The translations under genes and the position numbers were made by a program. 64,000 nucleotides of DNA, from assembly GCA_033344895.1 (NCBI GenBank), contig JAWPMN010000001.1, forward strand, positions 4,162,001-4,226,000, given 5' to 3'. This DNA comes from Alphaproteobacteria bacterium. Lineage in GTDB: Bacteria; Pseudomonadota; Alphaproteobacteria; UBA8366; Aestuariispiraceae. Positions within the stretch are counted from its first letter, which is position 1. Every line of letters begins with the position of its first letter. The notes under the pieces were generated by a model that ran no database searches, was not told the origin of the DNA, and saw only the letters and a program-made list of their open reading frames with translations. Of this stretch, positions 1 through 64,000 are shown one piece after another.

Positions 1-222
1 GCCGTCTCCCAGGGAATCACCATCAACGCCCTTGTCGTGAAGTCACGCGGCGGCGGATATCCGGGGCCGAATGGTGAGCCTCTGGAGCAGCATTATCGAA
101 AAGACGTGATCGGCGGCTTCGGTGCCTTCGTTATGACGGTGGATGAATCGATCCGATTCAGTGATGCGGTTCGCCGAAAGCTAGTTCTTGAAATTGCTAT
201 GAAATTAGGCAGTTTTGATTGA
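1..222 (+). CDS. DUF1194 family protein, C-terminal fragment
   Basis: The window opens inside this gene; 73 codons remain before the TGA stop. The visible part contains a run resembling the end of DUF1194 (von Willebrand A-like) proteins: a GITINALVV strand, then YRKDVIGGFGAFVM, and a final SDAVRRKLVLEIA helix. DUF1194 proteins are usually exported, of unknown function, and about 230-280 residues long, so roughly two thirds lies upstream of the window. No start can be assigned. A 265-base spacer follows before the next gene; it holds a purine-rich ribosome site for that gene but no clear terminator. The family call rests on a short segment and is moderately secure. Confidence 0.6.
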   Translation, partial: AVSQGITINALVVKSRGGGYPGPNGEPLEQHYRKDVIGGFGAFVMTVDESIRFSDAVRRKLVLEIAMKLGSFD

Positions 223-487
223 CGAATCGGATCGGCACCTTTGCCCTGATGGATCAGAGGTATTGACCTAAACGGCGCCTTATCTATTAAGTTCACTCAA
301 CGGTAAACGATGCGATGGGACTGGGGAGACCACGTTCAGACGTGTGAAGGGCCACATTCGGCCCGCATCGGTCTTTCGGTCTTCACAACAATAACCTGCA
401 TCCTGACCGCCAACCGGTTCGGCATCCCGCAGCGGGAACTAGTCCTCCCATGGATGCCGGCATGACAACAGGGAAAGGGACTATCAC

Positions 488-2074
488 ATGAATAAGTCAC
501 TGGCGTTTCTATTCGCCGCGGGGCTGGCGGCCACGACGGCCCTGTCAACCGCGCAGGCCGAAACCCTGCGATGGGCGCGAGCCGGCGATTCGCTGACGCT
601 CGACCCCCACGCACAGAACGAGGGGCCGACTCATACGCTGGCCCACCAGATGTACGAGCCGCTGCTGCATCGCGACATGGCGGGTCAGATCGTGCCGGCC
701 CTGGCCACCTCCTGGGAGGCGACCGCCGACCCGAACATCTGGGAATTCAAGCTGCGTGAAGGTGTGAAGTTCCACAACGGCGAAGACTTTACGGCGGACG
801 ACGTCGTTTTCTCGCTGAACCGTGCGCTGCGCCCGACCTCCGCGATGAAGGAACTGCTGTCCTCCGTCGAAGAAGTCCGTAAGGTCGACGACCTGACGGT
901 TCACATCGTCACCAAGGGTCCGAACCCGCTGATGCCGAACAACCTGACCAACCTGTTCATCATGGATGAAGGCTGGACGATGGCCAACGGCTGCGCCGAC
1001 CCGCAGGACATCGCCAATGGCGGCGACAACCCCTGTGTCCGTTCGGTCAACGGTACCGGCGCCTACATGCTGGAAAGCCGCGCTCAGGACCAGAAGACGG
1101 TCCTGAAGGCGAACCCGAACTACTGGGGCATCGGCCAGTTCCCGCTGGAAGTCACCGAAATCATCTACACGCCGATTCAGGAGAGCGCGACCCGCGTTTC
1201 CGCCTTCCTGTCGGGTGAAGTCGACCTGATCCAGGACGTTCCGGTTCAGGATCTGGGCCGTGTTTCGGAAACCGCCGGCCTCGTGGTCAGCACCGCCCCG
1301 CAGAACCGGACGATTTTCTTCGGTCTTAATGTCGGCGACGCCGATCTGACCTCCGACAATGTCGAAGGCAAGAACCCCTTCGCCGATGTCCGCGTGCGTG
1401 AAGCGATGAACATCGCCATCAACCGCGAAGCCATCCAAAAGGTGGTGATGCGCGGCCAGTCGAAGCCGACCGGCGTCATCATGCCTCCGTTCGTCAATGG
1501 CTGGACGGAAGAGCTGGATAAGTATCCGGCAACCGATATCGACAAGGCGAAGGGTCTGATGGCCGACGCGGGCTATGCCGATGGTTTCGAAGTCTCGCTG
1601 AACTGCCCGAACGACCGCTACATCAACGATGAAGCGATCTGCCAGGCGGCCGTGGGCATGCTGGGCCAGATCGGCATCAAGGTCGCGCTGGACGCCAAAC
1701 CGAAGGCGCAGCACTTCCCGCTGATCAAGAACAAGGAAACCGACTTCTACATGCTCGGCTGGGGTGTCCCGACCTTCGATTCGGAATACATCTTCAACTT
1801 CCTGGTCCACACCACGACCGACGAACTGGGTTCCTGGAACGGCACGCGCTATTCCAATCCGAACCTGGATCAGCTGATCGTCAGCCTGGCGTCGGAAACC
1901 GATCTGGATCGTCGCAACGAAACCATTGCGCAGATCTGGAACACGGTTCAGTCTGAAATCCTCTATCTGCCGATCCACCATCAGGTCCTGAACTGGGGCA
2001 TGACGGACAAGATCGACTTCGCGGTTCAGCCGGAAGATCAGCCGCACTTCAAATATCTGAAGTACAAGATGTAA
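488..2074 (+). CDS. Peptide-type ABC transporter substrate-binding protein
   Basis: Periplasmic binding protein of the SBP_bac_5 (DppA/OppA/NikA) family, 528 residues, the usual length. Residues 1-24 form a Sec signal peptide with an AQA cleavage site before ETLRWA. The fold markers follow in order: LTLDPHAQNEG, the EPLLHRD segment, the LREGVKFHNGEDFTADDVVF motif near residue 90, and the late AREAMNIAINRE-type helix. There is no lipobox cysteine, as expected for a soluble Gram-negative protein. The start is supported by AGGGAAAGGGA seven bases upstream. It is the first gene of a five-gene operon with two permeases and two ATPases. The ligand could be a peptide, but this family also binds opines, nickel chelates, glutathione and quaternary amines, so the ligand is left open. 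Confidence 0.9.
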   Translation: MNKSLAFLFAAGLAATTALSTAQAETLRWARAGDSLTLDPHAQNEGPTHTLAHQMYEPLLHRDMAGQIVPALATSWEATADPNIWEFKLREGVKFHNGEDFTADDVVFSLNRALRPTSAMKELLSSVEEVRKVDDLTVHIVTKGPNPLMPNNLTNLFIMDEGWTMANGCADPQDIANGGDNPCVRSVNGTGAYMLESRAQDQKTVLKANPNYWGIGQFPLEVTEIIYTPIQESATRVSAFLSGEVDLIQDVPVQDLGRVSETAGLVVSTAPQNRTIFFGLNVGDADLTSDNVEGKNPFADVRVREAMNIAINREAIQKVVMRGQSKPTGVIMPPFVNGWTEELDKYPATDIDKAKGLMADAGYADGFEVSLNCPNDRYINDEAICQAAVGMLGQIGIKVALDAKPKAQHFPLIKNKETDFYMLGWGVPTFDSEYIFNFLVHTTTDELGSWNGTRYSNPNLDQLIVSLASETDLDRRNETIAQIWNTVQSEILYLPIHHQVLNWGMTDKIDFAVQPEDQPHFKYLKYKM

Positions 2075-2089
2075 TGGCTTGACGGGTTA

Positions 2090-2117
2090 GGGGCGGCTTG
2101 GCAAAAGCCGCCCCTTC
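2090..2117 (+). terminator. Stem-loop between binding-protein and permease genes (attenuator)
   Basis: A perfect 10-bp stem, GGGGCGGCTT (2090-2099) with AAGCCGCCCC (2105-2114), closes a five-base loop and is followed by TTCTCGTT. It lies between the binding-protein stop and the first permease start. The T-tract is weak. Such hairpins commonly allow partial read-through or stabilise the upstream mRNA end, giving more binding protein than membrane components. Confidence 0.65.
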
Positions 2118-2147
2118 TCGTTACACATTCTGGAAAGCGAAGACGAT

Positions 2148-3134
2148 ATGCTCGCCTTCATCATCCGCCGTATCGGGCAGGCGCTCCTGGTACTACTCGC
2201 GGTCGGGTTCGTTTCCTTCGCCATGTTCAAATTCATGGGCGACCCGCTGGAAAACCTTCTGGGTCAGGAAGCTACCCTCGCGGATCGCGCGGAACTGGAA
2301 GAGCGCCTTGGCCTCAACGACCCCATCCCCGTCCAATACGTCCAGTATCTCGGACGCGCGCTTGAGGGTAATTTCGGTGTCTCCTACCGCGTCGGACTGC
2401 CGGTCGGCGAAGTGATCCTGAACCGGTTGCCGGCCACGCTGGAACTGGCGGCACTCTCGGGTTTCCTCGCGATCTTCCTCGGGATCGTGCTCGGCATCTA
2501 TACTGCCATCCGGCGTGACGGCTTCCTCGCCCAGACGGTCATGACGACATCCCTCATCGGGGTTTCGCTGCCGACCTTCCTGATCGGTGTCTTCCTGATC
2601 TGGGCTTTCGCCGTGAATCTCGGCTGGCTCCCCTCCTTCGGGCGCGGAGAGACGGCTTCGATATTCGGCGTGGAGCTGGCGATCCTGACCTGGAACGGGT
2701 TCAAATCCATGATCCTGCCGGCCATCACGCTCGGCCTTTACCAGATGACCCTGATCATGCGTCTTGTCCGGTCGGAAATGCTCGAAGTGCTTCGAACCGA
2801 TTACATCCGGTTCGCCCGCGCCCGTGGCCTCAGCGACCGCGCCGTTCATTTCGGTCACGCGTTGAAGAACACGCTGGTGCCCGTGATCACCATCACCGGG
2901 CTCCAACTGGGGCTGATCATCGCCTTCGCGATCATCACGGAAACCGTGTTCCAATGGCCTGGGGTAGGACTGTTGTTCATCAACGCGGTGAACTTCGTCG
3001 ACATCCCGATCATGTCGGCCTACCTGCTGCTGGTCGGGGCGATTTTCGTCACGATCAACCTGGTGGTCGATCTGCTTTATTTCGTCATCGATCCGCGTCT
3101 GCGTGCCGACCGCACCGGCGGAGGAGGTCACTGA
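2148..3134 (+). CDS. ABC transporter permease, DppB type
   Basis: Inner-membrane permease of the DppB/OppB family, 328 residues, with the standard N-terminal helix (MLAFIIRRIGQALLVLLAVG) and five further hydrophobic segments. The periplasmic region after helix 1 carries the typical LGLNDPIPVQYVQYLG stretch. The cytoplasmic coupling (EAA) loop is seen as DYIRFARARGLSDRAVHFGH, about residues 216-235. The C-terminus ends in the family-typical DLLYFVIDPRLR. It should form a heterodimer with the next permease. The start follows the stem-loop by about 30 bases, and the stop overlaps the next start (TGATG). Function as a permease is certain; the substrate is not. Confidence 0.93.
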   Translation: MLAFIIRRIGQALLVLLAVGFVSFAMFKFMGDPLENLLGQEATLADRAELEERLGLNDPIPVQYVQYLGRALEGNFGVSYRVGLPVGEVILNRLPATLELAALSGFLAIFLGIVLGIYTAIRRDGFLAQTVMTTSLIGVSLPTFLIGVFLIWAFAVNLGWLPSFGRGETASIFGVELAILTWNGFKSMILPAITLGLYQMTLIMRLVRSEMLEVLRTDYIRFARARGLSDRAVHFGHALKNTLVPVITITGLQLGLIIAFAIITETVFQWPGVGLLFINAVNFVDIPIMSAYLLLVGAIFVTINLVVDLLYFVIDPRLRADRTGGGGH

Positions 3135-4111
3135 TGACCGACGCACAGCCAAAGGGCGCGGCACCGCGCCCGACCTTCGCCGGTTCGACCGGACCGAAAA
3201 CGCGCATGGAACGGATCTTGGATTCCGACATCTGGTATTCGTTCAAACGGTCGCCGGTGACCATTGTTGCAACAACCGTGTTCCTGCTGCTGGTGACCGG
3301 CGCGCTTCTGGCGCCCGTGCTGTCACCCTACACACCGTTCGAGCCGGGCACACTCAACCTGATGAACGGGTTCACCGAGCCCATGACGGCGAACGAGTTC
3401 ACCGGCGATTTCTTCACCCTGGGCACGGACGATCAGGGCCGGGACGTCCTGTCGACGATCCTGTTCGGCCTCAGGATATCGCTGTTCGTCGGGATCACGG
3501 CGGTCCTTTTCGCCATGACCCTGGGCGTGACCCTCGGCCTCATTGCCGGCTATATTGGCGGCTGGCTGGACGGCCTGATCATGCGCATCGCCGATATCCA
3601 GCTGACCTTCCCGTCCATCATGGTCGCAATGCTGCTCTACGGCATCGGCAAGGGGCTGATCCCGCCCGCCCTGCGCGATGAAATGGCGATCTGGGTGCTG
3701 ATCGTGTCGATCGGCCTGTCCGAATGGGTGCAGTTCGCGCGAACGGTGCGTGGCGCAACGCTGGTGGAGCGGGAAAAGGAATATGTTCAGGCAGCCCATC
3801 TGATCGGCCTGTCCAAATGGAGCATCATGCTGCGTCACATCCTGCCGAATGTCGCCGGTCCGATCCTGGTCATCGCGACCATCAGCCTGGCGCTCGCGAT
3901 CATCGCCGAAGCAACCCTCAGTTTCCTTGGCGTTGGCGCCCCGAAGACGGAACCATCGCTGGGCACCCTGATCAATGTCGGACGTCAGTTCATTCTGAGC
4001 GGTGAGTGGTGGATCCTGCTGTTCCCCTCCCTGACGCTGCTCGCGCTTGCCCTGTCGGTGAACCTGCTGGGTGACTGGCTGCGCGACGTCCTTAATCCGA
4101 AGCTACGGTGA
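3134..4111 (+). CDS. ABC transporter permease, DppC type
   Basis: Second permease, DppC/OppC family, 325 residues from the ATG that overlaps the upstream stop by one base; GAGGAGG lies eight bases upstream and fixes this start, although the reading frame stays open further upstream. A cytoplasmic N-terminus precedes helix 1 (VTIVATTVFLLLVTGALLAP). The hallmark FTLGTDDQGRDVLSTILFG motif near residue 95 is present, followed by the GYIGGWLDGLIMRIADI segment and an EAA loop, EREKEYVQAAHLIGLSKWS. The C-terminal [16 protein letters not shown] is typical. The stop overlaps the next start (GTGA), so translation of the whole operon is probably coupled. Confidence 0.93.
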   Translation: MTDAQPKGAAPRPTFAGSTGPKTRMERILDSDIWYSFKRSPVTIVATTVFLLLVTGALLAPVLSPYTPFEPGTLNLMNGFTEPMTANEFTGDFFTLGTDDQGRDVLSTILFGLRISLFVGITAVLFAMTLGVTLGLIAGYIGGWLDGLIMRIADIQLTFPSIMVAMLLYGIGKGLIPPALRDEMAIWVLIVSIGLSEWVQFARTVRGATLVEREKEYVQAAHLIGLSKWSIMLRHILPNVAGPILVIATISLALAIIAEATLSFLGVGAPKTEPSLGTLINVGRQFILSGEWWILLFPSLTLLALALSVNLLGDWLRDVLNPKLR

Positions 4112-5124
4112 TCGAAATGAGCGAACCACCCGTCCTTTCGATTTCCGACCTGATCGTCGAGTTTCCGACACGAAAGGGCGTTCTACGCCCCGTGGACCGT
4201 GTCGGATTCGACATCGCACGCGGTGAAATCCTCGGCGTTGTCGGCGAATCCGGTGCCGGAAAATCCATGTGCGGTTCGGCGATCGTCGGTCTGATTGACC
4301 GGCCCGGCCGCATCACCGGCGGCGAAATCCGTCTGTCCGGCGAACGCATCGACAACCTGTCGCAGGAGAAGATGCGCCGAATTCGCGGCAAGCGTATCGG
4401 CATGGTTTTTCAGGACCCGCTCACCAGTCTCAATCCGCTGGTCCGCGTCGGGGATCAGATCGTGGAAACGATCCGTACCCATCTGCCCGTATCGGAACAG
4501 GAAGCCCGCCGGCGTGCCGTTGCTGCCCTTGAGGAAGTCGGTATTCCTGCCGCTTCCTCGCGTATCGACAACTATCCGCACCAGTTCTCAGGCGGCATGC
4601 GACAGCGTGTGGTCATCGCACTCGCCCTGGCGGCCGAGCCGGAACTGATCATCGCCGACGAGCCGACGACCGCGCTCGATGTTTCGGTCCAGGCGCAGAT
4701 CATGGCCCTGCTGAAGCGGCTTTGCCGGGATCGCGGCACGGCGGTGATGCTGATCACCCACGACATGGGGGTGATCGCGGAATCCACCGACCGGGTTGCC
4801 GTACTCTATGCCGGTCGCCTGGCGGAAATCGGCCCGACTCGAGATGTGCTGAGCAGCCCGAGGCACCCCTATACAATTGGCCTTATGGCCTCGACCCCCT
4901 CGCCCACCGGTAAAGCGGACCGCCTGAGCCAGATTCCGGGCGCCATGCCGAACCTGCGCGCCATCCCGCCGGGATGCGCCTTCAACCCCCGTTGCACGAA
5001 GGCCTTCGGCCCCTGCACCTCTGAACTGCCCGTCCTAAAGCCGGTCGGCAAGAACGAGGTGGCATGCTGGCTGTTCGACGATGCGCTGACGGGCAACCCG
5101 AACAAGGCGGAGGAAAACGCATGA
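4108..5124 (+). CDS. ABC transporter ATP-binding protein, DppD type
   Basis: Cytoplasmic ATPase, 338 residues from GTG 4108; an internal ATG at 4117 is an equally possible start. Walker A is GESGAGKS (about residue 48), the Q-loop is [12 protein letters not shown], the signature is FSGGMRQR, Walker B is [12 protein letters not shown], and the switch histidine sits in LITHDMG. The C-terminal oligopeptide/dipeptide domain is present with its cysteine-rich segment ([17 protein letters not shown]), which in DppD/OppD-type ATPases binds an iron-sulphur centre. It powers the two permeases with the ATPase encoded next. The stop overlaps the next start (ATGA). Confidence 0.93.
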
Positions 5125-6135
5125 GCGATCAGACCCCGCTGATCCGCGCCGAAAACCTGACCTGTGTTTTCGATGTCTCCAAGCCCTGGCTGAACCGCGT
5201 GCTGGAACGTCGGCACAAGCAGTTCCTGACCGCAGCCCGTAACGTCAATTTCGAGATACCGAAAGGCAAGACCTTTGCCCTGGTCGGTGAGAGCGGCTCC
5301 GGCAAGTCCACCATCGGCAAGATGGCGGTCGGCCTGCTGCGTCCGACTTCCGGGAAGGTGACGGTCGACGGAACGGATCTGTTCGGCGCCCTGGACAGCA
5401 AGTCCACAGGCGCCCTGCGGCGACGGATCCAGATGATCTTCCAGAGCCCTTATGCCAGCCTTAACCCGCGCTGGCGCGTCGGCGACATCATCGCCGAACC
5501 GATCCGCGCCTTCCGACTGCTGGAGGGCGATACAGCAATCGGCAACAGGGTGACCGAGCTACTGGAGCAGGTCGGCCTTGCGGAGACGGACGGCCAGAAG
5601 TACCCGCATGAATTTTCCGGCGGGCAAAGGCAGCGCATCGCCATCGCGCGCGCTAGCCTCCAACCCCGAATTCATCGTGTGTGACGAACCGACATCCGCC
5701 CTGGACGTCTCGGTCCAGAGCCAGGTTCTGAACCTGATGAAGGATCTCCAGCGTGATCTCGGCCTGACCTATCTGTTCATCAGCCACGATCTGTCTGTCG
5801 TCCGTTACATGGCGGATCAGATCGGCGTGCTTTATCTGGGACAGTTGGTCGAAACGGCGGACCGGGACGACCTGTTCGATCACCCGCAGCACCCCTATAC
5901 CCGGATGCTGATGGATGCCGCGCCCCGCGTTGACGCCTTCGGACGGACCGCGGACGCGGTGAAAGGGGAAATCCCCGATCCGATCACACCGCCGCCCGGC
6001 TGTCCGTTCCACCCACGGTGTCCGCTGGTGAATTCACGCTGCAAGACGGAAATTCCCCAACCCTTTACCAAGGGCGGGACAACCGTCGCCTGTCACGCAG
6101 CCGAAGAAGGTCGCGGTCACCCGGAAGCGGCCTGA
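5121..6135 (+). pseudogene. ABC transporter ATP-binding protein, DppF type, frameshifted
   Basis: The gene starts at ATG 5121, overlapping the upstream stop. The first frame carries Walker A (GESGSGKST), the Q-loop (MIFQSPYASLNPRW) and the signature FSGGQRQRIAIARA, then runs into an out-of-frame tail and a stop at 5684. The second frame, one base further on, carries Walker B (FIVCDEPTSALD), the LFISHDLSV switch region and the C-terminal PPPGCPFHPRCPLVNSRC domain, ending at 6135. The break falls in a CG run at 5645-5653. The family consensus ARAL followed by ASNP requires two more bases there, so loss of one GC unit explains it. As written the ATPase would lack Walker B and be dead. Either a sequencing or assembly slip, a true recent mutation or a slippage hot-spot is possible; the remaining sequence shows no decay. 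Confidence 0.85.
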
Positions 6136-6145
6136 CGGTCCCGTT

Positions 6146-6520
6146 TCAGGATTTCCGACTATCGACAAGGCGGGAGCGGATCAGGCCATAAAACCGGTCC
6201 GCTCCCGCCCTGACGTCGTAGCGCCAACCGATATGCGTTCCACAGGCACCGCATATCGCAACGCGCCAGTCGAACCCGGGAAACCAGGTGAACTCGGACC
6301 GTCCTTCGTGGGGCGACAATAGTCCCCAGGCATCGTCGAAGCAGCGGATCGTGAAGACCTGCCCCATGGGATTGAAGACCGTGTGCTGATGGGAATCGCG
6401 CCGCACGGTCGCCAGCGACTCCCGGGTCACGGACGCCCCGCATTCCGCGCAGAACAACTGGTCGTCTTCCGCAGTTTCGACGTCGGAATCCGGCTTGCCC
6501 GCCGTCAGTTCGTCCAGCAT
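6146..6520 (-). CDS. Cereblon-like CULT-domain protein
   Basis: A stand-alone CULT domain of 124 residues, the same size as the bacterial cereblon-like proteins known from Magnetospirillum. Zinc-binding pairs CAEC (about residues 24-27) and CGAC (about 91-94) bracket the domain. The aromatic-cage tryptophans that bind uracil, glutarimide and thalidomide-type ligands are all visible: W in FTWFPG, W in FDW and W in HIGWRY. A VFNPMGQVFTIRCF strand lies between. In eukaryotes this domain is the ligand-binding part of the CRL4 cereblon E3 ligase receptor; in bacteria it occurs alone and its role is unknown. It sits convergent to the ABC operon and divergent from an SDR gene, with no obvious operon partner. 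Confidence 0.85.
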   Translation of the reverse strand: MLDELTAGKPDSDVETAEDDQLFCAECGASVTRESLATVRRDSHQHTVFNPMGQVFTIRCFDDAWGLLSPHEGRSEFTWFPGFDWRVAICGACGTHIGWRYDVRAGADRFYGLIRSRLVDSRKS

Positions 6521-6558
6521 CGTGACATCCTCGTTCAGCCGCTTCAGGGAGGGTAGCG

Positions 6559-7320
6559 TTGCAGCGTTTCACTGGCAAAAGAGCAGTTGTCACCGCGGCC
6601 GGTGCCGGCATCGCACGGCGCATTGCCGAGAGGCTGCTGGACGAAGGGGCCTCGGTCTATGCCGGCGACATCGACGTCGGGGCCTTGGACACCCTCCCGG
6701 AAACCATCGGCCGTTCATCTGTCGATGTCGGCGATCCGGTCTCCGTTGATCAGTTCTTCGACGCGGCACTCGATGCGCTTGGCGGGATCGACATTCTGAT
6801 CAATGCCGCCGGAACGAAGGGCCCGACCGGCCCGATCGAAGTTACCGACCCGGTGGCCTGGCAGGCCTGCATCACGGTCAACCTGACCGGCGCCTATCAC
6901 TGCATGCGCCGCGCCCTGGGACCGATGAAGCAGCAAGGCAGCGGGTCAATCGTCAACTTTTCGTCCACGGGCGGGCTATACGGGTATCCCGAACGCTCCC
7001 CTTATTGTGCGGCAAAATGGGGAATTATCGGCCTGACCAAGACCGCCGCGGTGGAGGCCGGTCCCAACGGTGTGAGGGTCAACGCGCTGTGCCCCGGTGC
7101 GGTCGAGGGTGACCGGATGGACAGGGTCATCGCTGCCGAAGCCGAGAGTACGGGCCGAAGCGAAGCCGAGATCCGCACGGACTATGTCAAAGATACCAGC
7201 ATGCGCTGCTTCGTGACGGCCGATGATGTGGCGGAAGCCGCTCTCTTCCTGTGTTCCGACGCCGGGCGGCGGATTTCCGGCCAGGCACTCCCCGTGGACG
7301 GTCACACAAGCATGCTGTGA
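6559..7320 (+). CDS. SDR family NAD(P)-dependent oxidoreductase
   Basis: Classical short-chain dehydrogenase/reductase of 253 residues. The start is TTG 6559, preceded by GGGAGGG at a good distance; no better start is available before the nucleotide-binding strand. The cofactor motif is TAAGAGIARRIAERLL (about residues 12-27), the NAAG strand is present, and the catalytic residues are Ser in NFSSTGG, and Tyr and Lys in PYCAAKWG. The C-terminus ends with the common SGQALPVDGH. An acidic residue at the end of strand 2 (AGDIDVG) suggests NAD rather than NADP. It is convergent with the HisA-like gene and may serve the neighbouring catabolic cluster, but the substrate cannot be read from sequence. 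Confidence 0.88.
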   Translation: MQRFTGKRAVVTAAGAGIARRIAERLLDEGASVYAGDIDVGALDTLPETIGRSSVDVGDPVSVDQFFDAALDALGGIDILINAAGTKGPTGPIEVTDPVAWQACITVNLTGAYHCMRRALGPMKQQGSGSIVNFSSTGGLYGYPERSPYCAAKWGIIGLTKTAAVEAGPNGVRVNALCPGAVEGDRMDRVIAAEAESTGRSEAEIRTDYVKDTSMRCFVTADDVAEAALFLCSDAGRRISGQALPVDGHTSML

Positions 7321-7352
7321 CCGTCGCCCATATCCGCACGGCTCTTGCGTGA

Positions 7353-8096
7353 TCAGAGGAACGGTGTTTCCGCAACCTTCTGCCGGGCGACCGCTATCGC
7401 GTCCTCCAGCGATATGGTGTTGCTGAACAGGGCCCGGCCAATGATCGCGCCGGAAATGCGCGGCAGGTGTTTCAGCACCGCCACATCGTCCAGGCTGCGC
7501 ACCGTTCCGGCGGAAATTACGTCGATTTCCAGATCCTTCGCCAATTGCGTGGTATGGGCGAAACTCGCCTCCGGAAGGTCGATGTCCATATCGATATCGG
7601 TGTAGATGATCGCCGCAGCGCCGATATTCTGAAACTCCCGCGCCAGTTCGATCGGCGTGAACATGGTTTTCTCGCGCCACCCCTCGATGACCACCCTGCC
7701 CTCGAAGGCATCAATGCTGACCAGAACCTTGTCCGGCCAATGCGAGCATGCCTCCCGCACGAAGGTGCGGTCTTTCACGGCGGCAGTGCCCAGCACGATC
7801 CGTTCCGCCCCGGCATTGAACCACCATTCGGCGGACGCCATCGTCCGGATCCCCCCGCCGACCTGGCAGGGCACATCCACCGAGTTCATGATCTCGGAGA
7901 GAACTTCGCCATTATGCTCGCCGCCTTGCAGGATGCCGTCGATATCAACCAGGTGCAGCCATTCGGCCCCCTTGCTGACGCAGGACTTCGCCGCGGCCAG
8001 GGGGGATACGCTGAACTCTTCAACTTCTGCGACGTCGCCGCGTACCAGGTTCACGCATTTACCGTTTTTCACCTGAATCGTCGGATAGATGATCAT
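7353..8096 (-). CDS. HisA/HisF-like TIM-barrel protein with altered catalytic site
   Basis: A 247-residue half-barrel-duplicated protein clearly related to HisA (ProFAR isomerase). The start is the ATG at 8096, which has GGAGGA seven bases upstream; a longer frame from 8111 would put that ribosome site inside the gene. HisA landmarks kept: HLVDIDG, VGGGIR, VLGTAAV, the catalytic acid aspartate in SIDAFEG, and the phosphate-binding AIIGRALF. HisA landmarks lost: the general base Asp8 (PAID) is Gln8 (PTIQ), the DG after the TDI strand is replaced by DIDL, and the second phosphate glycine pair is GT. It is therefore probably not the histidine enzyme; histidine genes are not nearby. It lies 154 bases downstream of the carnitine-type cluster on the same strand. 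Its reaction is unknown. Confidence 0.8.
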   Translation of the reverse strand: MIIYPTIQVKNGKCVNLVRGDVAEVEEFSVSPLAAAKSCVSKGAEWLHLVDIDGILQGGEHNGEVLSEIMNSVDVPCQVGGGIRTMASAEWWFNAGAERIVLGTAAVKDRTFVREACSHWPDKVLVSIDAFEGRVVIEGWREKTMFTPIELAREFQNIGAAAIIYTDIDMDIDLPEASFAHTTQLAKDLEIDVISAGTVRSLDDVAVLKHLPRISGAIIGRALFSNTISLEDAIAVARQKVAETPFL

Positions 8097-8250
8097 GGCG
8101 ATTTCCTCCATGGATGCTCGACGCCTGCATCGCGCGTCGCGTCACGAGACAATCCGTCACGGACCGTCCACATGATCGAACCAGTGCGACATGCCGTTTC
8201 TTATGAGCGACAGTCTATCAGATCACATCAGATTTCCGGCATGAAAGGTA

Positions 8251-9696
8251 TCAGGGCGCGAGGAACCGGCCCGGCCGGTTGCCGCATGCCGCGCCGTCCC
8301 GCCATACGGCACTGCCGTTGACGAAAACGGCCTCAATTCCCCGGGAAGGACGTTCCGGATCGTCATAGTCGGCGACATCCAGTACCGTCTCCGGATTGAA
8401 CAGAACCAGATCGGCCGCCATTCCCGCTGCGATCTGCCCACGTTCCTCCAACCCGAAGGTGCGGGCCGACAACCCGGTCATCTTGTGAATGGCCTGCTCC
8501 AGGCCCAGCGTCTTCTTTTCGCGCACATAACGCCCGAGCACGCGCGGAAAGGTTCCCCACAACCGCGGATGCGGATTGGGCATGCCGGGCAGGCCGTCCG
8601 ACCCGATCATCGCCGCAGGATGGGCCATGATCCGAACCAGATCCCCCTCGTCCATCTGGAAATAGATCGCAGCGGCCGGATGAAGCTTTTCGGCGACTGC
8701 CTCCGGGCTCAGGTTCCATTCCGCGCAAAGATCGCTCAACTGGCGCCCGGCGGCTTCCGGATGGGGCTCGCTATGGGTGATCAGGACCTGGTCCGCATCG
8801 GCGACATATTTCGGCAGTAGCGACGTCGAACTGGCGGTGTAGGGATAGACATCCAGGGCGATGTCGGTGCCGGACGCCATTGCCTTGTTCAGGAGGGACA
8901 AGGTCTCGACGCTGCGTCCATAGTTCTTCGGCCCGGAACATTTGTGGTGCGAGACGACAGTCCGTACCCGCGCCGTGCCTCCGGTATGGATCGCCTCCTC
9001 CAGGGCCTCGATGACCTGGTCGCCCTCGTCCCGGATATGACTGGTATAGATGCGCCCGCCAACCTCCGCCAGGACACGTGCCAGCGCGATGATTTCCTCT
9101 TCCGGGGCCTTGCTGGCGGGCGGGTAGTCCAGGCCCGTCGAGAAGCCGATTGCGCCCTCCAGCAAGGCCTGGCGCAGTGCATCGGCCATTGCTGCGGCCT
9201 CGTCATCGGAGGCCGGCCGATCCAGATCATCCCCCATTGCCGTGACCCGAAGTGAGGAATGGCCAACCAGCAGAGCCAGATTTATCGAAGACGGGGTCCG
9301 ATCCCAATCCGCGCGATAGGCCGCCACCGTCGGATAGGTGAAGTCATGCAATCCGCCCAGCAAGGTCAATGGCGCCGGAAACGGTCCCCCGCTCGCGAAG
9401 GGCGCAACGCTGATGCCGCAATTGCCGGCAATCACGCTGGTCACCCCCTGGGAGACCTTGCAGCACATATCCGGCGATTTGAAGACCGCCAGATCGTCAT
9501 GGGTATGAACGTCGATGAAACCGGGGCTCAGGACCCGCCCGCGCGCGTCGATGCGCTCATCTGCTGTCCATTCGGCAAGGTCGCCGACGGCCGCGATCCG
9601 GTCGCCTTCCACCGCAACGTCCGCCACAAAGGCAGACGCGCCCGTGCCGTCCACGACCGTTGCCCCTTCGAAGATCAGGTGACAGCGTTCCGTCAC
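8251..9696 (-). CDS. N-acyl-D-amino-acid deacylase family amidohydrolase
   Basis: Metal-dependent amidohydrolase of the D-aminoacylase/D-glutamate deacylase group, 481 residues. GTG start at 9696 with AGGAAGGG upstream. Motifs in order: beta-sandwich N-terminus VDGTG, the HxH metal pair in GFIDVHTHDD (about residue 60), the family-specific cysteine ligand in AGNCGISVAP, the SHIRDEG strand, the histidine in VVSHHKC, and the catalytic aspartate in MIGSDGLPG. The C-terminus GQIAAGMAADLVLFNP closes the sandwich. The family hydrolyses N-acyl-D-amino acids and related amides. It is 30 bases downstream of the CaiD-like gene on the same strand, so it is probably co-transcribed and may release the amine substrate from a conjugate; that role is inference. 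Confidence 0.85.
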   Translation of the reverse strand: MTERCHLIFEGATVVDGTGASAFVADVAVEGDRIAAVGDLAEWTADERIDARGRVLSPGFIDVHTHDDLAVFKSPDMCCKVSQGVTSVIAGNCGISVAPFASGGPFPAPLTLLGGLHDFTYPTVAAYRADWDRTPSSINLALLVGHSSLRVTAMGDDLDRPASDDEAAAMADALRQALLEGAIGFSTGLDYPPASKAPEEEIIALARVLAEVGGRIYTSHIRDEGDQVIEALEEAIHTGGTARVRTVVSHHKCSGPKNYGRSVETLSLLNKAMASGTDIALDVYPYTASSTSLLPKYVADADQVLITHSEPHPEAAGRQLSDLCAEWNLSPEAVAEKLHPAAAIYFQMDEGDLVRIMAHPAAMIGSDGLPGMPNPHPRLWGTFPRVLGRYVREKKTLGLEQAIHKMTGLSARTFGLEERGQIAAGMAADLVLFNPETVLDVADYDDPERPSRGIEAVFVNGSAVWRDGAACGNRPGRFLAP

Positions 9697-9726
9697 AGGC
9701 CCTTCCTGCCCGGGACCGTTTCGTGC

Positions 9727-10512
9727 CTAACGGCCCTTCCATTGCGGTTTGCGCTTCTCCGCGAAGGCACGCGCGCCCTCTTTCTGATCTTCAGAATGAT
9801 AGAGAGTTCGGATGGTGGCAAACTCTTCGCGGTTCATCCGACTGATCGCATCCTGAAAACGCATGCCTTCCGTCTCGCGGAGAACCTCCTTGATGGCTGC
9901 GAAGACCAGTGGCGGGCCTTCGGCCAGAAGGCGTGCCTTCTCCCGCGCCCGCTCCATCAGACGGTCGGCCGGCACGACCTCGTTCACGAAGCCCCAGCGG
10001 GCCGCTTCCTCGGCATCGAGACGCCGCCCGGTGAACAGCATTTCCATGGCGATATGATAAGGAATACGGCGCGGCAGCTTGATCGTCGCGGCATCCGCGA
10101 TGACGCCCGAATTGATCTCCGGCAGCGCAAAAGTCGCATGGTCCGCGGCGACGATGATGTCACAGGACAGCATCAGTTCAAAACCGCCGCCGAAGGCAAT
10201 GCCGTTGACCGCCGCAATAACCGGCTTGTTCATATTGGGGAGTTCCTGCAACCCGCCGAATCCGCCAACGCCATAATCCGAATTGGCCGCCTCTCCGTCG
10301 GCCGCCGCCTTCAAATCCCATCCCGGGCAGAAAAACTTGTCCCCGCCCCCGGTCAGAATGGCACAGCGCAGATCGGGATCGTCCCGGAACTCCGCGAATA
10401 CGCGGCCCAGTTCGCGACTGGTGGCGGCATCGATCGCGTTGGCCTTCGGCCGGTCCAGAGTCACTTCCAGAACGTGACCGTCCCGAACGGTTTTCACTGG
10501 ATTGTCGGTCAT
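9727..10512 (-). CDS. caiD: CaiD-like enoyl-CoA hydratase (carnitinyl-CoA dehydratase type)
   Basis: Crotonase-fold protein of 261 residues resembling E. coli CaiD along its whole length: LEVTLDRPKANAIDAATS, an RDDPDLR segment, FFCPGWDLKAAADGEA, the GGF(G/A)GLQE loop, FGGGFELMLSCDIIVAAD, and the end LHSEDQKEGARAFAEKRKP-WKGR. CaiD interconverts crotonobetainyl-CoA and L-carnitinyl-CoA. The oxyanion-hole segments and the glutamate in FALPEINSG are present. The AAGGGAGC ribosome site fits the ATG at 10512. It lies between an NDP-forming acyl-CoA ligase and a deacylase on one strand. The close match through both ends makes a carnitine-type substrate the best guess, though related hydratases act on other short acyl-CoAs. 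Confidence 0.85.
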   Translation of the reverse strand: MTDNPVKTVRDGHVLEVTLDRPKANAIDAATSRELGRVFAEFRDDPDLRCAILTGGGDKFFCPGWDLKAAADGEAANSDYGVGGFGGLQELPNMNKPVIAAVNGIAFGGGFELMLSCDIIVAADHATFALPEINSGVIADAATIKLPRRIPYHIAMEMLFTGRRLDAEEAARWGFVNEVVPADRLMERAREKARLLAEGPPLVFAAIKEVLRETEGMRFQDAISRMNREEFATIRTLYHSEDQKEGARAFAEKRKPQWKGR

Positions 10513-10536
10513 GATGCTCCCTTTCCTATCGCACGA

Positions 10537-12597
10537 TTAGTCTGACCAGCGGATCAGCGCATCCGCCGCCACCACGCCCTGCCCGTCGGGAAGAACAATC
10601 AGTGGATTGATATCCAATTCCTCCAGGCGGTCGACATGCGCCTCGACGAAACGGGCAACGGCCAGGACAGCGTCAATCACCGCGTTCCGGTCGCCTGCAG
10701 GTTTGCCACGGTATCCCGCAAGTTGCCGGCCGACCAGCAACCGGTCCAATACATGACCGACATCCTCGGCAGAAACCGGAAACAGCAGAACGGCCGTATC
10801 CCTGAGCAGTTCCGCCAGGATGCCGCCAGCACCGATCATCAGCATCGGCCCGACCTGGTCGTCTCGGCTCACACCGACAATGATTTCACAGACCGCATCG
10901 CGCGCCATCCTTTCGACGATGAAGCGGTCGGAAAGCGCCGACATGCGTTCCACCGCGGCCGCGACCGCATCGGAGTCGGCCAGATTCAGGGCGACGCCCC
11001 CTGCTTCGGTCTTGTGTGCCAGCGCGGCGGAGCATGCCTTCACGACAACGGGGTAACCGATGGCCTCCGCCGCCGCGACCGCTTCGCTGGCATCAGAAAC
11101 AAGCGCCCCTTCGGGCAGCGCCAGCCCAAATGCCTGCAGCGCCTTCTTCGACCGCCATTCGTCGAGCACGGTCGACTGTCCCACGGTGCGCGGTCCCGGT
11201 GCGACCGGTAGCGGTTTGTCGAGCGCCCTGGAACGCGCCTCGGCATACCATGCCGCGCGATCCACCGCCTTGAGTGCGTCATCAAACCCCTGAAGCGGCA
11301 CGACACCGGCGGCCAGAAAGCGTTCGCTCAACGCCACGGGCATGTTCTCCGGCAGGCTGGACGCAACTGCCGTGGGACGGCCGCTCACGGCCGCCGCTTC
11401 GATGATCGCATCCATCGCTTCCGGCCAGCCGAAGAGGTCCAGCCCATGCCGATCCGGCGTATCGAGCGCCAGAATCCCGGCATCGACATCCTGCTTGAGA
11501 GCTTCCGTGAAGCAGGCCGTCATCGCCGGTCCGTTGCCCCAGATATAGGTGTGGTAGTCGAGGGGATTGTCGATGGTAACCTTCTCCCCCAGGACTTCCA
11601 GAAGGGCTTCGGCGCGATCCCTGGCAAAGGGGGGCATTGTCAGGCCGATCTTCTCCGCCAGATCCGCAAGAATGCCCGCCTCGCCGCCTGAGCAGCTCAT
11701 GGTCAGTATGCGCCGCCCGCTCAGCCCGGGATGGACGTGTACGAATTTCAGTATCTCCAGGAACTGCGGCAGGGTTTCCGCCCGAATTACCGCGAGACGA
11801 TCGCAGAGAGCGTTAAAACCCGCGGAAGACCCCGTCATGGAACTGGTATGCGACAGCGCCACCCGGGCGGCCGCATCGGACTCCCCGGTCTTCAGTACAA
11901 CCACGGGGATGCCCTGACGCGCGGCCTGCAGCGCCGCTTCACAGAAACCCGGTATGTCGCCGACGCTTTCGATAAACAGACCGATCGCGGTGACACGCTC
12001 ATCCCGCAGCAGGGAGCGCATGACCGATGGCACGCCATCCTTCGCCTGATTGCCGAGTGCCGCCAATTGCGCCACCGGCAAACCGCGCTCCTGCATCGAC
12101 AGGCTGATAGCGACGTTTCCGCTCTGACTGATCAGGGCTACACCCCGGTCCACGCGCTTTCCGCCATGGTCGTCAGGCCAAAGCGCTACACCGTCCAGAT
12201 AGTTGACCGCCCCATAACAGTTCGGGCCCAGCATACCCATGTCGCCAGCAGCGGTTAAAAGCCGCTTCTGACGATCCAACCCAAGTTCCCCGGTTTCCGC
12301 AAAACCGCTGGCATAGATCACCACGCCGCCGGCCCCGATCGCAGACAATTGGCCGACCGCGTCGATTGTGGGTTCCGCCGGAATGGCCAGGAAAACAGCA
12401 TCGGGCGGTTCGGGAAGATCGGCTATCGATTCAAGGCTGGCAATTCCTGCCATCGTCGGACGGGAGCGGCTGATCGGATAGATCGGGCCATCGAAGCCGA
12501 CCTTCTGACATTCCAGCACCACTTTTTCCGCCTCTCGGCCCCCGATCGCAGCAATGCTGCGCGGCCGAAGGAGGCGATCCAACCCCACCGCGGCCAT
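10537..12597 (-). CDS. Acyl-CoA synthetase, NDP-forming (fused alpha-beta)
   Basis: A 686-residue fused ADP-forming acyl-CoA synthetase. Start ATG 12597 (MAAVGLDRLLRPRSIAAIGG) is four bases after the upstream stop. The N-terminal CoA-binding Rossmann domain (residues 1-130) carries GPNCYGAVNY; the succinyl-CoA-ligase-like middle carries SQSGNVAISL and the phospho-histidine region ALSHTSSMTGS; the C-terminal part is an ATP-grasp domain (GYPVVVKACSAALAHKTEAGGV, then ELDINPLIVLPDG). Such enzymes activate carboxylates to CoA thioesters at the cost of one ATP to ADP. Within this cluster the likely substrate is gamma-butyrobetaine, crotonobetaine or carnitine, supplying the dehydrogenase and the CaiD-like hydratase on either side; this assignment is by context only. 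Confidence 0.85.
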   Translation of the reverse strand: MAAVGLDRLLRPRSIAAIGGREAEKVVLECQKVGFDGPIYPISRSRPTMAGIASLESIADLPEPPDAVFLAIPAEPTIDAVGQLSAIGAGGVVIYASGFAETGELGLDRQKRLLTAAGDMGMLGPNCYGAVNYLDGVALWPDDHGGKRVDRGVALISQSGNVAISLSMQERGLPVAQLAALGNQAKDGVPSVMRSLLRDERVTAIGLFIESVGDIPGFCEAALQAARQGIPVVVLKTGESDAAARVALSHTSSMTGSSAGFNALCDRLAVIRAETLPQFLEILKFVHVHPGLSGRRILTMSCSGGEAGILADLAEKIGLTMPPFARDRAEALLEVLGEKVTIDNPLDYHTYIWGNGPAMTACFTEALKQDVDAGILALDTPDRHGLDLFGWPEAMDAIIEAAAVSGRPTAVASSLPENMPVALSERFLAAGVVPLQGFDDALKAVDRAAWYAEARSRALDKPLPVAPGPRTVGQSTVLDEWRSKKALQAFGLALPEGALVSDASEAVAAAEAIGYPVVVKACSAALAHKTEAGGVALNLADSDAVAAAVERMSALSDRFIVERMARDAVCEIIVGVSRDDQVGPMLMIGAGGILAELLRDTAVLLFPVSAEDVGHVLDRLLVGRQLAGYRGKPAGDRNAVIDAVLAVARFVEAHVDRLEELDINPLIVLPDGQGVVAADALIRWSD

Positions 12598-12601
12598 TTT
12601 G

Positions 12602-13762
12602 TCACCCGCCCAAGGGACGCAGCAGGGAACGCGAAATGATGTGGCGCTGAATTTCGCTGGTGCCTTCCCAGATCCGCTCGATACGCGCATCCCGCCAGAT
12701 CCGCTCCAGCGGAAGTTCGGACATCACGCCCATGCCGCCATGGATCTGAATCGCCTCATCGGCGATGTAGGCCAGCGCTTCGGTCGCCGAGAGCTTCGAC
12801 ATGGCGGCATCCATATCGGTCATGGATCCGTTGTCGTACTTCCAGGCCGCTTCATAGGTCAGAAGCTCCGCGGCCTTTAGCTTGGTCTGCATGTCGGCCA
12901 GCTTGAACGAGACCCCCTGGAACTTGGAGATCTTCTGACCGAACTGCTCCCGGTTCGCGGCCCAATCGAGGGAAAGCTCCATCGCCCGGTCGCAGCGTCC
13001 CAGGCACAGGGAGGCAACCTGCAGTCGGGTCGCCCCCAGCCAGTCATTGGCCACATCGAAACCCTTGTCGACCTCGCCAAGCACCGCGGTTTCCGGCACG
13101 CGGCAATCGTCGAATTCCAGTATGAAATTGTGATATCCACGGTGGGAAACGTTGCTGTATCCCGGGCGAACGGTCAGGCCGGGCGTATCCTTGTCGACCA
13201 GGAAGGTGGTGATCTTCTTGCGCTTGCCGCGCGGGCTGTCTTCCTCGCCGGTCGCCGCCATCAGGATGATGAAATCCGCCCAATCGACGTGACTGATGAA
13301 GTGCTTCACCCCATTGATGACAAAGTCGCTGCCGTCCCGTTTCGCGAAGGTCTTCATGCCGCGCACATCCGATCCGGCGCCCGGCTCGGTCATCGCGAAG
13401 CAATCGACGCGCTCTCCCCTGCAGGCCGGATACAGATACTGTTCTCGCTGATCGCCGACACAGGCCTGAAGCACATTCGACGGCCGATAGACGATATAGT
13501 TCAGTGCCATGCTGGCCCGGCCCAGCGCACGGTCCAGCATGCACATGGAAAGGGTATCCAGACCGCCGCCGCCGACTTCTTCGGGCATGTTCGCGGCGTA
13601 TAGACCCAGTTCGATCGACTTGCGCTTGATCGCCTCGCCCAGTTCCGGGCTGACCTTGTCGGCCTTCTCGACCTCCTCCTCGTACGGATAGAGCTCTTCC
13701 TCAACGAAGCGGAGCGCCGTTTCGACGATCAGTTTCTGCTCTTCGGTAATGCTGAAATCCAT
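12602..13762 (-). CDS. Acyl-CoA dehydrogenase
   Basis: FAD-dependent acyl-CoA dehydrogenase, 386 residues from MDFSITEEQ at 13762; the frame stays open upstream into the preceding gene, but AAGGCGG and the family-typical N-terminus support this ATG. N-terminal helical domain, then the FAD-site signature CFAMTEPGAGSDV (about residue 120), the middle sheet, and the C-terminal helical domain with the catalytic glutamate in RIWEGTSEIQRHIISRSLL. It would oxidise an acyl-CoA to the trans-2-enoyl-CoA in the cytoplasm, passing electrons to ETF. Placed next to a CaiD-type hydratase and an acyl-CoA ligase, the expected step is gamma-butyrobetainyl-CoA to crotonobetainyl-CoA. Ten bases separate it from the preceding gene. 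Confidence 0.9.
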   Translation of the reverse strand: MDFSITEEQKLIVETALRFVEEELYPYEEEVEKADKVSPELGEAIKRKSIELGLYAANMPEEVGGGGLDTLSMCMLDRALGRASMALNYIVYRPSNVLQACVGDQREQYLYPACRGERVDCFAMTEPGAGSDVRGMKTFAKRDGSDFVINGVKHFISHVDWADFIILMAATGEEDSPRGKRKKITTFLVDKDTPGLTVRPGYSNVSHRGYHNFILEFDDCRVPETAVLGEVDKGFDVANDWLGATRLQVASLCLGRCDRAMELSLDWAANREQFGQKISKFQGVSFKLADMQTKLKAAELLTYEAAWKYDNGSMTDMDAAMSKLSATEALAYIADEAIQIHGGMGVMSELPLERIWRDARIERIWEGTSEIQRHIISRSLLRPLGG

Positions 13763-13772
13763 CTCTGCCGCC

Positions 13773-14747
13773 TTATGCGTTCTTTTCCCGCAGGCGCAGC
13801 AGCACTTCGCCGGCGCCTTCACGGTATTTCGACAATGCTTCCATGATCTCGATCAGGCAGTCGTCGCGCAGTTGTTCCATTTCCTGGATCGTCGTACCCG
13901 CCAGTTGCTCCTCGGTTCCCTGGACGACCGTGTCGATCAGCTCGTCCGTCAGCTCCGGCGCTTCCAGCTTGGTCCAGGGCAGTTTCAGGGCCGGGCCGAA
14001 CTGCTCCATGAAATGGCGCATGCCCTGATCGCCCCCGGCCAGCGCAAAGGTTCGGTTGACCCCCATGAAGGCCCAGCGAAGCCCCGGCCCGTATACGATG
14101 ACATCGTCCATTTCCTTGGTGGTCGCATGCCCCTCGGCCAGCATATGCAGGTTTTCGCGCCAAAGCGCTTCCTGCAGTCGGTCCGACAGGAATCCCTCGA
14201 CCTCGGTTCTGCACTGGACCGCATACATCCCGATCTTCTCGTAGAAGGCCCCGGCGCGCTCCCGCGCATCCTGCGATGTCTTTTTGCCGCCGACGATCTC
14301 GACGAGCGGCAACAGATAGACGGGATTGAACGGATGGCCGACCAGCACCCGCTCCGGATGCCGGCATTCCGCCTGGAAATCGCTGGGCAGCAGACCCGAG
14401 GTGGAGGAGCAGATCAGTACCTCCGGGGCGGCCGCCGCGTCGATCTGGGCATGAATTCGGATCTTCAGATCCAGACGCTCCGGGACGGATTCCTGAACAA
14501 GGTCCGATGCGGCCGCAACCTCCTCGATGGACGAAGCCATGCGCAGTCGGTCCTGGGATGCTTCCGGGTGCAGCCCGACACGGGTCAGCGCCGGCCAGGC
14601 GTTGGCAACCTTGCCACGCAGGATCGCCTCGCCATTGGGCGCCGGGTCATAGGCGACGACGTCCAGGCCGTTCGCCAAACAGCGCGCCGCCCAGCCACCA
14701 CCGATCACCCCGCCGCCGACAAGGCCGACAGTCTTCACTTCCGACAT
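13773..14747 (-). CDS. lcdH: L-carnitine dehydrogenase-like 3-hydroxyacyl dehydrogenase
   Basis: A 324-residue NAD-dependent dehydrogenase of the 3-hydroxyacyl-CoA dehydrogenase superfamily. Nucleotide site VGLVGGGVIGGGWAARCLA (residues 7-25), QESVPERLDLK, the SSTSGLLPSDFQ strand, the catalytic-histidine segment VGHPFNPVYLLPLVEIV and the GPGLRWAFMG helix are those of bacterial L-carnitine dehydrogenases, which oxidise carnitine to 3-dehydrocarnitine. Some carnitine dehydrogenases carry a C-terminal thioesterase domain; this one does not, and no thioesterase gene is seen in the cluster. It is 13 bases downstream of the beta-keto-acid cleavage enzyme, the next step of the known pathway, so the assignment is well supported by context. 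Confidence 0.85.
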   Translation of the reverse strand: MSEVKTVGLVGGGVIGGGWAARCLANGLDVVAYDPAPNGEAILRGKVANAWPALTRVGLHPEASQDRLRMASSIEEVAAASDLVQESVPERLDLKIRIHAQIDAAAAPEVLICSSTSGLLPSDFQAECRHPERVLVGHPFNPVYLLPLVEIVGGKKTSQDARERAGAFYEKIGMYAVQCRTEVEGFLSDRLQEALWRENLHMLAEGHATTKEMDDVIVYGPGLRWAFMGVNRTFALAGGDQGMRHFMEQFGPALKLPWTKLEAPELTDELIDTVVQGTEEQLAGTTIQEMEQLRDDCLIEIMEALSKYREGAGEVLLRLREKNA

Positions 14748-14760
14748 TCTGCGGTGCTCC

Positions 14761-15651
14761 TCAGACCAGCTTCTTCAGCGAGAATTTCTGACGTGCTTCC
14801 TCAGGCGTGCAGACCTTCGCCCCCATCAGTTCAATGATGGTGCGGGCCCGTTCCACAAGCTGGGCGTTCGTCGCGAAAACACCACGATCGAGATACAGGT
14901 TATCTTCCAGCCCGACGCGGACATTGCCGCCCAACAGGACGGCCTGCGCGACCATCGGCATCTGCATCCGGCTGATCCCGAAACCCGACCAGTTTGCGTT
15001 GGCCGGCATCATGTCCACCATGGCCTTCATTGCGGTCGTGTTGGCCTCTGCGCCATAGGGGATGCCCAGACAAAGCTGGAACAACGGCGGATCGTCGAGC
15101 AAACCTTCGGCATGGAGCTGCTTGGCGAGCCACAGATGGCCGGTGTCAAAGACCTCAACCTCCGGCTTTATGCCGATGTCCTTCATGCCCTGGGCCAATG
15201 CGCGCAGCATCGGCGGCGTATTGGTCATGACGTAGTTGCCGTTGCCGAAGTTCATCGACCCGCAATCCAGCGTGCAGATTTCCGGCAGGCATTCCCGGAC
15301 GTGATCGAGGCGCTCCGACCAGGGCGCCATGTCGGTCTCCGCCTGGTTGATCGCCATCGGGTCCTCTGGCGGGCCCAGCGTCAGGTCGCCGCCCATACCC
15401 GCGGTCAGGTTCAGCACCACGTCGACGCCGCTGTCGCGGACACGGTCGCAGACTTCCTTGAACTTCCTGGGATCCCGGCAGGGCGTGCCATCGTCTTCGC
15501 GGACATGGATATGGACGATCGCCGCACCGGCCTTGGCCGCTTCAACGGCGCTGTCGGCGATCTGAGCCGGCGTCTTGGGCAGGTCCGGATGTTTGTCCTG
15601 GGTCGCGCCCGATCCGGTTACCGCACAGGTGATGACGACGTCTGAATTCAT
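14761..15651 (-). CDS. Beta-keto acid cleavage enzyme (BKACE, DUF849), 3-dehydrocarnitine type
   Basis: A 296-residue BKACE family TIM barrel. Start ATG 15651 (MNSDVVITCAVTGSG) has GGGAGGAT about eight bases upstream; the frame is open 17 codons further but without a ribosome site. Zinc histidines are in AAIVHIHVRE (about residue 47), followed by LNLTAGMGGD, TLDCGSMNFG, EVEVFDTGHLWLA and VRVGLEDNLYLD. These enzymes condense a beta-keto acid with acetyl-CoA, giving acetoacetate and a shortened CoA ester. Directly upstream of carnitine dehydrogenase the natural substrate is 3-dehydrocarnitine, giving betainyl-CoA and acetoacetate. It is the first gene of the leftward operon and is divergent from the CdhR-like regulator. 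Confidence 0.87.
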   Translation of the reverse strand: MNSDVVITCAVTGSGATQDKHPDLPKTPAQIADSAVEAAKAGAAIVHIHVREDDGTPCRDPRKFKEVCDRVRDSGVDVVLNLTAGMGGDLTLGPPEDPMAINQAETDMAPWSERLDHVRECLPEICTLDCGSMNFGNGNYVMTNTPPMLRALAQGMKDIGIKPEVEVFDTGHLWLAKQLHAEGLLDDPPLFQLCLGIPYGAEANTTAMKAMVDMMPANANWSGFGISRMQMPMVAQAVLLGGNVRVGLEDNLYLDRGVFATNAQLVERARTIIELMGAKVCTPEEARQKFSLKKLV

Positions 15652-15712
15652 TGCTGGAAATCCTCCCGCTCTTGCGTTTTGCCGGATGGTAATTGCCGCC
15701 ACCCCTCACGCT

Positions 15713-15741
15713 TTCCATTTTCCGACTTGAGCATGATGGAA
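15713..15741. promoter_or_regulatory. Dyad in divergent promoter region (candidate operator)
   Basis: TTCCAT (15713-15718) and ATGGAA (15736-15741) form an inverted repeat with a 17-base spacer in the 110-base gap between the BKACE operon and the GlxA-type regulator. Its position between divergent starts suits an autoregulated operator. A six-base half-site can arise by chance, so this is only a candidate. Confidence 0.3.
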
Positions 15742-15761
15742 TCCGTCTTTATTGCTGGAGC

Positions 15762-16730
15762 ATGTTCCACCGCCCCGCCACCTCGAACACGGAGCGCATC
15801 GGCTTTCTGCTGCTCCCCGGGTTCTCCATGCTGGCCTTTTCGGCCATGATCGATCCATTGCGCATGGCGAACTGGCTGTCCGGCAAGCCACTCTATGAAT
15901 GGGTCCTGTTGTCGCGCGATGGCGCCTCCGTTCGCGCCGCCAACGGGATCAGTGTCTCCGTGGATCATTCCCTTGGATCGGCACAGCGGTTGCCGACGCT
16001 TGTCGTTGCGGCAAGCTACGATCACGAGGAACTGGCTACACCGGATGTTCTGGCGGTCCTGCGCCGCTGGTCCAGCTTCGGATCGGCCCTTGGCGCGCTG
16101 GACAACGGGACCTTCGTGCTGGCCAGTGCAGGCCTTCTGGACGGATACCGCGCGACCGCCCATTGGGAGATGCTGGAAGGCTATATCGAAAGCTTCCCAC
16201 GCGTTGCCTTCACCCAGGATCTGTTCGTCGTAGACAGGGACCGGTTCACTGCGGCCGGCGGGACAGCGGGCCTGGATATGATGCTGAGCCTGCTGCGCAT
16301 GCGCCAGGGCGAAGAACTGGCAAACAAGGCCGCGGACGAATTCGTCTATTCCCGTATCAGGGAAGGCGGTGATTCACAGCGCCTGAAACTGCGGGAGCGC
16401 CTGCGCGGCATCAATCCCAGGCTGATCCGGGCCGTCGAGGCGATGGAAGGCAATCTGGAGGACAGCGTCCGGATCGAAACCTTTGCAGAAGCAGCCGGCG
16501 TTTCGCCGCGAGAGCTGGAACGGCAATTCAAGAAGTGGTTGAAGACGACGCCGGGCGCCTACTATCGGGGCCTGCGCCTGGATCGCGCCCGGCAATTGCT
16601 GCGCCAGACCGACCTGACGATCATTGATATCGCCTTCCGCTGCGGCTTTGGCTCGGCCGCCCATTTCACGCGCAGCTACTCCAGTCGGTTCGGCCAGCCG
16701 CCGAGCGCCGAACGCAGGCCCAAACCGTAG
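15762..16730 (+). CDS. GlxA/CdhR family AraC-type transcriptional regulator
   Basis: A 322-residue regulator with an N-terminal DJ-1/PfpI-like amidotransferase domain (IGFLLLPGFSMLAFSAMIDPLRMAN, shown in part, then the nucleophile-elbow region DNGTFVLASAGLLDG) and a C-terminal AraC helix-turn-helix pair (IETFAEAAGVSPRELERQF, then LTIIDIAFRCGFGSAAHFTR). This architecture matches CdhR and GbdR, activators of carnitine and glycine-betaine catabolism in Pseudomonas. In the elbow the usual catalytic cysteine of DJ-1 is replaced by Ala-Ser, as is normal for the regulators. The ATG at 15762 begins just before the first strand; upstream in-frame extension has no support. It faces the carnitine-type operon, its most probable target. 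Confidence 0.87.
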   Translation: MFHRPATSNTERIGFLLLPGFSMLAFSAMIDPLRMANWLSGKPLYEWVLLSRDGASVRAANGISVSVDHSLGSAQRLPTLVVAASYDHEELATPDVLAVLRRWSSFGSALGALDNGTFVLASAGLLDGYRATAHWEMLEGYIESFPRVAFTQDLFVVDRDRFTAAGGTAGLDMMLSLLRMRQGEELANKAADEFVYSRIREGGDSQRLKLRERLRGINPRLIRAVEAMEGNLEDSVRIETFAEAAGVSPRELERQFKKWLKTTPGAYYRGLRLDRARQLLRQTDLTIIDIAFRCGFGSAAHFTRSYSSRFGQPPSAERRPKP

Positions 16731-16805
16731 CCGTCAGTCCTTTTCCCAGCCCGCGGCACTCTATAAGCTGCGCCGCGCCCGCCCAGCAATGAAGTGAACC
16801 GATCC

Positions 16806-18233
16806 ATGCGCGATATCCCGTTTCAACCCGTCATTCTGTCCGGTGGCTCCGGTACAAGGCTTTGGCCCCTCTCCCGCAAGACCTATCCAAAGCAGCTCCT
16901 TTCGCTGATTGGTGAGGGGTCGCTGCTGCAACAGGCGGTACAACGCCTTTCCGGGACGCAGGACGCTGCCGCACCGATCATCATTGCCAATGACGACCAC
17001 CGGTTTCTGGTGCGTCAGCAACTGGAAGAGATCGGCGTGTCGCCAACGGCGCTGATTCTGGAACCAGTCGGTCGGAACACCGCGCCTGCGGTCGCACTCG
17101 CCTGTCATGCGGCAATGCGGAACGGGCACGATCCTGTGGTCGGCATATTTGCATCGGACCATCGAATTGAAGATGAGGCCGCCTTTACAGAATCCTTGCG
17201 AAAGGCGGTTGCCGCGGCGGAAGCCGGCTGGATCGTCACCTTTTCCATCGAGCCGACACATCCGGAAACCGGTTATGGTTACATCCGGCAAGGCACCCCG
17301 ATTGCGGAGCTGGACGGTGTGGCGACCGTCGGGGCCTTCGTCGAAAAGCCGGATGTCGCGACCGCGCAGGCTTATCTGGACGAGGGCGGGTACGGCTGGA
17401 ACAGCGGCATGTTCGTGTTCCGCGCATCGGTGATGCTGGCGGAACTGCGCAAATTCGCGCCAAAGGCGGAGGCTGCGGCTTGCCGCGCCCTTGACTCCGC
17501 CCAGCAGGATATCGGTTTCACACGGCTGGACGCCGACTTGTTTGGGACGGCACCATCGGTGTCCATCGATGTCGCCGTGATGGAGCGGACGGACCGGGCA
17601 GCCACCGTCACCGCCGATATGGGTTGGAGTGATCTTGGTTCCTGGGGCGCGCTTTATGACTCCGCGGGCCACGACCCCGATGGAAATGCCAGCACCGGAC
17701 GGGTCGCCATACGGGATACCAGCGGCAGCTATCTGCGCTCCGAGGACGGCCGCCTGCTTGCGGCAATCGGGCTCGAGAACATGGTCGTGGTATCGACGTC
17801 CGATGCGGTTCTTGTCGCGCCGAAAGATCGCGCGGCAGAAGTGAAGGACGTTGTCGCCGCCCTGTCGAAGGACCGTGTTGCCGAAGCCGACCATCACCGT
17901 CGTGTCGCGCGTCCGTGGGGCACCTATGAGGATATCGACAAGGAGGACGGTTTCCGGGTCAAGCGCATCATCGTGCGCCCTGGAGGTTGCCTGTCTCTGC
18001 AGCGGCACCGTCATCGCTCGGAGCACTGGGTCGTGGTCCGCGGTACGGCCCATGTCACCATCGACGGCGAAGAGCAGGTCCTGACCCGCAACATGAGCAC
18101 CTATGTTTCGGTCGGCACCACACATCGTCTGGAAAACAGGGGGCCGGACCCCCTGCACATGATCGAGGTACAGGTCGGCGACTATGTCGAGGAAGACGAC
18201 ATCGAGCGTCTGGAGGATGTCTACGGCCGCTGA
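16806..18233 (+). CDS. manC: Mannose-1-phosphate guanylyltransferase / mannose-6-phosphate isomerase
   Basis: Type II bifunctional enzyme, 475 residues from ATG 16806; a GTG at 16794 is an alternative start. The N-terminal nucleotidyltransferase domain opens with [20 protein letters not shown] and KQLL, the GDP-mannose pyrophosphorylase signature, and carries FVEKPDV near residue 180. The C-terminal cupin isomerase domain shows [19 protein letters not shown], with the metal histidines. It makes GDP-mannose for exopolysaccharide, O-antigen or fucose/rhamnose sugars. No glycosyltransferase genes adjoin it, so it is an isolated biosynthetic gene here. A GGCCGC/GCGGCC dyad spans the stop codon but lacks a T-tract. 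Confidence 0.92.
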
Positions 18234-18403
18234 CGCGGCCGCGCCGAGCGGCATCGGTTTGAACAATATCGGACCTCGTCCCAAACCGCGCGCCACTTCT
18301 TCCGCCATGCGAAGGGTCGGCCACAGGTCGCACAAACCTTTTTCGGCAGATCGGATTTACTTGTCTGTTTCATCCGTTCTCCGGCCCGCTTGAAGCGGAC
18401 GGC

Positions 18404-19195
18404 ATGGCTTCTATTTGCAATTCAATGCAAGATACGACGGCAAATGAAGACCGGACCAACGACCTGGGCACATGGTTGCCGGAAACCTCCGAAGCCGTCG
18501 TGGTCGGGGCCACCGGCGGGATCGGGGCTGCCCTTACGACCCGACTGGTAAGCCATCCGGCGATCTCGACGGTTCATGCACTCTCGCGAAGCGGGCGCTG
18601 CAAAGTCAACGATGGCAAGGTCCGCCCAGCGGCGGTCGACATCACCGACGAGGCGTCAATCCAACGGGTCGCCGCGGCAATCAACGCACCGCGCATTGTC
18701 CTGATTGCCAGCGGCATACTGCATGACGCCACCCATCGTCCGGAAAAGTCCTGGCGGGAAATGGATCTCGACTGGCTCGAAAAGACGATGCGGATCAATG
18801 CGTTTGGACCCGCGCTTGTTGCCAAGCATTTGCTGCCAAAGTTGCCTCGGCAGGGAAAGTCGGTCTTTGCCGCAATTTCCGCCCGGGTCGGTAGCATAGA
18901 GGATAACCGCTTGGGCGGCTGGTATGGCTATCGCGCGTCCAAGGCGGCGCTCAACATGTTCATCCGATCGTGCTCGATCGAGCTTGCCAGAACCCATCCC
19001 GAAGCCTGCATCCTCGGTCTGCATCCCGGCACGGTCGATACCGCACTGTCCCACCCCTTTCAGCGTGGCGTGCCGGCGCACAAACTGTTCACAGCGGATT
19101 TCAGCGCCGGGTGCTTGCTGTCGGTCATCGATGGGGCGGATGCGGACGACACTGGACACGTATTTGCCTGGGACGGTCAGGCAATCCCCTTCTGA
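18404..19195 (+). CDS. SDR family oxidoreductase (CsgA/YciK-like)
   Basis: A 263-residue short-chain dehydrogenase of the small-signal CsgA/sniffer-like subgroup. The nucleotide motif is [13 protein letters not shown] (about residues 32-44), the motif after strand 4 reads LIASGILHD instead of the usual NNAG, and the catalytic residues are in SARVGSI and [13 protein letters not shown]. The C-terminus has the subgroup pattern [14 protein letters not shown]. An internal ATG at 18425 is a possible start, since the first 30 residues precede the fold and look variable. The 170 bases upstream contain no gene. Convergent with the next SDR, with only three bases between the stops. Substrate unknown. 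Confidence 0.82.
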
Positions 19196-19198
19196 CCT

Positions 19199-19978
19199 TC
19201 AGCCCCAGTGAGTTGTCCCACCACAAACACTGACCGACTGGGCCGTGATCATCGCCCCGCGATCGGAGGCCAGGTAAACGGCCATATCGGCAATCGCGTC
19301 CGGCGGCACAATCTCACCCAGTAGCGAGTGCGCCTTCATCTCGGCGGTCGCCTGATCGACGTCGCCCTGTCCCTCCCGCTCGTATTGCTGCCGCGCGCGA
19401 CCGGCCATCGGCGTTTCGACCCAGCCTGGCGCGATGCAGTTCACACGGATTTTGTGTGGCGCCATTTCCACCGCAAGGCAGCGCATCAGACCGCGCACCG
19501 CGTGCTTTGAGGCGTTATAGGCGGAATAGGTCGCCGCCGCGTCCTTGTCGCTGGTCGAACTGATGAACAGGATCGCCCCACCGGTTCCCTGCGCCGTCAT
19601 GGCCGGGATGCAGGCCTGGCTGAGGACAAAGGTGGATTTTGTATTGATCGCAAAAGAGCGATCCCACATGTCCTCCGTGGTCTCTCCGATCGGCGCGGTC
19701 TCGAAGATGCCGGCATTGTTGATCAGAACATCCAGTCCCCCCAATGCATCGATGGCAGAGGCGGCCATGGCACGAATGGCGGCGGTATCGGACAGATCTG
19801 CGTAAACCGGTATGGCGCGCTGTCCCAGTTCAGAGGCGACCTCCGCCGCCGTCTGGCTTTTCCGGGCGTGAACGGCAACGCGCCCGCCCTCCCGCAGGAA
19901 TGCCGCAGCAATCGACTTGCCGATCCCCCCGTTGGTACCGGTGACCAGGACCCGTTTGCCCGTGAGATTCATATCCAT
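19199..19978 (-). CDS. SDR family NAD(P)-dependent oxidoreductase
   Basis: Classical SDR of 259 residues, related to glucose 1-dehydrogenase and 3-oxoacyl-ACP reductase types. The nucleotide motif is VLVTGTNGGIGKSIA, followed by the NNAGIFE strand; the catalytic serine lies in FISSTSD, and Tyr/Lys in YSAYNASKHAVRG. The N-terminus contains five clustered methionine codons; ATG 19978 is preferred because GGAG lies six bases upstream, while a frame open to 20035 would add 19 residues of no SDR character. The protein ends with a family-typical SVCGG loop. It is divergent from the orphan binding-protein gene; whether they cooperate is unknown. Confidence 0.85.
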   Translation of the reverse strand: MDMNLTGKRVLVTGTNGGIGKSIAAAFLREGGRVAVHARKSQTAAEVASELGQRAIPVYADLSDTAAIRAMAASAIDALGGLDVLINNAGIFETAPIGETTEDMWDRSFAINTKSTFVLSQACIPAMTAQGTGGAILFISSTSDKDAAATYSAYNASKHAVRGLMRCLAVEMAPHKIRVNCIAPGWVETPMAGRARQQYEREGQGDVDQATAEMKAHSLLGEIVPPDAIADMAVYLASDRGAMITAQSVSVCGGTTHWG

Positions 19979-20122
19979 GCCCATCTCCATCGCTTGCCGT
20001 GGCGGCATGGAAACCGAATTGCCATTTGCCGACAAGTCTCATCCTTGAGTTCCGGGGACTTCTCGGAATGAAGCAGGTATCCGTGTCGGAATCGCGGGAG
20101 TTCTCTGAGTTTCCCTCAACGT

Positions 20123-20193
20123 TTGTACTCCCGGATCGAATACAAGTTGTTTGAAGACGCGAACTCATGACAGGAATGCGTCGGGGAGTACAA
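20123..20193. promoter_or_regulatory. Inverted repeat pair upstream of the orphan binding-protein gene
   Basis: TTGTACTCCC (20123-20132) recurs as its exact reverse complement GGGAGTACAA at 20184-20193, 51 bases later and 20 bases before the next start. A further TACAAGT copy lies at 20141-20147. A perfect 10-base pair in a short intergenic region suggests two operator sites or a long-stem RNA leader. No regulator gene is adjacent. Confidence 0.4.
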
Positions 20194-20212
20194 GTCGAGG
20201 TGGTGAGAAGTC

Positions 20213-21790
20213 ATGGTCAACGGAACTGACGGATTTTCAAATCCGGGTCGAACGCAACCGTCACGGCGCGGGCTCCTGAAGTTCGGACTGGCGGCGGGAA
20301 TGCTGCCCCTGCTTCCGGCAGAGATGCAGGCTACACCTGCCCCCAAGCGCGGCGGACACTTCGTTGTGGCCCTGGGTCACGGCAACACGGCCGATACCCT
20401 GAACCCTGCTACCTGGGAAAACCAGTTCACCAATTGCCTCTCGAATGCTTTGCATGGCCGCCTTACGGAAATCGCGGCAAACGGCGATCTGATCGGTGAG
20501 GTCGCGTCGGGCTGGGCTCCATCGGACGGCGCCCGGACATGGCGTTTCGATCTGCGCAAAGGCATCCTTTTTCACAACGGACGACCGGTCCAGGCGGAAG
20601 ACGTGGCCGCCTCCCTCAACTATCACCGAGATCCCGCTGTCGCGTCGGCCGCGCAGCCCCTGCTTGCCGATATCACCGATCTGGAGTTCGACGCCGACGG
20701 GATCACGATCCGCCTGCAGAACGGAAACGCGGATTTCCCCTACCTGCTTGCGGACGGGCATCTGGTCATCCTGCCCGCCAGCGAGGGCCGGATCGACTGG
20801 ACGACCGGGATCGGATGCGGATCCTACCGACTGGACGCATTCGACCCGGGCGTGGTTGCCAGACTGTCCCGGCATGAGGGCTACTGGGATTCCACACGCG
20901 CCCATTTCGACAGCGCCGAGATTCGTGCCGCCCTTGATCCGGCGACACGGCAGGCGGCCCTCTTCACCGGCGAAGTCCATGCCATTGACCGGGTACCGCT
21001 GGATACCGTTGAACTGGTGCGGAAAACGCCCGGGATCGACGTCATGGAAGTCACCGGCACCCAGCATTTCACCCTGCCGATGCAGTGCAACGTTGCCCCC
21101 TTCGACAATCCCGATGTGCGGATGGCCGTCAAATGCGCACTGGATCGGCGGGACTTGCTGGCACGCGTTCTGCGCGGCCATGGCGCGGTTGGAAACGATT
21201 CCCCGATTACCCCGGCAAACCGGTACTTCAACCATGAAATGCCGATGACGGAGTATGATCCTGACCGTGCCCGACATCTTCTGCGAAAGGCCGGTTACGA
21301 CCGGCTTTCCCTGACACTGTCGGTCGCCGATGCGGCCTTCGCCGGGGCCGTCGATGCGGCGCAATTGTATCGCGAGAATGCCGCGCCGGCCGGTATCGAG
21401 ATCTCCGTCGACCATGTTCCGTCCGACGGCTACTGGACCAATGTCTGGCGCAAGCGCGCCTGGTGCGCAAGTTACTGGGGCGGCCGTACGACCGAGGATT
21501 CCATGTTCTCGGAAGTTTATCAGACTGGCGCGCCCTGGAACGAGTCGAACTGGTCCAACGAACGCTTCGACGCCCTGTTGCTTCAGGCCCGCGCCGAGAC
21601 CGACGTTTCGACCCGCCGGACGCTGTATTTCGAGATGCAGGACATCGTCCGCCGCGACGGAGGGTCGGTCATCCCGCTTTATGCCAATTACGTCTATGCC
21701 CGCCGTTCCGAGATCGGCGTTCCCGACGCGATCGGGTCCAACTGGACGCTGGACGGCAGTCGCTGCATTGAGCGCTGGTGGTTCGCCTGA
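20213..21790 (+). CDS. Tat-exported peptide-type ABC substrate-binding protein, orphan
   Basis: A 525-residue SBP_bac_5 family protein. The N-terminus has a twin-arginine signal: QPSRRGLLKFGLAAGMLPLL (about residues 15-34) with an alanine-rich cleavage region near residue 42. Domain markers follow: HFVVALGHGNTADTLNPATW, LHGRLTEIAANGDLIGEVAS, LRKGILFHNGRPVQAEDVAA, and a late DNPDVRMAVKCALDRRDLL helix. The fold is that of the binding protein at 488-2074, but the two diverge strongly. No permease or ATPase gene adjoins, so it must use a transporter encoded elsewhere or serve another role. Tat export suggests it folds, perhaps with ligand, before transport. Confidence 0.88.
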   Translation: MVNGTDGFSNPGRTQPSRRGLLKFGLAAGMLPLLPAEMQATPAPKRGGHFVVALGHGNTADTLNPATWENQFTNCLSNALHGRLTEIAANGDLIGEVASGWAPSDGARTWRFDLRKGILFHNGRPVQAEDVAASLNYHRDPAVASAAQPLLADITDLEFDADGITIRLQNGNADFPYLLADGHLVILPASEGRIDWTTGIGCGSYRLDAFDPGVVARLSRHEGYWDSTRAHFDSAEIRAALDPATRQAALFTGEVHAIDRVPLDTVELVRKTPGIDVMEVTGTQHFTLPMQCNVAPFDNPDVRMAVKCALDRRDLLARVLRGHGAVGNDSPITPANRYFNHEMPMTEYDPDRARHLLRKAGYDRLSLTLSVADAAFAGAVDAAQLYRENAAPAGIEISVDHVPSDGYWTNVWRKRAWCASYWGGRTTEDSMFSEVYQTGAPWNESNWSNERFDALLLQARAETDVSTRRTLYFEMQDIVRRDGGSVIPLYANYVYARRSEIGVPDAIGSNWTLDGSRCIERWWFA

Positions 21791-21817
21791 CCCGGTCCGT
21801 TTGAGCCGAACCGGGTC
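21789..21817. terminator. Hairpin between convergent genes
   Basis: GACCCGGT (21789-21796) pairs with ACCGGGTC (21810-21817) around a 13-base loop, overlapping the binding-protein stop and lying just before the valS stop. It has no T-tract on either strand, so it is a weak bidirectional terminator candidate only. Confidence 0.4.
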
Positions 21818-21828
21818 AGCGCGTGGCG

Positions 21829-24486
21829 TTACTCCGCCGCGCGAATGCGCGCCAGGGCGTCCGCCAGTTTCTCACGCTGCGCCTTTTCCTCCGCCAAACG
21901 GTCGCGGTTCTCCTGGACCACTTCCTCCGGCGCATTGGCGACGAACTTCTCGTTGCCCAGCTTCTTCTCGGTCTTGGCGATCTCGGAATCGGCCTTTGCG
22001 ATGGCCTTTTCGAGGCGCTGACGTTCAGCCGCGAGGTCGATGACACCGGCCAGCGGAATCCCGATCGTGGCTTCATCCACGATCAACTGAATGGCCCCTT
22101 CCGGCATGGAATCGACATGCGACACGGAATCGACACGGGCCAGGCGTTCGATCAGGGCGCCGTGGCTGGCAAGCCAGCCCCTCGCTTCCTCACGCATCCC
22201 CTGGATCGCCAGAGCGACCTTGGTTCCCGGCGGCACGTTCATCTCCGACCGGGCGGAGCGGATTTCGGAGATCAGGCGGACAACCCACCCCATTTCCTTC
22301 TCCGCGGCTGGATCGACCAGGTCGGATGCGCCGAGCAACGGCCAGGCGGAATCGCACAAGGGATCGGCGCCTTCGCCCTTCAGATTGTCCCAGAGCTCCG
22401 AGGTAATGAACGGCGCGACCGGGTGCATCAGACGCAGTATCTGTTCCTGCACGTAGGCCGCCGTCTTTCGCGTTTCTTCGGCCACGGCGGCATCGTCGCC
22501 GGCGAAGAGCGGCTTCGCGAACTCAATGTACCAGTCGCAGAACGTTCCCCAGACGAAGGAATAGACCGCACCGGCCGCTTCATTGAAGCGATATCCTTCA
22601 ATGGCTGCCGTCACGGCATCGCGTGTCTTGCCCAATTCGCCCAGGATCCAGCGATTCAGCGTATGTGACGCGGCCTTCGGGTCATATGCCGGATCCAGTG
22701 CGCAATCGTTCGCCTCACAGAACCGGGCCGCATTCCACAGCTTGGTCATGAAGTTGCGATACCCCTCGACCCGCTGAGACGACAGTTTGATGTCGCGACC
22801 GGCCGCCGCCAGGGCGATCAGGGTGAAGCGCAGACTGTCCGCACCGTATTCGTCGATCAGTTCCAGGGGATCGATGATATTGCCCTTGGACTTCGACATC
22901 TTCTGGCCCTTCTCGTCCCGGACCAGAGCATGAACATAGACCGTGTGGAACGGCTCCGTCTTCATGAAATGCAGCGTCATCATCATCATTCGGGCAACCC
23001 AGAAGAAGATGATATCAAAGCCCGTGACCAGCACATCTGTCGGGTGGAAGCGCTGCAGTTCCGGCGTCTGTTCCGGCCAGCCGAGGGTCGAGAAGGTCCA
23101 CAGCGCTGACGAGAACCAGGTGTCCAGAACGTCGGGGTCGCGGGTCAGTTCGACACTCTCCCCATAATGGGCATTTGCCTCGGCCTGAGCCTCTTCCTCC
23201 GACATGGCGACGAAGACCTTGCCATCCGGCCCGTACCAGGCCGGAATGCGATGCCCCCACCACAACTGCCGCGAGATGCACCACGGTTGGATGTTGCGCA
23301 TCCATTCGTAATAGGTCTTCGTCCAGTTTTCCGGGACGAACTTGGTACGGCCCTGTTCGACGGACTCGATGGCCGGTTTCGCCAGGGTCTTGGCGTCGAC
23401 ATACCATTGATCGGTCAGATACGGCTCGATCGGCACACCGCCGCGATCACCGTAGGGAATGGTGTGCTGCAGGTCTTCGATCTTCTCCAGCAGCCCCAAC
23501 GCGTCGAGGTCTTCGACGATCTGCTTGCGCGCCACAAAACGGTCCATGCCCCGATATTTCTCGGGCACATTGTCGTTCAGCGTCGCCTGCGGGGTCAGGA
23601 TGTTGATCATCTCCAACCCCTGACGCTTGCCGACTTCGAAGTCGTTGAAGTCATGCGCCGGCGTCATCTTCACCGCCCCGGATCCCTGTTCTGGATCGGC
23701 GTATTCGTCGGCGACGATCGGAATGCGACGACCGACCAAGGGCAGAACACAATGCTTGCCGATCAGGTGCTTGTAACGCTCGTCCTCGGGGTGGACCGCC
23801 ACGCCGGTATCGCCCAGCATGGTCTCTGGGCGGGTCGTACCGACGGTCAGGAAAACTCCATCCTCGCCTTCCACCGGATAGCGGAAGAACCACATATTCC
23901 CCTTGGTTTCGACCTGCTGGACTTCCAGATCGGAAATCGCCGTCTCCAGGGCCGGGTCCCAGTTCACCAGGCGCTGATCCTTATAGATCAGCCCGTCCTT
24001 GTATAGGTCGACGAAGACTTTCAGGACGGCGGCGCTAAGCCCCTCGTCCATTGTAAACCGCTCGCGGCGCCAGTCGCAGGATGCGCCCAGGCGGCGCAAC
24101 TGGCGGGAAATCGTACCGCCACTTTCGGCCTTCCATTCCCAGACCTTATCGATGAAGGCGTCCCGGCCCATTTCGCGGCGTGACTGATTGCCTTCCTTGG
24201 CCAGTTTCCGCTCGACAACCATCTGGGTCGCGATGCCGGCGTGATCCATGCCGGGCTGCCAAAGGGCGTCCTTGCCGATCATGCGGTTGTAACGGATCAG
24301 GACGTCCTGAATCGTGTTGTTCAGGGCGTGCCCCATGTGAAGGCTGCCGGTTACATTGGGCGGCGGGATAACAATGGTGAAAGGATCGGCGTCCGGACGC
24401 CGTCCACATTCGAAATGACCGCCTTCTTCCCAGCGCTGATAATGCGCGCCCTCGACCGCGTCGGGCCGGTAGGTCTTGTCCAGCAT
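21829..24486 (-). CDS. valS: Valine--tRNA ligase
   Basis: Class I aminoacyl-tRNA synthetase of 885 residues, charging tRNA-Val in the cytoplasm. The HIGH-type motif is [14 protein letters not shown] (about residues 41-54), the editing (CP1) domain carries [20 protein letters not shown], the KMSKS loop is [14 protein letters not shown] near residue 530, and the end forms the ValS coiled-coil arm ([20 protein letters not shown]). Length and domain order are normal. It begins at ATG 24486 and is separated from the upstream popZ-like gene by a clear terminator, so it has its own promoter in the 146-base gap. Confidence 0.97.
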
Positions 24487-24576
24487 CGAACACCTTCAAA
24501 CGATAGAGATTCCGTCGAACGCGACGGTTATAAGGCTTGCGCCGGGCAGGTCAAATCCTGCCGAGACGCGGACATG

Positions 24577-24600
24577 AAAAAGCCCCCGAAATCGGGGGCC
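24577..24600 (-). terminator. Rho-independent terminator after the popZ-like gene
   Basis: On the minus strand GCCCCCGA and TCGGGGGC form a tight GC stem followed by TTTTT (plus-strand A run at 24577-24581). It sits 33 bases downstream of the popZ-like stop and ahead of valS, so it isolates the two transcripts. Confidence 0.85.
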
Positions 24601-24632
24601 TTCTCCCTGCCAATCGGCAGAATCCCACTTTC

Positions 24633-25289
24633 CTAATCCTCGTCGTCCCAACGTTTGCGGGCACGATGCGACATCTTCTGGATTTCCTCCTGAACCAGCC
24701 GCTCGACGAGCCCGGGAAGATTCTCGTCCAGCCAGGACCGCAGCATCGGCCGCAGCAGCCCCTTGACGATGTCCTCCAGCGTTTCGCCGGCCTGCCCCAT
24801 GCGAATCGAACGCTCGAGGGCCGCGAACTGGTGCACGCCATAGTCTTCGGTCCGGTCGGAAATGATCCGGTCGTCATCGTCCGAGAGCGCCGCGGGCATC
24901 GGTGCCGGGGCCGGCTCCGGCTCGGGTGGTGGCGGCGGCGGAGGCGGCGGTTCCTCTTCCTCGAACTCGTCTTCCATGTCGACAAGTTCGATATCCGGCG
25001 GCTCCGGCTCAACCTCGTCGTCGAGTTCCAGAGGCTCCTCGTCCTCCAACTCGTCATCAAGCTCGAGCGGTTCTTCCTCTGGCTCTGGCTCTGGCTCTGG
25101 CTCTGGTTCCGGCTCAGGCTCAGGCTCGGGCTCTGGTTCCGGCTCAGGCTCCGGCTCGGGTTCGGGCTCCGGTTCAGGTTCCGGCTCCGGCGCGGCCTGC
25201 TTCTGGGGTTCTTCCTCACCGTCTTCCGAAATGATCTTTCGGATCGACGCGAGGATTTCCTCCATCGAAGGTTCTTGGTTGTCGCTCAT
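24633..25289 (-). CDS. popZ: PopZ-like DUF2497 polar organising protein
   Basis: A 218-residue protein with the three-part plan of alphaproteobacterial PopZ. N-terminus: MSDNQEPSMEEILASIRKII (residues 1-20), the conserved interaction helix. Middle: about residues 34-135, disordered and extremely acidic, first a long alternating Pro-Glu run, then EPLELDDE repeats and a nine-proline stretch. C-terminus: about 150-218, the oligomerising helices (ETLEDIVKGLLRPMLRSWLD, then LPGLVERLVQEEIQKM). PopZ forms a polar hub that anchors the ParB-parS centromere. Start ATG 25289 matches the family; an upstream extension adds a non-conserved stretch. The gene is next to valS. The length of the Pro-Glu run is unusual. 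Confidence 0.85.
   Translation of the reverse strand: MSDNQEPSMEEILASIRKIISEDGEEEPQKQAAPEPEPEPEPEPEPEPEPEPEPEPEPEPEPEPEPEPEPEEEPLELDDELEDEEPLELDDEVEPEPPDIELVDMEDEFEEEEPPPPPPPPPEPEPAPAPMPAALSDDDDRIISDRTEDYGVHQFAALERSIRMGQAGETLEDIVKGLLRPMLRSWLDENLPGLVERLVQEEIQKMSHRARKRWDDED
25078..25195. repeat. Hexanucleotide repeat tract encoding Pro-Glu
   Basis: About 19 imperfect tandem copies of a six-base unit (GGCTCT, GGCTCA, GGTTCC and variants on the plus strand; Pro-Glu codons on the minus strand). Third positions vary, so selection acts on the peptide; long identical blocks (GGCTCT four times) still favour slippage and copy-number change. Confidence 0.8.
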
Positions 25290-25458
25290 CGTTTCGTCAC
25301 CGTTCCTGAAAAGACCGGAGCACACCCCCGACGGTAAGCATACGCCGATTCCCCGCTCGTCATCCGAAAAAGCACAAGCGGATCAATGGGGAGCCTGCCC
25401 GATTCCGGTCAGTCTCCGCAAGCAGACTTTGATGAGTCGGGGGCGTGTCCCCTGCCCG

Positions 25459-26883
25459 TCAGGGCTGGACCGAACGGGCCGAAGCGTCGCTGTCGTGAGG
25501 TTCGACCTCTCCGCCGACACCCCACCATTGATCCTTCACGTCATCGTAATGGCGGCTGGGATCGTAGATATCCACATCGAGCGCCAGATCCTGCGCCGTC
25601 AGCGATCCGACGGCGGCGATCAGTTCGAAACGCGCGACCGTCTCGTCCCGTTCCGCCTGAACGAGACTCACCCGGGCATCCAGCAGTTCCTGCTCGGCAT
25701 CCAGAACGTCGAGAACCGTTCGCTGACCGACCAGTTCCTCCTGCTGCACCCCTTCCAGCGCGATTTCCGCGGCGCGGACCTCTTCCCGAATTGCGGTAAT
25801 CGTGGCCACGACCGATCGATAGGTCTCCCAGGCGCTCAGCGCCTGTTCACTGGCATCGCGACGGGCGGCTTCGATCTGCATCTTTGCCTGCGCAGCGGTC
25901 ATCTTGGCGCCACGCACCTGGCTGGTCTCAAAACCCTGCTGATAGATCGGTACCGTCAACTGCGCGGCGATCTGGTAGTTGCGATTGCGTGACCCTTCGG
26001 ACGTCTTCTCCCAGTCTCGGGAGGCGGTACCGATGATATCCACTTTGGGCAACAAATCCGCATACTGCGAATCGATGTCATGCAGGGCCGACCGCCGTGA
26101 GTAGATCGCACTCAGAACCGATGGGTTGCGTTGAACCGCCAGCGACTTTGCCTCGTCCCGGCCGCTTGGAAGCTCCGGATTCAGGGTCGGACGGCTCAAA
26201 TTGGCAGGCGCAAGGCCGATGATTTCCTCAAAGACCGCACGGCTGACCTCCAGATTGCCTTCCGCCGACAATTGATCCGAGCGCGCCCGCGCAATGCGCG
26301 ACTCCGCCTGCGCGACGTCGGTCAGGGTCGCAACGCCGGCGTCATACCGATCACTGGTCGCTTCAAGCTGCCGCTGGAGGCGCAGGACGTTCTGCTCATT
26401 CAGGTCGACCACCGCCGTGTCCCGCAGCACATCCATATAGGCCGTAACCGCCTGCAGAAGCACGCTTTGCTCGGTCGATGTCAGTTCCGCCCGGCTCGTC
26501 AGGACGTCCGCCTTGGCCCCTTCGACCGCCGCTTCGGTGCCGCCGCCATTATAGACGTTCTGGGTAATCTGCAGTTCGATCCCCTGCGTCGTGCGGGTCG
26601 AATCGGTCCGCGAAAGACGCGTTCGCGCCCGAGAACGCAATAGGCCGGCGTCAGCGACCAGTTCAACATTCGGGCGCCAGCCGGACTTCGCCTGCGGCAC
26701 GCCTTCATCGGTTGCGCGAACCTGGGCGCGCTGGGCCTGAAGCGTCGGGTTGCTCAGATAGGCCTCGGCGAGGGCCTCTTCCAGGGTCTGGGCGGAAACA
26801 GCATTGGACACGGCGCCTACTGCCAGAAAAGCCACCGCAGCCGATGCCGACAGAAGCCCGAAACGCAAACCAACTTTTTTCAT
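25459..26883 (-). CDS. TolC family type I secretion outer-membrane protein
   Basis: Outer-membrane channel protein of 474 residues, the usual TolC length. Residues 1-31 are a signal peptide ending SNAVSAQ. Mature start TLEEALAEAYLSNPTLQAQR is the classic OEP opening, followed by two repeated OEP domains with long coiled helices (AQAESRIARARSDQLSAEGN; AAEIALEGVQQEELVGQRTV) and the conserved LDVLDAEQELLDARVSLVQA. It would trimerise in the outer membrane and pair with an inner-membrane exporter. No exporter genes are nearby. The ribosome site AGGGGC precedes the ATG. It lies 114 bases downstream of the PIMT-like gene, an order common in alphaproteobacteria. Confidence 0.92.
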   Translation of the reverse strand: MKKVGLRFGLLSASAAVAFLAVGAVSNAVSAQTLEEALAEAYLSNPTLQAQRAQVRATDEGVPQAKSGWRPNVELVADAGLLRSRARTRLSRTDSTRTTQGIELQITQNVYNGGGTEAAVEGAKADVLTSRAELTSTEQSVLLQAVTAYMDVLRDTAVVDLNEQNVLRLQRQLEATSDRYDAGVATLTDVAQAESRIARARSDQLSAEGNLEVSRAVFEEIIGLAPANLSRPTLNPELPSGRDEAKSLAVQRNPSVLSAIYSRRSALHDIDSQYADLLPKVDIIGTASRDWEKTSEGSRNRNYQIAAQLTVPIYQQGFETSQVRGAKMTAAQAKMQIEAARRDASEQALSAWETYRSVVATITAIREEVRAAEIALEGVQQEELVGQRTVLDVLDAEQELLDARVSLVQAERDETVARFELIAAVGSLTAQDLALDVDIYDPSRHYDDVKDQWWGVGGEVEPHDSDASARSVQP

Positions 26884-26997
26884 AGCCCCTGGCCCCTCTC
26901 GGCACCCTTCTGCCGCATCGTGTCAAAACTGCGGCTCATATATGGTCCGGCGCCCGACATTACTACCCGAAATCGCAATCAGGCGTACCGGAGTCTC

Positions 26998-27651
26998 TCA
27001 AAAAACGAAAGCTGGTGCTTTCTGAAACCCGGGCAGCGATTTGACGGTGGCATCGAACAATGTCCGCGGCGTGGTCACGCCATTGCGCTTACCATACAGC
27101 ATCGCCCGACCGATCCCATTGTCACCATTGACGATCGCCATCAAGCGACCGCCCTCCGCCAACTGGTCAATCAGCGTGTCCGGCACCTCATCCACAGCGC
27201 CGGCCAGGATGATGACATCGTAGGGACCTTCCTTCGGATATCCCTGCTTCAACGGACCTTCAACCGCGACCACATTGTCCAAAGCCAGTTCCGTAAGGGC
27301 CTCGCCCATTTCCTTCACCAGATCGGCATCGCTCTCCAGGGCGAAGACGGAGCGGCAAAGCCGACCGAGCACCGCGGCCGAATAGCCCATCCCGGCACCG
27401 ACAACGAGAGCATTGTCCTTTTCCTGCGGCCACGCTTCGTGGATCAGGCGCGCCATCGGCATCGGCGGCATCATCCACCGGTCCTTGGCGATCTCGACAT
27501 GCTCGTCCACATAGGCTTGAGCCCGGCGGGACGTCGGCAGGAAACGCTCCCGCGGAATACTGCGCAGGGCGTCGAGTACCCCGGGTGCGGTAACCTTGTT
27601 CGTCCGCAACTGAGATTCGACCATGTTTCGGCGCGCTAGGGCGAAATCCAT
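26998..27651 (-). CDS. PIMT-like methyltransferase, divergent paralogue
   Basis: A 217-residue class I SAM methyltransferase related to protein-L-isoaspartate O-methyltransferase. Start ATG 27651 (MDFALARRNMVESQLRTNKV); the open frame continues 58 codons upstream without family similarity. The N-terminal helix pattern VLDALRSIPRERFLP and the SAM loop NALVVGAGMGYSAAVLGRLC are PIMT-like, but the substrate segment normally reading GQTISQP is WMMPPMPMARL here, so isoaspartate repair is doubtful. A canonical pcm is present at 54146-54790. The gene precedes tolC, and the linkage suggests an envelope-related role, which is inference. A terminator hairpin overlaps its last codons. Confidence 0.8.
   Translation of the reverse strand: MDFALARRNMVESQLRTNKVTAPGVLDALRSIPRERFLPTSRRAQAYVDEHVEIAKDRWMMPPMPMARLIHEAWPQEKDNALVVGAGMGYSAAVLGRLCRSVFALESDADLVKEMGEALTELALDNVVAVEGPLKQGYPKEGPYDVIILAGAVDEVPDTLIDQLAEGGRLMAIVNGDNGIGRAMLYGKRNGVTTPRTLFDATVKSLPGFQKAPAFVF
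27000..27022 (-). terminator. Terminator embedded in the 3' end of the PIMT-like gene
   Basis: On the minus strand GAAAGC, loop ACCA, GCTTTC is followed by GTTTTTTG. The stem encodes the last codons (Lys-Ala-Pro-Ala-Phe) and the T run encodes Val-Phe and part of the TGA stop at 26998-27000. The stem is only six base pairs but the T-tract is strong. Confidence 0.65.
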
Positions 27652-27837
27652 GTTCCTGACCCATCCTGATACTGTGTTGTTACGCCCCTGCTTTATAAGT
27701 TCCCGCACGTTCCTTGGCAACGCGCGATGGCGCGGCGTTACGGCCGGCAGACACCTTTCTTGACCGAGGTTCCGGGTAAGGCTATAGACGCGCCTCCGGA
27801 CAGTTTCGATCCACCGGATCGGCACGAAATCCGGTGA

Positions 27838-27911
27838 GGCGCGATGGCGGAGTGGTTACGCAGCGGCCTGCAAAGCCGTGTACGCCGGTTCGATTCCGGC
27901 TCGCGCCTCCA
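27838..27911 (+). tRNA. tRNA-Cys (anticodon GCA)
   Basis: A complete cloverleaf with encoded CCA end. Acceptor GGCGCGA (27838-27844) pairs with TCGCGCC (27901-27907); discriminator T is followed by CCA. The anticodon loop CTGCAAA carries GCA, the T-arm is GCCGGTTCGATTCCGGC, and the D-loop AGTGGTTACGC is typical of bacterial tRNA-Cys. It stands alone, 26 bases after a low-complexity end of the divergent intergenic region. Confidence 0.96.
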
Positions 27912-28012
27912 AATCCCTCCCCGTTCCGAAATGCACACTCCTGACGGTACCTGTCAGGAGACCGCCGATCGCTTCATGGCGCCCGACACCATCGCCATGG
28001 TAGTATTCGTTG

Positions 28013-29236
28013 ATGAAGATGTCCGAAATCGTCATCGACCGGCAGATCGGTACACCGGAGCGGGGGCCCTATCCACCGTCTCTGAATGACATCCTGTCTG
28101 CACCGATGGCCGAGGCGGCTTTCTCTGAAATGTCGTCCTGGGACGAATACGCCCCAACGCCGTTGCGCCAACTGCCTTCATTGGCCCACGCCCTTCAGCT
28201 CAGCGCACTGACCTACAAGGACGAGGGACAGCGTTTCGACCTCGGCAGTTTCCGAGCGCTTGGCGGTGCGTATGCAGTTCTGCGTCTCGCGGTCGGCCAT
28301 TTGGAAGGGATGACCGGCACCCGCCCTTCCCTGTCTTCCATCCATGGCGGCGCCTATGTAGACGCCCTCGGCTCCATGACGGTTGCGGCCGCAACGGACG
28401 GCAATCACGGTCCTTCGGTCGCATGGGGTGCCCGGCTGGCCGGCTACAAATGCCGGATCTATCTGCCGAAGAGCGCATCACCGGCACTACGCGACAGGAT
28501 CGCCGCGCAGGGGGCGACGGTCACGGTTGTGGATGGTGGACTTGAGGCCGCCGACCGGGTTTGCGTCGACGCGGCCAGGGCGGAGGGCTGGGCCGTCGTA
28601 TCGGACAGTTCGTATGGTGGGCGAAGCACCGTCCCTGGAGAGGTTCTGGCCGGCTACAGTGTCGTCGCCTCCGAAACGCTTGCCCAAAGCTCGGCCCCCG
28701 CGACCCATGTTTTCGTTCAGGCCGGCATCGGGGGCCTGGCCGCATCCGTCGCCGCCCGGTTATGGCAGGTGCTGGGTAGCCGGCGCCCCAAGCTTATCAT
28801 CGTTGAAGCAGCGGATTCCGCGCGAATGATCGACCGTTTTCGGTCATCGAACGACCGAGCCCCCTGGGGCCCTCCCCTCACCGGGTCGGAACCTTCGGAC
28901 ATGTCTCAGCTGGCCTGGGAAGTCCTGTCCCGCGCCGGACACGCCTTTCTGACCGTCGACCGCCGCGCGGAGGGACCGGTGACAAGATTGCTGGCTGACG
29001 GCGCTGCGGAAGTGCCGGTGTCCGCGGGCGAAACCGCAGGATTGGGTCTCCTCGCGATTATCGGAGCGGCATCGGATCCGTCTCTGCGGGAGATGCTGGA
29101 TCTGGGGACGGACAGTCGTGTTCTGACGATCGGCAGCGAGCGGCCCCATGACGAAGAAGAGGCCTCAGCGATGCTCAACACATCAGATCCACGGGACGAT
29201 GCGCGGCTCTCCGATCTGCACTATCCAAATCCGTAG
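28013..29236 (+). CDS. Diaminopropionate ammonia-lyase-like protein lacking the PLP lysine
   Basis: Fold-type II PLP enzyme family, 407 residues from ATG 28013; neighbouring TTG 28010 and ATG 28019 are alternatives, none with a strong ribosome site. Family segments are intact: YAPTPLRQLPSLA, YKDEGQRFDLGSF, AATDGNHGPSVAWGARLAGY, DSSYGGRSTVPGEVLAGYSV and VQAGIGGLAASVAA. In this family the residue after SF is the lysine that binds PLP (SFKxLGG); here it is Arg81 (codon CGA at 28253-28255). A lysine codon would need at least two base changes, so a read error is unlikely. The protein may be a pseudoenzyme or use PLP unusually. It overlaps the convergent permease gene by 16 bases. Confidence 0.75.
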   Translation: MKMSEIVIDRQIGTPERGPYPPSLNDILSAPMAEAAFSEMSSWDEYAPTPLRQLPSLAHALQLSALTYKDEGQRFDLGSFRALGGAYAVLRLAVGHLEGMTGTRPSLSSIHGGAYVDALGSMTVAAATDGNHGPSVAWGARLAGYKCRIYLPKSASPALRDRIAAQGATVTVVDGGLEAADRVCVDAARAEGWAVVSDSSYGGRSTVPGEVLAGYSVVASETLAQSSAPATHVFVQAGIGGLAASVAARLWQVLGSRRPKLIIVEAADSARMIDRFRSSNDRAPWGPPLTGSEPSDMSQLAWEVLSRAGHAFLTVDRRAEGPVTRLLADGAAEVPVSAGETAGLGLLAIIGAASDPSLREMLDLGTDSRVLTIGSERPHDEEEASAMLNTSDPRDDARLSDLHYPNP

Positions 29237-30591
29237 AGATTCAGGCCGGCGATGATGACCGCCAACAATGCCGTAGCCGTGATTCCGAACGGGCCGTTCC
29301 ACCGCCAAGCGACCGTCCAGCCGCTGCGCCCGGTTACGCGGGCCATGTAGAGAACGGTGGCCGAAAACGGCGAAACATTGGTTCCCTGCCCCCACATGAC
29401 CATCAGCGCGAGCGCCAGAATCGCGGGAGAAACACCGATGACGTCCGGAGTCAGAATGGAGGTTACCAGGACGACCGTGACGACCGGATGCAGGCCTGCA
29501 GCACTCAGAACCGCATAGCCGATCATAATCATGACCAGCATCATCGTCGGAGCGATGGGCAGGGTCGTCCCCGCAGCGTCCGCATCCGGAATCAGGGCCG
29601 CGACTCCTACCCCCAGAACATTCGCACCGGTAAACAGCAATGCCTCTCCCCGCAGTCCCGGCAGACCGGACACCACCCTTCGCACAACGGCGGAGGGTCC
29701 CGGCCCCGCGCCGGCCCGGTGGATTTGTTGCGACCAGATCAGGGCATAGACCGGTGCCGTGACCGCCAGGGCGACCGGAATCGACCAGCCGAGCCCTTCC
29801 ACAAATCCGATGATGCAGCCGAACAGGCTGCAAAGAATCAGGAAAAGGCGCCCCCATACGACCGCCGGCATGCCCGTGACCTTCTGCCCCGCACCGCCGG
29901 GCGGGTTTGCCACGGACGGCGTCGCGCGGCGTGCGAACAAGCGGTCGAACGACCAACTCCAGGCCAATAGCAGCAGGGCGATCAGAAACCCGATCGGGCC
30001 GACATCGACCCAACTGACCCCTGGTACCGAGGCAATGATGACCGCGGTACCGACATAAAGCGGCGACCAGCATGTGCCGGCCCCAAAGCCCTGTATCATG
30101 GCCCGGCCAAGCCGCTTTTGAAGCCGCTCCTCCTTGCCGCTCTCCACCATCGGGGTGAGCAATGAGAGACCGGCAAGGTTGAATGCCACGCCGAGAAAAT
30201 GGCCGACCGCGGCCACCCAGGCGAAGCGCCGACCGGGCGGCTGACGCAGCACGGTCTCCCGAACCGCCAGCAGGGACGGGCTTTGTCCGGAGGGTACCTG
30301 CAGCCATGCGACGGAGGCGAACAGGAGGAGGAACGGCAAGGTCTTCTCGAGGCCCAGCCGTAGAGTTGCGATCGGATCGGGTGTGAGTGCCGCCGCCCCA
30401 ATCCCGCCGCATAGCAGGGCCGTTCCAACCCCGCGCTGAAGGCCAGGAATTCTCGAAAACTCGAGAAGCAGGAAGAGCACCACCAATCCCGCCGCGATCG
30501 CACCAAGCCATGACAGTGACAGCAGCGAGGTCGCCACTGTCAGGATCGCGATGAGCAGGAAGAGAATGGTTGATACGGTCTCGCGTAACAT
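29221..30591 (-). CDS. Polytopic membrane protein, putative anion/organic-acid permease
   Basis: A 456-residue protein with about twelve hydrophobic segments. It starts MLRETVSTILFLLIAILTVA. Two re-entrant-like stretches stand out: IQGFGAGTCWSPLYVGTAVI (about residues 165-184) and VMWGQGTNVSPFSATVLYMA (near 415), each with small and polar residues inside a membrane span, placed symmetrically in the two halves. That pattern recalls ion-transporter-superfamily permeases (DASS, CitMHS, DctM), but no diagnostic motif is certain, so a specific substrate is not given. The gene is monocistronic, convergent with the lyase-like gene and in tandem with oxyR. Confidence 0.6.
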   Translation of the reverse strand: MLRETVSTILFLLIAILTVATSLLSLSWLGAIAAGLVVLFLLLEFSRIPGLQRGVGTALLCGGIGAAALTPDPIATLRLGLEKTLPFLLLFASVAWLQVPSGQSPSLLAVRETVLRQPPGRRFAWVAAVGHFLGVAFNLAGLSLLTPMVESGKEERLQKRLGRAMIQGFGAGTCWSPLYVGTAVIIASVPGVSWVDVGPIGFLIALLLLAWSWSFDRLFARRATPSVANPPGGAGQKVTGMPAVVWGRLFLILCSLFGCIIGFVEGLGWSIPVALAVTAPVYALIWSQQIHRAGAGPGPSAVVRRVVSGLPGLRGEALLFTGANVLGVGVAALIPDADAAGTTLPIAPTMMLVMIMIGYAVLSAAGLHPVVTVVLVTSILTPDVIGVSPAILALALMVMWGQGTNVSPFSATVLYMARVTGRSGWTVAWRWNGPFGITATALLAVIIAGLNLYGFG

Positions 30592-30666
30592 GCAGCCGCA
30601 GTCTTGCCGCGGAAGGCCGGTCTGGGTAGCCCCTTTTTGGACACATCAGCTTGTCCGGCAGGTGAA

Positions 30667-31599
30667 CTATCCCCCTTCTTTGACCAACCGGACACAATCG
30701 GGGGCACCGCCGCGAATGGTGTCCGCGATCGCCTTCATCAAGCGCCGGCGCGGCGATGTCGCCCGGAACACCAGGCGCATCCGCCGGGCGCTGGCTTCCC
30801 CCTTGCCGGCATCGTCGAAGGCCCGCACCGCAATCCCGCTCTGCATCAAGGGCGTCGCATGGGCTGTCCGCGCTGGAACCAGCGTGATCCCGACACCGGC
30901 GGATACGATGTTCAAAATCGTTTCAAGGCTGGTGGCCTGCAGTTCGGCGCCGGCCGCCACACCTGTAGGAACGCGACAGAAACTCAACGCCTGAACCCGG
31001 AAACAGTGCCCTTCACTCAGCAGCAGCAGTTCGTCCGGATCAATCGAAGTCGGCGTCAGGTGTCTTGCGGTGGCAAGCCTATGCCGCTCGGGACAGGCCA
31101 ACAGGAATGGCTCGTCATACAGCTGAATTTCGTCGAATGCCTGTCCGGGCACCTCCGTTGCCAGGATAGCCGCGTCGATGGCGCCCCTTTCCAGACGTGC
31201 GATCAGACCATCCGTCAGGTCCTCCACGAAACCGTGCTTCATTTGCGGCAGACTGTCCCGTAACCCGCGGACAATGTCCGGGATCAATGCAGGTGCGGCG
31301 GTCGGTATGACGCCAATCGCGACATGCCCGGAGAACGGGTCGCGATGGGATTCCGCCGTTCGTTTGATATCCGTCGCCGCCTGCTTGATGCGGCGCGCGA
31401 TGGGCAGAATGTCGCCACCGGCCGGCGTCAGCCGAACGGACCGATTGCTGCGCTCGAACAGCACGACGCCAAGCTCTTCCTCCAGCTTCTTGATTTGCGC
31501 GGATAACGTCGGCTGGCTCACGTGGCATGCCTCGGCGGCCCGGCCGAAATGAGACATATCGGCAACCGCACAGAAGTAGATCATGTCCCGAAGATTCAT
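30667..31599 (-). CDS. oxyR: LysR-type peroxide sensor OxyR
   Basis: A 310-residue LysR regulator from ATG 31599, which has GAGGG eight bases upstream. The N-terminal helix-turn-helix is DMSHFGRAAEACHVSQPTLS. The redox site is SEGHCFRVQALSFC: its cysteines fall at residues 199 and 208, the same numbers as the peroxide-sensing pair of E. coli OxyR. It is divergent from a catalase gene, the classic OxyR target. On peroxide exposure the C199-C208 disulphide forms and the tetramer activates transcription. The regulator probably controls both genes from the 132-base gap. Confidence 0.93.
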   Translation of the reverse strand: MNLRDMIYFCAVADMSHFGRAAEACHVSQPTLSAQIKKLEEELGVVLFERSNRSVRLTPAGGDILPIARRIKQAATDIKRTAESHRDPFSGHVAIGVIPTAAPALIPDIVRGLRDSLPQMKHGFVEDLTDGLIARLERGAIDAAILATEVPGQAFDEIQLYDEPFLLACPERHRLATARHLTPTSIDPDELLLLSEGHCFRVQALSFCRVPTGVAAGAELQATSLETILNIVSAGVGITLVPARTAHATPLMQSGIAVRAFDDAGKGEASARRMRLVFRATSPRRRLMKAIADTIRGGAPDCVRLVKEGG

Positions 31600-31731
31600 G
31601 ACACCCTCATAATCGTTAATTCCTATCGATTCTATACAATCAATCAATTTCACATATCAATTGGCAACTTGTAGCCTGACTTCAGAAAGTGACCCATCGG
31701 TCCCTTCGAAACGACTGAAAGGAATGCTTCC
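31600..31731. promoter_or_regulatory. oxyR-katA divergent promoter region
   Basis: This gap is markedly AT-rich compared with its surroundings, especially 31608-31665. It contains CTAT-N5-CTAT (31624-31636 region) and several short T-N11-A pairs, loosely like the spaced ATAG/CTAT elements of OxyR sites. Individual boxes cannot be fixed by eye. Confidence 0.5.
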
Positions 31732-33207
31732 ATGTCCAAGGAACCTGCCTCCTCCAAGTGCCCGGTGATGACCACGACGGCCGGCGCGCCTGTGGCCGAC
31801 AACCAGAACAGTGCGACGGCCGGTCCACGTGGGCCGCTGCTTCTTCAGGACTACCAGTTGATCGAAAAACTGGCGCATCAGAACCGGGAGCGGATTCCGG
31901 AGCGTGTGGTTCACGCGAAGGGCTGGGGTGCGTACGGGACTTTCACCGTAACCCGGGACATCACGCGCTACACCAAGGCAAAGATCTTCTCGCAGGTCGG
32001 CAAGCAGACTGACCTTATCTCGCGTTTCTCCACGGTCGCCGGCGAACTGGGCGCGGCCGATGCGGAACGCGATGTACGCGGCTTTGCCCTGAAGTTCTAC
32101 ACCGAGGAGGGAAATTGGGACATGGTCGGCAACAATACGCCGGTCTTCTTCCTGCGCGACCCGCAGAAATTCCCGGATTTCATCCACACCCAAAAGCGTC
32201 ATCCGAAAACCAACCTGCGGTCCGCCACGGCAATGTGGGATTACTGGTCACAGAGCCCGGAAGCCCTGCATCAGGTGACGATCCTGATGTCAGACCGCGG
32301 CATTCCCCGCGCACCGATGTACATGAACGGCTACGGCAGCCACACGTATTCCTTCATCAATGCCGAGAATGAGCGGTTCTGGGTCAAGTTCCACTTCAAG
32401 ACCCAGCAGGGGCACCGCCACTTCACCGACGCCGAATCCGCGGAAGAGATCGGCCGCAGCCGCGAAACCTATCAGGAAGCCCTCTTCGGTGCGATCGAGA
32501 AAGGCGCGTTCCCGAAGTGGACGGTTCATGTTCAGGTCATGCCGGAAGACGAGGCGGACAAGACGCCCTACAACCCGTTCGACCTTACCAAGGTTTGGCC
32601 CCATGGCGACTATCCGCTTATCGAGGTCGGAGAGATCGAGCTGAACCGAAACCCGGAGAACTACTTCCAGGAGGTTGAAAACGCCGCATATTCGCCGTCC
32701 AACATCGTGCCAGGGATCGGCTTCTCGCCGGACAAGGTGCTGCAGGCGCGCATCTTCTCCTATGCGGATGCCCATCGCTACAGACTCGGGACGCATTACG
32801 AAGCCCTGCCGGTCAACCGGCCGCGCTGCCCGGTGCATCATTACCACAAGGATGGCCAGATGAACTTCATGCCGCCCTCCGCCACACCGGACGCCTATTA
32901 CGAGCCGAACAGCATGGGCGGTCCGAAGCAGGCCCCGGAATTCCGGGAGCCACCGTTGAAGATCTCCGGCGACGCGGATCGTTTCGACCACCGGGAAGGC
33001 AATGACGACTATAGTCAGCCGCGTGCACTGTTCCTGATGTTCGACGATGGGCAAAAGGAACGCCTATTCGATGCCATTGCCGGGTCGATGGCCGGGGTAC
33101 CAGAAGAAATCCTGATCCGTGCACTGGCTCATTTCGCGCGCATTCACCCGGACTATGCCGGTGGAATCGCGAAACGGGTCGGGCTGCCCGTCCCGACCGT
33201 GACCTGA
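31732..33207 (+). CDS. katA: Catalase (small-subunit, clade 3 type)
   Basis: Haem catalase of 491 residues, typical of the small-subunit monofunctional class, converting hydrogen peroxide to water and oxygen in the cytoplasm. The catalytic histidine lies in [18 protein letters not shown] (about residue 61), the catalytic asparagine in [15 protein letters not shown], and the proximal haem ligand tyrosine in [19 protein letters not shown]-like C-terminal extensions of the large class are absent. AAAGGAA precedes the start by seven bases. Divergent oxyR and a strong terminator downstream indicate a single-gene peroxide-induced unit. Confidence 0.96.
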
Positions 33208-33222
33208 CCTTCAACCTTAACA

Positions 33223-33258
33223 GCCCCGCCCGTCTGCGCCGGGCGGGGCAAACTTTTG
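33223..33258 (+). terminator. Rho-independent terminator after the catalase gene
   Basis: GCCCCGCCCG (33223-33232) pairs with CGGGCGGGGC (33240-33249) around a seven-base loop and is followed by AAACTTTTG. The 10-bp GC stem is strong; the T run is short and slightly displaced. Confidence 0.8.
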
Positions 33259-33442
33259 CCTGAGGCCCAACAAGGGACCAATCGCAACAGTGGTCCAAAT
33301 CAATGGCTTTATCATTGATGCGAGAAGAATAATTCGCCATTCTAGTATATGTTGGATTCAAAGATACACGTTAACCGGTCACGGAACTGTCGAAAGATGC
33401 GGTCACCGAACCTGACGGGCCGCAGCGATGGAGTTTCGACTT

Positions 33443-35320
33443 ATGGCGCTCGACCAGGCATCGTTCTCCACCAACCGACTGGCGCGTGGTGCCCGCCTGG
33501 TTATTGCTGCCTTGTTGTTGCTTACTGTGGTGGCCGGCGGGTTTGCTTTTCTGATCGGGGATCACTTCAACAAGATCGAACGGGACTGGCTGAAATTCAG
33601 CAGCATCCCTACTGAAAAGGGCCTCCTGCTAAGCCGACTGAACAACAAGATCGGGTTCAGCGGCCTGATTCATAACTTCAAGAATTATGTCATTCGCGGC
33701 GATGTCGGGTTCCGAAACATGGCGCTTAGCGATCATGCGGACGCAACCGACATTCTCGATCAATACGCGCTCCTGGGCGTTTCCGGCGAAGAGCATGCGG
33801 CCATCCAGGCAATTCGCCGGGTAATAGACGAGTACCGCGACAACATCGCCATCGTGGAAAACATGCACGCAGCGGGCAATTCGACGGCGGAAATCGATCG
33901 CCGGATACGTGTTCGCGATACGGAGATGATACACGGTCTCACAACGCTGCGGACCGCCTGGCGGAACAGTTACGATTCCGGGCGGGCCATCCTATCGAGT
34001 TCGGTCGACGAGGGCCGCATGTGGTCCCTCGGCGCTCAAATCGCTGCTGCCCTCTTTCTGGGCCTCGCGATCGCCATGGCTGTTTGGATTCTACACCGCG
34101 AACGGCTTCTGGGCGACGCTGTCCGTCGATTGGAAGCCCACGCCGACCGGTTTGAAAGCATCGTCAACAACAGCAGCGACGGGATGCTGACCGTTACCCT
34201 GGATGGCCGCATTGAATCCTTCAACACCGCAGCAGAACAGATTTTCGGGTACTCCAGCCAGGAGGCGGTTGGTATGGAGGTCAGCGCCCTTGTCCCGGAT
34301 GACCTTCAGGATGGACATCGTGAGACGATCCGGGAAATCGCCTCCAGCAACACGGAAACAATTCATTACCCGCGATTGGTCCATGGCCGCCGCAAGGACG
34401 GGAGTTCGGTTCCAATCGAGATCAACATCGCTGCCTATCAGGTTGAGGGCACAAAGAATTATGTCGCCTCGTTTCGCGACATCACGACAAGACTTCGGGC
34501 GGAGATCGAACTCCGGGACCTCAAGGAAGCAGCCGAAGCGGCCAGTGACGCAAAGTCGTCATTCCTGGCCAGCATGAGCCATGAACTGCGTACGCCGCTG
34601 AACGCGGTCATCGGCTTTTCAGAAATGCTTCGAATGGGCGACCTCTCGGAACGCCAGCTGGAATGGACAGCCCATATCCATACCGCCGGCACGCATCTGC
34701 ATGAACTGGTGGGACAAATTCTGGATCTGGCACAGATTGAGCGCGGTCGTCTCGACATCCGGCCAAGACCGGTCGATGTCGTTGAAATCATGATGGATTG
34801 TCTGGCACAGATGCAGCCGGCCGCCGACAAGCAGAAGGTCGAGCTTACAAGCTCACTTCCCGATAGGCGGAAAGTTTGCGTCTACGCCGACCCGACCCGG
34901 TTGCGGCAGTGCGTCTTCAACATTCTCTCGAACGCCGTGAAGTACAATCGCGAGCATGGATCCGTCGTGGTTTCCGGGAAAGACACACAGGACGGATTCT
35001 ATCGGATTTCGGTCACCGATACGGGGATCGGAATCGCGGCCGAAGATCATCCCTATGTCTTTCGAATGTTCCAGCGCTTCGCGGAAGAGCCCGAACTGGC
35101 GCGGGAGGGTGCCGGCATTGGGCTGGCGGTTACGGACCAATTGGTCCGGTTGATGGGCGGGCGCCTTACCTTCATCAGTGAAAAGGGCAAGGGCAGCGAG
35201 TTCCGGATCGACATCCCGAAGTCGGAACCCTTGCGTCATGAAGCGGTGAGCGCGGCATTAAACGCCCGGGCCACACTTGCCGTCGGACGAGCCAGGGAAC
35301 CTGCCACCCGGCGACCCTAG
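33443..35320 (+). CDS. PAS-domain sensor histidine kinase, orphan
   Basis: A membrane-bound histidine kinase of 625 residues. ATG 33443 has GGAG nine bases upstream; ATG 33428, five codons earlier, is an alternative. Order: transmembrane helix about residues 17-40, a periplasmic four-helix-bundle-like region to about 190, second helix (about 196-216), PAS domain (about 235-350; MLTVTLDGRIESFNTAAEQI, then IFGYSSQEAVGMEV), HisKA with SFLASMSHELRTPLNAVIGF, and HATPase with NAVKYN, DTGIGIA and GAGIGLAVT. No receiver domain or response-regulator gene is adjacent, so its partner is elsewhere. Its stop overlaps that of the convergent TRAP gene within one CTAG. Confidence 0.9.
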   Translation: MALDQASFSTNRLARGARLVIAALLLLTVVAGGFAFLIGDHFNKIERDWLKFSSIPTEKGLLLSRLNNKIGFSGLIHNFKNYVIRGDVGFRNMALSDHADATDILDQYALLGVSGEEHAAIQAIRRVIDEYRDNIAIVENMHAAGNSTAEIDRRIRVRDTEMIHGLTTLRTAWRNSYDSGRAILSSSVDEGRMWSLGAQIAAALFLGLAIAMAVWILHRERLLGDAVRRLEAHADRFESIVNNSSDGMLTVTLDGRIESFNTAAEQIFGYSSQEAVGMEVSALVPDDLQDGHRETIREIASSNTETIHYPRLVHGRRKDGSSVPIEINIAAYQVEGTKNYVASFRDITTRLRAEIELRDLKEAAEAASDAKSSFLASMSHELRTPLNAVIGFSEMLRMGDLSERQLEWTAHIHTAGTHLHELVGQILDLAQIERGRLDIRPRPVDVVEIMMDCLAQMQPAADKQKVELTSSLPDRRKVCVYADPTRLRQCVFNILSNAVKYNREHGSVVVSGKDTQDGFYRISVTDTGIGIAAEDHPYVFRMFQRFAEEPELAREGAGIGLAVTDQLVRLMGGRLTFISEKGKGSEFRIDIPKSEPLRHEAVSAALNARATLAVGRAREPATRRP

Positions 35321-36579
35321 TCGATCAGCATCGTCACCAGCCAAGGCTGCCAGCTCAGGATCACGAGAACTACCAACGTGGTAGCCAGGAACGGCAACAG
35401 GGCCCGGAACAGCGCGCCCGGCCTGACACCGGTCATCGCCGTCGTGACAAACAGCCCGGCCCCGACAGGCGGTGTCAGAAGCCCCAGCACAAGGTTGATG
35501 CAGACCACGACGCCGAAATGAAACGGGTCGATACCGTAATTGCTCTGGGCGATCGGTAACAGAATCGGCACGACCAGAATAAGCGCCGCGATTCCATCCA
35601 GAATCATGCCGACGAACAGCAGCGCGATATTGACCAGCAGCAGGAAGACGAAGGGATCGTCGGTCAGGGCCGACAGCCATGCCGCCAGTTGCTGTGGAAT
35701 CTGCTCATAGATCACGATCCAGCCGAACAGGTTTGCCGCTGCGATGATGAAGACGACGATGGCCGTGTTCAGGCCTGTGCGCAGCAGGATCGTCGGCATC
35801 TTCCGCAGGTTCAGGGCGCCGTACAGGAACCGTCCCAGAAGAAGAGCGACGACGGAGGCCATGGCCGCCGATTCCGTCGGGGTGGCGATCCCGGCCAGTA
35901 TCCCGCCGACAATGACCGCCGGAATCAGCAAGGTCGGCAGCCCCAGCAGCAACGCCTTTCGCCGCTCGATGCCGTCAGGAACCTCGGCGACGGGCAGTTC
36001 CGTCATCCATCCGATCAGCGCCAGGACGATCAGGAACCCGCCGGCCATCATCAGGCCGGGAATGATCCCGGCAATGAACATGTCACCGATCGCGATCTGG
36101 GCCAGAACACCATAGATCACGAACAGCATGGACGGCGGAATGATCGGTGACAGCAGTCCCCCTGCCGCTGTTGTCGCCGCGGCGAAGGAAGGCGCATAGC
36201 CCTGACGGGTCATCTCCGGCACCATTGCGCGCGACATGATCGCTATCTGCGCAGCGGCGGAACCGATGATGGAAGCCATCATCATGTTGACCAGCAGGTT
36301 GATGTAGGCAAGACCGCCGCGAACGCGTCCGACGAATACCCCGGCAAATCCGATTAGCCGTGCGGTGATGCCCCCTTCATTCATCAGTTCCCCCGCCAGC
36401 ATGAAGAGAGGAATGGCAAGAAGCCCGTAGCTCTGAATGCCGGAGAACATCTGCTGCGAGACCGATTGCAGCAGCACCGTCTGGTCGGCGTACCATATGT
36501 AGAACAGGGCCGACGCCGCCAGCACGAAGGCAATCGGCAGACCGATCAACAGCAGGAAAAGGAAGATAGCCCCAACCAT
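35317..36579 (-). CDS. dctM: TRAP transporter large permease (DctM)
   Basis: Twelve-helix DctM subunit of 420 residues. Opening MVGAIFLFLLLIGLPIAFVL and the GLLAIPLFMLAGELMNEGGI stretch are DctM hallmarks, as are AAATTAAGGLLSPIIPPSML, shown in part, and the end-region LNLVLGLLTPPVGAGLFVT. It drives sodium-coupled uptake of an organic acid together with the small permease and the binding protein. It is the last gene of a leftward operon (dioxygenase, dctP, dctQ, dctM), three bases after dctQ. The ligand is not readable from this subunit. Confidence 0.94.
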   Translation of the reverse strand: MVGAIFLFLLLIGLPIAFVLAASALFYIWYADQTVLLQSVSQQMFSGIQSYGLLAIPLFMLAGELMNEGGITARLIGFAGVFVGRVRGGLAYINLLVNMMMASIIGSAAAQIAIMSRAMVPEMTRQGYAPSFAAATTAAGGLLSPIIPPSMLFVIYGVLAQIAIGDMFIAGIIPGLMMAGGFLIVLALIGWMTELPVAEVPDGIERRKALLLGLPTLLIPAVIVGGILAGIATPTESAAMASVVALLLGRFLYGALNLRKMPTILLRTGLNTAIVVFIIAAANLFGWIVIYEQIPQQLAAWLSALTDDPFVFLLLVNIALLFVGMILDGIAALILVVPILLPIAQSNYGIDPFHFGVVVCINLVLGLLTPPVGAGLFVTTAMTGVRPGALFRALLPFLATTLVVLVILSWQPWLVTMLID

Positions 36580-36582
36580 GGG

Positions 36583-37155
36583 TCAGTCCTCCCAACCGGC
36601 GAAATCGGTGATGGATCCGGCAATTCTCTCATACAGGTTGGTCGATGCATGGATCGTCATGGTGATTGCCGTGATCGGCATGACCAGCCAGATCAGATAT
36701 TTCGGAAACCCAAGCGTGTTGGTCGGTTCCTGATAGATGAAATTGAACGTTGCGCCGGAGAATGCCGCCAAATCGAAGCCGCTGGCAATCAGCGCTGCCG
36801 GGTCGTACCAGAGGATGCTGGTCCAGATCAGGGTCGCGGCCAGCACCAGAACGACCGCGTCCACCAAGATCCCGGTCAACCGCCTTGCCCTGTCGGGAAG
36901 GACGTCCTCCAGGATGGTGACCGATATGCCGCGCCGCAGGCGGACTATCGCGGATGCACCGATCATGACCAGCCAGACCATGGCGTAGATCGCCGCCTCG
37001 TCGACCCAGTAGATCGCGTTGTCGGCCGCGCGGGTCACGACATTGAGGAGGATCAGCCCCGTAACCGCGGCGGACAACAGGATCAGGCCCCATCGCTCCG
37101 CCAGCAGAACAGCCCCGGAAATCGATCTGAATACAGACAGCATGTGACGCACCAT
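36583..37155 (-). CDS. dctQ: TRAP transporter small permease (DctQ)
   Basis: Four-helix DctQ subunit, 190 residues. Helix 1 is WGLILLSAAVTGLILLNVVT, followed by the conserved WVDEAAIYAMVWLVMIGAS and RRGISVTILEDVLPDRARR segment that marks this family, then two further helices. A long loop between helices 3 and 4 (about residues 115-150) is larger than usual. It is separated from dctP by a stem-loop and lies three bases before dctM. Confidence 0.9.
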   Translation of the reverse strand: MVRHMLSVFRSISGAVLLAERWGLILLSAAVTGLILLNVVTRAADNAIYWVDEAAIYAMVWLVMIGASAIVRLRRGISVTILEDVLPDRARRLTGILVDAVVLVLAATLIWTSILWYDPAALIASGFDLAAFSGATFNFIYQEPTNTLGFPKYLIWLVMPITAITMTIHASTNLYERIAGSITDFAGWED

Positions 37156-37161
37156 ATGAAA

Positions 37162-37197
37162 CGGGCCGCCCCTCCTTGGAACGGGAGGAGCGGCCCC
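37162..37197 (-). terminator. Stem-loop between dctP and dctQ
   Basis: The plus strand reads GGGCCGCCCCTCC, a short loop, then GGGAGGAGCGGCCCC: a long, slightly mismatched hairpin directly after dctP. On the minus strand it is followed by GTTTCAT. The position parallels the hairpin after the ABC binding-protein gene at 2090 and suggests partial termination or 3' protection of dctP mRNA. Confidence 0.6.
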
Positions 37198-37228
37198 GAA
37201 ACCCGGCCCGAAGGGTCAGGTGGAAAGC

Positions 37229-38783
<1,555 letters not shown>

Positions 38784-38903
38784 GCGGACGCATCCCCTGT
38801 TTCTTTTCTCGAGGAAAAACGCTACGAGGCGTTGAACCTGCCTTCAATGAAATTGGTTTGAAGTGGTTATTCGTTTTTACAATACCAAAGCCGGAGGTTC
38901 GGA

Positions 38904-39878
38904 ATGGTCGCCGCCAACCGACACATCAAGATCGCAGAGCGTGTCTCAACCCGCCTGAAGCTGAAGCAACTGCGGCTGCTTGTTGCCGTGGCCGAACGTT
39001 CCAGCATCCTGCACGCGGCACAGGACCTGAATATCTCGCAGCCCGCGGCGACGAAGCTCATCAAGGATCTGGAACTGGATTTCGGCGTGCGTCTGTTCGA
39101 CCGCACCAATCGCGGGGCCATTCCGACCGCCTTCGGGGAAGCGCTGGTCCGGCATGGCAAACTGATCCTGGCCCAGGTCTATCACGCCGCCCAGGAACTG
39201 GACGATCTGAACGAAGGCAGCGGCGGCCGCGTCGTCGTCGGGACCCTCCTGGCTGCGTCGGCATGGCTGCTTCCCGCCGCGATCAAGACGATGTGCGAGG
39301 ACCGGCCGAATGTCACCATCGCCGTGCGCGACGGCACAAATGACGTGCTGATGCCGGCGCTGAGTGCCGGGGACGTCGATCTTGTGGTCGGGCGATTGCC
39401 GGAATTCCGACACCGCAAGGACCTGGCACAGATCCGATTGCTGGAGGAGGAAACCTGCATCGTCGCCCGTGCCGGTCATGCCCTGGCCCGGAGAGATCGC
39501 GTCGATTTCGCGGATCTGACCGACCATTCCTGGATCCTGCAACCGCCGGAGACCTCCCTGCGGCGTCAGTTCGAGAAGGCCTTCTTCGATCGCGATCTCG
39601 TCCCGCCCGTCGCCGCCGTCGAATCCGTATCCTTTCTGACAAACCGCGAATTGCTGATGCGCACGGACATGCTGGGCGTCTTCCCCTACCATGTGGTGGC
39701 ACCGGAAGTGGCGCGCGGCGATCTGGCAATTCTGCCCTGCCGTGTCGACCTGTCCGGCCGGGCGGTCGGCGTGACCTATCGCCGTGCAGGCGGCCTGTCC
39801 CCGGCGGCGCAGGCCTTCCTGGCCGTGCTGCGCGACACCGCGGCCGGAGCCGCGCCGCCTACACTGCGAGAGGACTGA
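38904..39878 (+). CDS. LysR-type transcriptional regulator
   Basis: A 324-residue LysR regulator; ATG 38904 with GGAGG eight bases upstream. Helix-turn-helix about residues 20-78 (LRLLVAVAERSSILHAAQDL, then NISQPAATKLIKDLE), of the GbpR/PcaQ-like subgroup. The periplasmic-binding-like effector domain occupies residues 105-310. It is divergent from the dioxygenase-TRAP operon, the most likely target, and overlaps the convergent aspartate dehydrogenase gene by 20 bases at its 3' end. The inducer is unknown; an aromatic or amino acid is plausible from context. Confidence 0.9.
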   Translation: MVAANRHIKIAERVSTRLKLKQLRLLVAVAERSSILHAAQDLNISQPAATKLIKDLELDFGVRLFDRTNRGAIPTAFGEALVRHGKLILAQVYHAAQELDDLNEGSGGRVVVGTLLAASAWLLPAAIKTMCEDRPNVTIAVRDGTNDVLMPALSAGDVDLVVGRLPEFRHRKDLAQIRLLEEETCIVARAGHALARRDRVDFADLTDHSWILQPPETSLRRQFEKAFFDRDLVPPVAAVESVSFLTNRELLMRTDMLGVFPYHVVAPEVARGDLAILPCRVDLSGRAVGVTYRRAGGLSPAAQAFLAVLRDTAAGAAPPTLRED

Positions 39879-40656
39879 GCCGGTTTCGCACGGCCCGGAT
39901 CACGCTCATTGCCGTCAGGGCCGACGATTTCGGATTGTCCGGAAGCGGATTGCCCTGAATCCGGAAGCAGAATTTGCCGAAGGCCCCCTGCGCCTCGACT
40001 TCGTGGATATTGCCCCCGGCATCTGGATCGGCGATCAGCGTCGCCCGGGTCGCGTCCAGACCCAGACCCGCCAGGGCGACCGTCGCCGCCACATTGGCGT
40101 TCTTCGGATAGCGCTGGGCCGCCTCCCGGGCCGATCCCTCGAAATGAACTGCGGCGTCCTTGAGCGCCGCCAGATCCAGAACGTCTTCCGCCGCCGACCC
40201 GAGCCAGCCTGCCGGAGGCTTGCGCCCTGTATATCGAACACTGTCCAGACCGCCGATCCGGGCGGCAGACAGCGCATCGATCGCTCCGACCGCGCCTGAC
40301 ACCAGTTCCAGGCGTGCGTTTCCCGCGCGCGCTGACGACTCCAATGTCGCCGCCAGTCCATCATCGGCCAGGGCACCGATGGAAACCGTGATCAGATCGA
40401 TGCCACTGCGCAGAACGGTTTCGCCATGCGCTTTCAAGGCCGCATGTCCGCCGCAATCGACCACACAGACCGGGGCTTGGCGCAGTTGATCGATCCCGTT
40501 CGCGATGTCGATCCCCTGCCCCATTGCCGTTCGCGCCGCCGCCTCTCGCCCCGGCCGGCACAGGACGGATATTGCCCCGACTTCATTCATTTGCCGCAGG
40601 GTCCGGGCAACATATTGCCCGACTGCGCCGAAGCCGATGATTGCGACATGTCCCAT
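39859..40656 (-). CDS. nadX: L-aspartate dehydrogenase (NadX)
   Basis: A 265-residue NAD(P)-dependent dehydrogenase. Nucleotide motif VAIIGFGAVGQYVARTL at residues 4-20; SVGALADD-type strand as VSIGALADDGL; SGAVGAIDALSAARIGGLDS and VRYTGRKPP; then the catalytic-histidine-containing or substituted segment YPKNANVAATVALAGLGLDA, all typical of aspartate dehydrogenase. It makes iminoaspartate (for NAD synthesis) or deaminates aspartate. It sits next to a gene forming the quinolinate precursor, which is of note because both feed quinolinate. It is divergent from the molybdenum hydroxylase gene. Confidence 0.87.
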   Translation of the reverse strand: MGHVAIIGFGAVGQYVARTLRQMNEVGAISVLCRPGREAAARTAMGQGIDIANGIDQLRQAPVCVVDCGGHAALKAHGETVLRSGIDLITVSIGALADDGLAATLESSARAGNARLELVSGAVGAIDALSAARIGGLDSVRYTGRKPPAGWLGSAAEDVLDLAALKDAAVHFEGSAREAAQRYPKNANVAATVALAGLGLDATRATLIADPDAGGNIHEVEAQGAFGKFCFRIQGNPLPDNPKSSALTAMSVIRAVRNRLSPLAV

Positions 40657-40849
40657 TGAAATCGCTCCTGATTGGTTCGGCCGGACAATACCGTCCAGAA
40701 TTCGTCCCTGCTATTCCGATATGAAATATCACAATTCATTCTTCGTATTTGTCATTATATCTGGCGTCCCACACACTCGCCCAAATCGCAACATCCCAAC
40801 CGTCAAAAGAGCGACCCGCGTGGATCTGCCAGGCAACAATTTCGGAAGA

Positions 40850-42970
40850 ATGATCGGCACGGCCGTTCCTCGCCGGGAGGACAAACGCCTTCTGACCGGC
40901 CAGGGACGGTATACCGACGATATCCGACTGCCGGATGCCCTTCACGTTGCCTTCGTTCGCGCCGATTCCATCGGCCCCATCCTCTCGCTCGACCATCCCG
41001 ATGACCCCGGGGATATCGGGGCAACTGCAATCTTCACCGCCAGGGATCTGGGCAAAACAGGCCTGCTGACGGTGAATGCCGTCCTGGCGGATGCGGCCCC
41101 CACGCATTTTCCGATTCTTGCAGGCGATCGCAGTTTTGCCGTGGGGCAGCCGCTGGTGGCTGTCCTCGGCGAAAATCGGGCTGCTGCACAGGACGCCGCC
41201 GAGTCCGTCTTCGTCGACATTGGCAACGCCGAAGGCGGTCCTTTGTTTGCGCACTGCCCCGACAATCGGGCGACGGGAGAGCAGTGGAAAGCAGGGGACT
41301 TCGACGGCGCCGTTGCCAAGGCGGCACATGTCGTTTCAGCGACGGTAATTCATCCGCGCCTGGCACCGGCTTCCCTGGAACCACGGGCAGTCGCGGCCCA
41401 CTACGATGCAGGAACGGACGGCGTGACCGTGTGGCTGTCGACGCAAACGCCGCATCGCGCGCGCAGCGAGTTCAGCCGCATTCTGGGTGTTTCGGAAGAC
41501 CGGATTCGGGTCATCGCTCTGGATGTCGGCGGTGCGTTCGGGATGAAGGCGTCGCTCTATCCGGAAGAGGTTCTTGTCGTATGGGCCGCGCTTCATCTGA
41601 AGCGGTCTGTGCGTTGGACGGCAAGCCGCTCGGAAGACTTCCTGTCGGCAACCCATGGCCGCGGTGCGCAAACGCAGGGCCGGTTGGCGGTTGATGCCGA
41701 CGGCCGTTTCCTGGGCCTGCAGGCACGCATCGACTGCCCGTTGGGCCATTGGCTACCGACCAGTGCGGCCGTACCGGCCTGGAATGCGGGACGCATGCTG
41801 CCCGGCCCCTATGACATCCCAGTTCTCAACATTGAAACACGCGCCATTCTAAGCCCGACGGCACCGGTGGGGATCTATCGCGGCGCGGGACGGCCTGAAG
41901 CCACCGCGCTCATGGAACGCCTCGCATCTGCCGCAGCGGAGGCGAGTGGCATCGATCCAATCGAGATACGGCGGCGCAATCTGCTGCGTCCGGATGCGCT
42001 TCCCCATAAGGGCATCACCGGTCGACACCTCGATTCCGGGGACTATCCCGCTGCACTGGAGCGGCTGAGGGAAGCTTCGGCGTATGACGATCTGTGCCGG
42101 TCCATTCACGACCGGCGCTCCGGCGGCGAGACGGTTGGGCTGGGCATCGCCTTCTATGTCGAGCCCTGCGGACAAGGCTGGGAGAGCGCCCGGGTACGGC
42201 GCGAACCCGACGGACGGATCGTCGCCGAGGTCGGGGCTTCGAGCCAGGGGCACGGGCGGGAAACCGCCTTCGCGCAGATCCTCGCGGATCGGCTGAACGC
42301 GCCAATGAAGGCCATAACTGTACATTTCGGCGACACGGAAACGACACCCAAGGGCATCGGGGCATTGGCCAGCCGCAGCACCCCGATCGGCGGAAGCGCC
42401 CTTTTGCTGGCGGCGGAGGAAGTGGCCCGACGGCTTCACAACGTGCCGGACGATGAGGTCGTCGAAGCGGAGGTCAGATACGAAGCGGAAGGCGAGGCCT
42501 GGGGGTATGGCGTCTATCTGGCCGTAATGGCCATCGACTCAGATACCGGCGTCCCGACTTTGGAACGGCTGGTCTGTGTCGACGATGCCGGCACGATCAT
42601 CAATCCGATGATGGTCGAGGGTCAGATCCGCGGCGGCATCGCACAGGGGATCGGGGAGGCCCTGCTGGAAAGCATCGTCTATTCGCCCGACGGCCAGTTG
42701 ATGACGGGATCCTTCAGTGATTACGCAATGCCCCGTGCAGACAACATGCCGCCGGTACGGATCGAGAAGACGGAAACCCCCTCCCCGGTCAACCGTCTGG
42801 GAGCCAAGGGTGTTGGGGAAGCCGGCACAATCGGCGCCCCGGCCGCCATCCTGAATGCCGCCTATGACGCATTAAGGGCATGCGGCAGCGTTCCGCATCT
42901 GTCCATGCCGCTGACATCCGAAAAACTCTGGCGGGCCATGAACGGCCTCCTCGAACAGCAGGACGACTGA
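40850..42970 (+). CDS. Xanthine-dehydrogenase-family molybdopterin-binding subunit, orphan
   Basis: Large (CoxL/XdhB-type) subunit of about 706 residues from ATG 40850; GTG 40820 is an alternative, and the longer open frame from 40505 overlaps nadX. The a/b hammerhead begins at RREDKRLLTGQGRYTDDIRL. Cofactor motifs: DVGGAFGMKASLYPEE, IYRGAGRPEATALMERL, VGASSQGHGRETAFAQ, GIGALASRSTPIGGSA, and the catalytic glutamate in GAKGVGEAGTIGAPA. Such subunits normally work with separate FAD and 2Fe-2S subunits, and neither is encoded here. The DapA-family gene begins three bases downstream, so they form one operon. Substrate unknown; an aromatic N-heterocycle or aldehyde is possible. Confidence 0.85.
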   Translation: MIGTAVPRREDKRLLTGQGRYTDDIRLPDALHVAFVRADSIGPILSLDHPDDPGDIGATAIFTARDLGKTGLLTVNAVLADAAPTHFPILAGDRSFAVGQPLVAVLGENRAAAQDAAESVFVDIGNAEGGPLFAHCPDNRATGEQWKAGDFDGAVAKAAHVVSATVIHPRLAPASLEPRAVAAHYDAGTDGVTVWLSTQTPHRARSEFSRILGVSEDRIRVIALDVGGAFGMKASLYPEEVLVVWAALHLKRSVRWTASRSEDFLSATHGRGAQTQGRLAVDADGRFLGLQARIDCPLGHWLPTSAAVPAWNAGRMLPGPYDIPVLNIETRAILSPTAPVGIYRGAGRPEATALMERLASAAAEASGIDPIEIRRRNLLRPDALPHKGITGRHLDSGDYPAALERLREASAYDDLCRSIHDRRSGGETVGLGIAFYVEPCGQGWESARVRREPDGRIVAEVGASSQGHGRETAFAQILADRLNAPMKAITVHFGDTETTPKGIGALASRSTPIGGSALLLAAEEVARRLHNVPDDEVVEAEVRYEAEGEAWGYGVYLAVMAIDSDTGVPTLERLVCVDDAGTIINPMMVEGQIRGGIAQGIGEALLESIVYSPDGQLMTGSFSDYAMPRADNMPPVRIEKTETPSPVNRLGAKGVGEAGTIGAPAAILNAAYDALRACGSVPHLSMPLTSEKLWRAMNGLLEQQDD

Positions 42971-42973
42971 GAC

Positions 42974-43927
42974 ATGAAATACACACGCAATCAGGCAAAG
43001 GACTATGCCCGTGAGACCATGCGCGGCATCTGGGCTGCAGCATTGCAGCCGTTCAATGCGGATCTGAGCGTTGACGAGGACGGGTTCCGCCGGAACATCC
43101 GCCACTGGGTCGACGATCTGGGCATTCGCGGCCTGTTCATCGCCGGAAAGCAGGGCGAGTTCTTTTCCATGTCGCTGGCGGAACGCAAACGCGCCTTCGA
43201 GATCGCTGTCGAGGAAACCGGCGACAAGGCGGGTACCATCATGTCTGCCTCCGATCAGAACATGGATACCGTGATCGAACTGGCAGAACACGCGCAGGCG
43301 GTCGGTGCGGACAGCATTGTCGTGCATGCCCCGGTCCTGCATTTCGTCCATGACCGCGACGAAATCCTGTATCGCTATTACAAGACGATCAGCGACCGGG
43401 TGGATATCGGAATCGCGATGTGGAGCCATCCGGATTCCGGCTATCTGATGTCGCCGGAACTCTGTGCCCGGATCGCGGAACTGCCGAACATCGTGGCGAT
43501 CAAGTACAGCGTCGAACGCGCAATGTATGCCAAACTGACGGAGCTGGCGGGCGACAAGATCCTGGTCAGCACGGCATCGGAAGACGAATGGCTGGACAAC
43601 ATAATCGATCTGGGCTGGCAGCTATACCTCTGTTCCTCCCCGCCCTATCTGATCCAGACTGCAAACGACCGGCGGATGAACGAATACACGGAACTGGCCT
43701 TTGCCGGGAAACATGACGAAGCCCGCAAGGTCAGCGCCAGCCTCGATCCTGTCCGCAAGGCATTGAAAGGCACACGGCCGGGCGGAAAGCCGCAATCGCA
43801 CCAGAAATACTGGCAGGAACTGCTGGGCCAGGTCGGCGGCCCCGTACGTCCGCCGATGATCGGCCTGACGCAGGATGAACGCGACCGAACAAGGGCGGCC
43901 TTCGAAGGCTGCGGTTTGCAACTGTAA
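42974..43927 (+). CDS. Dihydrodipicolinate synthase/N-acetylneuraminate lyase family protein
   Basis: TIM-barrel class I aldolase family protein of 317 residues. The Schiff-base lysine is Lys177 in IVAIKYSVE. Unlike DapA, the GTTGE loop is GKQGE (residues 58-62) and the YN-P motif is WSHP (150-153), so both substrate-site signatures are changed and lysine biosynthesis is unlikely. A long tail (about 285-317) extends past the usual end. It follows the molybdenum hydroxylase gene by three bases, so it probably acts on the product of that enzyme as an aldolase, hydratase or decarboxylase. A strong hairpin ends the operon. Confidence 0.85.
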   Translation: MKYTRNQAKDYARETMRGIWAAALQPFNADLSVDEDGFRRNIRHWVDDLGIRGLFIAGKQGEFFSMSLAERKRAFEIAVEETGDKAGTIMSASDQNMDTVIELAEHAQAVGADSIVVHAPVLHFVHDRDEILYRYYKTISDRVDIGIAMWSHPDSGYLMSPELCARIAELPNIVAIKYSVERAMYAKLTELAGDKILVSTASEDEWLDNIIDLGWQLYLCSSPPYLIQTANDRRMNEYTELAFAGKHDEARKVSASLDPVRKALKGTRPGGKPQSHQKYWQELLGQVGGPVRPPMIGLTQDERDRTRAAFEGCGLQL

Positions 43928-43930
43928 CGA

Positions 43931-43964
43931 AAACGGGCCGGCACACGAAGCGGCCGGCCCGTTT
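43931..43964. terminator. Bidirectional terminator between convergent operons
   Basis: AAACGGGCCGG (43931-43941) is the exact reverse complement of CCGGCCCGTTT (43954-43964). With A residues before and T residues after the GC stem, it can terminate both the rightward DapA-family operon and the leftward operon ending at 43985. Confidence 0.8.
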
Positions 43965-43984
43965 CCCAAGTTTCACAATACCGA

Positions 43985-45142
43985 TCAGCCGACTGACGCG
44001 CGGAACACCTCGGCATATTCGGCGGCACTGAGCTTTTGCGGGTTCGTTCCGGCGGACGGATCGCGTTCGGCCAGTTCGCCGATATAGTCGGCCCGGTCAG
44101 CGGGAACGCCGATTTCGCCCAGCGTATCCGGAATGCCCAGGCGCTCGCGGAATTCCAGGGTCCAGTCCAGAACGCCGGAGAAATCCTGCTTCGCCAGACC
44201 CAGGGTACGGGCCAGGATCGGCATGCGATCGGCGATCACCGCCTCGTTCTTGCGCATGACATGCGGCAGGACGATGCCGTTGGTCAGGCCGTGATGAGTA
44301 TCGTATGTCGCCCCCACGGCGTGGCTGATGGCATGGACACCGCCAAGGCCTTTCTGGAACGCCGTAGCGCCCATCGATGCGGCGGCCAGCATGTCGGCCC
44401 GTGCCTCAATGTCCTTTCCATCATCGAAGGCCCGCGGCAACGCCGACTGGATCAGGCGCATGCCTTCCAGGGCGATTCCGTCCGCCATCGGGTGGAAGCC
44501 GGGGGCACAGAAGGCTTCGAAGCAATGGACATAGGCATCGATACCGGTGGCGGCCGTCACCTTCGCCGGCAGACCGACGGTGAGTTCCGGATCGGAAACC
44601 ACGACGCCCGGCAGCATACGCGGGTGGAAGATGATCTTCTTTTCGTGCGTGTCCGGATGGGTCACGACACTGGCGCGTCCCACCTCGGAACCGGTGCCCG
44701 ACGTGGTCGGCACGGCAATGATCGGGGCGATCGCATCCGCGTCGGCACGGGTCCACCAGTCGCCGATATCTTCGAAATCCCAGATCGGGCGGGTTTGACC
44801 GACCATGAAGGCAATGGCCTTGCCGACATCCAGACCGCTGCCGCCGCCAAAGGCAACGACGCCGTCCGCGCCATGCGCCTTGTACGCCGCCACGCCGTTG
44901 TCGACATTGGACTGAACTGGGTTGCCGCGCACATCGGCATAGAGCGCCGCCGCACAGCCGCTTTCAGCCAGTACCGCCATCGCGTTCTGAACGATGGGAA
45001 GGTCCTTCAGCCCTTCGTCGGTCACCAGAAGGGGGCGTTTCACGCCCAGTTCGGCACAGGCCTTGCCAAGTTCCTTGATGCGACCGGGTCCGGACCAGAC
45101 TTTGGTCGGGAAGCCCCAGTTACCGGTAATCGTCTTCGTCAT
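43985..45142 (-). CDS. Iron-containing alcohol dehydrogenase
   Basis: Group III alcohol dehydrogenase, 385 residues. Nucleotide-binding region GVVAFGGGSGLDVGKAIAFM (about residues 94-113), PTTSGTGSEVGRASVV, and the iron site: GIDAYVHCFEAF, then GGVHAISHAVGATYDTHHGL with the histidines. Family members oxidise or reduce primary alcohols and hydroxy acids with NAD. It is the last gene of the leftward TRAP-glutamine-synthetase-like operon, 40 bases after the aldehyde dehydrogenase. In context it may oxidise a hydroxyl group of the imported or glutamylated substrate; inference only. Confidence 0.92.
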   Translation of the reverse strand: MTKTITGNWGFPTKVWSGPGRIKELGKACAELGVKRPLLVTDEGLKDLPIVQNAMAVLAESGCAAALYADVRGNPVQSNVDNGVAAYKAHGADGVVAFGGGSGLDVGKAIAFMVGQTRPIWDFEDIGDWWTRADADAIAPIIAVPTTSGTGSEVGRASVVTHPDTHEKKIIFHPRMLPGVVVSDPELTVGLPAKVTAATGIDAYVHCFEAFCAPGFHPMADGIALEGMRLIQSALPRAFDDGKDIEARADMLAAASMGATAFQKGLGGVHAISHAVGATYDTHHGLTNGIVLPHVMRKNEAVIADRMPILARTLGLAKQDFSGVLDWTLEFRERLGIPDTLGEIGVPADRADYIGELAERDPSAGTNPQKLSAAEYAEVFRASVG

Positions 45143-45182
45143 TTCTGCGATCCACTTACGTAGGTCACGCGTCCGGCCTTGT

Positions 45183-46565
45183 TCAGGCGGTACGCCGTTT
45201 CAGGTGATAGGATTTCGGGCGGGTCAGGTTATGGAAACCGATCACCGACAGTCCGCCGCCGCGTCCGGTATTCTTGCAACCCGTCCAGCACAGGCCAGGG
45301 TCGAGATAGTCGGCACGGTTCAGGAAAACCGTCCCGGTTTCGATCCGGTCGCCAACGTTCTGAGCACGCTCGACATCCTGCGTCCAAAGGCTGGCAGTCA
45401 GGCCGAACTCGCTGTCATTCATCAGGTCGATGGCTTCCTCATCGGAAGACACCTTCATGATACCGACCACCGGGCCGAAGCTTTCGTCGCGCATGACGCG
45501 CATGTCATGGGTGACATCGGTCAGGATCTGCGGCGACAGATAGGCACCGCCATCATCGGCAGGAGACTTGGCGATATGTGCCGTCGCACCGGCGGCAATG
45601 GCCTCGTCAATCTGGGCACGGACTTCCGTGGCGAAGCGGACATGCGCCATCGGACCAAGGGTCGTCTCCTTGTCCAGCGGATTGCCGAGGACGTATCCGT
45701 TGACGATCTCGACCGCCTTTTCGACGAAGGTATCGAACAGGGCCTCGTGCACATAGATGCGCTCAATCCCGCAGCAGCACTGGCCTGAATTGAACATGGC
45801 CCCATCGATCAGCGTCGCCACCGCCGCGTCGATGTCGGCATCCTCCATGACATAGCCCGGGTCCTTGCCGCCCAGCTCCGTCGCAACGCCGATGAAGGTG
45901 CCGGCCGCGGCGCGTTCGATATTGCGGCCACCGCCGACCGAACCGGTGAAATTGACAAAGTCCACGGAGCGCGAAGACAGCAGTTCCGACGTCGTATCGT
46001 GGTCCAGGAAGATGTTGTCGAAGACATCCTTCGGCACACCCGCACTGTGGAACGCTTCCGCCATATGCTCACCGACCAGCAGGGTCTGGGTCGCATGCTT
46101 CAACAACACGGTGTTGCCGGCGATCAGGGCCGGGGCGACCGTGTTGATCGCCGTCATATAGGGGTAGTTCCAGGGGGCGATGACCAGGACGAGCCCATGC
46201 GGCACACGCTTGATATAGCGCGTAAAAGTCTCGTCTTCGCCGACCTTGATATCCGCCAGAGCCTCTTGCGCGATCTTAGCCATGTGGGAGGCGCGTTCGT
46301 TGACGCCACCAAACTCGCCGCCGTAGCGGATCGGGCGGCCCATCATCTTCGCCAGATCAGGGACGATCCGGTCGTTCATTTCGCCGAGCGCCGCGACACC
46401 GGCCATCACCAGATCGATGCGTTCCTGCATCGGGCGGGCGGCCCAATCCTTCTGGGCGGCGCGCATCTGCGCGGTGCGTGCTTTGGCCGCCTCGGCGGTG
46501 AGCGCCGGGCGTTCAGCAAAAACCGATCCGTCGATCGGGGAGATACAACGAAGCATCTTACTCAT
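45183..46565 (-). CDS. Aldehyde dehydrogenase family protein
   Basis: NAD(P)-dependent aldehyde dehydrogenase of 460 residues from ATG 46565; the frame is open further upstream into the preceding gene, but GGAAAGACGG precedes this ATG. Motifs: VIAPWNYPYMTAINTVAPAL, NFTGSVGGGRN, the catalytic glutamate in ATELGGKDPGY, and the catalytic cysteine in FNSGQCCCGIERIYVHE. Three consecutive cysteines at the active site are common in this branch. It lies between the glutamine-synthetase-like gene and the alcohol dehydrogenase, as in pathways that oxidise a gamma-glutamylated aldehyde (compare PuuC). The specific aldehyde is unknown. Confidence 0.92.
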   Translation of the reverse strand: MSKMLRCISPIDGSVFAERPALTAEAAKARTAQMRAAQKDWAARPMQERIDLVMAGVAALGEMNDRIVPDLAKMMGRPIRYGGEFGGVNERASHMAKIAQEALADIKVGEDETFTRYIKRVPHGLVLVIAPWNYPYMTAINTVAPALIAGNTVLLKHATQTLLVGEHMAEAFHSAGVPKDVFDNIFLDHDTTSELLSSRSVDFVNFTGSVGGGRNIERAAAGTFIGVATELGGKDPGYVMEDADIDAAVATLIDGAMFNSGQCCCGIERIYVHEALFDTFVEKAVEIVNGYVLGNPLDKETTLGPMAHVRFATEVRAQIDEAIAAGATAHIAKSPADDGGAYLSPQILTDVTHDMRVMRDESFGPVVGIMKVSSDEEAIDLMNDSEFGLTASLWTQDVERAQNVGDRIETGTVFLNRADYLDPGLCWTGCKNTGRGGGLSVIGFHNLTRPKSYHLKRRTA

Positions 46566-46602
46566 CTTATCCGTCTTTCCGGTGTGGGCTGTCGGCTTGG
46601 TC

Positions 46603-47964
46603 CTAGGCCCGTTCAAATCCGCGGGCGATTTCGTAATCCGTCACCACGCTTTCGAATTCCTCGATCTCCCACTCCGCCGCGCGGCCGTAATGGTCGATCA
46701 CATCATCTCCGAATGCCTCACGCAGCATCTTCGAACCCAGCAATGCGTCGCGTGCCTTGATCAGGCTGGTCGGAATCTGTGCGCCCTTCCCCGCATAGGC
46801 ATCGCCGCTCAGCGGCGGGTCCAGCGGCAGCTTGTCCTCGATCCCCTTGATGCCGGCCGCGATCTGCGCCGCCATGGCAAGGTAGGGATTCATATCGGAT
46901 CCGCCGATGCGGCATTCGACACGAACGCCTTTCGTCCCCTCACCACAGAGCCGGAAACCGGCGGTGCGGTTGTCGACCGACCAGATCACGCGCGTCGGCG
47001 CGAAAGATCCCTTCTGGAACCGTTTGTAGCTGTTGATATAGGGCGCGAGGAAATAGGTCATATCGGGCGCATACGCAATAAGGCCCGCCAGATAATTCTT
47101 CATCAGCGCGGACATGCCGTGCTTGTCGTCGGCATCAAAGAAAACCGGCTTCCCGTCCTGCCACAGGGACTGGTGGATATGTGAGGACGACCCGACCCGC
47201 TGGTGATGCCATTTGGAAAGGAAGCTGGCCGAATGTCCATTCTGCCAGGCGATTTCCTTGGTCGCATGTTTCGCAATGGTGTGGAAGTCGGCGGCGTCGA
47301 GCGCCGGGCCGTACTTGATGTTCAGTTCCTCCTGACCTGCTTCCGCCTCCCCCTTCGTGTTCTCGATGGGCAGGCCGGCGGCATAGAGGTGATTACGCAG
47401 CGGGCGCATCACATGCTCTTCCTTGCTGGTCTGGAAAATATGGTAATCCTCGTTGTAGTCGCTGATCGGCTCGAGCGTGCGATAGCCGTCCTGACGGAGC
47501 TCCGCATAGGTCTTCTTGAACAGGAAGAATTCCAGTTCAGTCGCCATCATCGGCGTGAATCCCATCGCCTCAAGCCGGGCGATCTGCTTCTTCAGGATCT
47601 GTCGTGGCGCGTGCGGCACCGGCTCATGCGTGTGGTGATCCAGCACGTCGCACAGTACCATTACCGTGCCTTCCAGCCACGGCACGGGGCGCAACGTGGC
47701 CAAGTCCGGCTTCATGATGTAGTCGCCGTAGCCCCGTTCCCAGCTCGTCGAGGCATAGCCGTCCGGGGTGGCCATTTCGAGATCGGTCGCCAGGAGATAG
47801 TTGCAGCAATGCGTTTCTTCCCAGGCACTGTTTACGAAATGCGCCGCGTGGAAACGTTTGCCCATGAGGCGGCCCTGCATGTCGATGATGCAGGTCAGGA
47901 CGGTGTCGATCTTGCCATCCGCTACCTGCGCCTTCAGCGCCTCGAAACTCAAAACCTCCGGCAT
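46603..47964 (-). CDS. Glutamine synthetase-like gamma-glutamyl-amide ligase
   Basis: A 453-residue member of the glutamine synthetase superfamily, closest in style to PuuA, IpuC and GlnA4-type ligases rather than nitrogen-assimilating GlnA. Catalytic segments: ATELEFFLF (metal glutamates), GEAEAGQEELNIKYGPAL, SSSHIHQSLWQDG, and the ATP/phosphate arginines in ANSYKRF-type NSYKRFQKGSFAPTRVIW and VECRIGGSDMNPYLA. The adenylylation-site tyrosine of GlnA is not evident. Such enzymes couple glutamate to an amine. It is co-directional with TRAP genes upstream and aldehyde/alcohol dehydrogenases downstream, which argues for amine catabolism. Confidence 0.88.
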   Translation of the reverse strand: MPEVLSFEALKAQVADGKIDTVLTCIIDMQGRLMGKRFHAAHFVNSAWEETHCCNYLLATDLEMATPDGYASTSWERGYGDYIMKPDLATLRPVPWLEGTVMVLCDVLDHHTHEPVPHAPRQILKKQIARLEAMGFTPMMATELEFFLFKKTYAELRQDGYRTLEPISDYNEDYHIFQTSKEEHVMRPLRNHLYAAGLPIENTKGEAEAGQEELNIKYGPALDAADFHTIAKHATKEIAWQNGHSASFLSKWHHQRVGSSSHIHQSLWQDGKPVFFDADDKHGMSALMKNYLAGLIAYAPDMTYFLAPYINSYKRFQKGSFAPTRVIWSVDNRTAGFRLCGEGTKGVRVECRIGGSDMNPYLAMAAQIAAGIKGIEDKLPLDPPLSGDAYAGKGAQIPTSLIKARDALLGSKMLREAFGDDVIDHYGRAAEWEIEEFESVVTDYEIARGFERA

Positions 47965-48007
47965 TTGGTAAACTCCGATCCGGGTTTAGACAGGTTGATT
48001 TTGAGGG

Positions 48008-48043
48008 AGGGGCTTCGGCACGCCGAAACGCGCCGAAGCCGTT
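48008..48043 (-). terminator. Stem-loop after dctP of the second TRAP operon
   Basis: GGCTTCGGC (48011-48019) pairs with GCCGAAGCC (48032-48040); the arms contain a further CGCCG/CGGCG pairing. It follows the dctP stop within ten bases and precedes the glutamine-synthetase-like gene, with no T-tract. It is the third hairpin of this kind after a binding-protein gene in this window. Confidence 0.55.
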
Positions 48044-48047
48044 GCCC

Positions 48048-49082
48048 TTAACTGTAACGGTACGGCCGACCCGCCTTCTGCATGTCGGCATTGTACTTTT
48101 TGAAGATCTCGACGACCTTCGCCTTGGTTTCCGACTCCGCGGCGATTTCGTCCCAGAATTTCTGGGCGGCCTGCTCGACCTGATCCCATTCCGCGTCGGG
48201 GATGGACGTCAGCTGCATCTTCGTGCCGTGGACGCGCAGGCTGGCTTCGCCACCCCAGTACCACCACTGACGATAGTAGTGCGACTGGTCGCAGCACACG
48301 CGGAACAGGGTCTGCATGTCTTCCGGCAGTTCGTTCCACCGGTCCATGTTGGCGAAGAAAGATCCCGCCCAGGCACCGGAAATGTTGTTCGTCAGGAAGT
48401 AGTTCGTCACATCCGCCCAGCCGACGGTGTAGTCTTCGGTGATGCCCGACCAGGCAATCCCGTCCAACTCACCGGTCTGAACGGCGACTTCGATGTCTTC
48501 CCACGGCAGGGTCACCGGCACAACACCGAACTGCGCCAGGAAACGACCGGCCGTCGGGAAGGTGAAGACGCGCTTGCCCTTCAGGTCTTCCAGCGAACGG
48601 ATCGGATCCTTCGTCGCGAAATGGCACGGATCCCAGGACCCGGCGGAGATGTGCTTGACCCCGACCTTGGAATACTCAGCGTCCCAGATTTCGTTCAGGC
48701 CATACTGGTTGAACAGCACCGGCACATCCAGGGAATAGCGCGACGCGAACGGGAAATAGCCGCCGAAAACCGTGACTTCCGTCGGAGAGGCCATGCTGTC
48801 GTCGTCGGACTGAACCGCGTCGATCGTGCCGCGCTGCATCGCCCGGAACAGCTCTCCCGTCGGGACCAGCTGGTCAGCGAAGAACAGCTCGATCTGCATC
48901 TTGTCGCCAGCGATCTTGTTGAACATGTCGATGGCGGGCTTCACCACGTGCTCGGCAAGCGCCGGGCCGGCATAGGTCTGCATGCGCCACTTGATCGTCG
49001 ACTGCGCGATCGCCGGGGTGGCCAAAGCCGCCGCCGGGGCCGCAACCGCCGCACCTTTCAGAAAATTACGTCTTGTTGTCAT
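48048..49082 (-). CDS. dctP: TRAP transporter substrate-binding protein, Tat-exported
   Basis: A 344-residue DctP/TakP-type binding protein with a twin-arginine signal, MTTRRNFLKGAAVAAPAAAL, cleaved near AIAQ (residue 27). AAGGAGG lies eight bases before the ATG. Binding-protein segments: TYAGPALAEHVVKPAIDMFN, FFADQLVPTGELFRAMQRGT, DLKGKRVFTFPTAGRFLAQF and VQTGELDGIAWSGITEDYTV. The C-terminal half is rich in tryptophan and tyrosine (HYYRQWWYWGG), as in the TakP-like group binding keto acids and related compounds. Ligand unknown. Separated from dctM by 79 bases. Confidence 0.92.
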   Translation of the reverse strand: MTTRRNFLKGAAVAAPAAALATPAIAQSTIKWRMQTYAGPALAEHVVKPAIDMFNKIAGDKMQIELFFADQLVPTGELFRAMQRGTIDAVQSDDDSMASPTEVTVFGGYFPFASRYSLDVPVLFNQYGLNEIWDAEYSKVGVKHISAGSWDPCHFATKDPIRSLEDLKGKRVFTFPTAGRFLAQFGVVPVTLPWEDIEVAVQTGELDGIAWSGITEDYTVGWADVTNYFLTNNISGAWAGSFFANMDRWNELPEDMQTLFRVCCDQSHYYRQWWYWGGEASLRVHGTKMQLTSIPDAEWDQVEQAAQKFWDEIAAESETKAKVVEIFKKYNADMQKAGRPYRYS

Positions 49083-49161
49083 ATCCTAGCCTCCTTGCTC
49101 AGACAGTTGTTGGAACTCTCACGGCCTCTTGAACGAGGCACTGTTATTGGTTTGACCACCC

Positions 49162-50484
49162 TCAATTCGCGTAGACGGTTTCCGGCAGCCACAATGCGAT
49201 CTGCGGGAACGTCATCACAATGGCCAGGGCCGCGACCATGACCAGAACGAAGGGACCGATGGAACGATAGATGTCGCGCAGACCGATCTCCGGCGGCGCC
49301 ATCGCCCGCATCAGGAACAGGTTGTAGCCGAAGGGCGGCGTCATGTAGGCGATCTGTGTGGTGATCGTATAGAGCACGCCATACCAGATCAGATCGAACC
49401 CCAGGGCTCCGACCAGCGGAACATACAGGGGCGCCACGATGACCAGCATCGCCGTGTCGTCCAGAAAGGTCCCCATCAGGATGAAGCTGAGCTGCATCAG
49501 GATCAGGATCATCCACGGGTTCAGCCCCAGTTGCTCCGTGAACAGGCTTTCGATCGCCTTCACTGCGCCCAGACCGTCGAAGATCGCCCCGAAACCCAAG
49601 GCAGCCAGGATGATCCACATGAACATGCAGGATATGCCCAGCGTGTTGCGAACGCTCTTTTCGAACACCTCGCGGGTCATCCGACGTTTCAGGATCGCGG
49701 CCAGCAGCGCCGTCAGCGCCCCGATGGCGGAGCTTTCAACCAGAGACGTCCAACCGTTGACGAAGGGCACCATCATCGCGGCAAAGATCGCGATGGGCAG
49801 CAGCCCGGCGCGCAGCAGACGAAGCTTCTCCGCCATGGGGATGTCGCGTTCCTCCTTGTCGAGAGGCGGCCCCAGTTCCGGCTGCATCCGGCACCGGACA
49901 TAGATGTACAGGATGAACATCGACGCCATCATCAGGCCGGGGATGACCCCCGCGAGCCAGAGCTGTCCGACCGGCTGCCGCGCGATCATCGCATAGAGCA
50001 CGAGCACCACCGAGGGCGGCACGAGAATGCCCAGAGACGATCCCGCCTGAATCACGCCCGTAACCATGATCTTGTCATAGCCGCGGCGCAGCAGTTCCGG
50101 CAGGGCGATGGTCGCGCCGATGGCCATGCCGGCGACCGACAAGCCGTTCATGGCGGAAATCAGCACCATCAACCCAATGGTCCCGATGGCAAGTCCGCCG
50201 CGAACCGGCCCCATCCAGACGTGAAACATCTTGTAGAGGTCGTCCGCGATGCGGCTTTCCGACAGCACGTAGCCCATGAAAATGAACATCGGCAAGGTCA
50301 GCAGCGGATACCATTTCATCAGTTTCATCGCCGCCGCGAAGGGAATGTCGACGCCGCCGACTCCCCAAAGCAACACGCCGGACAGCGACGCCACGAAACC
50401 GATTGCGCCGAACACGCGCTGCCCCGTCATGAGCATCAGCATCATGGACGAGAACATCAGGATCGCGATCCACTCGTAGGACAT
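49162..50484 (-). CDS. dctM: TRAP transporter large permease (DctM)
   Basis: A 440-residue DctM protein with about twelve hydrophobic segments. Typical regions: WYPLLTLPMFIFMGYVLSES, GLAIGTIGLMVLISAMNGLS, IQAGSSLGILVPPSVVLVLY, and the helix LILMQLSFILMGTFLDDTAM. The conserved end YMTPPFGYNLFLMRAMAPPE is present. Its start overlaps the dctQ stop by one base (TGATG), indicating coupled translation. It belongs to the leftward operon that begins with the amidohydrolase at 51913. Confidence 0.94.
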   Translation of the reverse strand: MSYEWIAILMFSSMMLMLMTGQRVFGAIGFVASLSGVLLWGVGGVDIPFAAAMKLMKWYPLLTLPMFIFMGYVLSESRIADDLYKMFHVWMGPVRGGLAIGTIGLMVLISAMNGLSVAGMAIGATIALPELLRRGYDKIMVTGVIQAGSSLGILVPPSVVLVLYAMIARQPVGQLWLAGVIPGLMMASMFILYIYVRCRMQPELGPPLDKEERDIPMAEKLRLLRAGLLPIAIFAAMMVPFVNGWTSLVESSAIGALTALLAAILKRRMTREVFEKSVRNTLGISCMFMWIILAALGFGAIFDGLGAVKAIESLFTEQLGLNPWMILILMQLSFILMGTFLDDTAMLVIVAPLYVPLVGALGFDLIWYGVLYTITTQIAYMTPPFGYNLFLMRAMAPPEIGLRDIYRSIGPFVLVMVAALAIVMTFPQIALWLPETVYAN

Positions 50485-51086
50485 CAGGTGTCTTCCTTAC
50501 CGCTGATGAGGTGATCGATATCGCGGATCAATTCCGCCAGGACCTGCAGCAGCATCAGAAAGACGCCGGCGATCAGAACCAGCTTCACCGGCCACAGGAA
50601 AGGCCGCCAGGCGGTGGAACTGCGCTCCAGATAGCCCAGCAATTCGCCGGCCGCGTCCGGACCGCCCGTCAGGAACGCCGTCAATAAATCCCAGTAGAAG
50701 GCATAGGGCTCCGTTCCGAAGTAACCCAGGGAATAGGCCATGGAGACCATCGCGCCCTGAAACAGAATGCCGAGATAGAACAGGAGGCACAGGACGGAGA
50801 CGGAATCGACCATCGCCTTCGTTCGCACCGACCAGCTTCCATAGAACAGGTCCATCCGGACATTGGAGCCAAGCTGAATCGAGTACGGCCCACCCAGAAT
50901 GAAATAGGCGACCATCAGAAACTGGGCGACCTCCAGCGTCCAGAGCGACGGCTGGAAGAAGCTCTTCGAGATCGACGAATACAGCAGCACGCCCATCATG
51001 GCGAAGATGCCGTACATGGTCATGCGGCCGATCCCCTTGTTCATCAGGTCGACCATTCGAACGAAGCTCATCAGCGCACGCGGCAT
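50484..51086 (-). CDS. dctQ: TRAP transporter small permease (DctQ)
   Basis: A 200-residue DctQ-family protein with four hydrophobic segments. After helix 1 (GIFAMMGVLLYSSISKSFFQ) comes the family segment SLWTLEVAQFLMVAYFILGG, then LGSNVRMDLFYGSWSVRTKA, in which the VRMD motif after the second helix is diagnostic. The loop between helices 3 and 4 (about residues 122-158) is long. The gene begins eight bases after the amidohydrolase stop and overlaps dctM by one base. Confidence 0.9.
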   Translation of the reverse strand: MPRALMSFVRMVDLMNKGIGRMTMYGIFAMMGVLLYSSISKSFFQPSLWTLEVAQFLMVAYFILGGPYSIQLGSNVRMDLFYGSWSVRTKAMVDSVSVLCLLFYLGILFQGAMVSMAYSLGYFGTEPYAFYWDLLTAFLTGGPDAAGELLGYLERSSTAWRPFLWPVKLVLIAGVFLMLLQVLAELIRDIDHLISGKEDT

Positions 51087-51094
51087 TGCGCCCC

Positions 51095-51913
51095 CTACCC
51101 CGCTTTTTCCATGACGCCACCCTCGGCAAGCAGCCCGGACGCCCGTTTTGCCAGTCGGCCCAGCACGGCAGCGATACGATCACGCCCCGCCGCGTCAGCC
51201 AGCAACTCGTTACGAATCTCGATCATCACATTCGGCAGCCCGCGCGGGACCGCGTGCAGCGCCAGAGTATGCGTTACTCCATCGGCCGGTCCATACGGTT
51301 CGTTCCGGCGAAAGCGCAGAGACTGTGCGCCTTCATCCTCCGACGCGGCCTGAAGCAGGGCATCGGCAAAACGCGAATCGCTGTCATGCAGGATGCCGAT
51401 ATCCATCTCACGGCGCTGCCCGAGATAGACCGGCGTAAAGGAATGGATCGTCATCAAAATCGGCAACCGACCAAGCGCCAGGGCTCCATCCAGCACATCG
51501 GCCACCCGATCCCGGAACGGCCCATAGACCGAACGTGTGCGCTCGAGACGAGCCGATCGATCCAATCCGGCATTCCCGGGCACATCGGTCGATTCGCTGC
51601 GCGCCGGCATGGCGGATGGCTCACTCGGCGGCCGGTTGCAGTCATAGATCAGACGCGAAACGCAGGCTGCCACGAGGGGCGAATCCAGGTCCCGCGACAG
51701 GGTTTTCGCAACCGCGCGCGCGCCCGGATCCCAGGCAATATGGCTCGACAGATCCTCTTCCCGAAGGCCAAGGCGCGACAGGGATTCCGGAATATGGTTG
51801 GAGGCATGTTCGCACACGAGCACGAATGCCCCCTCACCCTCGGGATTCAGCGTTTCCGCAACTTCGGCAGGACTCAATTTCAATGTCGAGACCGGACCGG
51901 ACATTGTCCGCAT
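51095..51913 (-). CDS. N-formylglutamate amidohydrolase family protein
   Basis: A 272-residue FGase (PF05013-type) zinc hydrolase. ATG 51913 with AGGGGG just upstream; ATG 51904 is an alternative. Conserved elements: VCEHASNHIPESLSRLGL, HIAWDPGARAVA, IYDCNRPPSE, LMTIHSFTPVYLG and VMIEIRNELLAD. Known members hydrolyse N-formylglutamate in histidine degradation (HutG) or related N-acyl amino acids. No hut genes are present. As the first gene of an operon with a gamma-glutamyl-ligase-like enzyme and two dehydrogenases, it is a good candidate for the final amide hydrolysis that releases glutamate. Divergent from the RpiR-type regulator. Confidence 0.87.
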   Translation of the reverse strand: MRTMSGPVSTLKLSPAEVAETLNPEGEGAFVLVCEHASNHIPESLSRLGLREEDLSSHIAWDPGARAVAKTLSRDLDSPLVAACVSRLIYDCNRPPSEPSAMPARSESTDVPGNAGLDRSARLERTRSVYGPFRDRVADVLDGALALGRLPILMTIHSFTPVYLGQRREMDIGILHDSDSRFADALLQAASEDEGAQSLRFRRNEPYGPADGVTHTLALHAVPRGLPNVMIEIRNELLADAAGRDRIAAVLGRLAKRASGLLAEGGVMEKAG

Positions 51914-52002
51914 GCTCCCCCTGAACACCCGCTTCACGGCCTGTCATGACCGTTTCTTGAAACCATTTTTTCAGAGTTTGAGCCGCAGTCAATTCCTTTT
52001 CT

Positions 52003-52011
52003 GAAAATTTC
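52003..52011. promoter_or_regulatory. GAAA-TTTC palindrome in RpiR divergent region
   Basis: GAAAATTTC, a perfect odd palindrome, lies in an AT-rich patch between the amidohydrolase operon and the RpiR regulator. GAAA-TTTC cores are common in operators of RpiR-type regulators. A nine-base site is weak evidence alone. Confidence 0.3.
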
Positions 52012-52098
52012 TTTACAGAGTTGCGAAGTTTGATGGATAGTTTCCAAAAGGGAGCGGGACACAGCCCGACGAAGTACGGGTAAACCGGGTAGAAAACC

Positions 52099-52983
52099 AT
52101 GTCGACATCTGCGCGCGGGGCACAGAACGGGACGGTAGCGGAGCGCATTCACGCGCGCTTCCACGACCTTACCCGCGCCGAACGACAACTGGCGAATGCG
52201 CTGCTGGAGAACTATCCGGTTCTGGGCCTCAGTTCCATCGCCGCCGTGGCGGAGGCCTCCGGCGTGTCCATGCCGACTGTCGCCCGCATGGCAAAAAAGC
52301 TCGGTTTTGAGGGGTTTCCGGAGCTAAAGGAGAAGCTGCGTTCGGAGTTGGAAGAAACGATCACCAATCCGATCGCCAAGCATGATCGCTGGGCGGACAG
52401 CGCCCCGGACACACACATCCTGAACCGCTTCGCCGAAGCCGTTCAGGAGAACATGCATCAGACCCTGCGGCAGATCTCACTGGAAAGCTTCAACCAGACC
52501 GTCGAACTGCTGTCGAGCACGGACCGGGAGCTTTACGTCGTCGGCGGGCGCCTGACCCGCGCCCTGGCGGACTACTTCTTCACCCATATGCAGGTCATCC
52601 GCGGCGGCCTGACCCTTATCAAGTCGAACTCAAACACTTGGCCGCACTATGTCCTGAACATGAAGCCGGGCGATATCCTGGTGATCTTCGACATCCGCCG
52701 TTATGAATACGACCTTCTGCGTCTGGCGGAAATGGCGCGCTCCCAGGGCGCGAGCGTGATCGTCTTTACCGATCAATGGCGGTCCCCCGTCGCCAAGCAT
52801 GCCGCCCACAGTTTCCATTGCCGGATCGAGGCACCCTCCGCCTGGGATTCCAACGTGGCGATCATGTTCGTGGTCGAGGCGATCATCGCGGCGGTACAGG
52901 ATGTCCGCTGGGATGAAACCCGGGACCGGATGAAGGCTCTGGAAGACCTGTTCGACCAGACGAAACTGTTCAAGAAATTCTGA
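52099..52983 (+). CDS. MurR/RpiR family transcriptional regulator
   Basis: A 294-residue regulator. The N-terminal RpiR helix-turn-helix (residues 15-90) reads LGLSSIAAVAEASGVSMPTV, then ARMAKKLGFEGFPELKEKLR, the family signature. The C-terminal half is a SIS domain (about 130-270) with LYVVGGRLTRALADYFFTHM, IRGGLTLIKSN and DILVIFDIRRYEYD; the phosphosugar-site Ser/Thr residues of sugar-responsive members are partly replaced (VGGR rather than G-G-S), so the effector may not be a sugar phosphate. It faces the TRAP/amidohydrolase operon, its most likely target. Confidence 0.9.
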   Translation: MSTSARGAQNGTVAERIHARFHDLTRAERQLANALLENYPVLGLSSIAAVAEASGVSMPTVARMAKKLGFEGFPELKEKLRSELEETITNPIAKHDRWADSAPDTHILNRFAEAVQENMHQTLRQISLESFNQTVELLSSTDRELYVVGGRLTRALADYFFTHMQVIRGGLTLIKSNSNTWPHYVLNMKPGDILVIFDIRRYEYDLLRLAEMARSQGASVIVFTDQWRSPVAKHAAHSFHCRIEAPSAWDSNVAIMFVVEAIIAAVQDVRWDETRDRMKALEDLFDQTKLFKKF

Positions 52984-52989
52984 CAGGAT

Positions 52990-54153
52990 TCAGCTGGTCA
53001 GCAGCAATCTGCGCGGATCGATCGCATCCCGGCCGCGGCGGATCTGGAAATGAACCTGCGGGGTTTCCACCGTACCACTGGACCCGACCCGGGCAATGGC
53101 CTGCCCGCGCTGAATGACCTGTCCACGGCTGACCAGCAGCGTATCGGCGTGGGCATAGGCGGTCACATACCCGTCGGAATGCTTGATCAATACGATGTTG
53201 CCAAAGCCCTGCAGTCCATCCCCCGCATAGGCGACAACCCCCGTTTCGGCGGCACGAATGGGACTGCCCCGGGGCGCGGCGATGTTGATGCCATCATTAT
53301 GCAGCCCACGGCCCTTGGGCCCGTAGCCGGAAACGACATTGCCACGGACCGGCCACAGGAACCCGTCGCCGGTCATGGGGGGCGGCCGCGGTATCGGGCC
53401 AACAAGACGCGGCGGCTCATAGGGCTTCGCCGGCGGATAGATCACGTCACGCGGCCCGAACGTTGCTTCCGGCGGCCTGGCATCGGGCGGAGGATTCGGC
53501 TTCGGGGTCACTTCCTGTTCAGGATTTGGGCGTTCTACGGGCGTGGAAGACGATGTGGCTGCCGGCGGCTCAGCCTCCGACCGTGGCATGACGATCGAGG
53601 GTTCGGATCCACCTGCCGTACCCGGGATCGGGTCGGGACGGACCGGCGGTGTTGCAGGATCGGTCGACACGTAGGTCGCGCGGGGCACCGTCGAGGACGG
53701 AATGCTGAGCCGCTGACCGACCGTTATCGTATAGGGTCGCGAAATCTGATTGACCCGAACCAGCTCGTTCATCGCCACGCCATACTGTCGGGAGATGCCG
53801 TAGACGGTTTCCCCCGCCCGCACGGTGTGGGCGCGCGCGGCCGGAATGCGAAGCTTCTGCCCAACAAAAAGCTCGTAGGGTGGCGCCAGTGAGTTTTCGA
53901 CGATCAGGGCCCGAAGTGGAACACCGTAGCCGCGTGAAATGGCATAAAGCGTTTCGCCCCGCCGCACGGTATGCAACTCCCCCTGGGTCGGTGCGACCGG
54001 GCCGCTGCTGGAGCCACCGATCGTACGCGCACTGCCCTGGCCGCCGCTTTTCACGCTGGAACTGTCGAAGACGCGGACCTGTGGTCCCGATCCGCCACCC
54101 GCGCAGGCACTCAGCAGCGCCAATGCCAGTACGAAAATCGTGAGCCTAGTCAC
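52990..54153 (-). CDS. nlpD: NlpD-like LysM/LytM-domain protein, probably a non-catalytic amidase activator
   Basis: A 387-residue envelope lipoprotein-like protein. The signal MTRLTIFVLALALLSACAGG contains a lipobox (LSAC, Cys17). Two LysM peptidoglycan-binding repeats follow: TVRRGETLYAISRGYGVPLR and TVRAGETVYGISRQYGVAMN. A proline-rich linker (about 165-255) leads to an M23/LytM domain. The usual HxGxD and HxH zinc residues read HNDGIN and QVHFQ, so the Asp and one His are lost, while YAHAD is kept. Degenerate LytM domains in NlpD, EnvC and DipM activate cell-wall amidases instead of cutting. It overlaps pcm by eight bases, the usual alphaproteobacterial order. Confidence 0.88.
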   Translation of the reverse strand: MTRLTIFVLALALLSACAGGGSGPQVRVFDSSSVKSGGQGSARTIGGSSSGPVAPTQGELHTVRRGETLYAISRGYGVPLRALIVENSLAPPYELFVGQKLRIPAARAHTVRAGETVYGISRQYGVAMNELVRVNQISRPYTITVGQRLSIPSSTVPRATYVSTDPATPPVRPDPIPGTAGGSEPSIVMPRSEAEPPAATSSSTPVERPNPEQEVTPKPNPPPDARPPEATFGPRDVIYPPAKPYEPPRLVGPIPRPPPMTGDGFLWPVRGNVVSGYGPKGRGLHNDGINIAAPRGSPIRAAETGVVAYAGDGLQGFGNIVLIKHSDGYVTAYAHADTLLVSRGQVIQRGQAIARVGSSGTVETPQVHFQIRRGRDAIDPRRLLLTS

Positions 54154-54790
54154 GATCGGCCTCCACCCCCGGCAATAGCGGAACGAAACGCACGCCGCCC
54201 ATTTCCTCCAGGTCCAGTCCGTCTTCCGTCTTCGTGCCGCATAACAGGGTCTGCGTCATCTCCTGATCGCCGACCGGCACGACAATGCGTCCGCCGATCG
54301 CCAGTTGGTCGACCAGAACCGGCGGGATGTCCATGGCGGCGGCGGTCACGATGATTCGGTCGAACGGTGCCTGTTCCGCCCAACCGGCCGCGCCGTCTCC
54401 ATACTTGGTGACGATATTGTGCAAATCGAGATGCCGGAACAGCAATTCGGCCTCGCGCAGCAGCGGTTTGTGACGTTCGACCGTGTAGACGCGGCGACAG
54501 AGCCGGCTGAGGATCGCTGCCTGATACCCGGACCCCGTGCCGACCTCCAGCACCTTGCAGCGCCGATTAAGGCTCAGCGCCTCCGTCATCATGGCAACGA
54601 TCAGGGGCTGACTGATGGTCTGGCCGCGGCCGATCGGCAATGCGGAATCGTCATAGGCATGGCGGCGGAAGGTCTCGGGTATGAATAGCTCACGGGGGGT
54701 CTGTTCCAGTGCGGACAGCACCGCCTGGTCCATGACTCCGTTCCGACGCAGGGTCAGAATCAGCCGAGCCCGCTCGGACTGTAGATCCAT
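54146..54790 (-). CDS. pcm: Protein-L-isoaspartate O-methyltransferase
   Basis: Canonical PIMT, 214 residues from ATG 54790; a GTG at 54805 is an alternative start. Conserved: VLSALEQTPRELFIPE, the substrate loop PIGRGQTISQPLIVAMMTEA, SAM motif I VLEVGTGSGYQAAILSRLC, the ERHKPLL acidic loop, and GAAGWAEQAPFDRIIVTAAA. It repairs isoaspartyl residues in aged proteins. It stands between surE and nlpD, as in many Proteobacteria. In contrast to the paralogue at 26998, all substrate-site motifs are intact. Confidence 0.94.
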   Translation of the reverse strand: MDLQSERARLILTLRRNGVMDQAVLSALEQTPRELFIPETFRRHAYDDSALPIGRGQTISQPLIVAMMTEALSLNRRCKVLEVGTGSGYQAAILSRLCRRVYTVERHKPLLREAELLFRHLDLHNIVTKYGDGAAGWAEQAPFDRIIVTAAAMDIPPVLVDQLAIGGRIVVPVGDQEMTQTLLCGTKTEDGLDLEEMGGVRFVPLLPGVEADRD

Positions 54791-54837
54791 CGCGATCACG
54801 GTCACGCCCCGTGTTTGGGTCCTACAACGCCCCCGGT

Positions 54838-55626
54838 TTAGTGCGCTTCGGCTGCCCGGCGCAAGAGGGCGTGGTCGGTTCTGTCGAGCGTCAGAGGGGT
54901 CACGCCGATCCGGCCGGCGGTGATCGCCCCCAGATCCGTACCATCCAGGTCGCCGGGCGCCCCGCCCTCATGATGCAGGATATAGCGGTTTTCACGACCA
55001 GGAACGGAACGATAGACCATCGTGTCCCCCGACGTCCCCTGCCGCACGAAGACCGGTTCCGGATCGGCGATCGAAACCGGGAAATTTACGCCGAAAGCCC
55101 CGCCCTGGCGAACGCCATGCCGACACAGTTTCTCCAGGACTCCCGGAAGATGAGCCGCGACGTTCCGCCACGTATCGTCCGTCACCGGCTGGCCCGGCGG
55201 ATGATCGGCGCTGAGCGCGATCGCCGGGACGCCGTTCAACGCCGCCGTGATCGCCACGCCGACCGTCCCGGAATAGACGAGGTCGCCACCGATATTGAGG
55301 CCGTGGTTGATCCCGGACAAGACAAGGTCCGGCGGCGATTCCGCCATGGTGATGCGCAAGGCCGCCAGCAGGCTGTCCGCCGGCCGTCCGGTGACGGCGA
55401 AACGCCGATTGCCCCGGGGTTGGATTTCGATCTCACGGCGCAGAGAGACCATGGCCGAGGCGCCGCTGTGACCTTCCGCCGGGGCACTGACCCAAAGCTC
55501 GCCGACAAGCGGCCGAACGGCTTCCTCCAGCACCTGAAGGCCCCGTGCCTCGATCCCGTCATCGTTGCTGATCAGGACTCGTGCCGTGGCGAGATCGAGG
55601 GGTTTCGGTTCCGAGCTTCCGGACAT
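54838..55626 (-). CDS. surE: 5'/3'-nucleotidase SurE
   Basis: A 262-residue SurE nucleotidase. The metal site is RVLISNDDGIEARGLQVLEE with adjacent aspartates (about residues 22-23), followed by the WVSAPAEGHSGASAMVSL loop, VTGRPADSLLAALR, DLVLSGINHGLNIGGDLVYS and SGTVGVAITAALNGVPAIAL; all family hallmarks are present. It dephosphorylates nucleoside monophosphates and may act in stationary-phase survival. The N-terminus has about 14 residues more than usual before the first strand. Its start overlaps the serS stop by one base. Confidence 0.95.
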   Translation of the reverse strand: MSGSSEPKPLDLATARVLISNDDGIEARGLQVLEEAVRPLVGELWVSAPAEGHSGASAMVSLRREIEIQPRGNRRFAVTGRPADSLLAALRITMAESPPDLVLSGINHGLNIGGDLVYSGTVGVAITAALNGVPAIALSADHPPGQPVTDDTWRNVAAHLPGVLEKLCRHGVRQGGAFGVNFPVSIADPEPVFVRQGTSGDTMVYRSVPGRENRYILHHEGGAPGDLDGTDLGAITAGRIGVTPLTLDRTDHALLRRAAEAH

Positions 55627-56903
55627 CAGGAAGCGGCTTCGATCCGTTCCAGACCGCCCATATAGCCACGCAGGGCTTCCGGTACCGTCACGGAACCGTC
55701 CGCATTCTGATAGTTTTCCAGAACCGCGATCAGGGTGCGGCCAACCGCCAGGCCAGAGCCGTTCAGCGTATGGACAAAGCGCGTTCCCTTCTCTCCGGCC
55801 GTGCGGAACCGTGCCTTCATGCGGCGGGCCTGAAACTCTCCGCAGTTCGAACAGCTCGAGATTTCACGATAGCGACCCTGGCCCGGCAACCAGACCTCGA
55901 TGTCGTAAGTCTTGCGCGCACCGAAGCCCATGTCGCCGGTGCACAGGACAACCGTTCGGAATGGCAGGTCGAGTGCCTTCAGAATGCCTTCCGCACAGCC
56001 GGTCATGCGCTCCAGCTCCGCCTCGGACTCGTCCGGATGCGTCACCGACACCATCTCCACCTTCGTGAACTGGTGCTGGCGGATCATGCCCCGGGTGTCC
56101 TTGCCGGCGGCCCCGGCCTCGGACCGGAAACAGGGCGTCCAGGCCGTCAGCCGCATCGGCAGCTTTGCCTCGTCCCAGATCGTCTCGGCGGCCGTATTGG
56201 TCAGCGGCACCTCAGCGGTCGGAATCAGCCAGAACCCTTCTTCGGTCCGGAACAGATCTTCCGAAAACTTCGGCAACTGTCCGGTTCCGAACATCGCATT
56301 GTCACGCACCAGGAAGGGCGGGATGGTCTCGGTATAGCCGTTCTGGGTCGTGTGGGTGTCCAGCATGAAGCTGGCCAAGGCCCGCTCAAGCCGGGCCAAC
56401 GCCCCCTTCAGGATCACGAAACGGGCACCGGACATGGTCGCGGCGGTTTCGAAATCCATCAGGCCGAGCCCCTCGCCGATGTCGAAATGCTCGCGCGCCT
56501 CGAAGTCGAAGCTTCGCGGCTCGCCGACACGACGAACCTCGACATTGTCGTCTTCATCCGCACCGACGGGAACATCCGCCAAGGGAATGTTCGGTAGGCT
56601 GGCCAGCAGACCATCCAGCTTTTCGGCCAGATCGCGCTCTTCCTGTTCTGCCTTGGCAAGGCCGTCCTTCAGGGCCTGAACCTCGGCAATCAGATCGTCG
56701 GCATCTTCGCCCTTCGCCTTTCGCTGACCGACTTCCTTCGAGGCCGCGTTGCGACGGCTCTGGATTTCCTGCATGCGCGTCTGGGCTGCACGTCGCGCCT
56801 CATCCAATGCCAGGATTTCGGAGGAGGACGGCGCAGCTCCACGGCTCTGCAGAGCCGCGTCAAAGGTTTCCGGATTCTCGCGGATATACCTCAGATCGTG
56901 CAT
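55626..56903 (-). CDS. serS: Serine--tRNA ligase
   Basis: Class II aminoacyl-tRNA synthetase of 425 residues. Starts [20 protein letters not shown] with AGAGGTG upstream. The N-terminal tRNA-binding coiled coil covers about residues 28-100. Motif 1 falls near residue 170 ([20 protein letters not shown]), motif 2 at [20 protein letters not shown] and HQFTKVEM, motif 3 at [20 protein letters not shown]. It charges tRNA-Ser and tRNA-Sec. Overlaps surE by one base; a 157-base gene-free gap separates it from tatC and contains its probable promoter. Confidence 0.97.
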
Positions 56904-57060
56904 GTCACACCTCTCATGGCATTGGTTGATAGGAAATGTCCGGGAAGTCGGACGCGCGGGTTATAGGACGCACCGCAACATCCCGTCCAGCACCTAACGG
57001 TCCGGACGCCGAATTTGCCGCGTCTTATGTCGCTTTTCGGTGTCCTGCGAGGGGACCTCG

Positions 57061-57900
57061 TCAGGACTTCTCTTCCTTGGTGTCGTCGTCGTCCTCATCC
57101 TCGTCATCGAGGCCGAGCAGACGGTCGCGCTCCCGACGCTGCTTCTCAATGAAGACAGCACACCAGATCGAGATTTCGTAGAGAAGGATGATCGGCACCG
57201 CGAGTCCGATCTGACTCAGCGGGTCCGGCGGGGTCAGGATCGCCGCCGCAACAAAGGCAATCAGGATCGCATAGCGCCGTTTTTCCCGCAGTCCCTGCGC
57301 CGAGGTCATTCCGACCCGCACCAGGAGGGTCAGCAGCACCGGCAGTTCAAAACAGAGACCGAACGCAAAGATCAGGGTCATCACGAAGGACAGATATTCG
57401 CTGACCTTCGCTTCCATTTCGACCCGGACACCATCCGCCGCCCCCTGTTCAAACCCGAGGAAGAAGCTGAGCGCGACCGGCATCACCAGGTAATAGACAA
57501 ACGCAGCGCCGATCGTGAAAAGGAAGGGCGTCGCCACCAGGAACGGCAGGAACGCTCCTTTTTCGTGACGATACAGGCCAGGCGCCACAAACATCCAGAT
57601 ATGCCAGGCGATGAACGGAAAGGTGAAGCAGAAGGAGGTAAAAAACGCGACCTTGATCTGCGTAAAGAACCATTCATGCGGCGCCGTGAAGATCATGCGC
57701 CGTCCGGCAAGGTCTTCACCCCATGCGCTGACCAGCGGGTCCGCCAGGAAGGTATAGACCGGCTCAGCGAAGGCGAAGGCGATGAAAAATCCGACGATCA
57801 GGGCGCCTACCGAATACAGCAGCCGGGACCGGAGTTCCTTCAGATGTTCGAGCAACGGCGCCTTCGAGGCTTCCAGTTCGCTCTCATCCACCTCGCTCAT
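57061..57900 (-). CDS. tatC: Sec-independent translocase subunit TatC
   Basis: Six-helix Tat receptor subunit, 279 residues. N-terminal cytoplasmic ELEASKAPLLEHLKELRSRL contains the conserved signal-binding region; periplasmic loop and helices follow with FVAPGLYRHEKGAFLPF, the conserved FFLGFE, and AILIAFVAAAILTPPDPLSQ. The C-terminal tail after helix 6 (residues 255-279) is very acidic (GLDDEDEDDDDTKEEKS), longer than usual, and the opposite in charge to the tail of TatB encoded next door. Eleven bases from tatB on the same strand. Confidence 0.95.
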   Translation of the reverse strand: MSEVDESELEASKAPLLEHLKELRSRLLYSVGALIVGFFIAFAFAEPVYTFLADPLVSAWGEDLAGRRMIFTAPHEWFFTQIKVAFFTSFCFTFPFIAWHIWMFVAPGLYRHEKGAFLPFLVATPFLFTIGAAFVYYLVMPVALSFFLGFEQGAADGVRVEMEAKVSEYLSFVMTLIFAFGLCFELPVLLTLLVRVGMTSAQGLREKRRYAILIAFVAAAILTPPDPLSQIGLAVPIILLYEISIWCAVFIEKQRRERDRLLGLDDEDEDDDDTKEEKS

Positions 57901-57911
57901 ACTCGAATTCC

Positions 57912-58523
57912 TTAACTAGAGGCAGACGACGCCGGCTTGGCGGCCGACTTTACAGCGGTCGACTTCTTGGCGGCGGCCTTTTTGGAAGCTGCTTTCTTCG
58001 CCCCGGCTTTCCTGGCCGCCGACTTTTTCGGAGCCGCCTTCTTGGCCGCAGCGGGCTTGGCAGAGGGGGATTTCGCTTCCGGCTTCTTTGCATCGGTCGC
58101 GGCGGTCTTTGCCGGAGCCGCTTCCGTTGCCTTTTCGTCCGAGGTCTTCACATCCGGTTTCGGTGTGGTCGTGCTGGGCGAAGGGGCCGGGTCGCTGCGA
58201 CCCGCCTTGTTGACCTCACCGCGTGCGGCGTTCACTTCCGTTTTCATGTCCCGGACGGATTTCTCAACCTCACCGGTCGGGTCGATTTCCTTCACCCAGC
58301 TGGAAGAGCCGTTTTTGACGCCCTCGACCTGCTTCTTTATGTCCTGGAGGTCGGCCTCTTTGGCCATCTCGTCCATCGCGCTGTGAAACTCACCCGCGAG
58401 GGATCGTGCCTTGCGCATGAAGCCGGTAATCGTCCGGAAAACGCGCGGAAGTTCCTTCGGACCGACCACAAGGACGGTCACGACAGCCACGACGAGGAAT
58501 TCCTGCCAGCCGAAGTCGAGCAT
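57912..58523 (-). CDS. tatB: Sec-independent translocase subunit TatB with basic tail
   Basis: A 203-residue TatB. The membrane helix and hinge are WQEFLVVAVVTVLVVGPKEL with the conserved glutamate and GPKELP, then the amphipathic helix FRTITGFMRKARSLAGEFHS. From about residue 100 the protein becomes low-complexity and ends with about 50 residues of Lys-Ala repeats (AAKKAAPKKSAARKAGAKKA and so on), like histone H1 or PhaF tails. The tail is much longer and more basic than in E. coli TatB. Gene order tatA-tatB-tatC is normal. Confidence 0.92.
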   Translation of the reverse strand: MLDFGWQEFLVVAVVTVLVVGPKELPRVFRTITGFMRKARSLAGEFHSAMDEMAKEADLQDIKKQVEGVKNGSSSWVKEIDPTGEVEKSVRDMKTEVNAARGEVNKAGRSDPAPSPSTTTPKPDVKTSDEKATEAAPAKTAATDAKKPEAKSPSAKPAAAKKAAPKKSAARKAGAKKAASKKAAAKKSTAVKSAAKPASSASS

Positions 58524-58609
58524 GGCCCACCGTTCAAACCGGGTTACAGGGAACGGACCGCGCTTCCCGCCGCGTTCAGCGGCGGAATTCGGCCCGTGTA
58601 CCGATCAGG

Positions 58610-58852
58610 TCAGCCGTTGGCGGCCTTGTCCTTCGACTTCTCGGAAGCACCGGCTTCCGTGTCCGTCGCGATCCGTTTGGTCTCGGCGTCGGTTTCGGCG
58701 GAATTCGAAGCTTCTTCCTTCATATTCTTCTTAAAGGATTTCAGGCCTTTGCCGAAGTCGCCCATGAGCGCGGAGATCTTGCCGCGACCACCGAACAGGA
58801 CAAGCACGACCGCCAGAACAATCAGCCAATGCCAGATGGAAAAACTGCCCAT
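58610..58852 (-). CDS. tatA: Sec-independent translocase subunit TatA
   Basis: An 80-residue Tat[21 protein letters not shown] is the membrane helix, followed by the [20 protein letters not shown] hinge and amphipathic helix with the family FGxGK region, then an acidic flexible tail. It forms the oligomeric translocation element. GAGGGG lies just upstream. It opens the tatABC operon; 86 bases separate it from tatB. Confidence 0.95.
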
Positions 58853-58925
58853 AATTTACCCCTCGTTAAGCCCGTTTGGTCCCGACCCCGCTATTCCGGA
58901 TGGCCGGCCAACTATCGTTCCCTCG

Positions 58926-60002
58926 CTATGTAGCGCCTTCCACCGGAAAAACAAAGACCTGACTGCGATCGACCGTGACGGATAGAAGGTCGCCTTCCCG
59001 GGGAAGATAGCAGCCGGGCATTCTCGAGTGCAGATGCTGTTCCTTCCCGGTCGTCTGGCAGGTGCACAGATGGATCAGGCTGGACCGGCCGAGCATGCGC
59101 GACGCAAGGACCTTCACCTGTACCCGGTCCTCCGCATGCGGGGCACCGAGACTCAAGGCCTCCGGACGAATGACAATCTGTGCCTCCCGCCCCTCATCCA
59201 CGTCCCGGGTCTCGAAGCGACCGAGCGGCGTGTCGATGCCCCCGTTCCGAACCGTGCCCTTCATCTTGTTCACATCGCCGAAGAACTCGGCCACAAACCC
59301 GTTCGCCGGTCTCAGATACAGCGTATCCGGGGCGCCTTCCTGCTCAACCCGGCCGTCTCGCATCACAATGATCCGGTCGGCCATGTGCATGGCCTCCTCG
59401 GCATCGTGGGTCACCATCAGGACCGCGGATCCAGACTGTTTCAGAATATGCAGCGTCCGGTCGCGAACCGATTCCCTGAGCCGGGCATCCAGGCCGGAAA
59501 ATGGCTCATCCATCAGAATGATACGCGGCTCGGGCGCCAGGGCACGGGCGAGCGCCACGCGCTGCTGCTGTCCACCGGACAATTCGTGCGGATAGGAGTC
59601 TGCATAGCTGCCCAAACCAACCTGGTCGAGAACGGCCGCGACGCGGCTGCGTGTATCCGCCCCTTTTGACAGGCCGAATGCAACATTGCCGGCGATGGTC
59701 ATGTGCGGAAACAGGGCATAATCCTGAAATACCAGCCCCAGATTTCGCCGTTCCGGGGGGACGATGTGCCCGGGACGGGAAACGACCTTTCCATCGAGCG
59801 CCACCGACCCGGACCGTATGGGCTCCAGACCGGCCGCAATGCGAAGTGCCGTGGTCTTGCCACAGCCGGACGGCCCCAGCAGACAGACAACCTCTCCGGC
59901 GCCGACTACAAGGTTCAGGCCGCGCACGGCCGGCGTGTCACCATAGGCATGGTGAACGTCTTCCAGGCTCAATACAGGATGGTCGGGGCTCAACTGGCTC
60001 AT
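58926..60002 (-). CDS. ABC transporter ATP-binding protein, FbpC/PotA type
   Basis: A 358-residue importer ATPase. Walker A GPSGCGKTT (about residue 39), Q-loop GLVFQDYALFPHMT, signature LSGGQQQRVALARAL, Walker B IILMDEPFSGLDARL, switch VTHDAEE, then a C-terminal TOBE region (about 235-355) with FVAEFFGDVNKMKGTV. FbpC-type proteins drive iron(III), sulphate, thiamine or polyamine import. No permease or binding protein adjoins. It sits between scpB and tatA, which are normally neighbours in related genomes, and carries a Fur-box-like sequence just ahead of the start, so iron import is the leading guess. No clear ribosome site precedes the ATG. Confidence 0.85.
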   Translation of the reverse strand: MSQLSPDHPVLSLEDVHHAYGDTPAVRGLNLVVGAGEVVCLLGPSGCGKTTALRIAAGLEPIRSGSVALDGKVVSRPGHIVPPERRNLGLVFQDYALFPHMTIAGNVAFGLSKGADTRSRVAAVLDQVGLGSYADSYPHELSGGQQQRVALARALAPEPRIILMDEPFSGLDARLRESVRDRTLHILKQSGSAVLMVTHDAEEAMHMADRIIVMRDGRVEQEGAPDTLYLRPANGFVAEFFGDVNKMKGTVRNGGIDTPLGRFETRDVDEGREAQIVIRPEALSLGAPHAEDRVQVKVLASRMLGRSSLIHLCTCQTTGKEQHLHSRMPGCYLPREGDLLSVTVDRSQVFVFPVEGAT

Positions 60003-60016
60003 ATGGTCAATCTATT

Positions 60017-60035
60017 GAGCATGATTTTCATAATC
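60017..60035 (-). promoter_or_regulatory. Fur-box-like operator
   Basis: Read on the minus strand, GATTATGAAAATCATGCTC matches the 19-base Fur consensus GATAATGATAATCATTATC at 15 of 19 positions. It ends 15 bases before the ABC ATPase start, where bound regulator would cover the promoter or leader. Iron repression of the ATPase follows if Fur or a related regulator (Irr, Mur) binds it. Confidence 0.65.
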
Positions 60036-60079
60036 AACAGACCATGCGGTGCGGCGAATGCGCCGGAACGCCGCGCGGA

Positions 60080-60754
60080 TCAATCATCCAGGGCGATATG
60101 TTCGTCCCCTTCGACCGCTTCGAATGCCTCGTCGTTCTCCAGGAAGGCCTCCCGCTCGTCCGCTTCCTCGCCGTCTTCGGCCTCGTCATCCGAATCTGTC
60201 GACTGCATCGCGATCGCGCCCAGATTGGGCCGGCTGTCCAGAAGTCCGGCGGCCTTCAGCTCCTCAACGCCCGGCAGATCGGTCAGGTCTTCCAGACCGA
60301 AATCGGCCAGGAACCGTTCCGTCGTGCCCCAGGTAACCGGCTTCCCAGGCGCCCGACGCCGGCCACGCGGCCGGATCCACATCGCTTCCATGAGAGCGTC
60401 CATCGACCCTTTCGACAGCGCAACACCGCGGATTTCCTCGATCTCGGCACGGGTTACCGGCTGATGATAGGCAATGATCGCCAGCGTTTCGATGGCAGCA
60501 CGGGACAGTTTCCGTGGGACTTCGCGTTCCAGAACCATATACCCCGCCAGATCGGTCGCCGTACGGAAACACCAGCCCTTGCCGACCTTGACCAGATTGA
60601 CCCCACGGGAGGCATACATGCCTTCCAATTCCTCCATCAGGCCGGCCAGTTCAACGCCTTCCGGCAGTCGCTCCAGGAGGGTCGGCTCCGCCACCGGTTC
60701 CGCCGCGGCAAACAGCATCGCCTCTAGAAGTCGGATTTGCTGAAATCTATCCAT
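60080..60754 (-). CDS. scpB: Segregation and condensation protein B
   Basis: A 224-residue ScpB, the winged-helix kleisin partner of the SMC complex. LLEAMLFAAAEPVAEPTLLE at the N-terminus, then the GVNLVKVGKGWCFRTATDLA wing, the core LSRAAIETLAIIAYHQPVTR and AEIEEIRGVALSKGSMDALM, and GRRRAPGKPVTWGTTERFLA are all ScpB hallmarks. The last 35 residues are strongly acidic (DSDDEAEDGEEADEREAFLE). It is 27 bases after scpA on the same strand. Confidence 0.95.
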   Translation of the reverse strand: MDRFQQIRLLEAMLFAAAEPVAEPTLLERLPEGVELAGLMEELEGMYASRGVNLVKVGKGWCFRTATDLAGYMVLEREVPRKLSRAAIETLAIIAYHQPVTRAEIEEIRGVALSKGSMDALMEAMWIRPRGRRRAPGKPVTWGTTERFLADFGLEDLTDLPGVEELKAAGLLDSRPNLGAIAMQSTDSDDEAEDGEEADEREAFLENDEAFEAVEGDEHIALDD

Positions 60755-60781
60755 CGCGATTAATCTCGTGATTCCAATTTC

Positions 60782-61687
60782 TTATACATCTTCATTCTTG
60801 TCTTCGAAGAGGTCCAGATCGTCGGGGTCCAGCGGGTCCTCATCGGCAGCCAGGGCGTTGGGATCGTGTCGCCGCAGATCGGCCCCCGGCTTCGCCCGCA
60901 TGTAGATCGTTCCGAACACATCGGTCTGACGGATCTCGACAAGCCCTTCCTTGCTCAACTCCAGGCTGGCCGCAAAGGTCGATGCCATCGCCGACCGGCG
61001 CAGAAGCGGATCATCGCTTTCATAAGGAACGAAGCGTTCCAGCGTCTGCCAGTCGGGAATATCGCCCAGAATGGCCCGCAGGCGGCGGGCCGCCTGCTCC
61101 ATGGAGACCAGTCGGGTCGGCATGATTCGCAACTGTCCGCCGACATCCTGCTTGCGCCGCAATTCGCCATAGACCCGCATCAGGTCCAGCAGATTGGCCT
61201 CATAGACAGCACGATTGGCGACGCGCAGTCGCTCCGGCATGCCCCGCGCGAAGAATTCCTGACCCAGGCGCGGACGACCGAAAAGTTCCTTCGACGCCTT
61301 TTGCATCGCTTCCAGGCGCTGCAGTTGGAACGCCAGCCGCGCGGCCATTTCCGCGGGGTTTTCCTCGTCGGATTCATCGGCGGGCGGCGGCAGAAGCAGC
61401 TTCGATTTCAGATAGGCGAGCCATGCCGCCATCACCAGATAGTCGGCTGCAAGTTCCAGGCGCAACTCCCTGGCACGATTGACGAATGCGAGATACTGCT
61501 CGGCGAGCGCCAAGATCGAGATTTTTGCGAGGTCGACTTTCTGATCCCGCGCAAGCGTCAGCAGGAGATCGATCGGCCCTTCAAAACCATCGAGCGCCAG
61601 GACGAGATCGTCCAGCCCCTCGATCGGTCGCAGCGGGGCCGCGTCCTCCTGAAAGCCGCCATTTTCAGTCGATCCGGTATCGGACAC
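60782..61687 (-). CDS. scpA: Segregation and condensation protein A
   Basis: A 301-residue kleisin subunit of the SMC-ScpAB chromosome condensation complex. GTG start at 61687 with AGGGGA upstream. The N-terminal SMC-neck-binding part contains LDGFEGPIDLLLTLARDQKV, then LAKISILALAEQYLAFVNRA and YLVMAAWLAYLKSKLLLPPP; the C-terminal winged helix is near VAFAASLELSKEGLVEIRQT-type residues 230-260. A further acidic tail ends the protein. It follows nagZ by 72 bases. Confidence 0.95.
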   Translation of the reverse strand: MSDTGSTENGGFQEDAAPLRPIEGLDDLVLALDGFEGPIDLLLTLARDQKVDLAKISILALAEQYLAFVNRARELRLELAADYLVMAAWLAYLKSKLLLPPPADESDEENPAEMAARLAFQLQRLEAMQKASKELFGRPRLGQEFFARGMPERLRVANRAVYEANLLDLMRVYGELRRKQDVGGQLRIMPTRLVSMEQAARRLRAILGDIPDWQTLERFVPYESDDPLLRRSAMASTFAASLELSKEGLVEIRQTDVFGTIYMRAKPGADLRRHDPNALAADEDPLDPDDLDLFEDKNEDV

Positions 61688-61759
61688 GTCGTCCCCTGCC
61701 TGTCGGCGCTACGCAATCGCAACGGTTTGCCGGATGGTCCCGGACTTGGCAAGGCACGG

Positions 61760-62773
61760 TTACCGGAACAGGTCTTCCAGTTGCGCCAAAACGGTCTCGG
61801 AATCCATTGAACCGGTGTTCGCCTCAATCGGAGGCAAGGCATCGATGCGCCGCCAGGCCTCCGCCGACAAAGGGCCCGTCCCTTCCGCGACTGCTCGCAT
61901 TTCAGTCATATCGCCATTGCAGTGCAGGACCAGATCACACCCGGCAGCCAGACTGAGCGCCGCCCGATCATGAAACGCGCCGCCAAGCGCCTTCATCGAC
62001 AGATCGTCGGTCATCAGAAGGCCGTCGAATTTCAGCTCATCGCGAATGAAGGCGATGCCGTCCTCGGACTGGGTCACGGGACGATCCGGATCAATGGCGT
62101 CAAAAACAATGTGCGCCGTCATGCCAAAGGGCATGTCGCAAAGCTGCTGAAAGGGGATGAAGTCACTGTCGGCCAGTTCCGCCCTGGGTGTCGCGACGCG
62201 CGGCAGGTCATGGTGACTGTCCGCCGTCGCGCGGCCATGTCCCGGCAGATGTTTGATGACGGGGTAAACGCCGCCCTGCATCAGCCCTTCGCAGGCGGCC
62301 CGGCCGCAGGCCGAAACGGTTTCGGCGTCGACGGCAAAGGCCCTGTCGCCAATGACATCGTGTGCCCCTGGCACCGGCACGTCGAGGCAGGGAACACAGT
62401 CGACATCAATTCCCAGATCCGTCAGTTCCGCCGCGATCAGACGATAATTCAGGCGCAGAGCCTCCAGCCCGGCTTCCGCATTTCGCCTGTACAGATCACC
62501 GAAATCGCGGGCTGAGCGGGCCTGACGCCAGTGCGGCGGGCGCAGACGCTGTACCCGGCCGCCCTCCTGGTCGATCAGGATCGGGGCGTCCGGGCGCCCG
62601 GACGCGTCGCGCAGAGCGGCCGTCAATGCCCGAACCTGTTCCGGCGTATCGATGTTTCGGGCAAAGAGTATGAACCCGTAGGGCCGCACTTCGGCAAAGA
62701 AGCGTTGCTCATCGCGGCTGAGCTCATGACCGGCACAGCCGAAGATCGCCGCGGATACGGCCTCGATCGCCAC
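61760..62773 (-). CDS. nagZ: Beta-N-acetylhexosaminidase NagZ
   Basis: Family 3 glycoside hydrolase, 337 residues, which removes N-acetylglucosamine from anhydro-muropeptides in cell-wall recycling. GTG start at 62773, three bases after the SPOR-protein stop. Conserved: GFILFARNIDTPEQVRALTA, LIDQEGGRVQRLRPPHWRQA, the catalytic loop VIKHLPGHGRATADSHHDLP with the His-Asp pair, and the nucleophile region DGLLMTDDLSMKALGG. Cytoplasmic; no signal peptide. Confidence 0.95.
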   Translation of the reverse strand: MAIEAVSAAIFGCAGHELSRDEQRFFAEVRPYGFILFARNIDTPEQVRALTAALRDASGRPDAPILIDQEGGRVQRLRPPHWRQARSARDFGDLYRRNAEAGLEALRLNYRLIAAELTDLGIDVDCVPCLDVPVPGAHDVIGDRAFAVDAETVSACGRAACEGLMQGGVYPVIKHLPGHGRATADSHHDLPRVATPRAELADSDFIPFQQLCDMPFGMTAHIVFDAIDPDRPVTQSEDGIAFIRDELKFDGLLMTDDLSMKALGGAFHDRAALSLAAGCDLVLHCNGDMTEMRAVAEGTGPLSAEAWRRIDALPPIEANTGSMDSETVLAQLEDLFR

Positions 62774-62776
62774 GGA

Positions 62777-63715
62777 TTACTTCCCGGGGGCGACGGGGAT
62801 ACAGGCAACCCCCTTGGCCTTGAGTTTCGCACACAGTGCCTTGGCGGCATCGGCATTCGCCAGAGGGCCGCCCCGGACGCGGAAGTAGTCGGTTCCGTTC
62901 ACGGTTGCCTTCTGAACCTGAAGGGCCAGTGCCCCCAGCAGGTCCTGATTGGCCCCCTGAATCTTGTTCCACTGCGACCGGGCGGCCGCATCGCTCTTCA
63001 GCGCGGCGATCTGAATGCGCCATCCGGTCCCGGCATCATTGGCCGGCGCGGCAGCCGATTGCTGTGGCGCGGGTTGGGGCTCGGGCGCAGGTGGCGGAGC
63101 CGGCGGCTCGGGCGGCGGCGCCGCCGTTGCGGAGACACCCTGTGTTTCCGAGCCTGCAGTCGGCGGCGGCGCCGTGGGCGCTGCAAGGGACTCGTCCGGC
63201 AGCGGTGCGGTCTGTTCAGGCTGCGGGATCGGCTGACGCTGCGCAGAGCTGTCCGAAGATGTCTGCGTTGACCCGCCTGTTCCCTGGGCAGAGGATGGCG
63301 CAGCCGGTGCCTGTGTCTCCGGTACGGGCTGCGGCGGCTGCGGCGGCTGCGTCGGCAGCGCCTTCGGCTCCTCGGGTTCCGGCAGGATGCGTTCGACATT
63401 CGGGCGGCTGGTGCCGTCCGCGCCGTTCACAACATCATAGACACCGAGTTCCGCCCCGGCGATCTGACGGCCGCCAGGATCGTCCGGCGTTTCCTTTGCC
63501 GGGCTGTCCGGGCGCAGAAGCGGCGCTGCGACCTCGCTGCCCTCCCGAACACCCTGTGTGTATGCGTACCAGACGATGCCGCCGAGCGCGAAAAGCGAAA
63601 CGACCCCCACCATGATCGGCAGGACGCGTACGCCGCCGGCGCGCTTGCGTGCGGCGCGCTCATCCGCCAGGTCGCCGAGTTCCCGGTCCAGTTCGTCGTA
63701 TTCAGAGGCGATCAT
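62777..63715 (-). CDS. SPOR domain-containing protein
   Basis: A 312-residue single-pass membrane protein. A cytoplasmic N-terminus of about 30 residues precedes the membrane helix VLPIMVGVVSLFALGGIVWY. The periplasmic middle (about 60-230) is low complexity, rich in Pro, Gln and Ala. The C-terminal SPOR domain (about 236-310) reads GTGWRIQIAALKSDAAARSQ and FRVRGGPLANADAAKALCAK. SPOR domains bind denuded glycan at the division septum, so this is a septal protein, between argS and nagZ as usual in alphaproteobacteria. Confidence 0.92.
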   Translation of the reverse strand: MIASEYDELDRELGDLADERAARKRAGGVRVLPIMVGVVSLFALGGIVWYAYTQGVREGSEVAAPLLRPDSPAKETPDDPGGRQIAGAELGVYDVVNGADGTSRPNVERILPEPEEPKALPTQPPQPPQPVPETQAPAAPSSAQGTGGSTQTSSDSSAQRQPIPQPEQTAPLPDESLAAPTAPPPTAGSETQGVSATAAPPPEPPAPPPAPEPQPAPQQSAAAPANDAGTGWRIQIAALKSDAAARSQWNKIQGANQDLLGALALQVQKATVNGTDYFRVRGGPLANADAAKALCAKLKAKGVACIPVAPGK

Positions 63716-63811
63716 CCGCCGCGGCTCCTCGAAGGAAGCAAGAAGGTTCGCATTCGACCCATTCAGGGAGCTTCAGTTTGAAGCGTTTGCCTGATGTGGG
63801 GTCGATCCGGT

Positions 63812-64000
63812 TCAGGTCAATTCCTCAACTGGCTCGACACCGAATACGGCCAGCCCGGAAGCGATCACGATTCGCACCGCCTTGACCAGCGCCAATCGCG
63901 CCAGGGTGACGTCACGGTCATCGGACTGAATGAAGCGCAAGGCCGTATCCTCCTTGCCCTTCGTCCACCAGCCGTGGAAGGCCGAGGCGAGGTCATAGAG
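63812..64000 (-). CDS. argS: Arginine--tRNA ligase, C-terminal fragment
   Basis: The window ends inside this gene; the last 62 codons and the TGA stop (63812-63814) are present. The translation begins [20 protein letters not shown] and continues with the [20 protein letters not shown] helix, the anticodon-binding C-terminus of class I ArgS, ending GVEPVEELT. The position upstream of the SPOR-protein and nagZ genes agrees with the conserved alphaproteobacterial order. It lies 96 bases before the SPOR-domain gene. Confidence 0.92.

Follow-up and report, generated by a model that had tools for sequence, protein, structure and literature searches.

Which compound enters the cell through a TRAP transporter that is encoded together with a glutamine-synthetase-like ligase, two dehydrogenases and an amidohydrolase, and is such a system new? 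This question is raised by a locus in the 64,000-nucleotide stretch of DNA analysed here (the window), which is part of a genome of 4.64 Mb in a single contig. Comparison of its genes with published ones indicates, with a probability of roughly 0.92, that it is an RpiR-controlled locus for the gamma-glutamylation of ethanolamine and an orthologue of the eto locus known from Phaeobacter sp. MED193.

The locus consists of eight open reading frames, each of which had a match above the curated cut-off in a Pfam profile search. Seven of them are located on the minus strand and encode, in the order of transcription, an FGase-family amidohydrolase, probably a gamma-glutamylglycine amidohydrolase (GGAH; 51095..51937; PF05013, 137 bits), the TRAP small permease DctQ (EtoV; 50484..51086; PF04290, 60 bits), the TRAP large permease DctM (EtoW; 49162..50484; PF06808, 219 bits), the TRAP solute-binding protein DctP of the EtoX type (48048..49082; PF03480, 76 bits), the glutamine-synthetase-like ligase, a probable ethanolamine gamma-glutamylase (ETAGA; 46603..47964; PF00120, 317 bits), an aldehyde dehydrogenase, a probable gamma-glutamyl-aminoacetaldehyde dehydrogenase (GAADDH; 45183..46616; PF00171, 388 bits), and an iron alcohol dehydrogenase, a probable gamma-glutamylethanolamide dehydrogenase (GETADH; 43985..45142; PF00465 with 166 bits, and PF25137). 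The gene for the RpiR-family regulator (HTH_6 and SIS domains; PF01418, 63 bits; PF01380, 76 bits) is oriented divergently on the plus strand (52099..52983). Since adjacent minus-strand genes overlap slightly or are spaced by at most 83 bases, transcription as a single operon is plausible. The arrangement given in the original prediction, a leftward operon for hydrolase, dctQMP, ligase and both dehydrogenases with a divergent RpiR gene, is thus borne out by the reading frames and their Pfam matches. A DHDPS-family gene located downstream of the operon (42974-43927) is convergent to it and lies outside the seven-gene run.

According to the accessible text of the study on MED193, the stretch MED193_10021-10056 encodes an RpiR regulator, gamma-glutamylglycine amidohydrolase, EtoV, EtoW, EtoX, ethanolamine gamma-glutamylase, gamma-glutamylacetaldehydeamide dehydrogenase and gamma-glutamylethanolamide dehydrogenase (PMC10132767). 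Our direct comparison with this genome, which is recorded as 'Roseobacter sp. MED193' (L036) and was matched by strain and gene content, revealed counterparts of all eight window genes, with order and orientation unchanged. Identity is higher for the binding protein (91%), the aldehyde dehydrogenase (79%), the ligase (75%) and DctQ (65%), and lower for the iron alcohol dehydrogenase (56%), RpiR (51%) and the hydrolase (50%); the value for DctM is 64% over 114% of the query, the alignment exceeding the query. EtoX, in the accessible text the sole assayed protein of the MED193 locus, binds ethanolamine with a Kd of 7.9 uM, and phosphorylethanolamine raises the amounts of five proteins of the locus (PMC10132767). 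The binding protein was also increased without phosphate (2.14, marked +), thus induction is not by ethanolamine only (PMC10132767). Ethanolamine binding and the induction of five proteins are known from these orthologues elsewhere and may, by analogy, apply to the window as well.

The pairing of an FGase-family hydrolase with TRAP import had originally been expected to be new. This expectation was wrong, since the combination is in print for MED193 (PMC10132767) and a TRAP-linked pathway was proposed earlier for Chromohalobacter salexigens by Vetting et al. 2015, as cited in PMC10132767, PMC6529630, PMC9397018 and PMC4646407. In the portions of these papers at hand, the C. salexigens pathway is called 'demonstrated' by one (PMC10132767) and 'predicted in silico' by another (PMC6529630). 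A table in a review assigns its four enzyme steps to PF00120, PF00465, PF00171 and PF05013, the last being the gamma-glutamylglycine hydrolase (PMC9397018). The window shares the protein family at every one of these steps, a comparison that rests on families and on two solved chains, 4uab (272 of 318 residues identical to the binding protein) and 5dm3 (328 of 450 identical to the ligase). The GlnA4 pathway of Streptomyces coelicolor is similar in that ethanolamine is gamma-glutamylated, followed by two predicted oxidations and a predicted FGase-family hydrolysis to glycine and glutamate, but it has a putative permease where the window has the TRAP transporter, and a short-chain dehydrogenase where the window has the iron alcohol dehydrogenase (PMC6529630, accessible text). 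A figure legend for S. coelicolor names the last gene a glutamine amidotransferase, unlike the FGase-family call in the same paper (PMC6529630). The system is therefore already known, an identical set of genes in identical order having been published from another bacterium, and the copy in the window is an ordinary one.

A scan of genome contigs gave at least 592 matching stretches, at least 585 of them encoding a relative. The best 80 served as named loci; they are the sequences of highest similarity, and some are closely related to one another. A gene match was counted when its coverage of the query exceeded 25%. The full eight-gene set was found with order and orientation kept in 59 of these closest 80 loci (the best 80 of at least 585), showing that the grouping is not due to chance. 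Matches to the individual genes were present in 80 (dctM), 80 (dctP), 78 (dctQ), 70 (hydrolase), 69 (rpiR), 68 (ligase), 67 (aldehyde dehydrogenase) and 65 (iron alcohol dehydrogenase) of the best 80 loci. Among the 21 incomplete loci, the sequence ends on at least one side in L009, L018, L019, L030, L031, L032, L057, L058 and L059; the other twelve (L013, L015, L033, L038, L044, L047, L056, L061, L065, L067, L073 and L079) miss at least one gene match in the stretch examined. A ligase match is absent from 12 of the best 80 loci, and in three of these (L032, L057 and L058) the sequence ends downstream of the binding protein. In the locus of Pacificispira spongiicola (L013/L102), presumably of the same genus as the genome of the window, no match to the iron alcohol dehydrogenase was found, and the loci L015, L103 and L104 had no match to the aldehyde dehydrogenase; thus, some loci do not hold the whole cycle in one place. 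Two reading frames past the aldehyde dehydrogenase gene of P. spongiicola (L013) were scanned for a substitute and proved to encode a histidine kinase and a sigma-54 response regulator.

The order to which the organism belongs is represented by 43 genomes, and 17 of them, counting that of the organism itself, encode the binding protein at an E value of 1e-80 or better. A ligase match lies near the EtoX-like protein in nine of the 16 order relatives and was not found in the stretch fetched from the other seven. Among plasmids, 15 records matched in part; the highest coverage was 57%, in a Ruegeria plasmid, and none reached 80%. A link of the neighbouring genes at 39859-43927 to the operon is unsupported: the DHDPS-family, xanthine-dehydrogenase-type and aspartate dehydrogenase genes had matches in none of the best 80 loci (E 1e-10, coverage above 30%). 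A xanthine-dehydrogenase-type reading frame of 26% identity occurs in L033, in a greedy list of reading frames that includes spurious antisense ones, and all three genes adjoin the operon in the near-identical relative L101.

The most informative part of the locus for the substrate is the binding protein. It is identical in 272 of 318 residues to PDB entry 4uab, which represents Csal_0678 of C. salexigens with ethanolamine; in the accessible text, Glu220 coordinates the ligand and aromatic side chains surround it (PMC12410723). Position 220 of the 4uab chain is a threonine, and the sole glutamate within six residues lies three positions earlier, corresponding to E216 of the window protein. This E216 is probably the published Glu220, assuming a numbering offset of three, and it is invariant in all 98 aligned sequences (the window, 4uab, the 80 named loci and 16 relatives). 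The stretch GKRVFTFPTAG is likewise the same in the window protein and in Csal_0678. The latter is described as being without the arginine by which TRAP binding proteins select carboxylates (PMC4646407), and from its identity to Csal_0678 the window protein would be without this arginine too. With the site glutamate present and the carboxylate arginine apparently absent, the protein resembles an ethanolamine-type TRAP binding protein; ethanolamine as a TRAP ligand was termed a particular surprise (PMC5812351, accessible part). On the basis of the binding protein, the substrate can be narrowed to what is probably ethanolamine or an amino alcohol closely resembling it.

It might also be possible that the same cycle works mainly on another small amino alcohol, for instance (S)-2-amino-1-propanol (alaninol), which would be converted via gamma-glutamylalanine to alanine. 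The sequence group of 4uab contains a second entry, 4xf5, which we take to be the same protein with (S)-2-amino-1-propanol. In addition, the transporter is better conserved than the iron alcohol dehydrogenase and the FGase-family enzyme, and with 56% and 50% identity to MED193 the substrates of these two enzymes could drift. However, the characterised ligand of the orthologues is ethanolamine (PMC10132767, PMC12410723, in the text available), which makes a cycle devoted mainly to alaninol improbable. For the two dehydrogenases, the solved relatives obtained under strict E limits, 3vz0 (248 bits) and 8zrl (a methanol dehydrogenase chain, 232 bits), are uninformative; the single solved chain found for the hydrolase is 2odf (Atu2144).

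The family names by themselves would also fit a plain glutamine synthetase and a plain N-formylglutamate deformylase in an unrelated mix of genes, and GlnA is indeed the best NCBIfam match of the ligase. The score against this model (TIGR00653) is 229.9 bits, however, far below the cut-off of 429.15, which argues against a type I glutamine synthetase. Compared with solved chains of the family, the ligase is far closer to 5dm3 (779 bits) and 11zs (578 bits) than to all others (at most 175 bits); 5dm3 is presumably the C. salexigens protein encoded next to Csal_0678. Furthermore, the gene set stays together in the 59 loci mentioned above (of the best 80 of at least 585), and the genome contains three further FGase genes. 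Five further genes of the glutamine synthetase family are present, one scoring 470 bits to PF00120, so ammonia assimilation need not rest on the ligase at 46603-47964. Given the model cut-offs, the nearest solved chains and the conserved gene order, an ordinary glutamine synthetase with a deformylase was rejected as extremely improbable.

Two established routes were also considered beside the ethanolamine gamma-glutamylation pathway. The ligase reached 184.2 bits against the gamma-glutamylputrescine synthetase model (NF045547, cut-off 650), which speaks against the Puu putrescine pathway. EutB (PF06751) had no match in the genome of the window, which is 98.8% complete, and of 14 control genomes E. 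coli alone was positive; the ethanolamine ammonia-lyase (Eut) route was rejected on this ground.

Control of the locus was approached through the gap between rpiR and the operon. The palindrome TGNAR-N6-YTNCA occurs twice in the entire 64 kb window, both times in this gap. The copy at 51958..51973 overlaps a sigma70-like site directed towards the operon, in its second hexamer, and the copy at 52002..52017 overlaps a promoter-like site directed towards rpiR, in its first hexamer; with two promoter-like sites, the gap is not above the mean of 2.4 in shuffled sequences. We surveyed 70 intergenic regions, namely that of the window and those of loci in which the rpiR and hydrolase genes lie 30 to 1200 bases apart and the RpiR alignment is close to the N-terminus; L001-L004 were excluded in advance, as was L013, which duplicates L102. 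The palindrome is present in 43 of the 70 regions, compared with 1.3 on average and never more than 4 when the set was dinucleotide-shuffled 100 times. These numbers are to be read with the fact that the pattern was picked on the very regions counted and that many loci are close kin (L101 is nearly the same as the window). The palindrome was not found in the other 27 regions, which include those of P. spongiicola (L102) and MED193 (L036), a difference between the window and the published locus. A repressor acting at the two palindromes, as candidate operators, is a reasonable guess from these patterns. Our search of open-licence papers by titles and abstract beginnings, in which RpiR was searched for only narrowly by name, found neither an operator for an eto regulator nor assays of the TRAP-linked enzymes. 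The candidate RpiR operator is what our analysis may add to the published eto locus.

In the proposed pathway, EtoX (48048-49082) would take up ethanolamine in the periplasm and DctQM would bring it into the cell, where the ligase would couple it to the gamma-carboxyl group of glutamate at the expense of ATP. The resulting gamma-glutamylethanolamide would be oxidised by the iron alcohol dehydrogenase and subsequently by the aldehyde dehydrogenase, turning the hydroxyl group into a carboxylate and yielding gamma-glutamylglycine. Cleavage by the FGase-family enzyme would then release glycine and glutamate, the latter being reused. RpiR would govern the operon, probably via the two intergenic palindromes. 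The original prediction had set out this cycle of TRAP import, gamma-glutamylation, alcohol and aldehyde oxidation and FGase-family hydrolysis, and it is very probably right, as the literature assigns the same cycle to this type of locus. The substrate of each enzyme in this organism and the sites of the regulator are what we infer, and the remaining uncertainty lies in these enzyme substrates, not in the type of system. It is conceivable, yet unlikely, that the cycle of this lineage is tuned to C3 amino alcohols in addition to ethanolamine and that RpiR senses a gamma-glutamyl intermediate via its SIS domain, acting from the two palindromes.

Taken as an ethanolamine gamma-glutamylation locus, the window holds a pathway that is very probably real and already published, situated here in a genome without a EutB match. 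Should RpiR indeed act from the two palindromes, an operator of an eto regulator would, as judged from the narrow literature search on RpiR, be defined for the first time.

Among the eight genes of the eto locus, very probably the set for ethanolamine gamma-glutamylation, the gene for the FGase-family amidohydrolase (51095–51937) is the fastest-changing one in the comparison with L101, a near-identical relative of the window. The hydrolase is 73% identical to its counterpart there, whereas the other seven eto genes are 91–99% identical. Besides this operon hydrolase, the genome contains three more FGase-family genes, located at L117:7222–8052, L118:7909–8865 and L119:7399–8340. The one in L119 adjoins a gene resembling carboxylate-amine ligases of the YbdK type.

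An additional gene is present in some of the eto loci. The gap between dctP and the ligase gene is longer in L040, L049 and L082; the additional gene in L040 belongs to the Na/Pi-cotransporter family, and that of L049 falls into the same cluster. In L048 and L081 the insert is located between dctM and dctP, and it is a DUF4336 gene in L048, with the L081 insert again in the same cluster.

Adjoining the eto locus, at 35317–43927, is a cluster with a second TRAP transporter. It also encodes a 3-hydroxyanthranilate 3,4-dioxygenase, a LysR regulator and an aspartate dehydrogenase, together with the large subunit of a xanthine-dehydrogenase-type enzyme and a DHDPS-family protein. This cluster perhaps represents an aromatic or pyridine-acid pathway.

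TRAP systems resembling that of EtoX, the solute-binding protein of the eto locus, were also found with no ligase match nearby in genomes of the same order (L110:1713–10060, and around the TRAP genes in L111 and L113). Their binding proteins are 61–65% identical, and the position of E216, the presumed ligand-site glutamate, is conserved unaltered. In L110 a GlpR-like regulator is grouped with dctQMP, and GlpK-like and glycerol-3-phosphate-oxidase-like genes are divergent, all three assignments lying under the curated cut-offs. GlpK-like genes are likewise present in L111 and L113, about 3.6 kb away from dctQ. Possibly, these systems import glycerol or a related compound.
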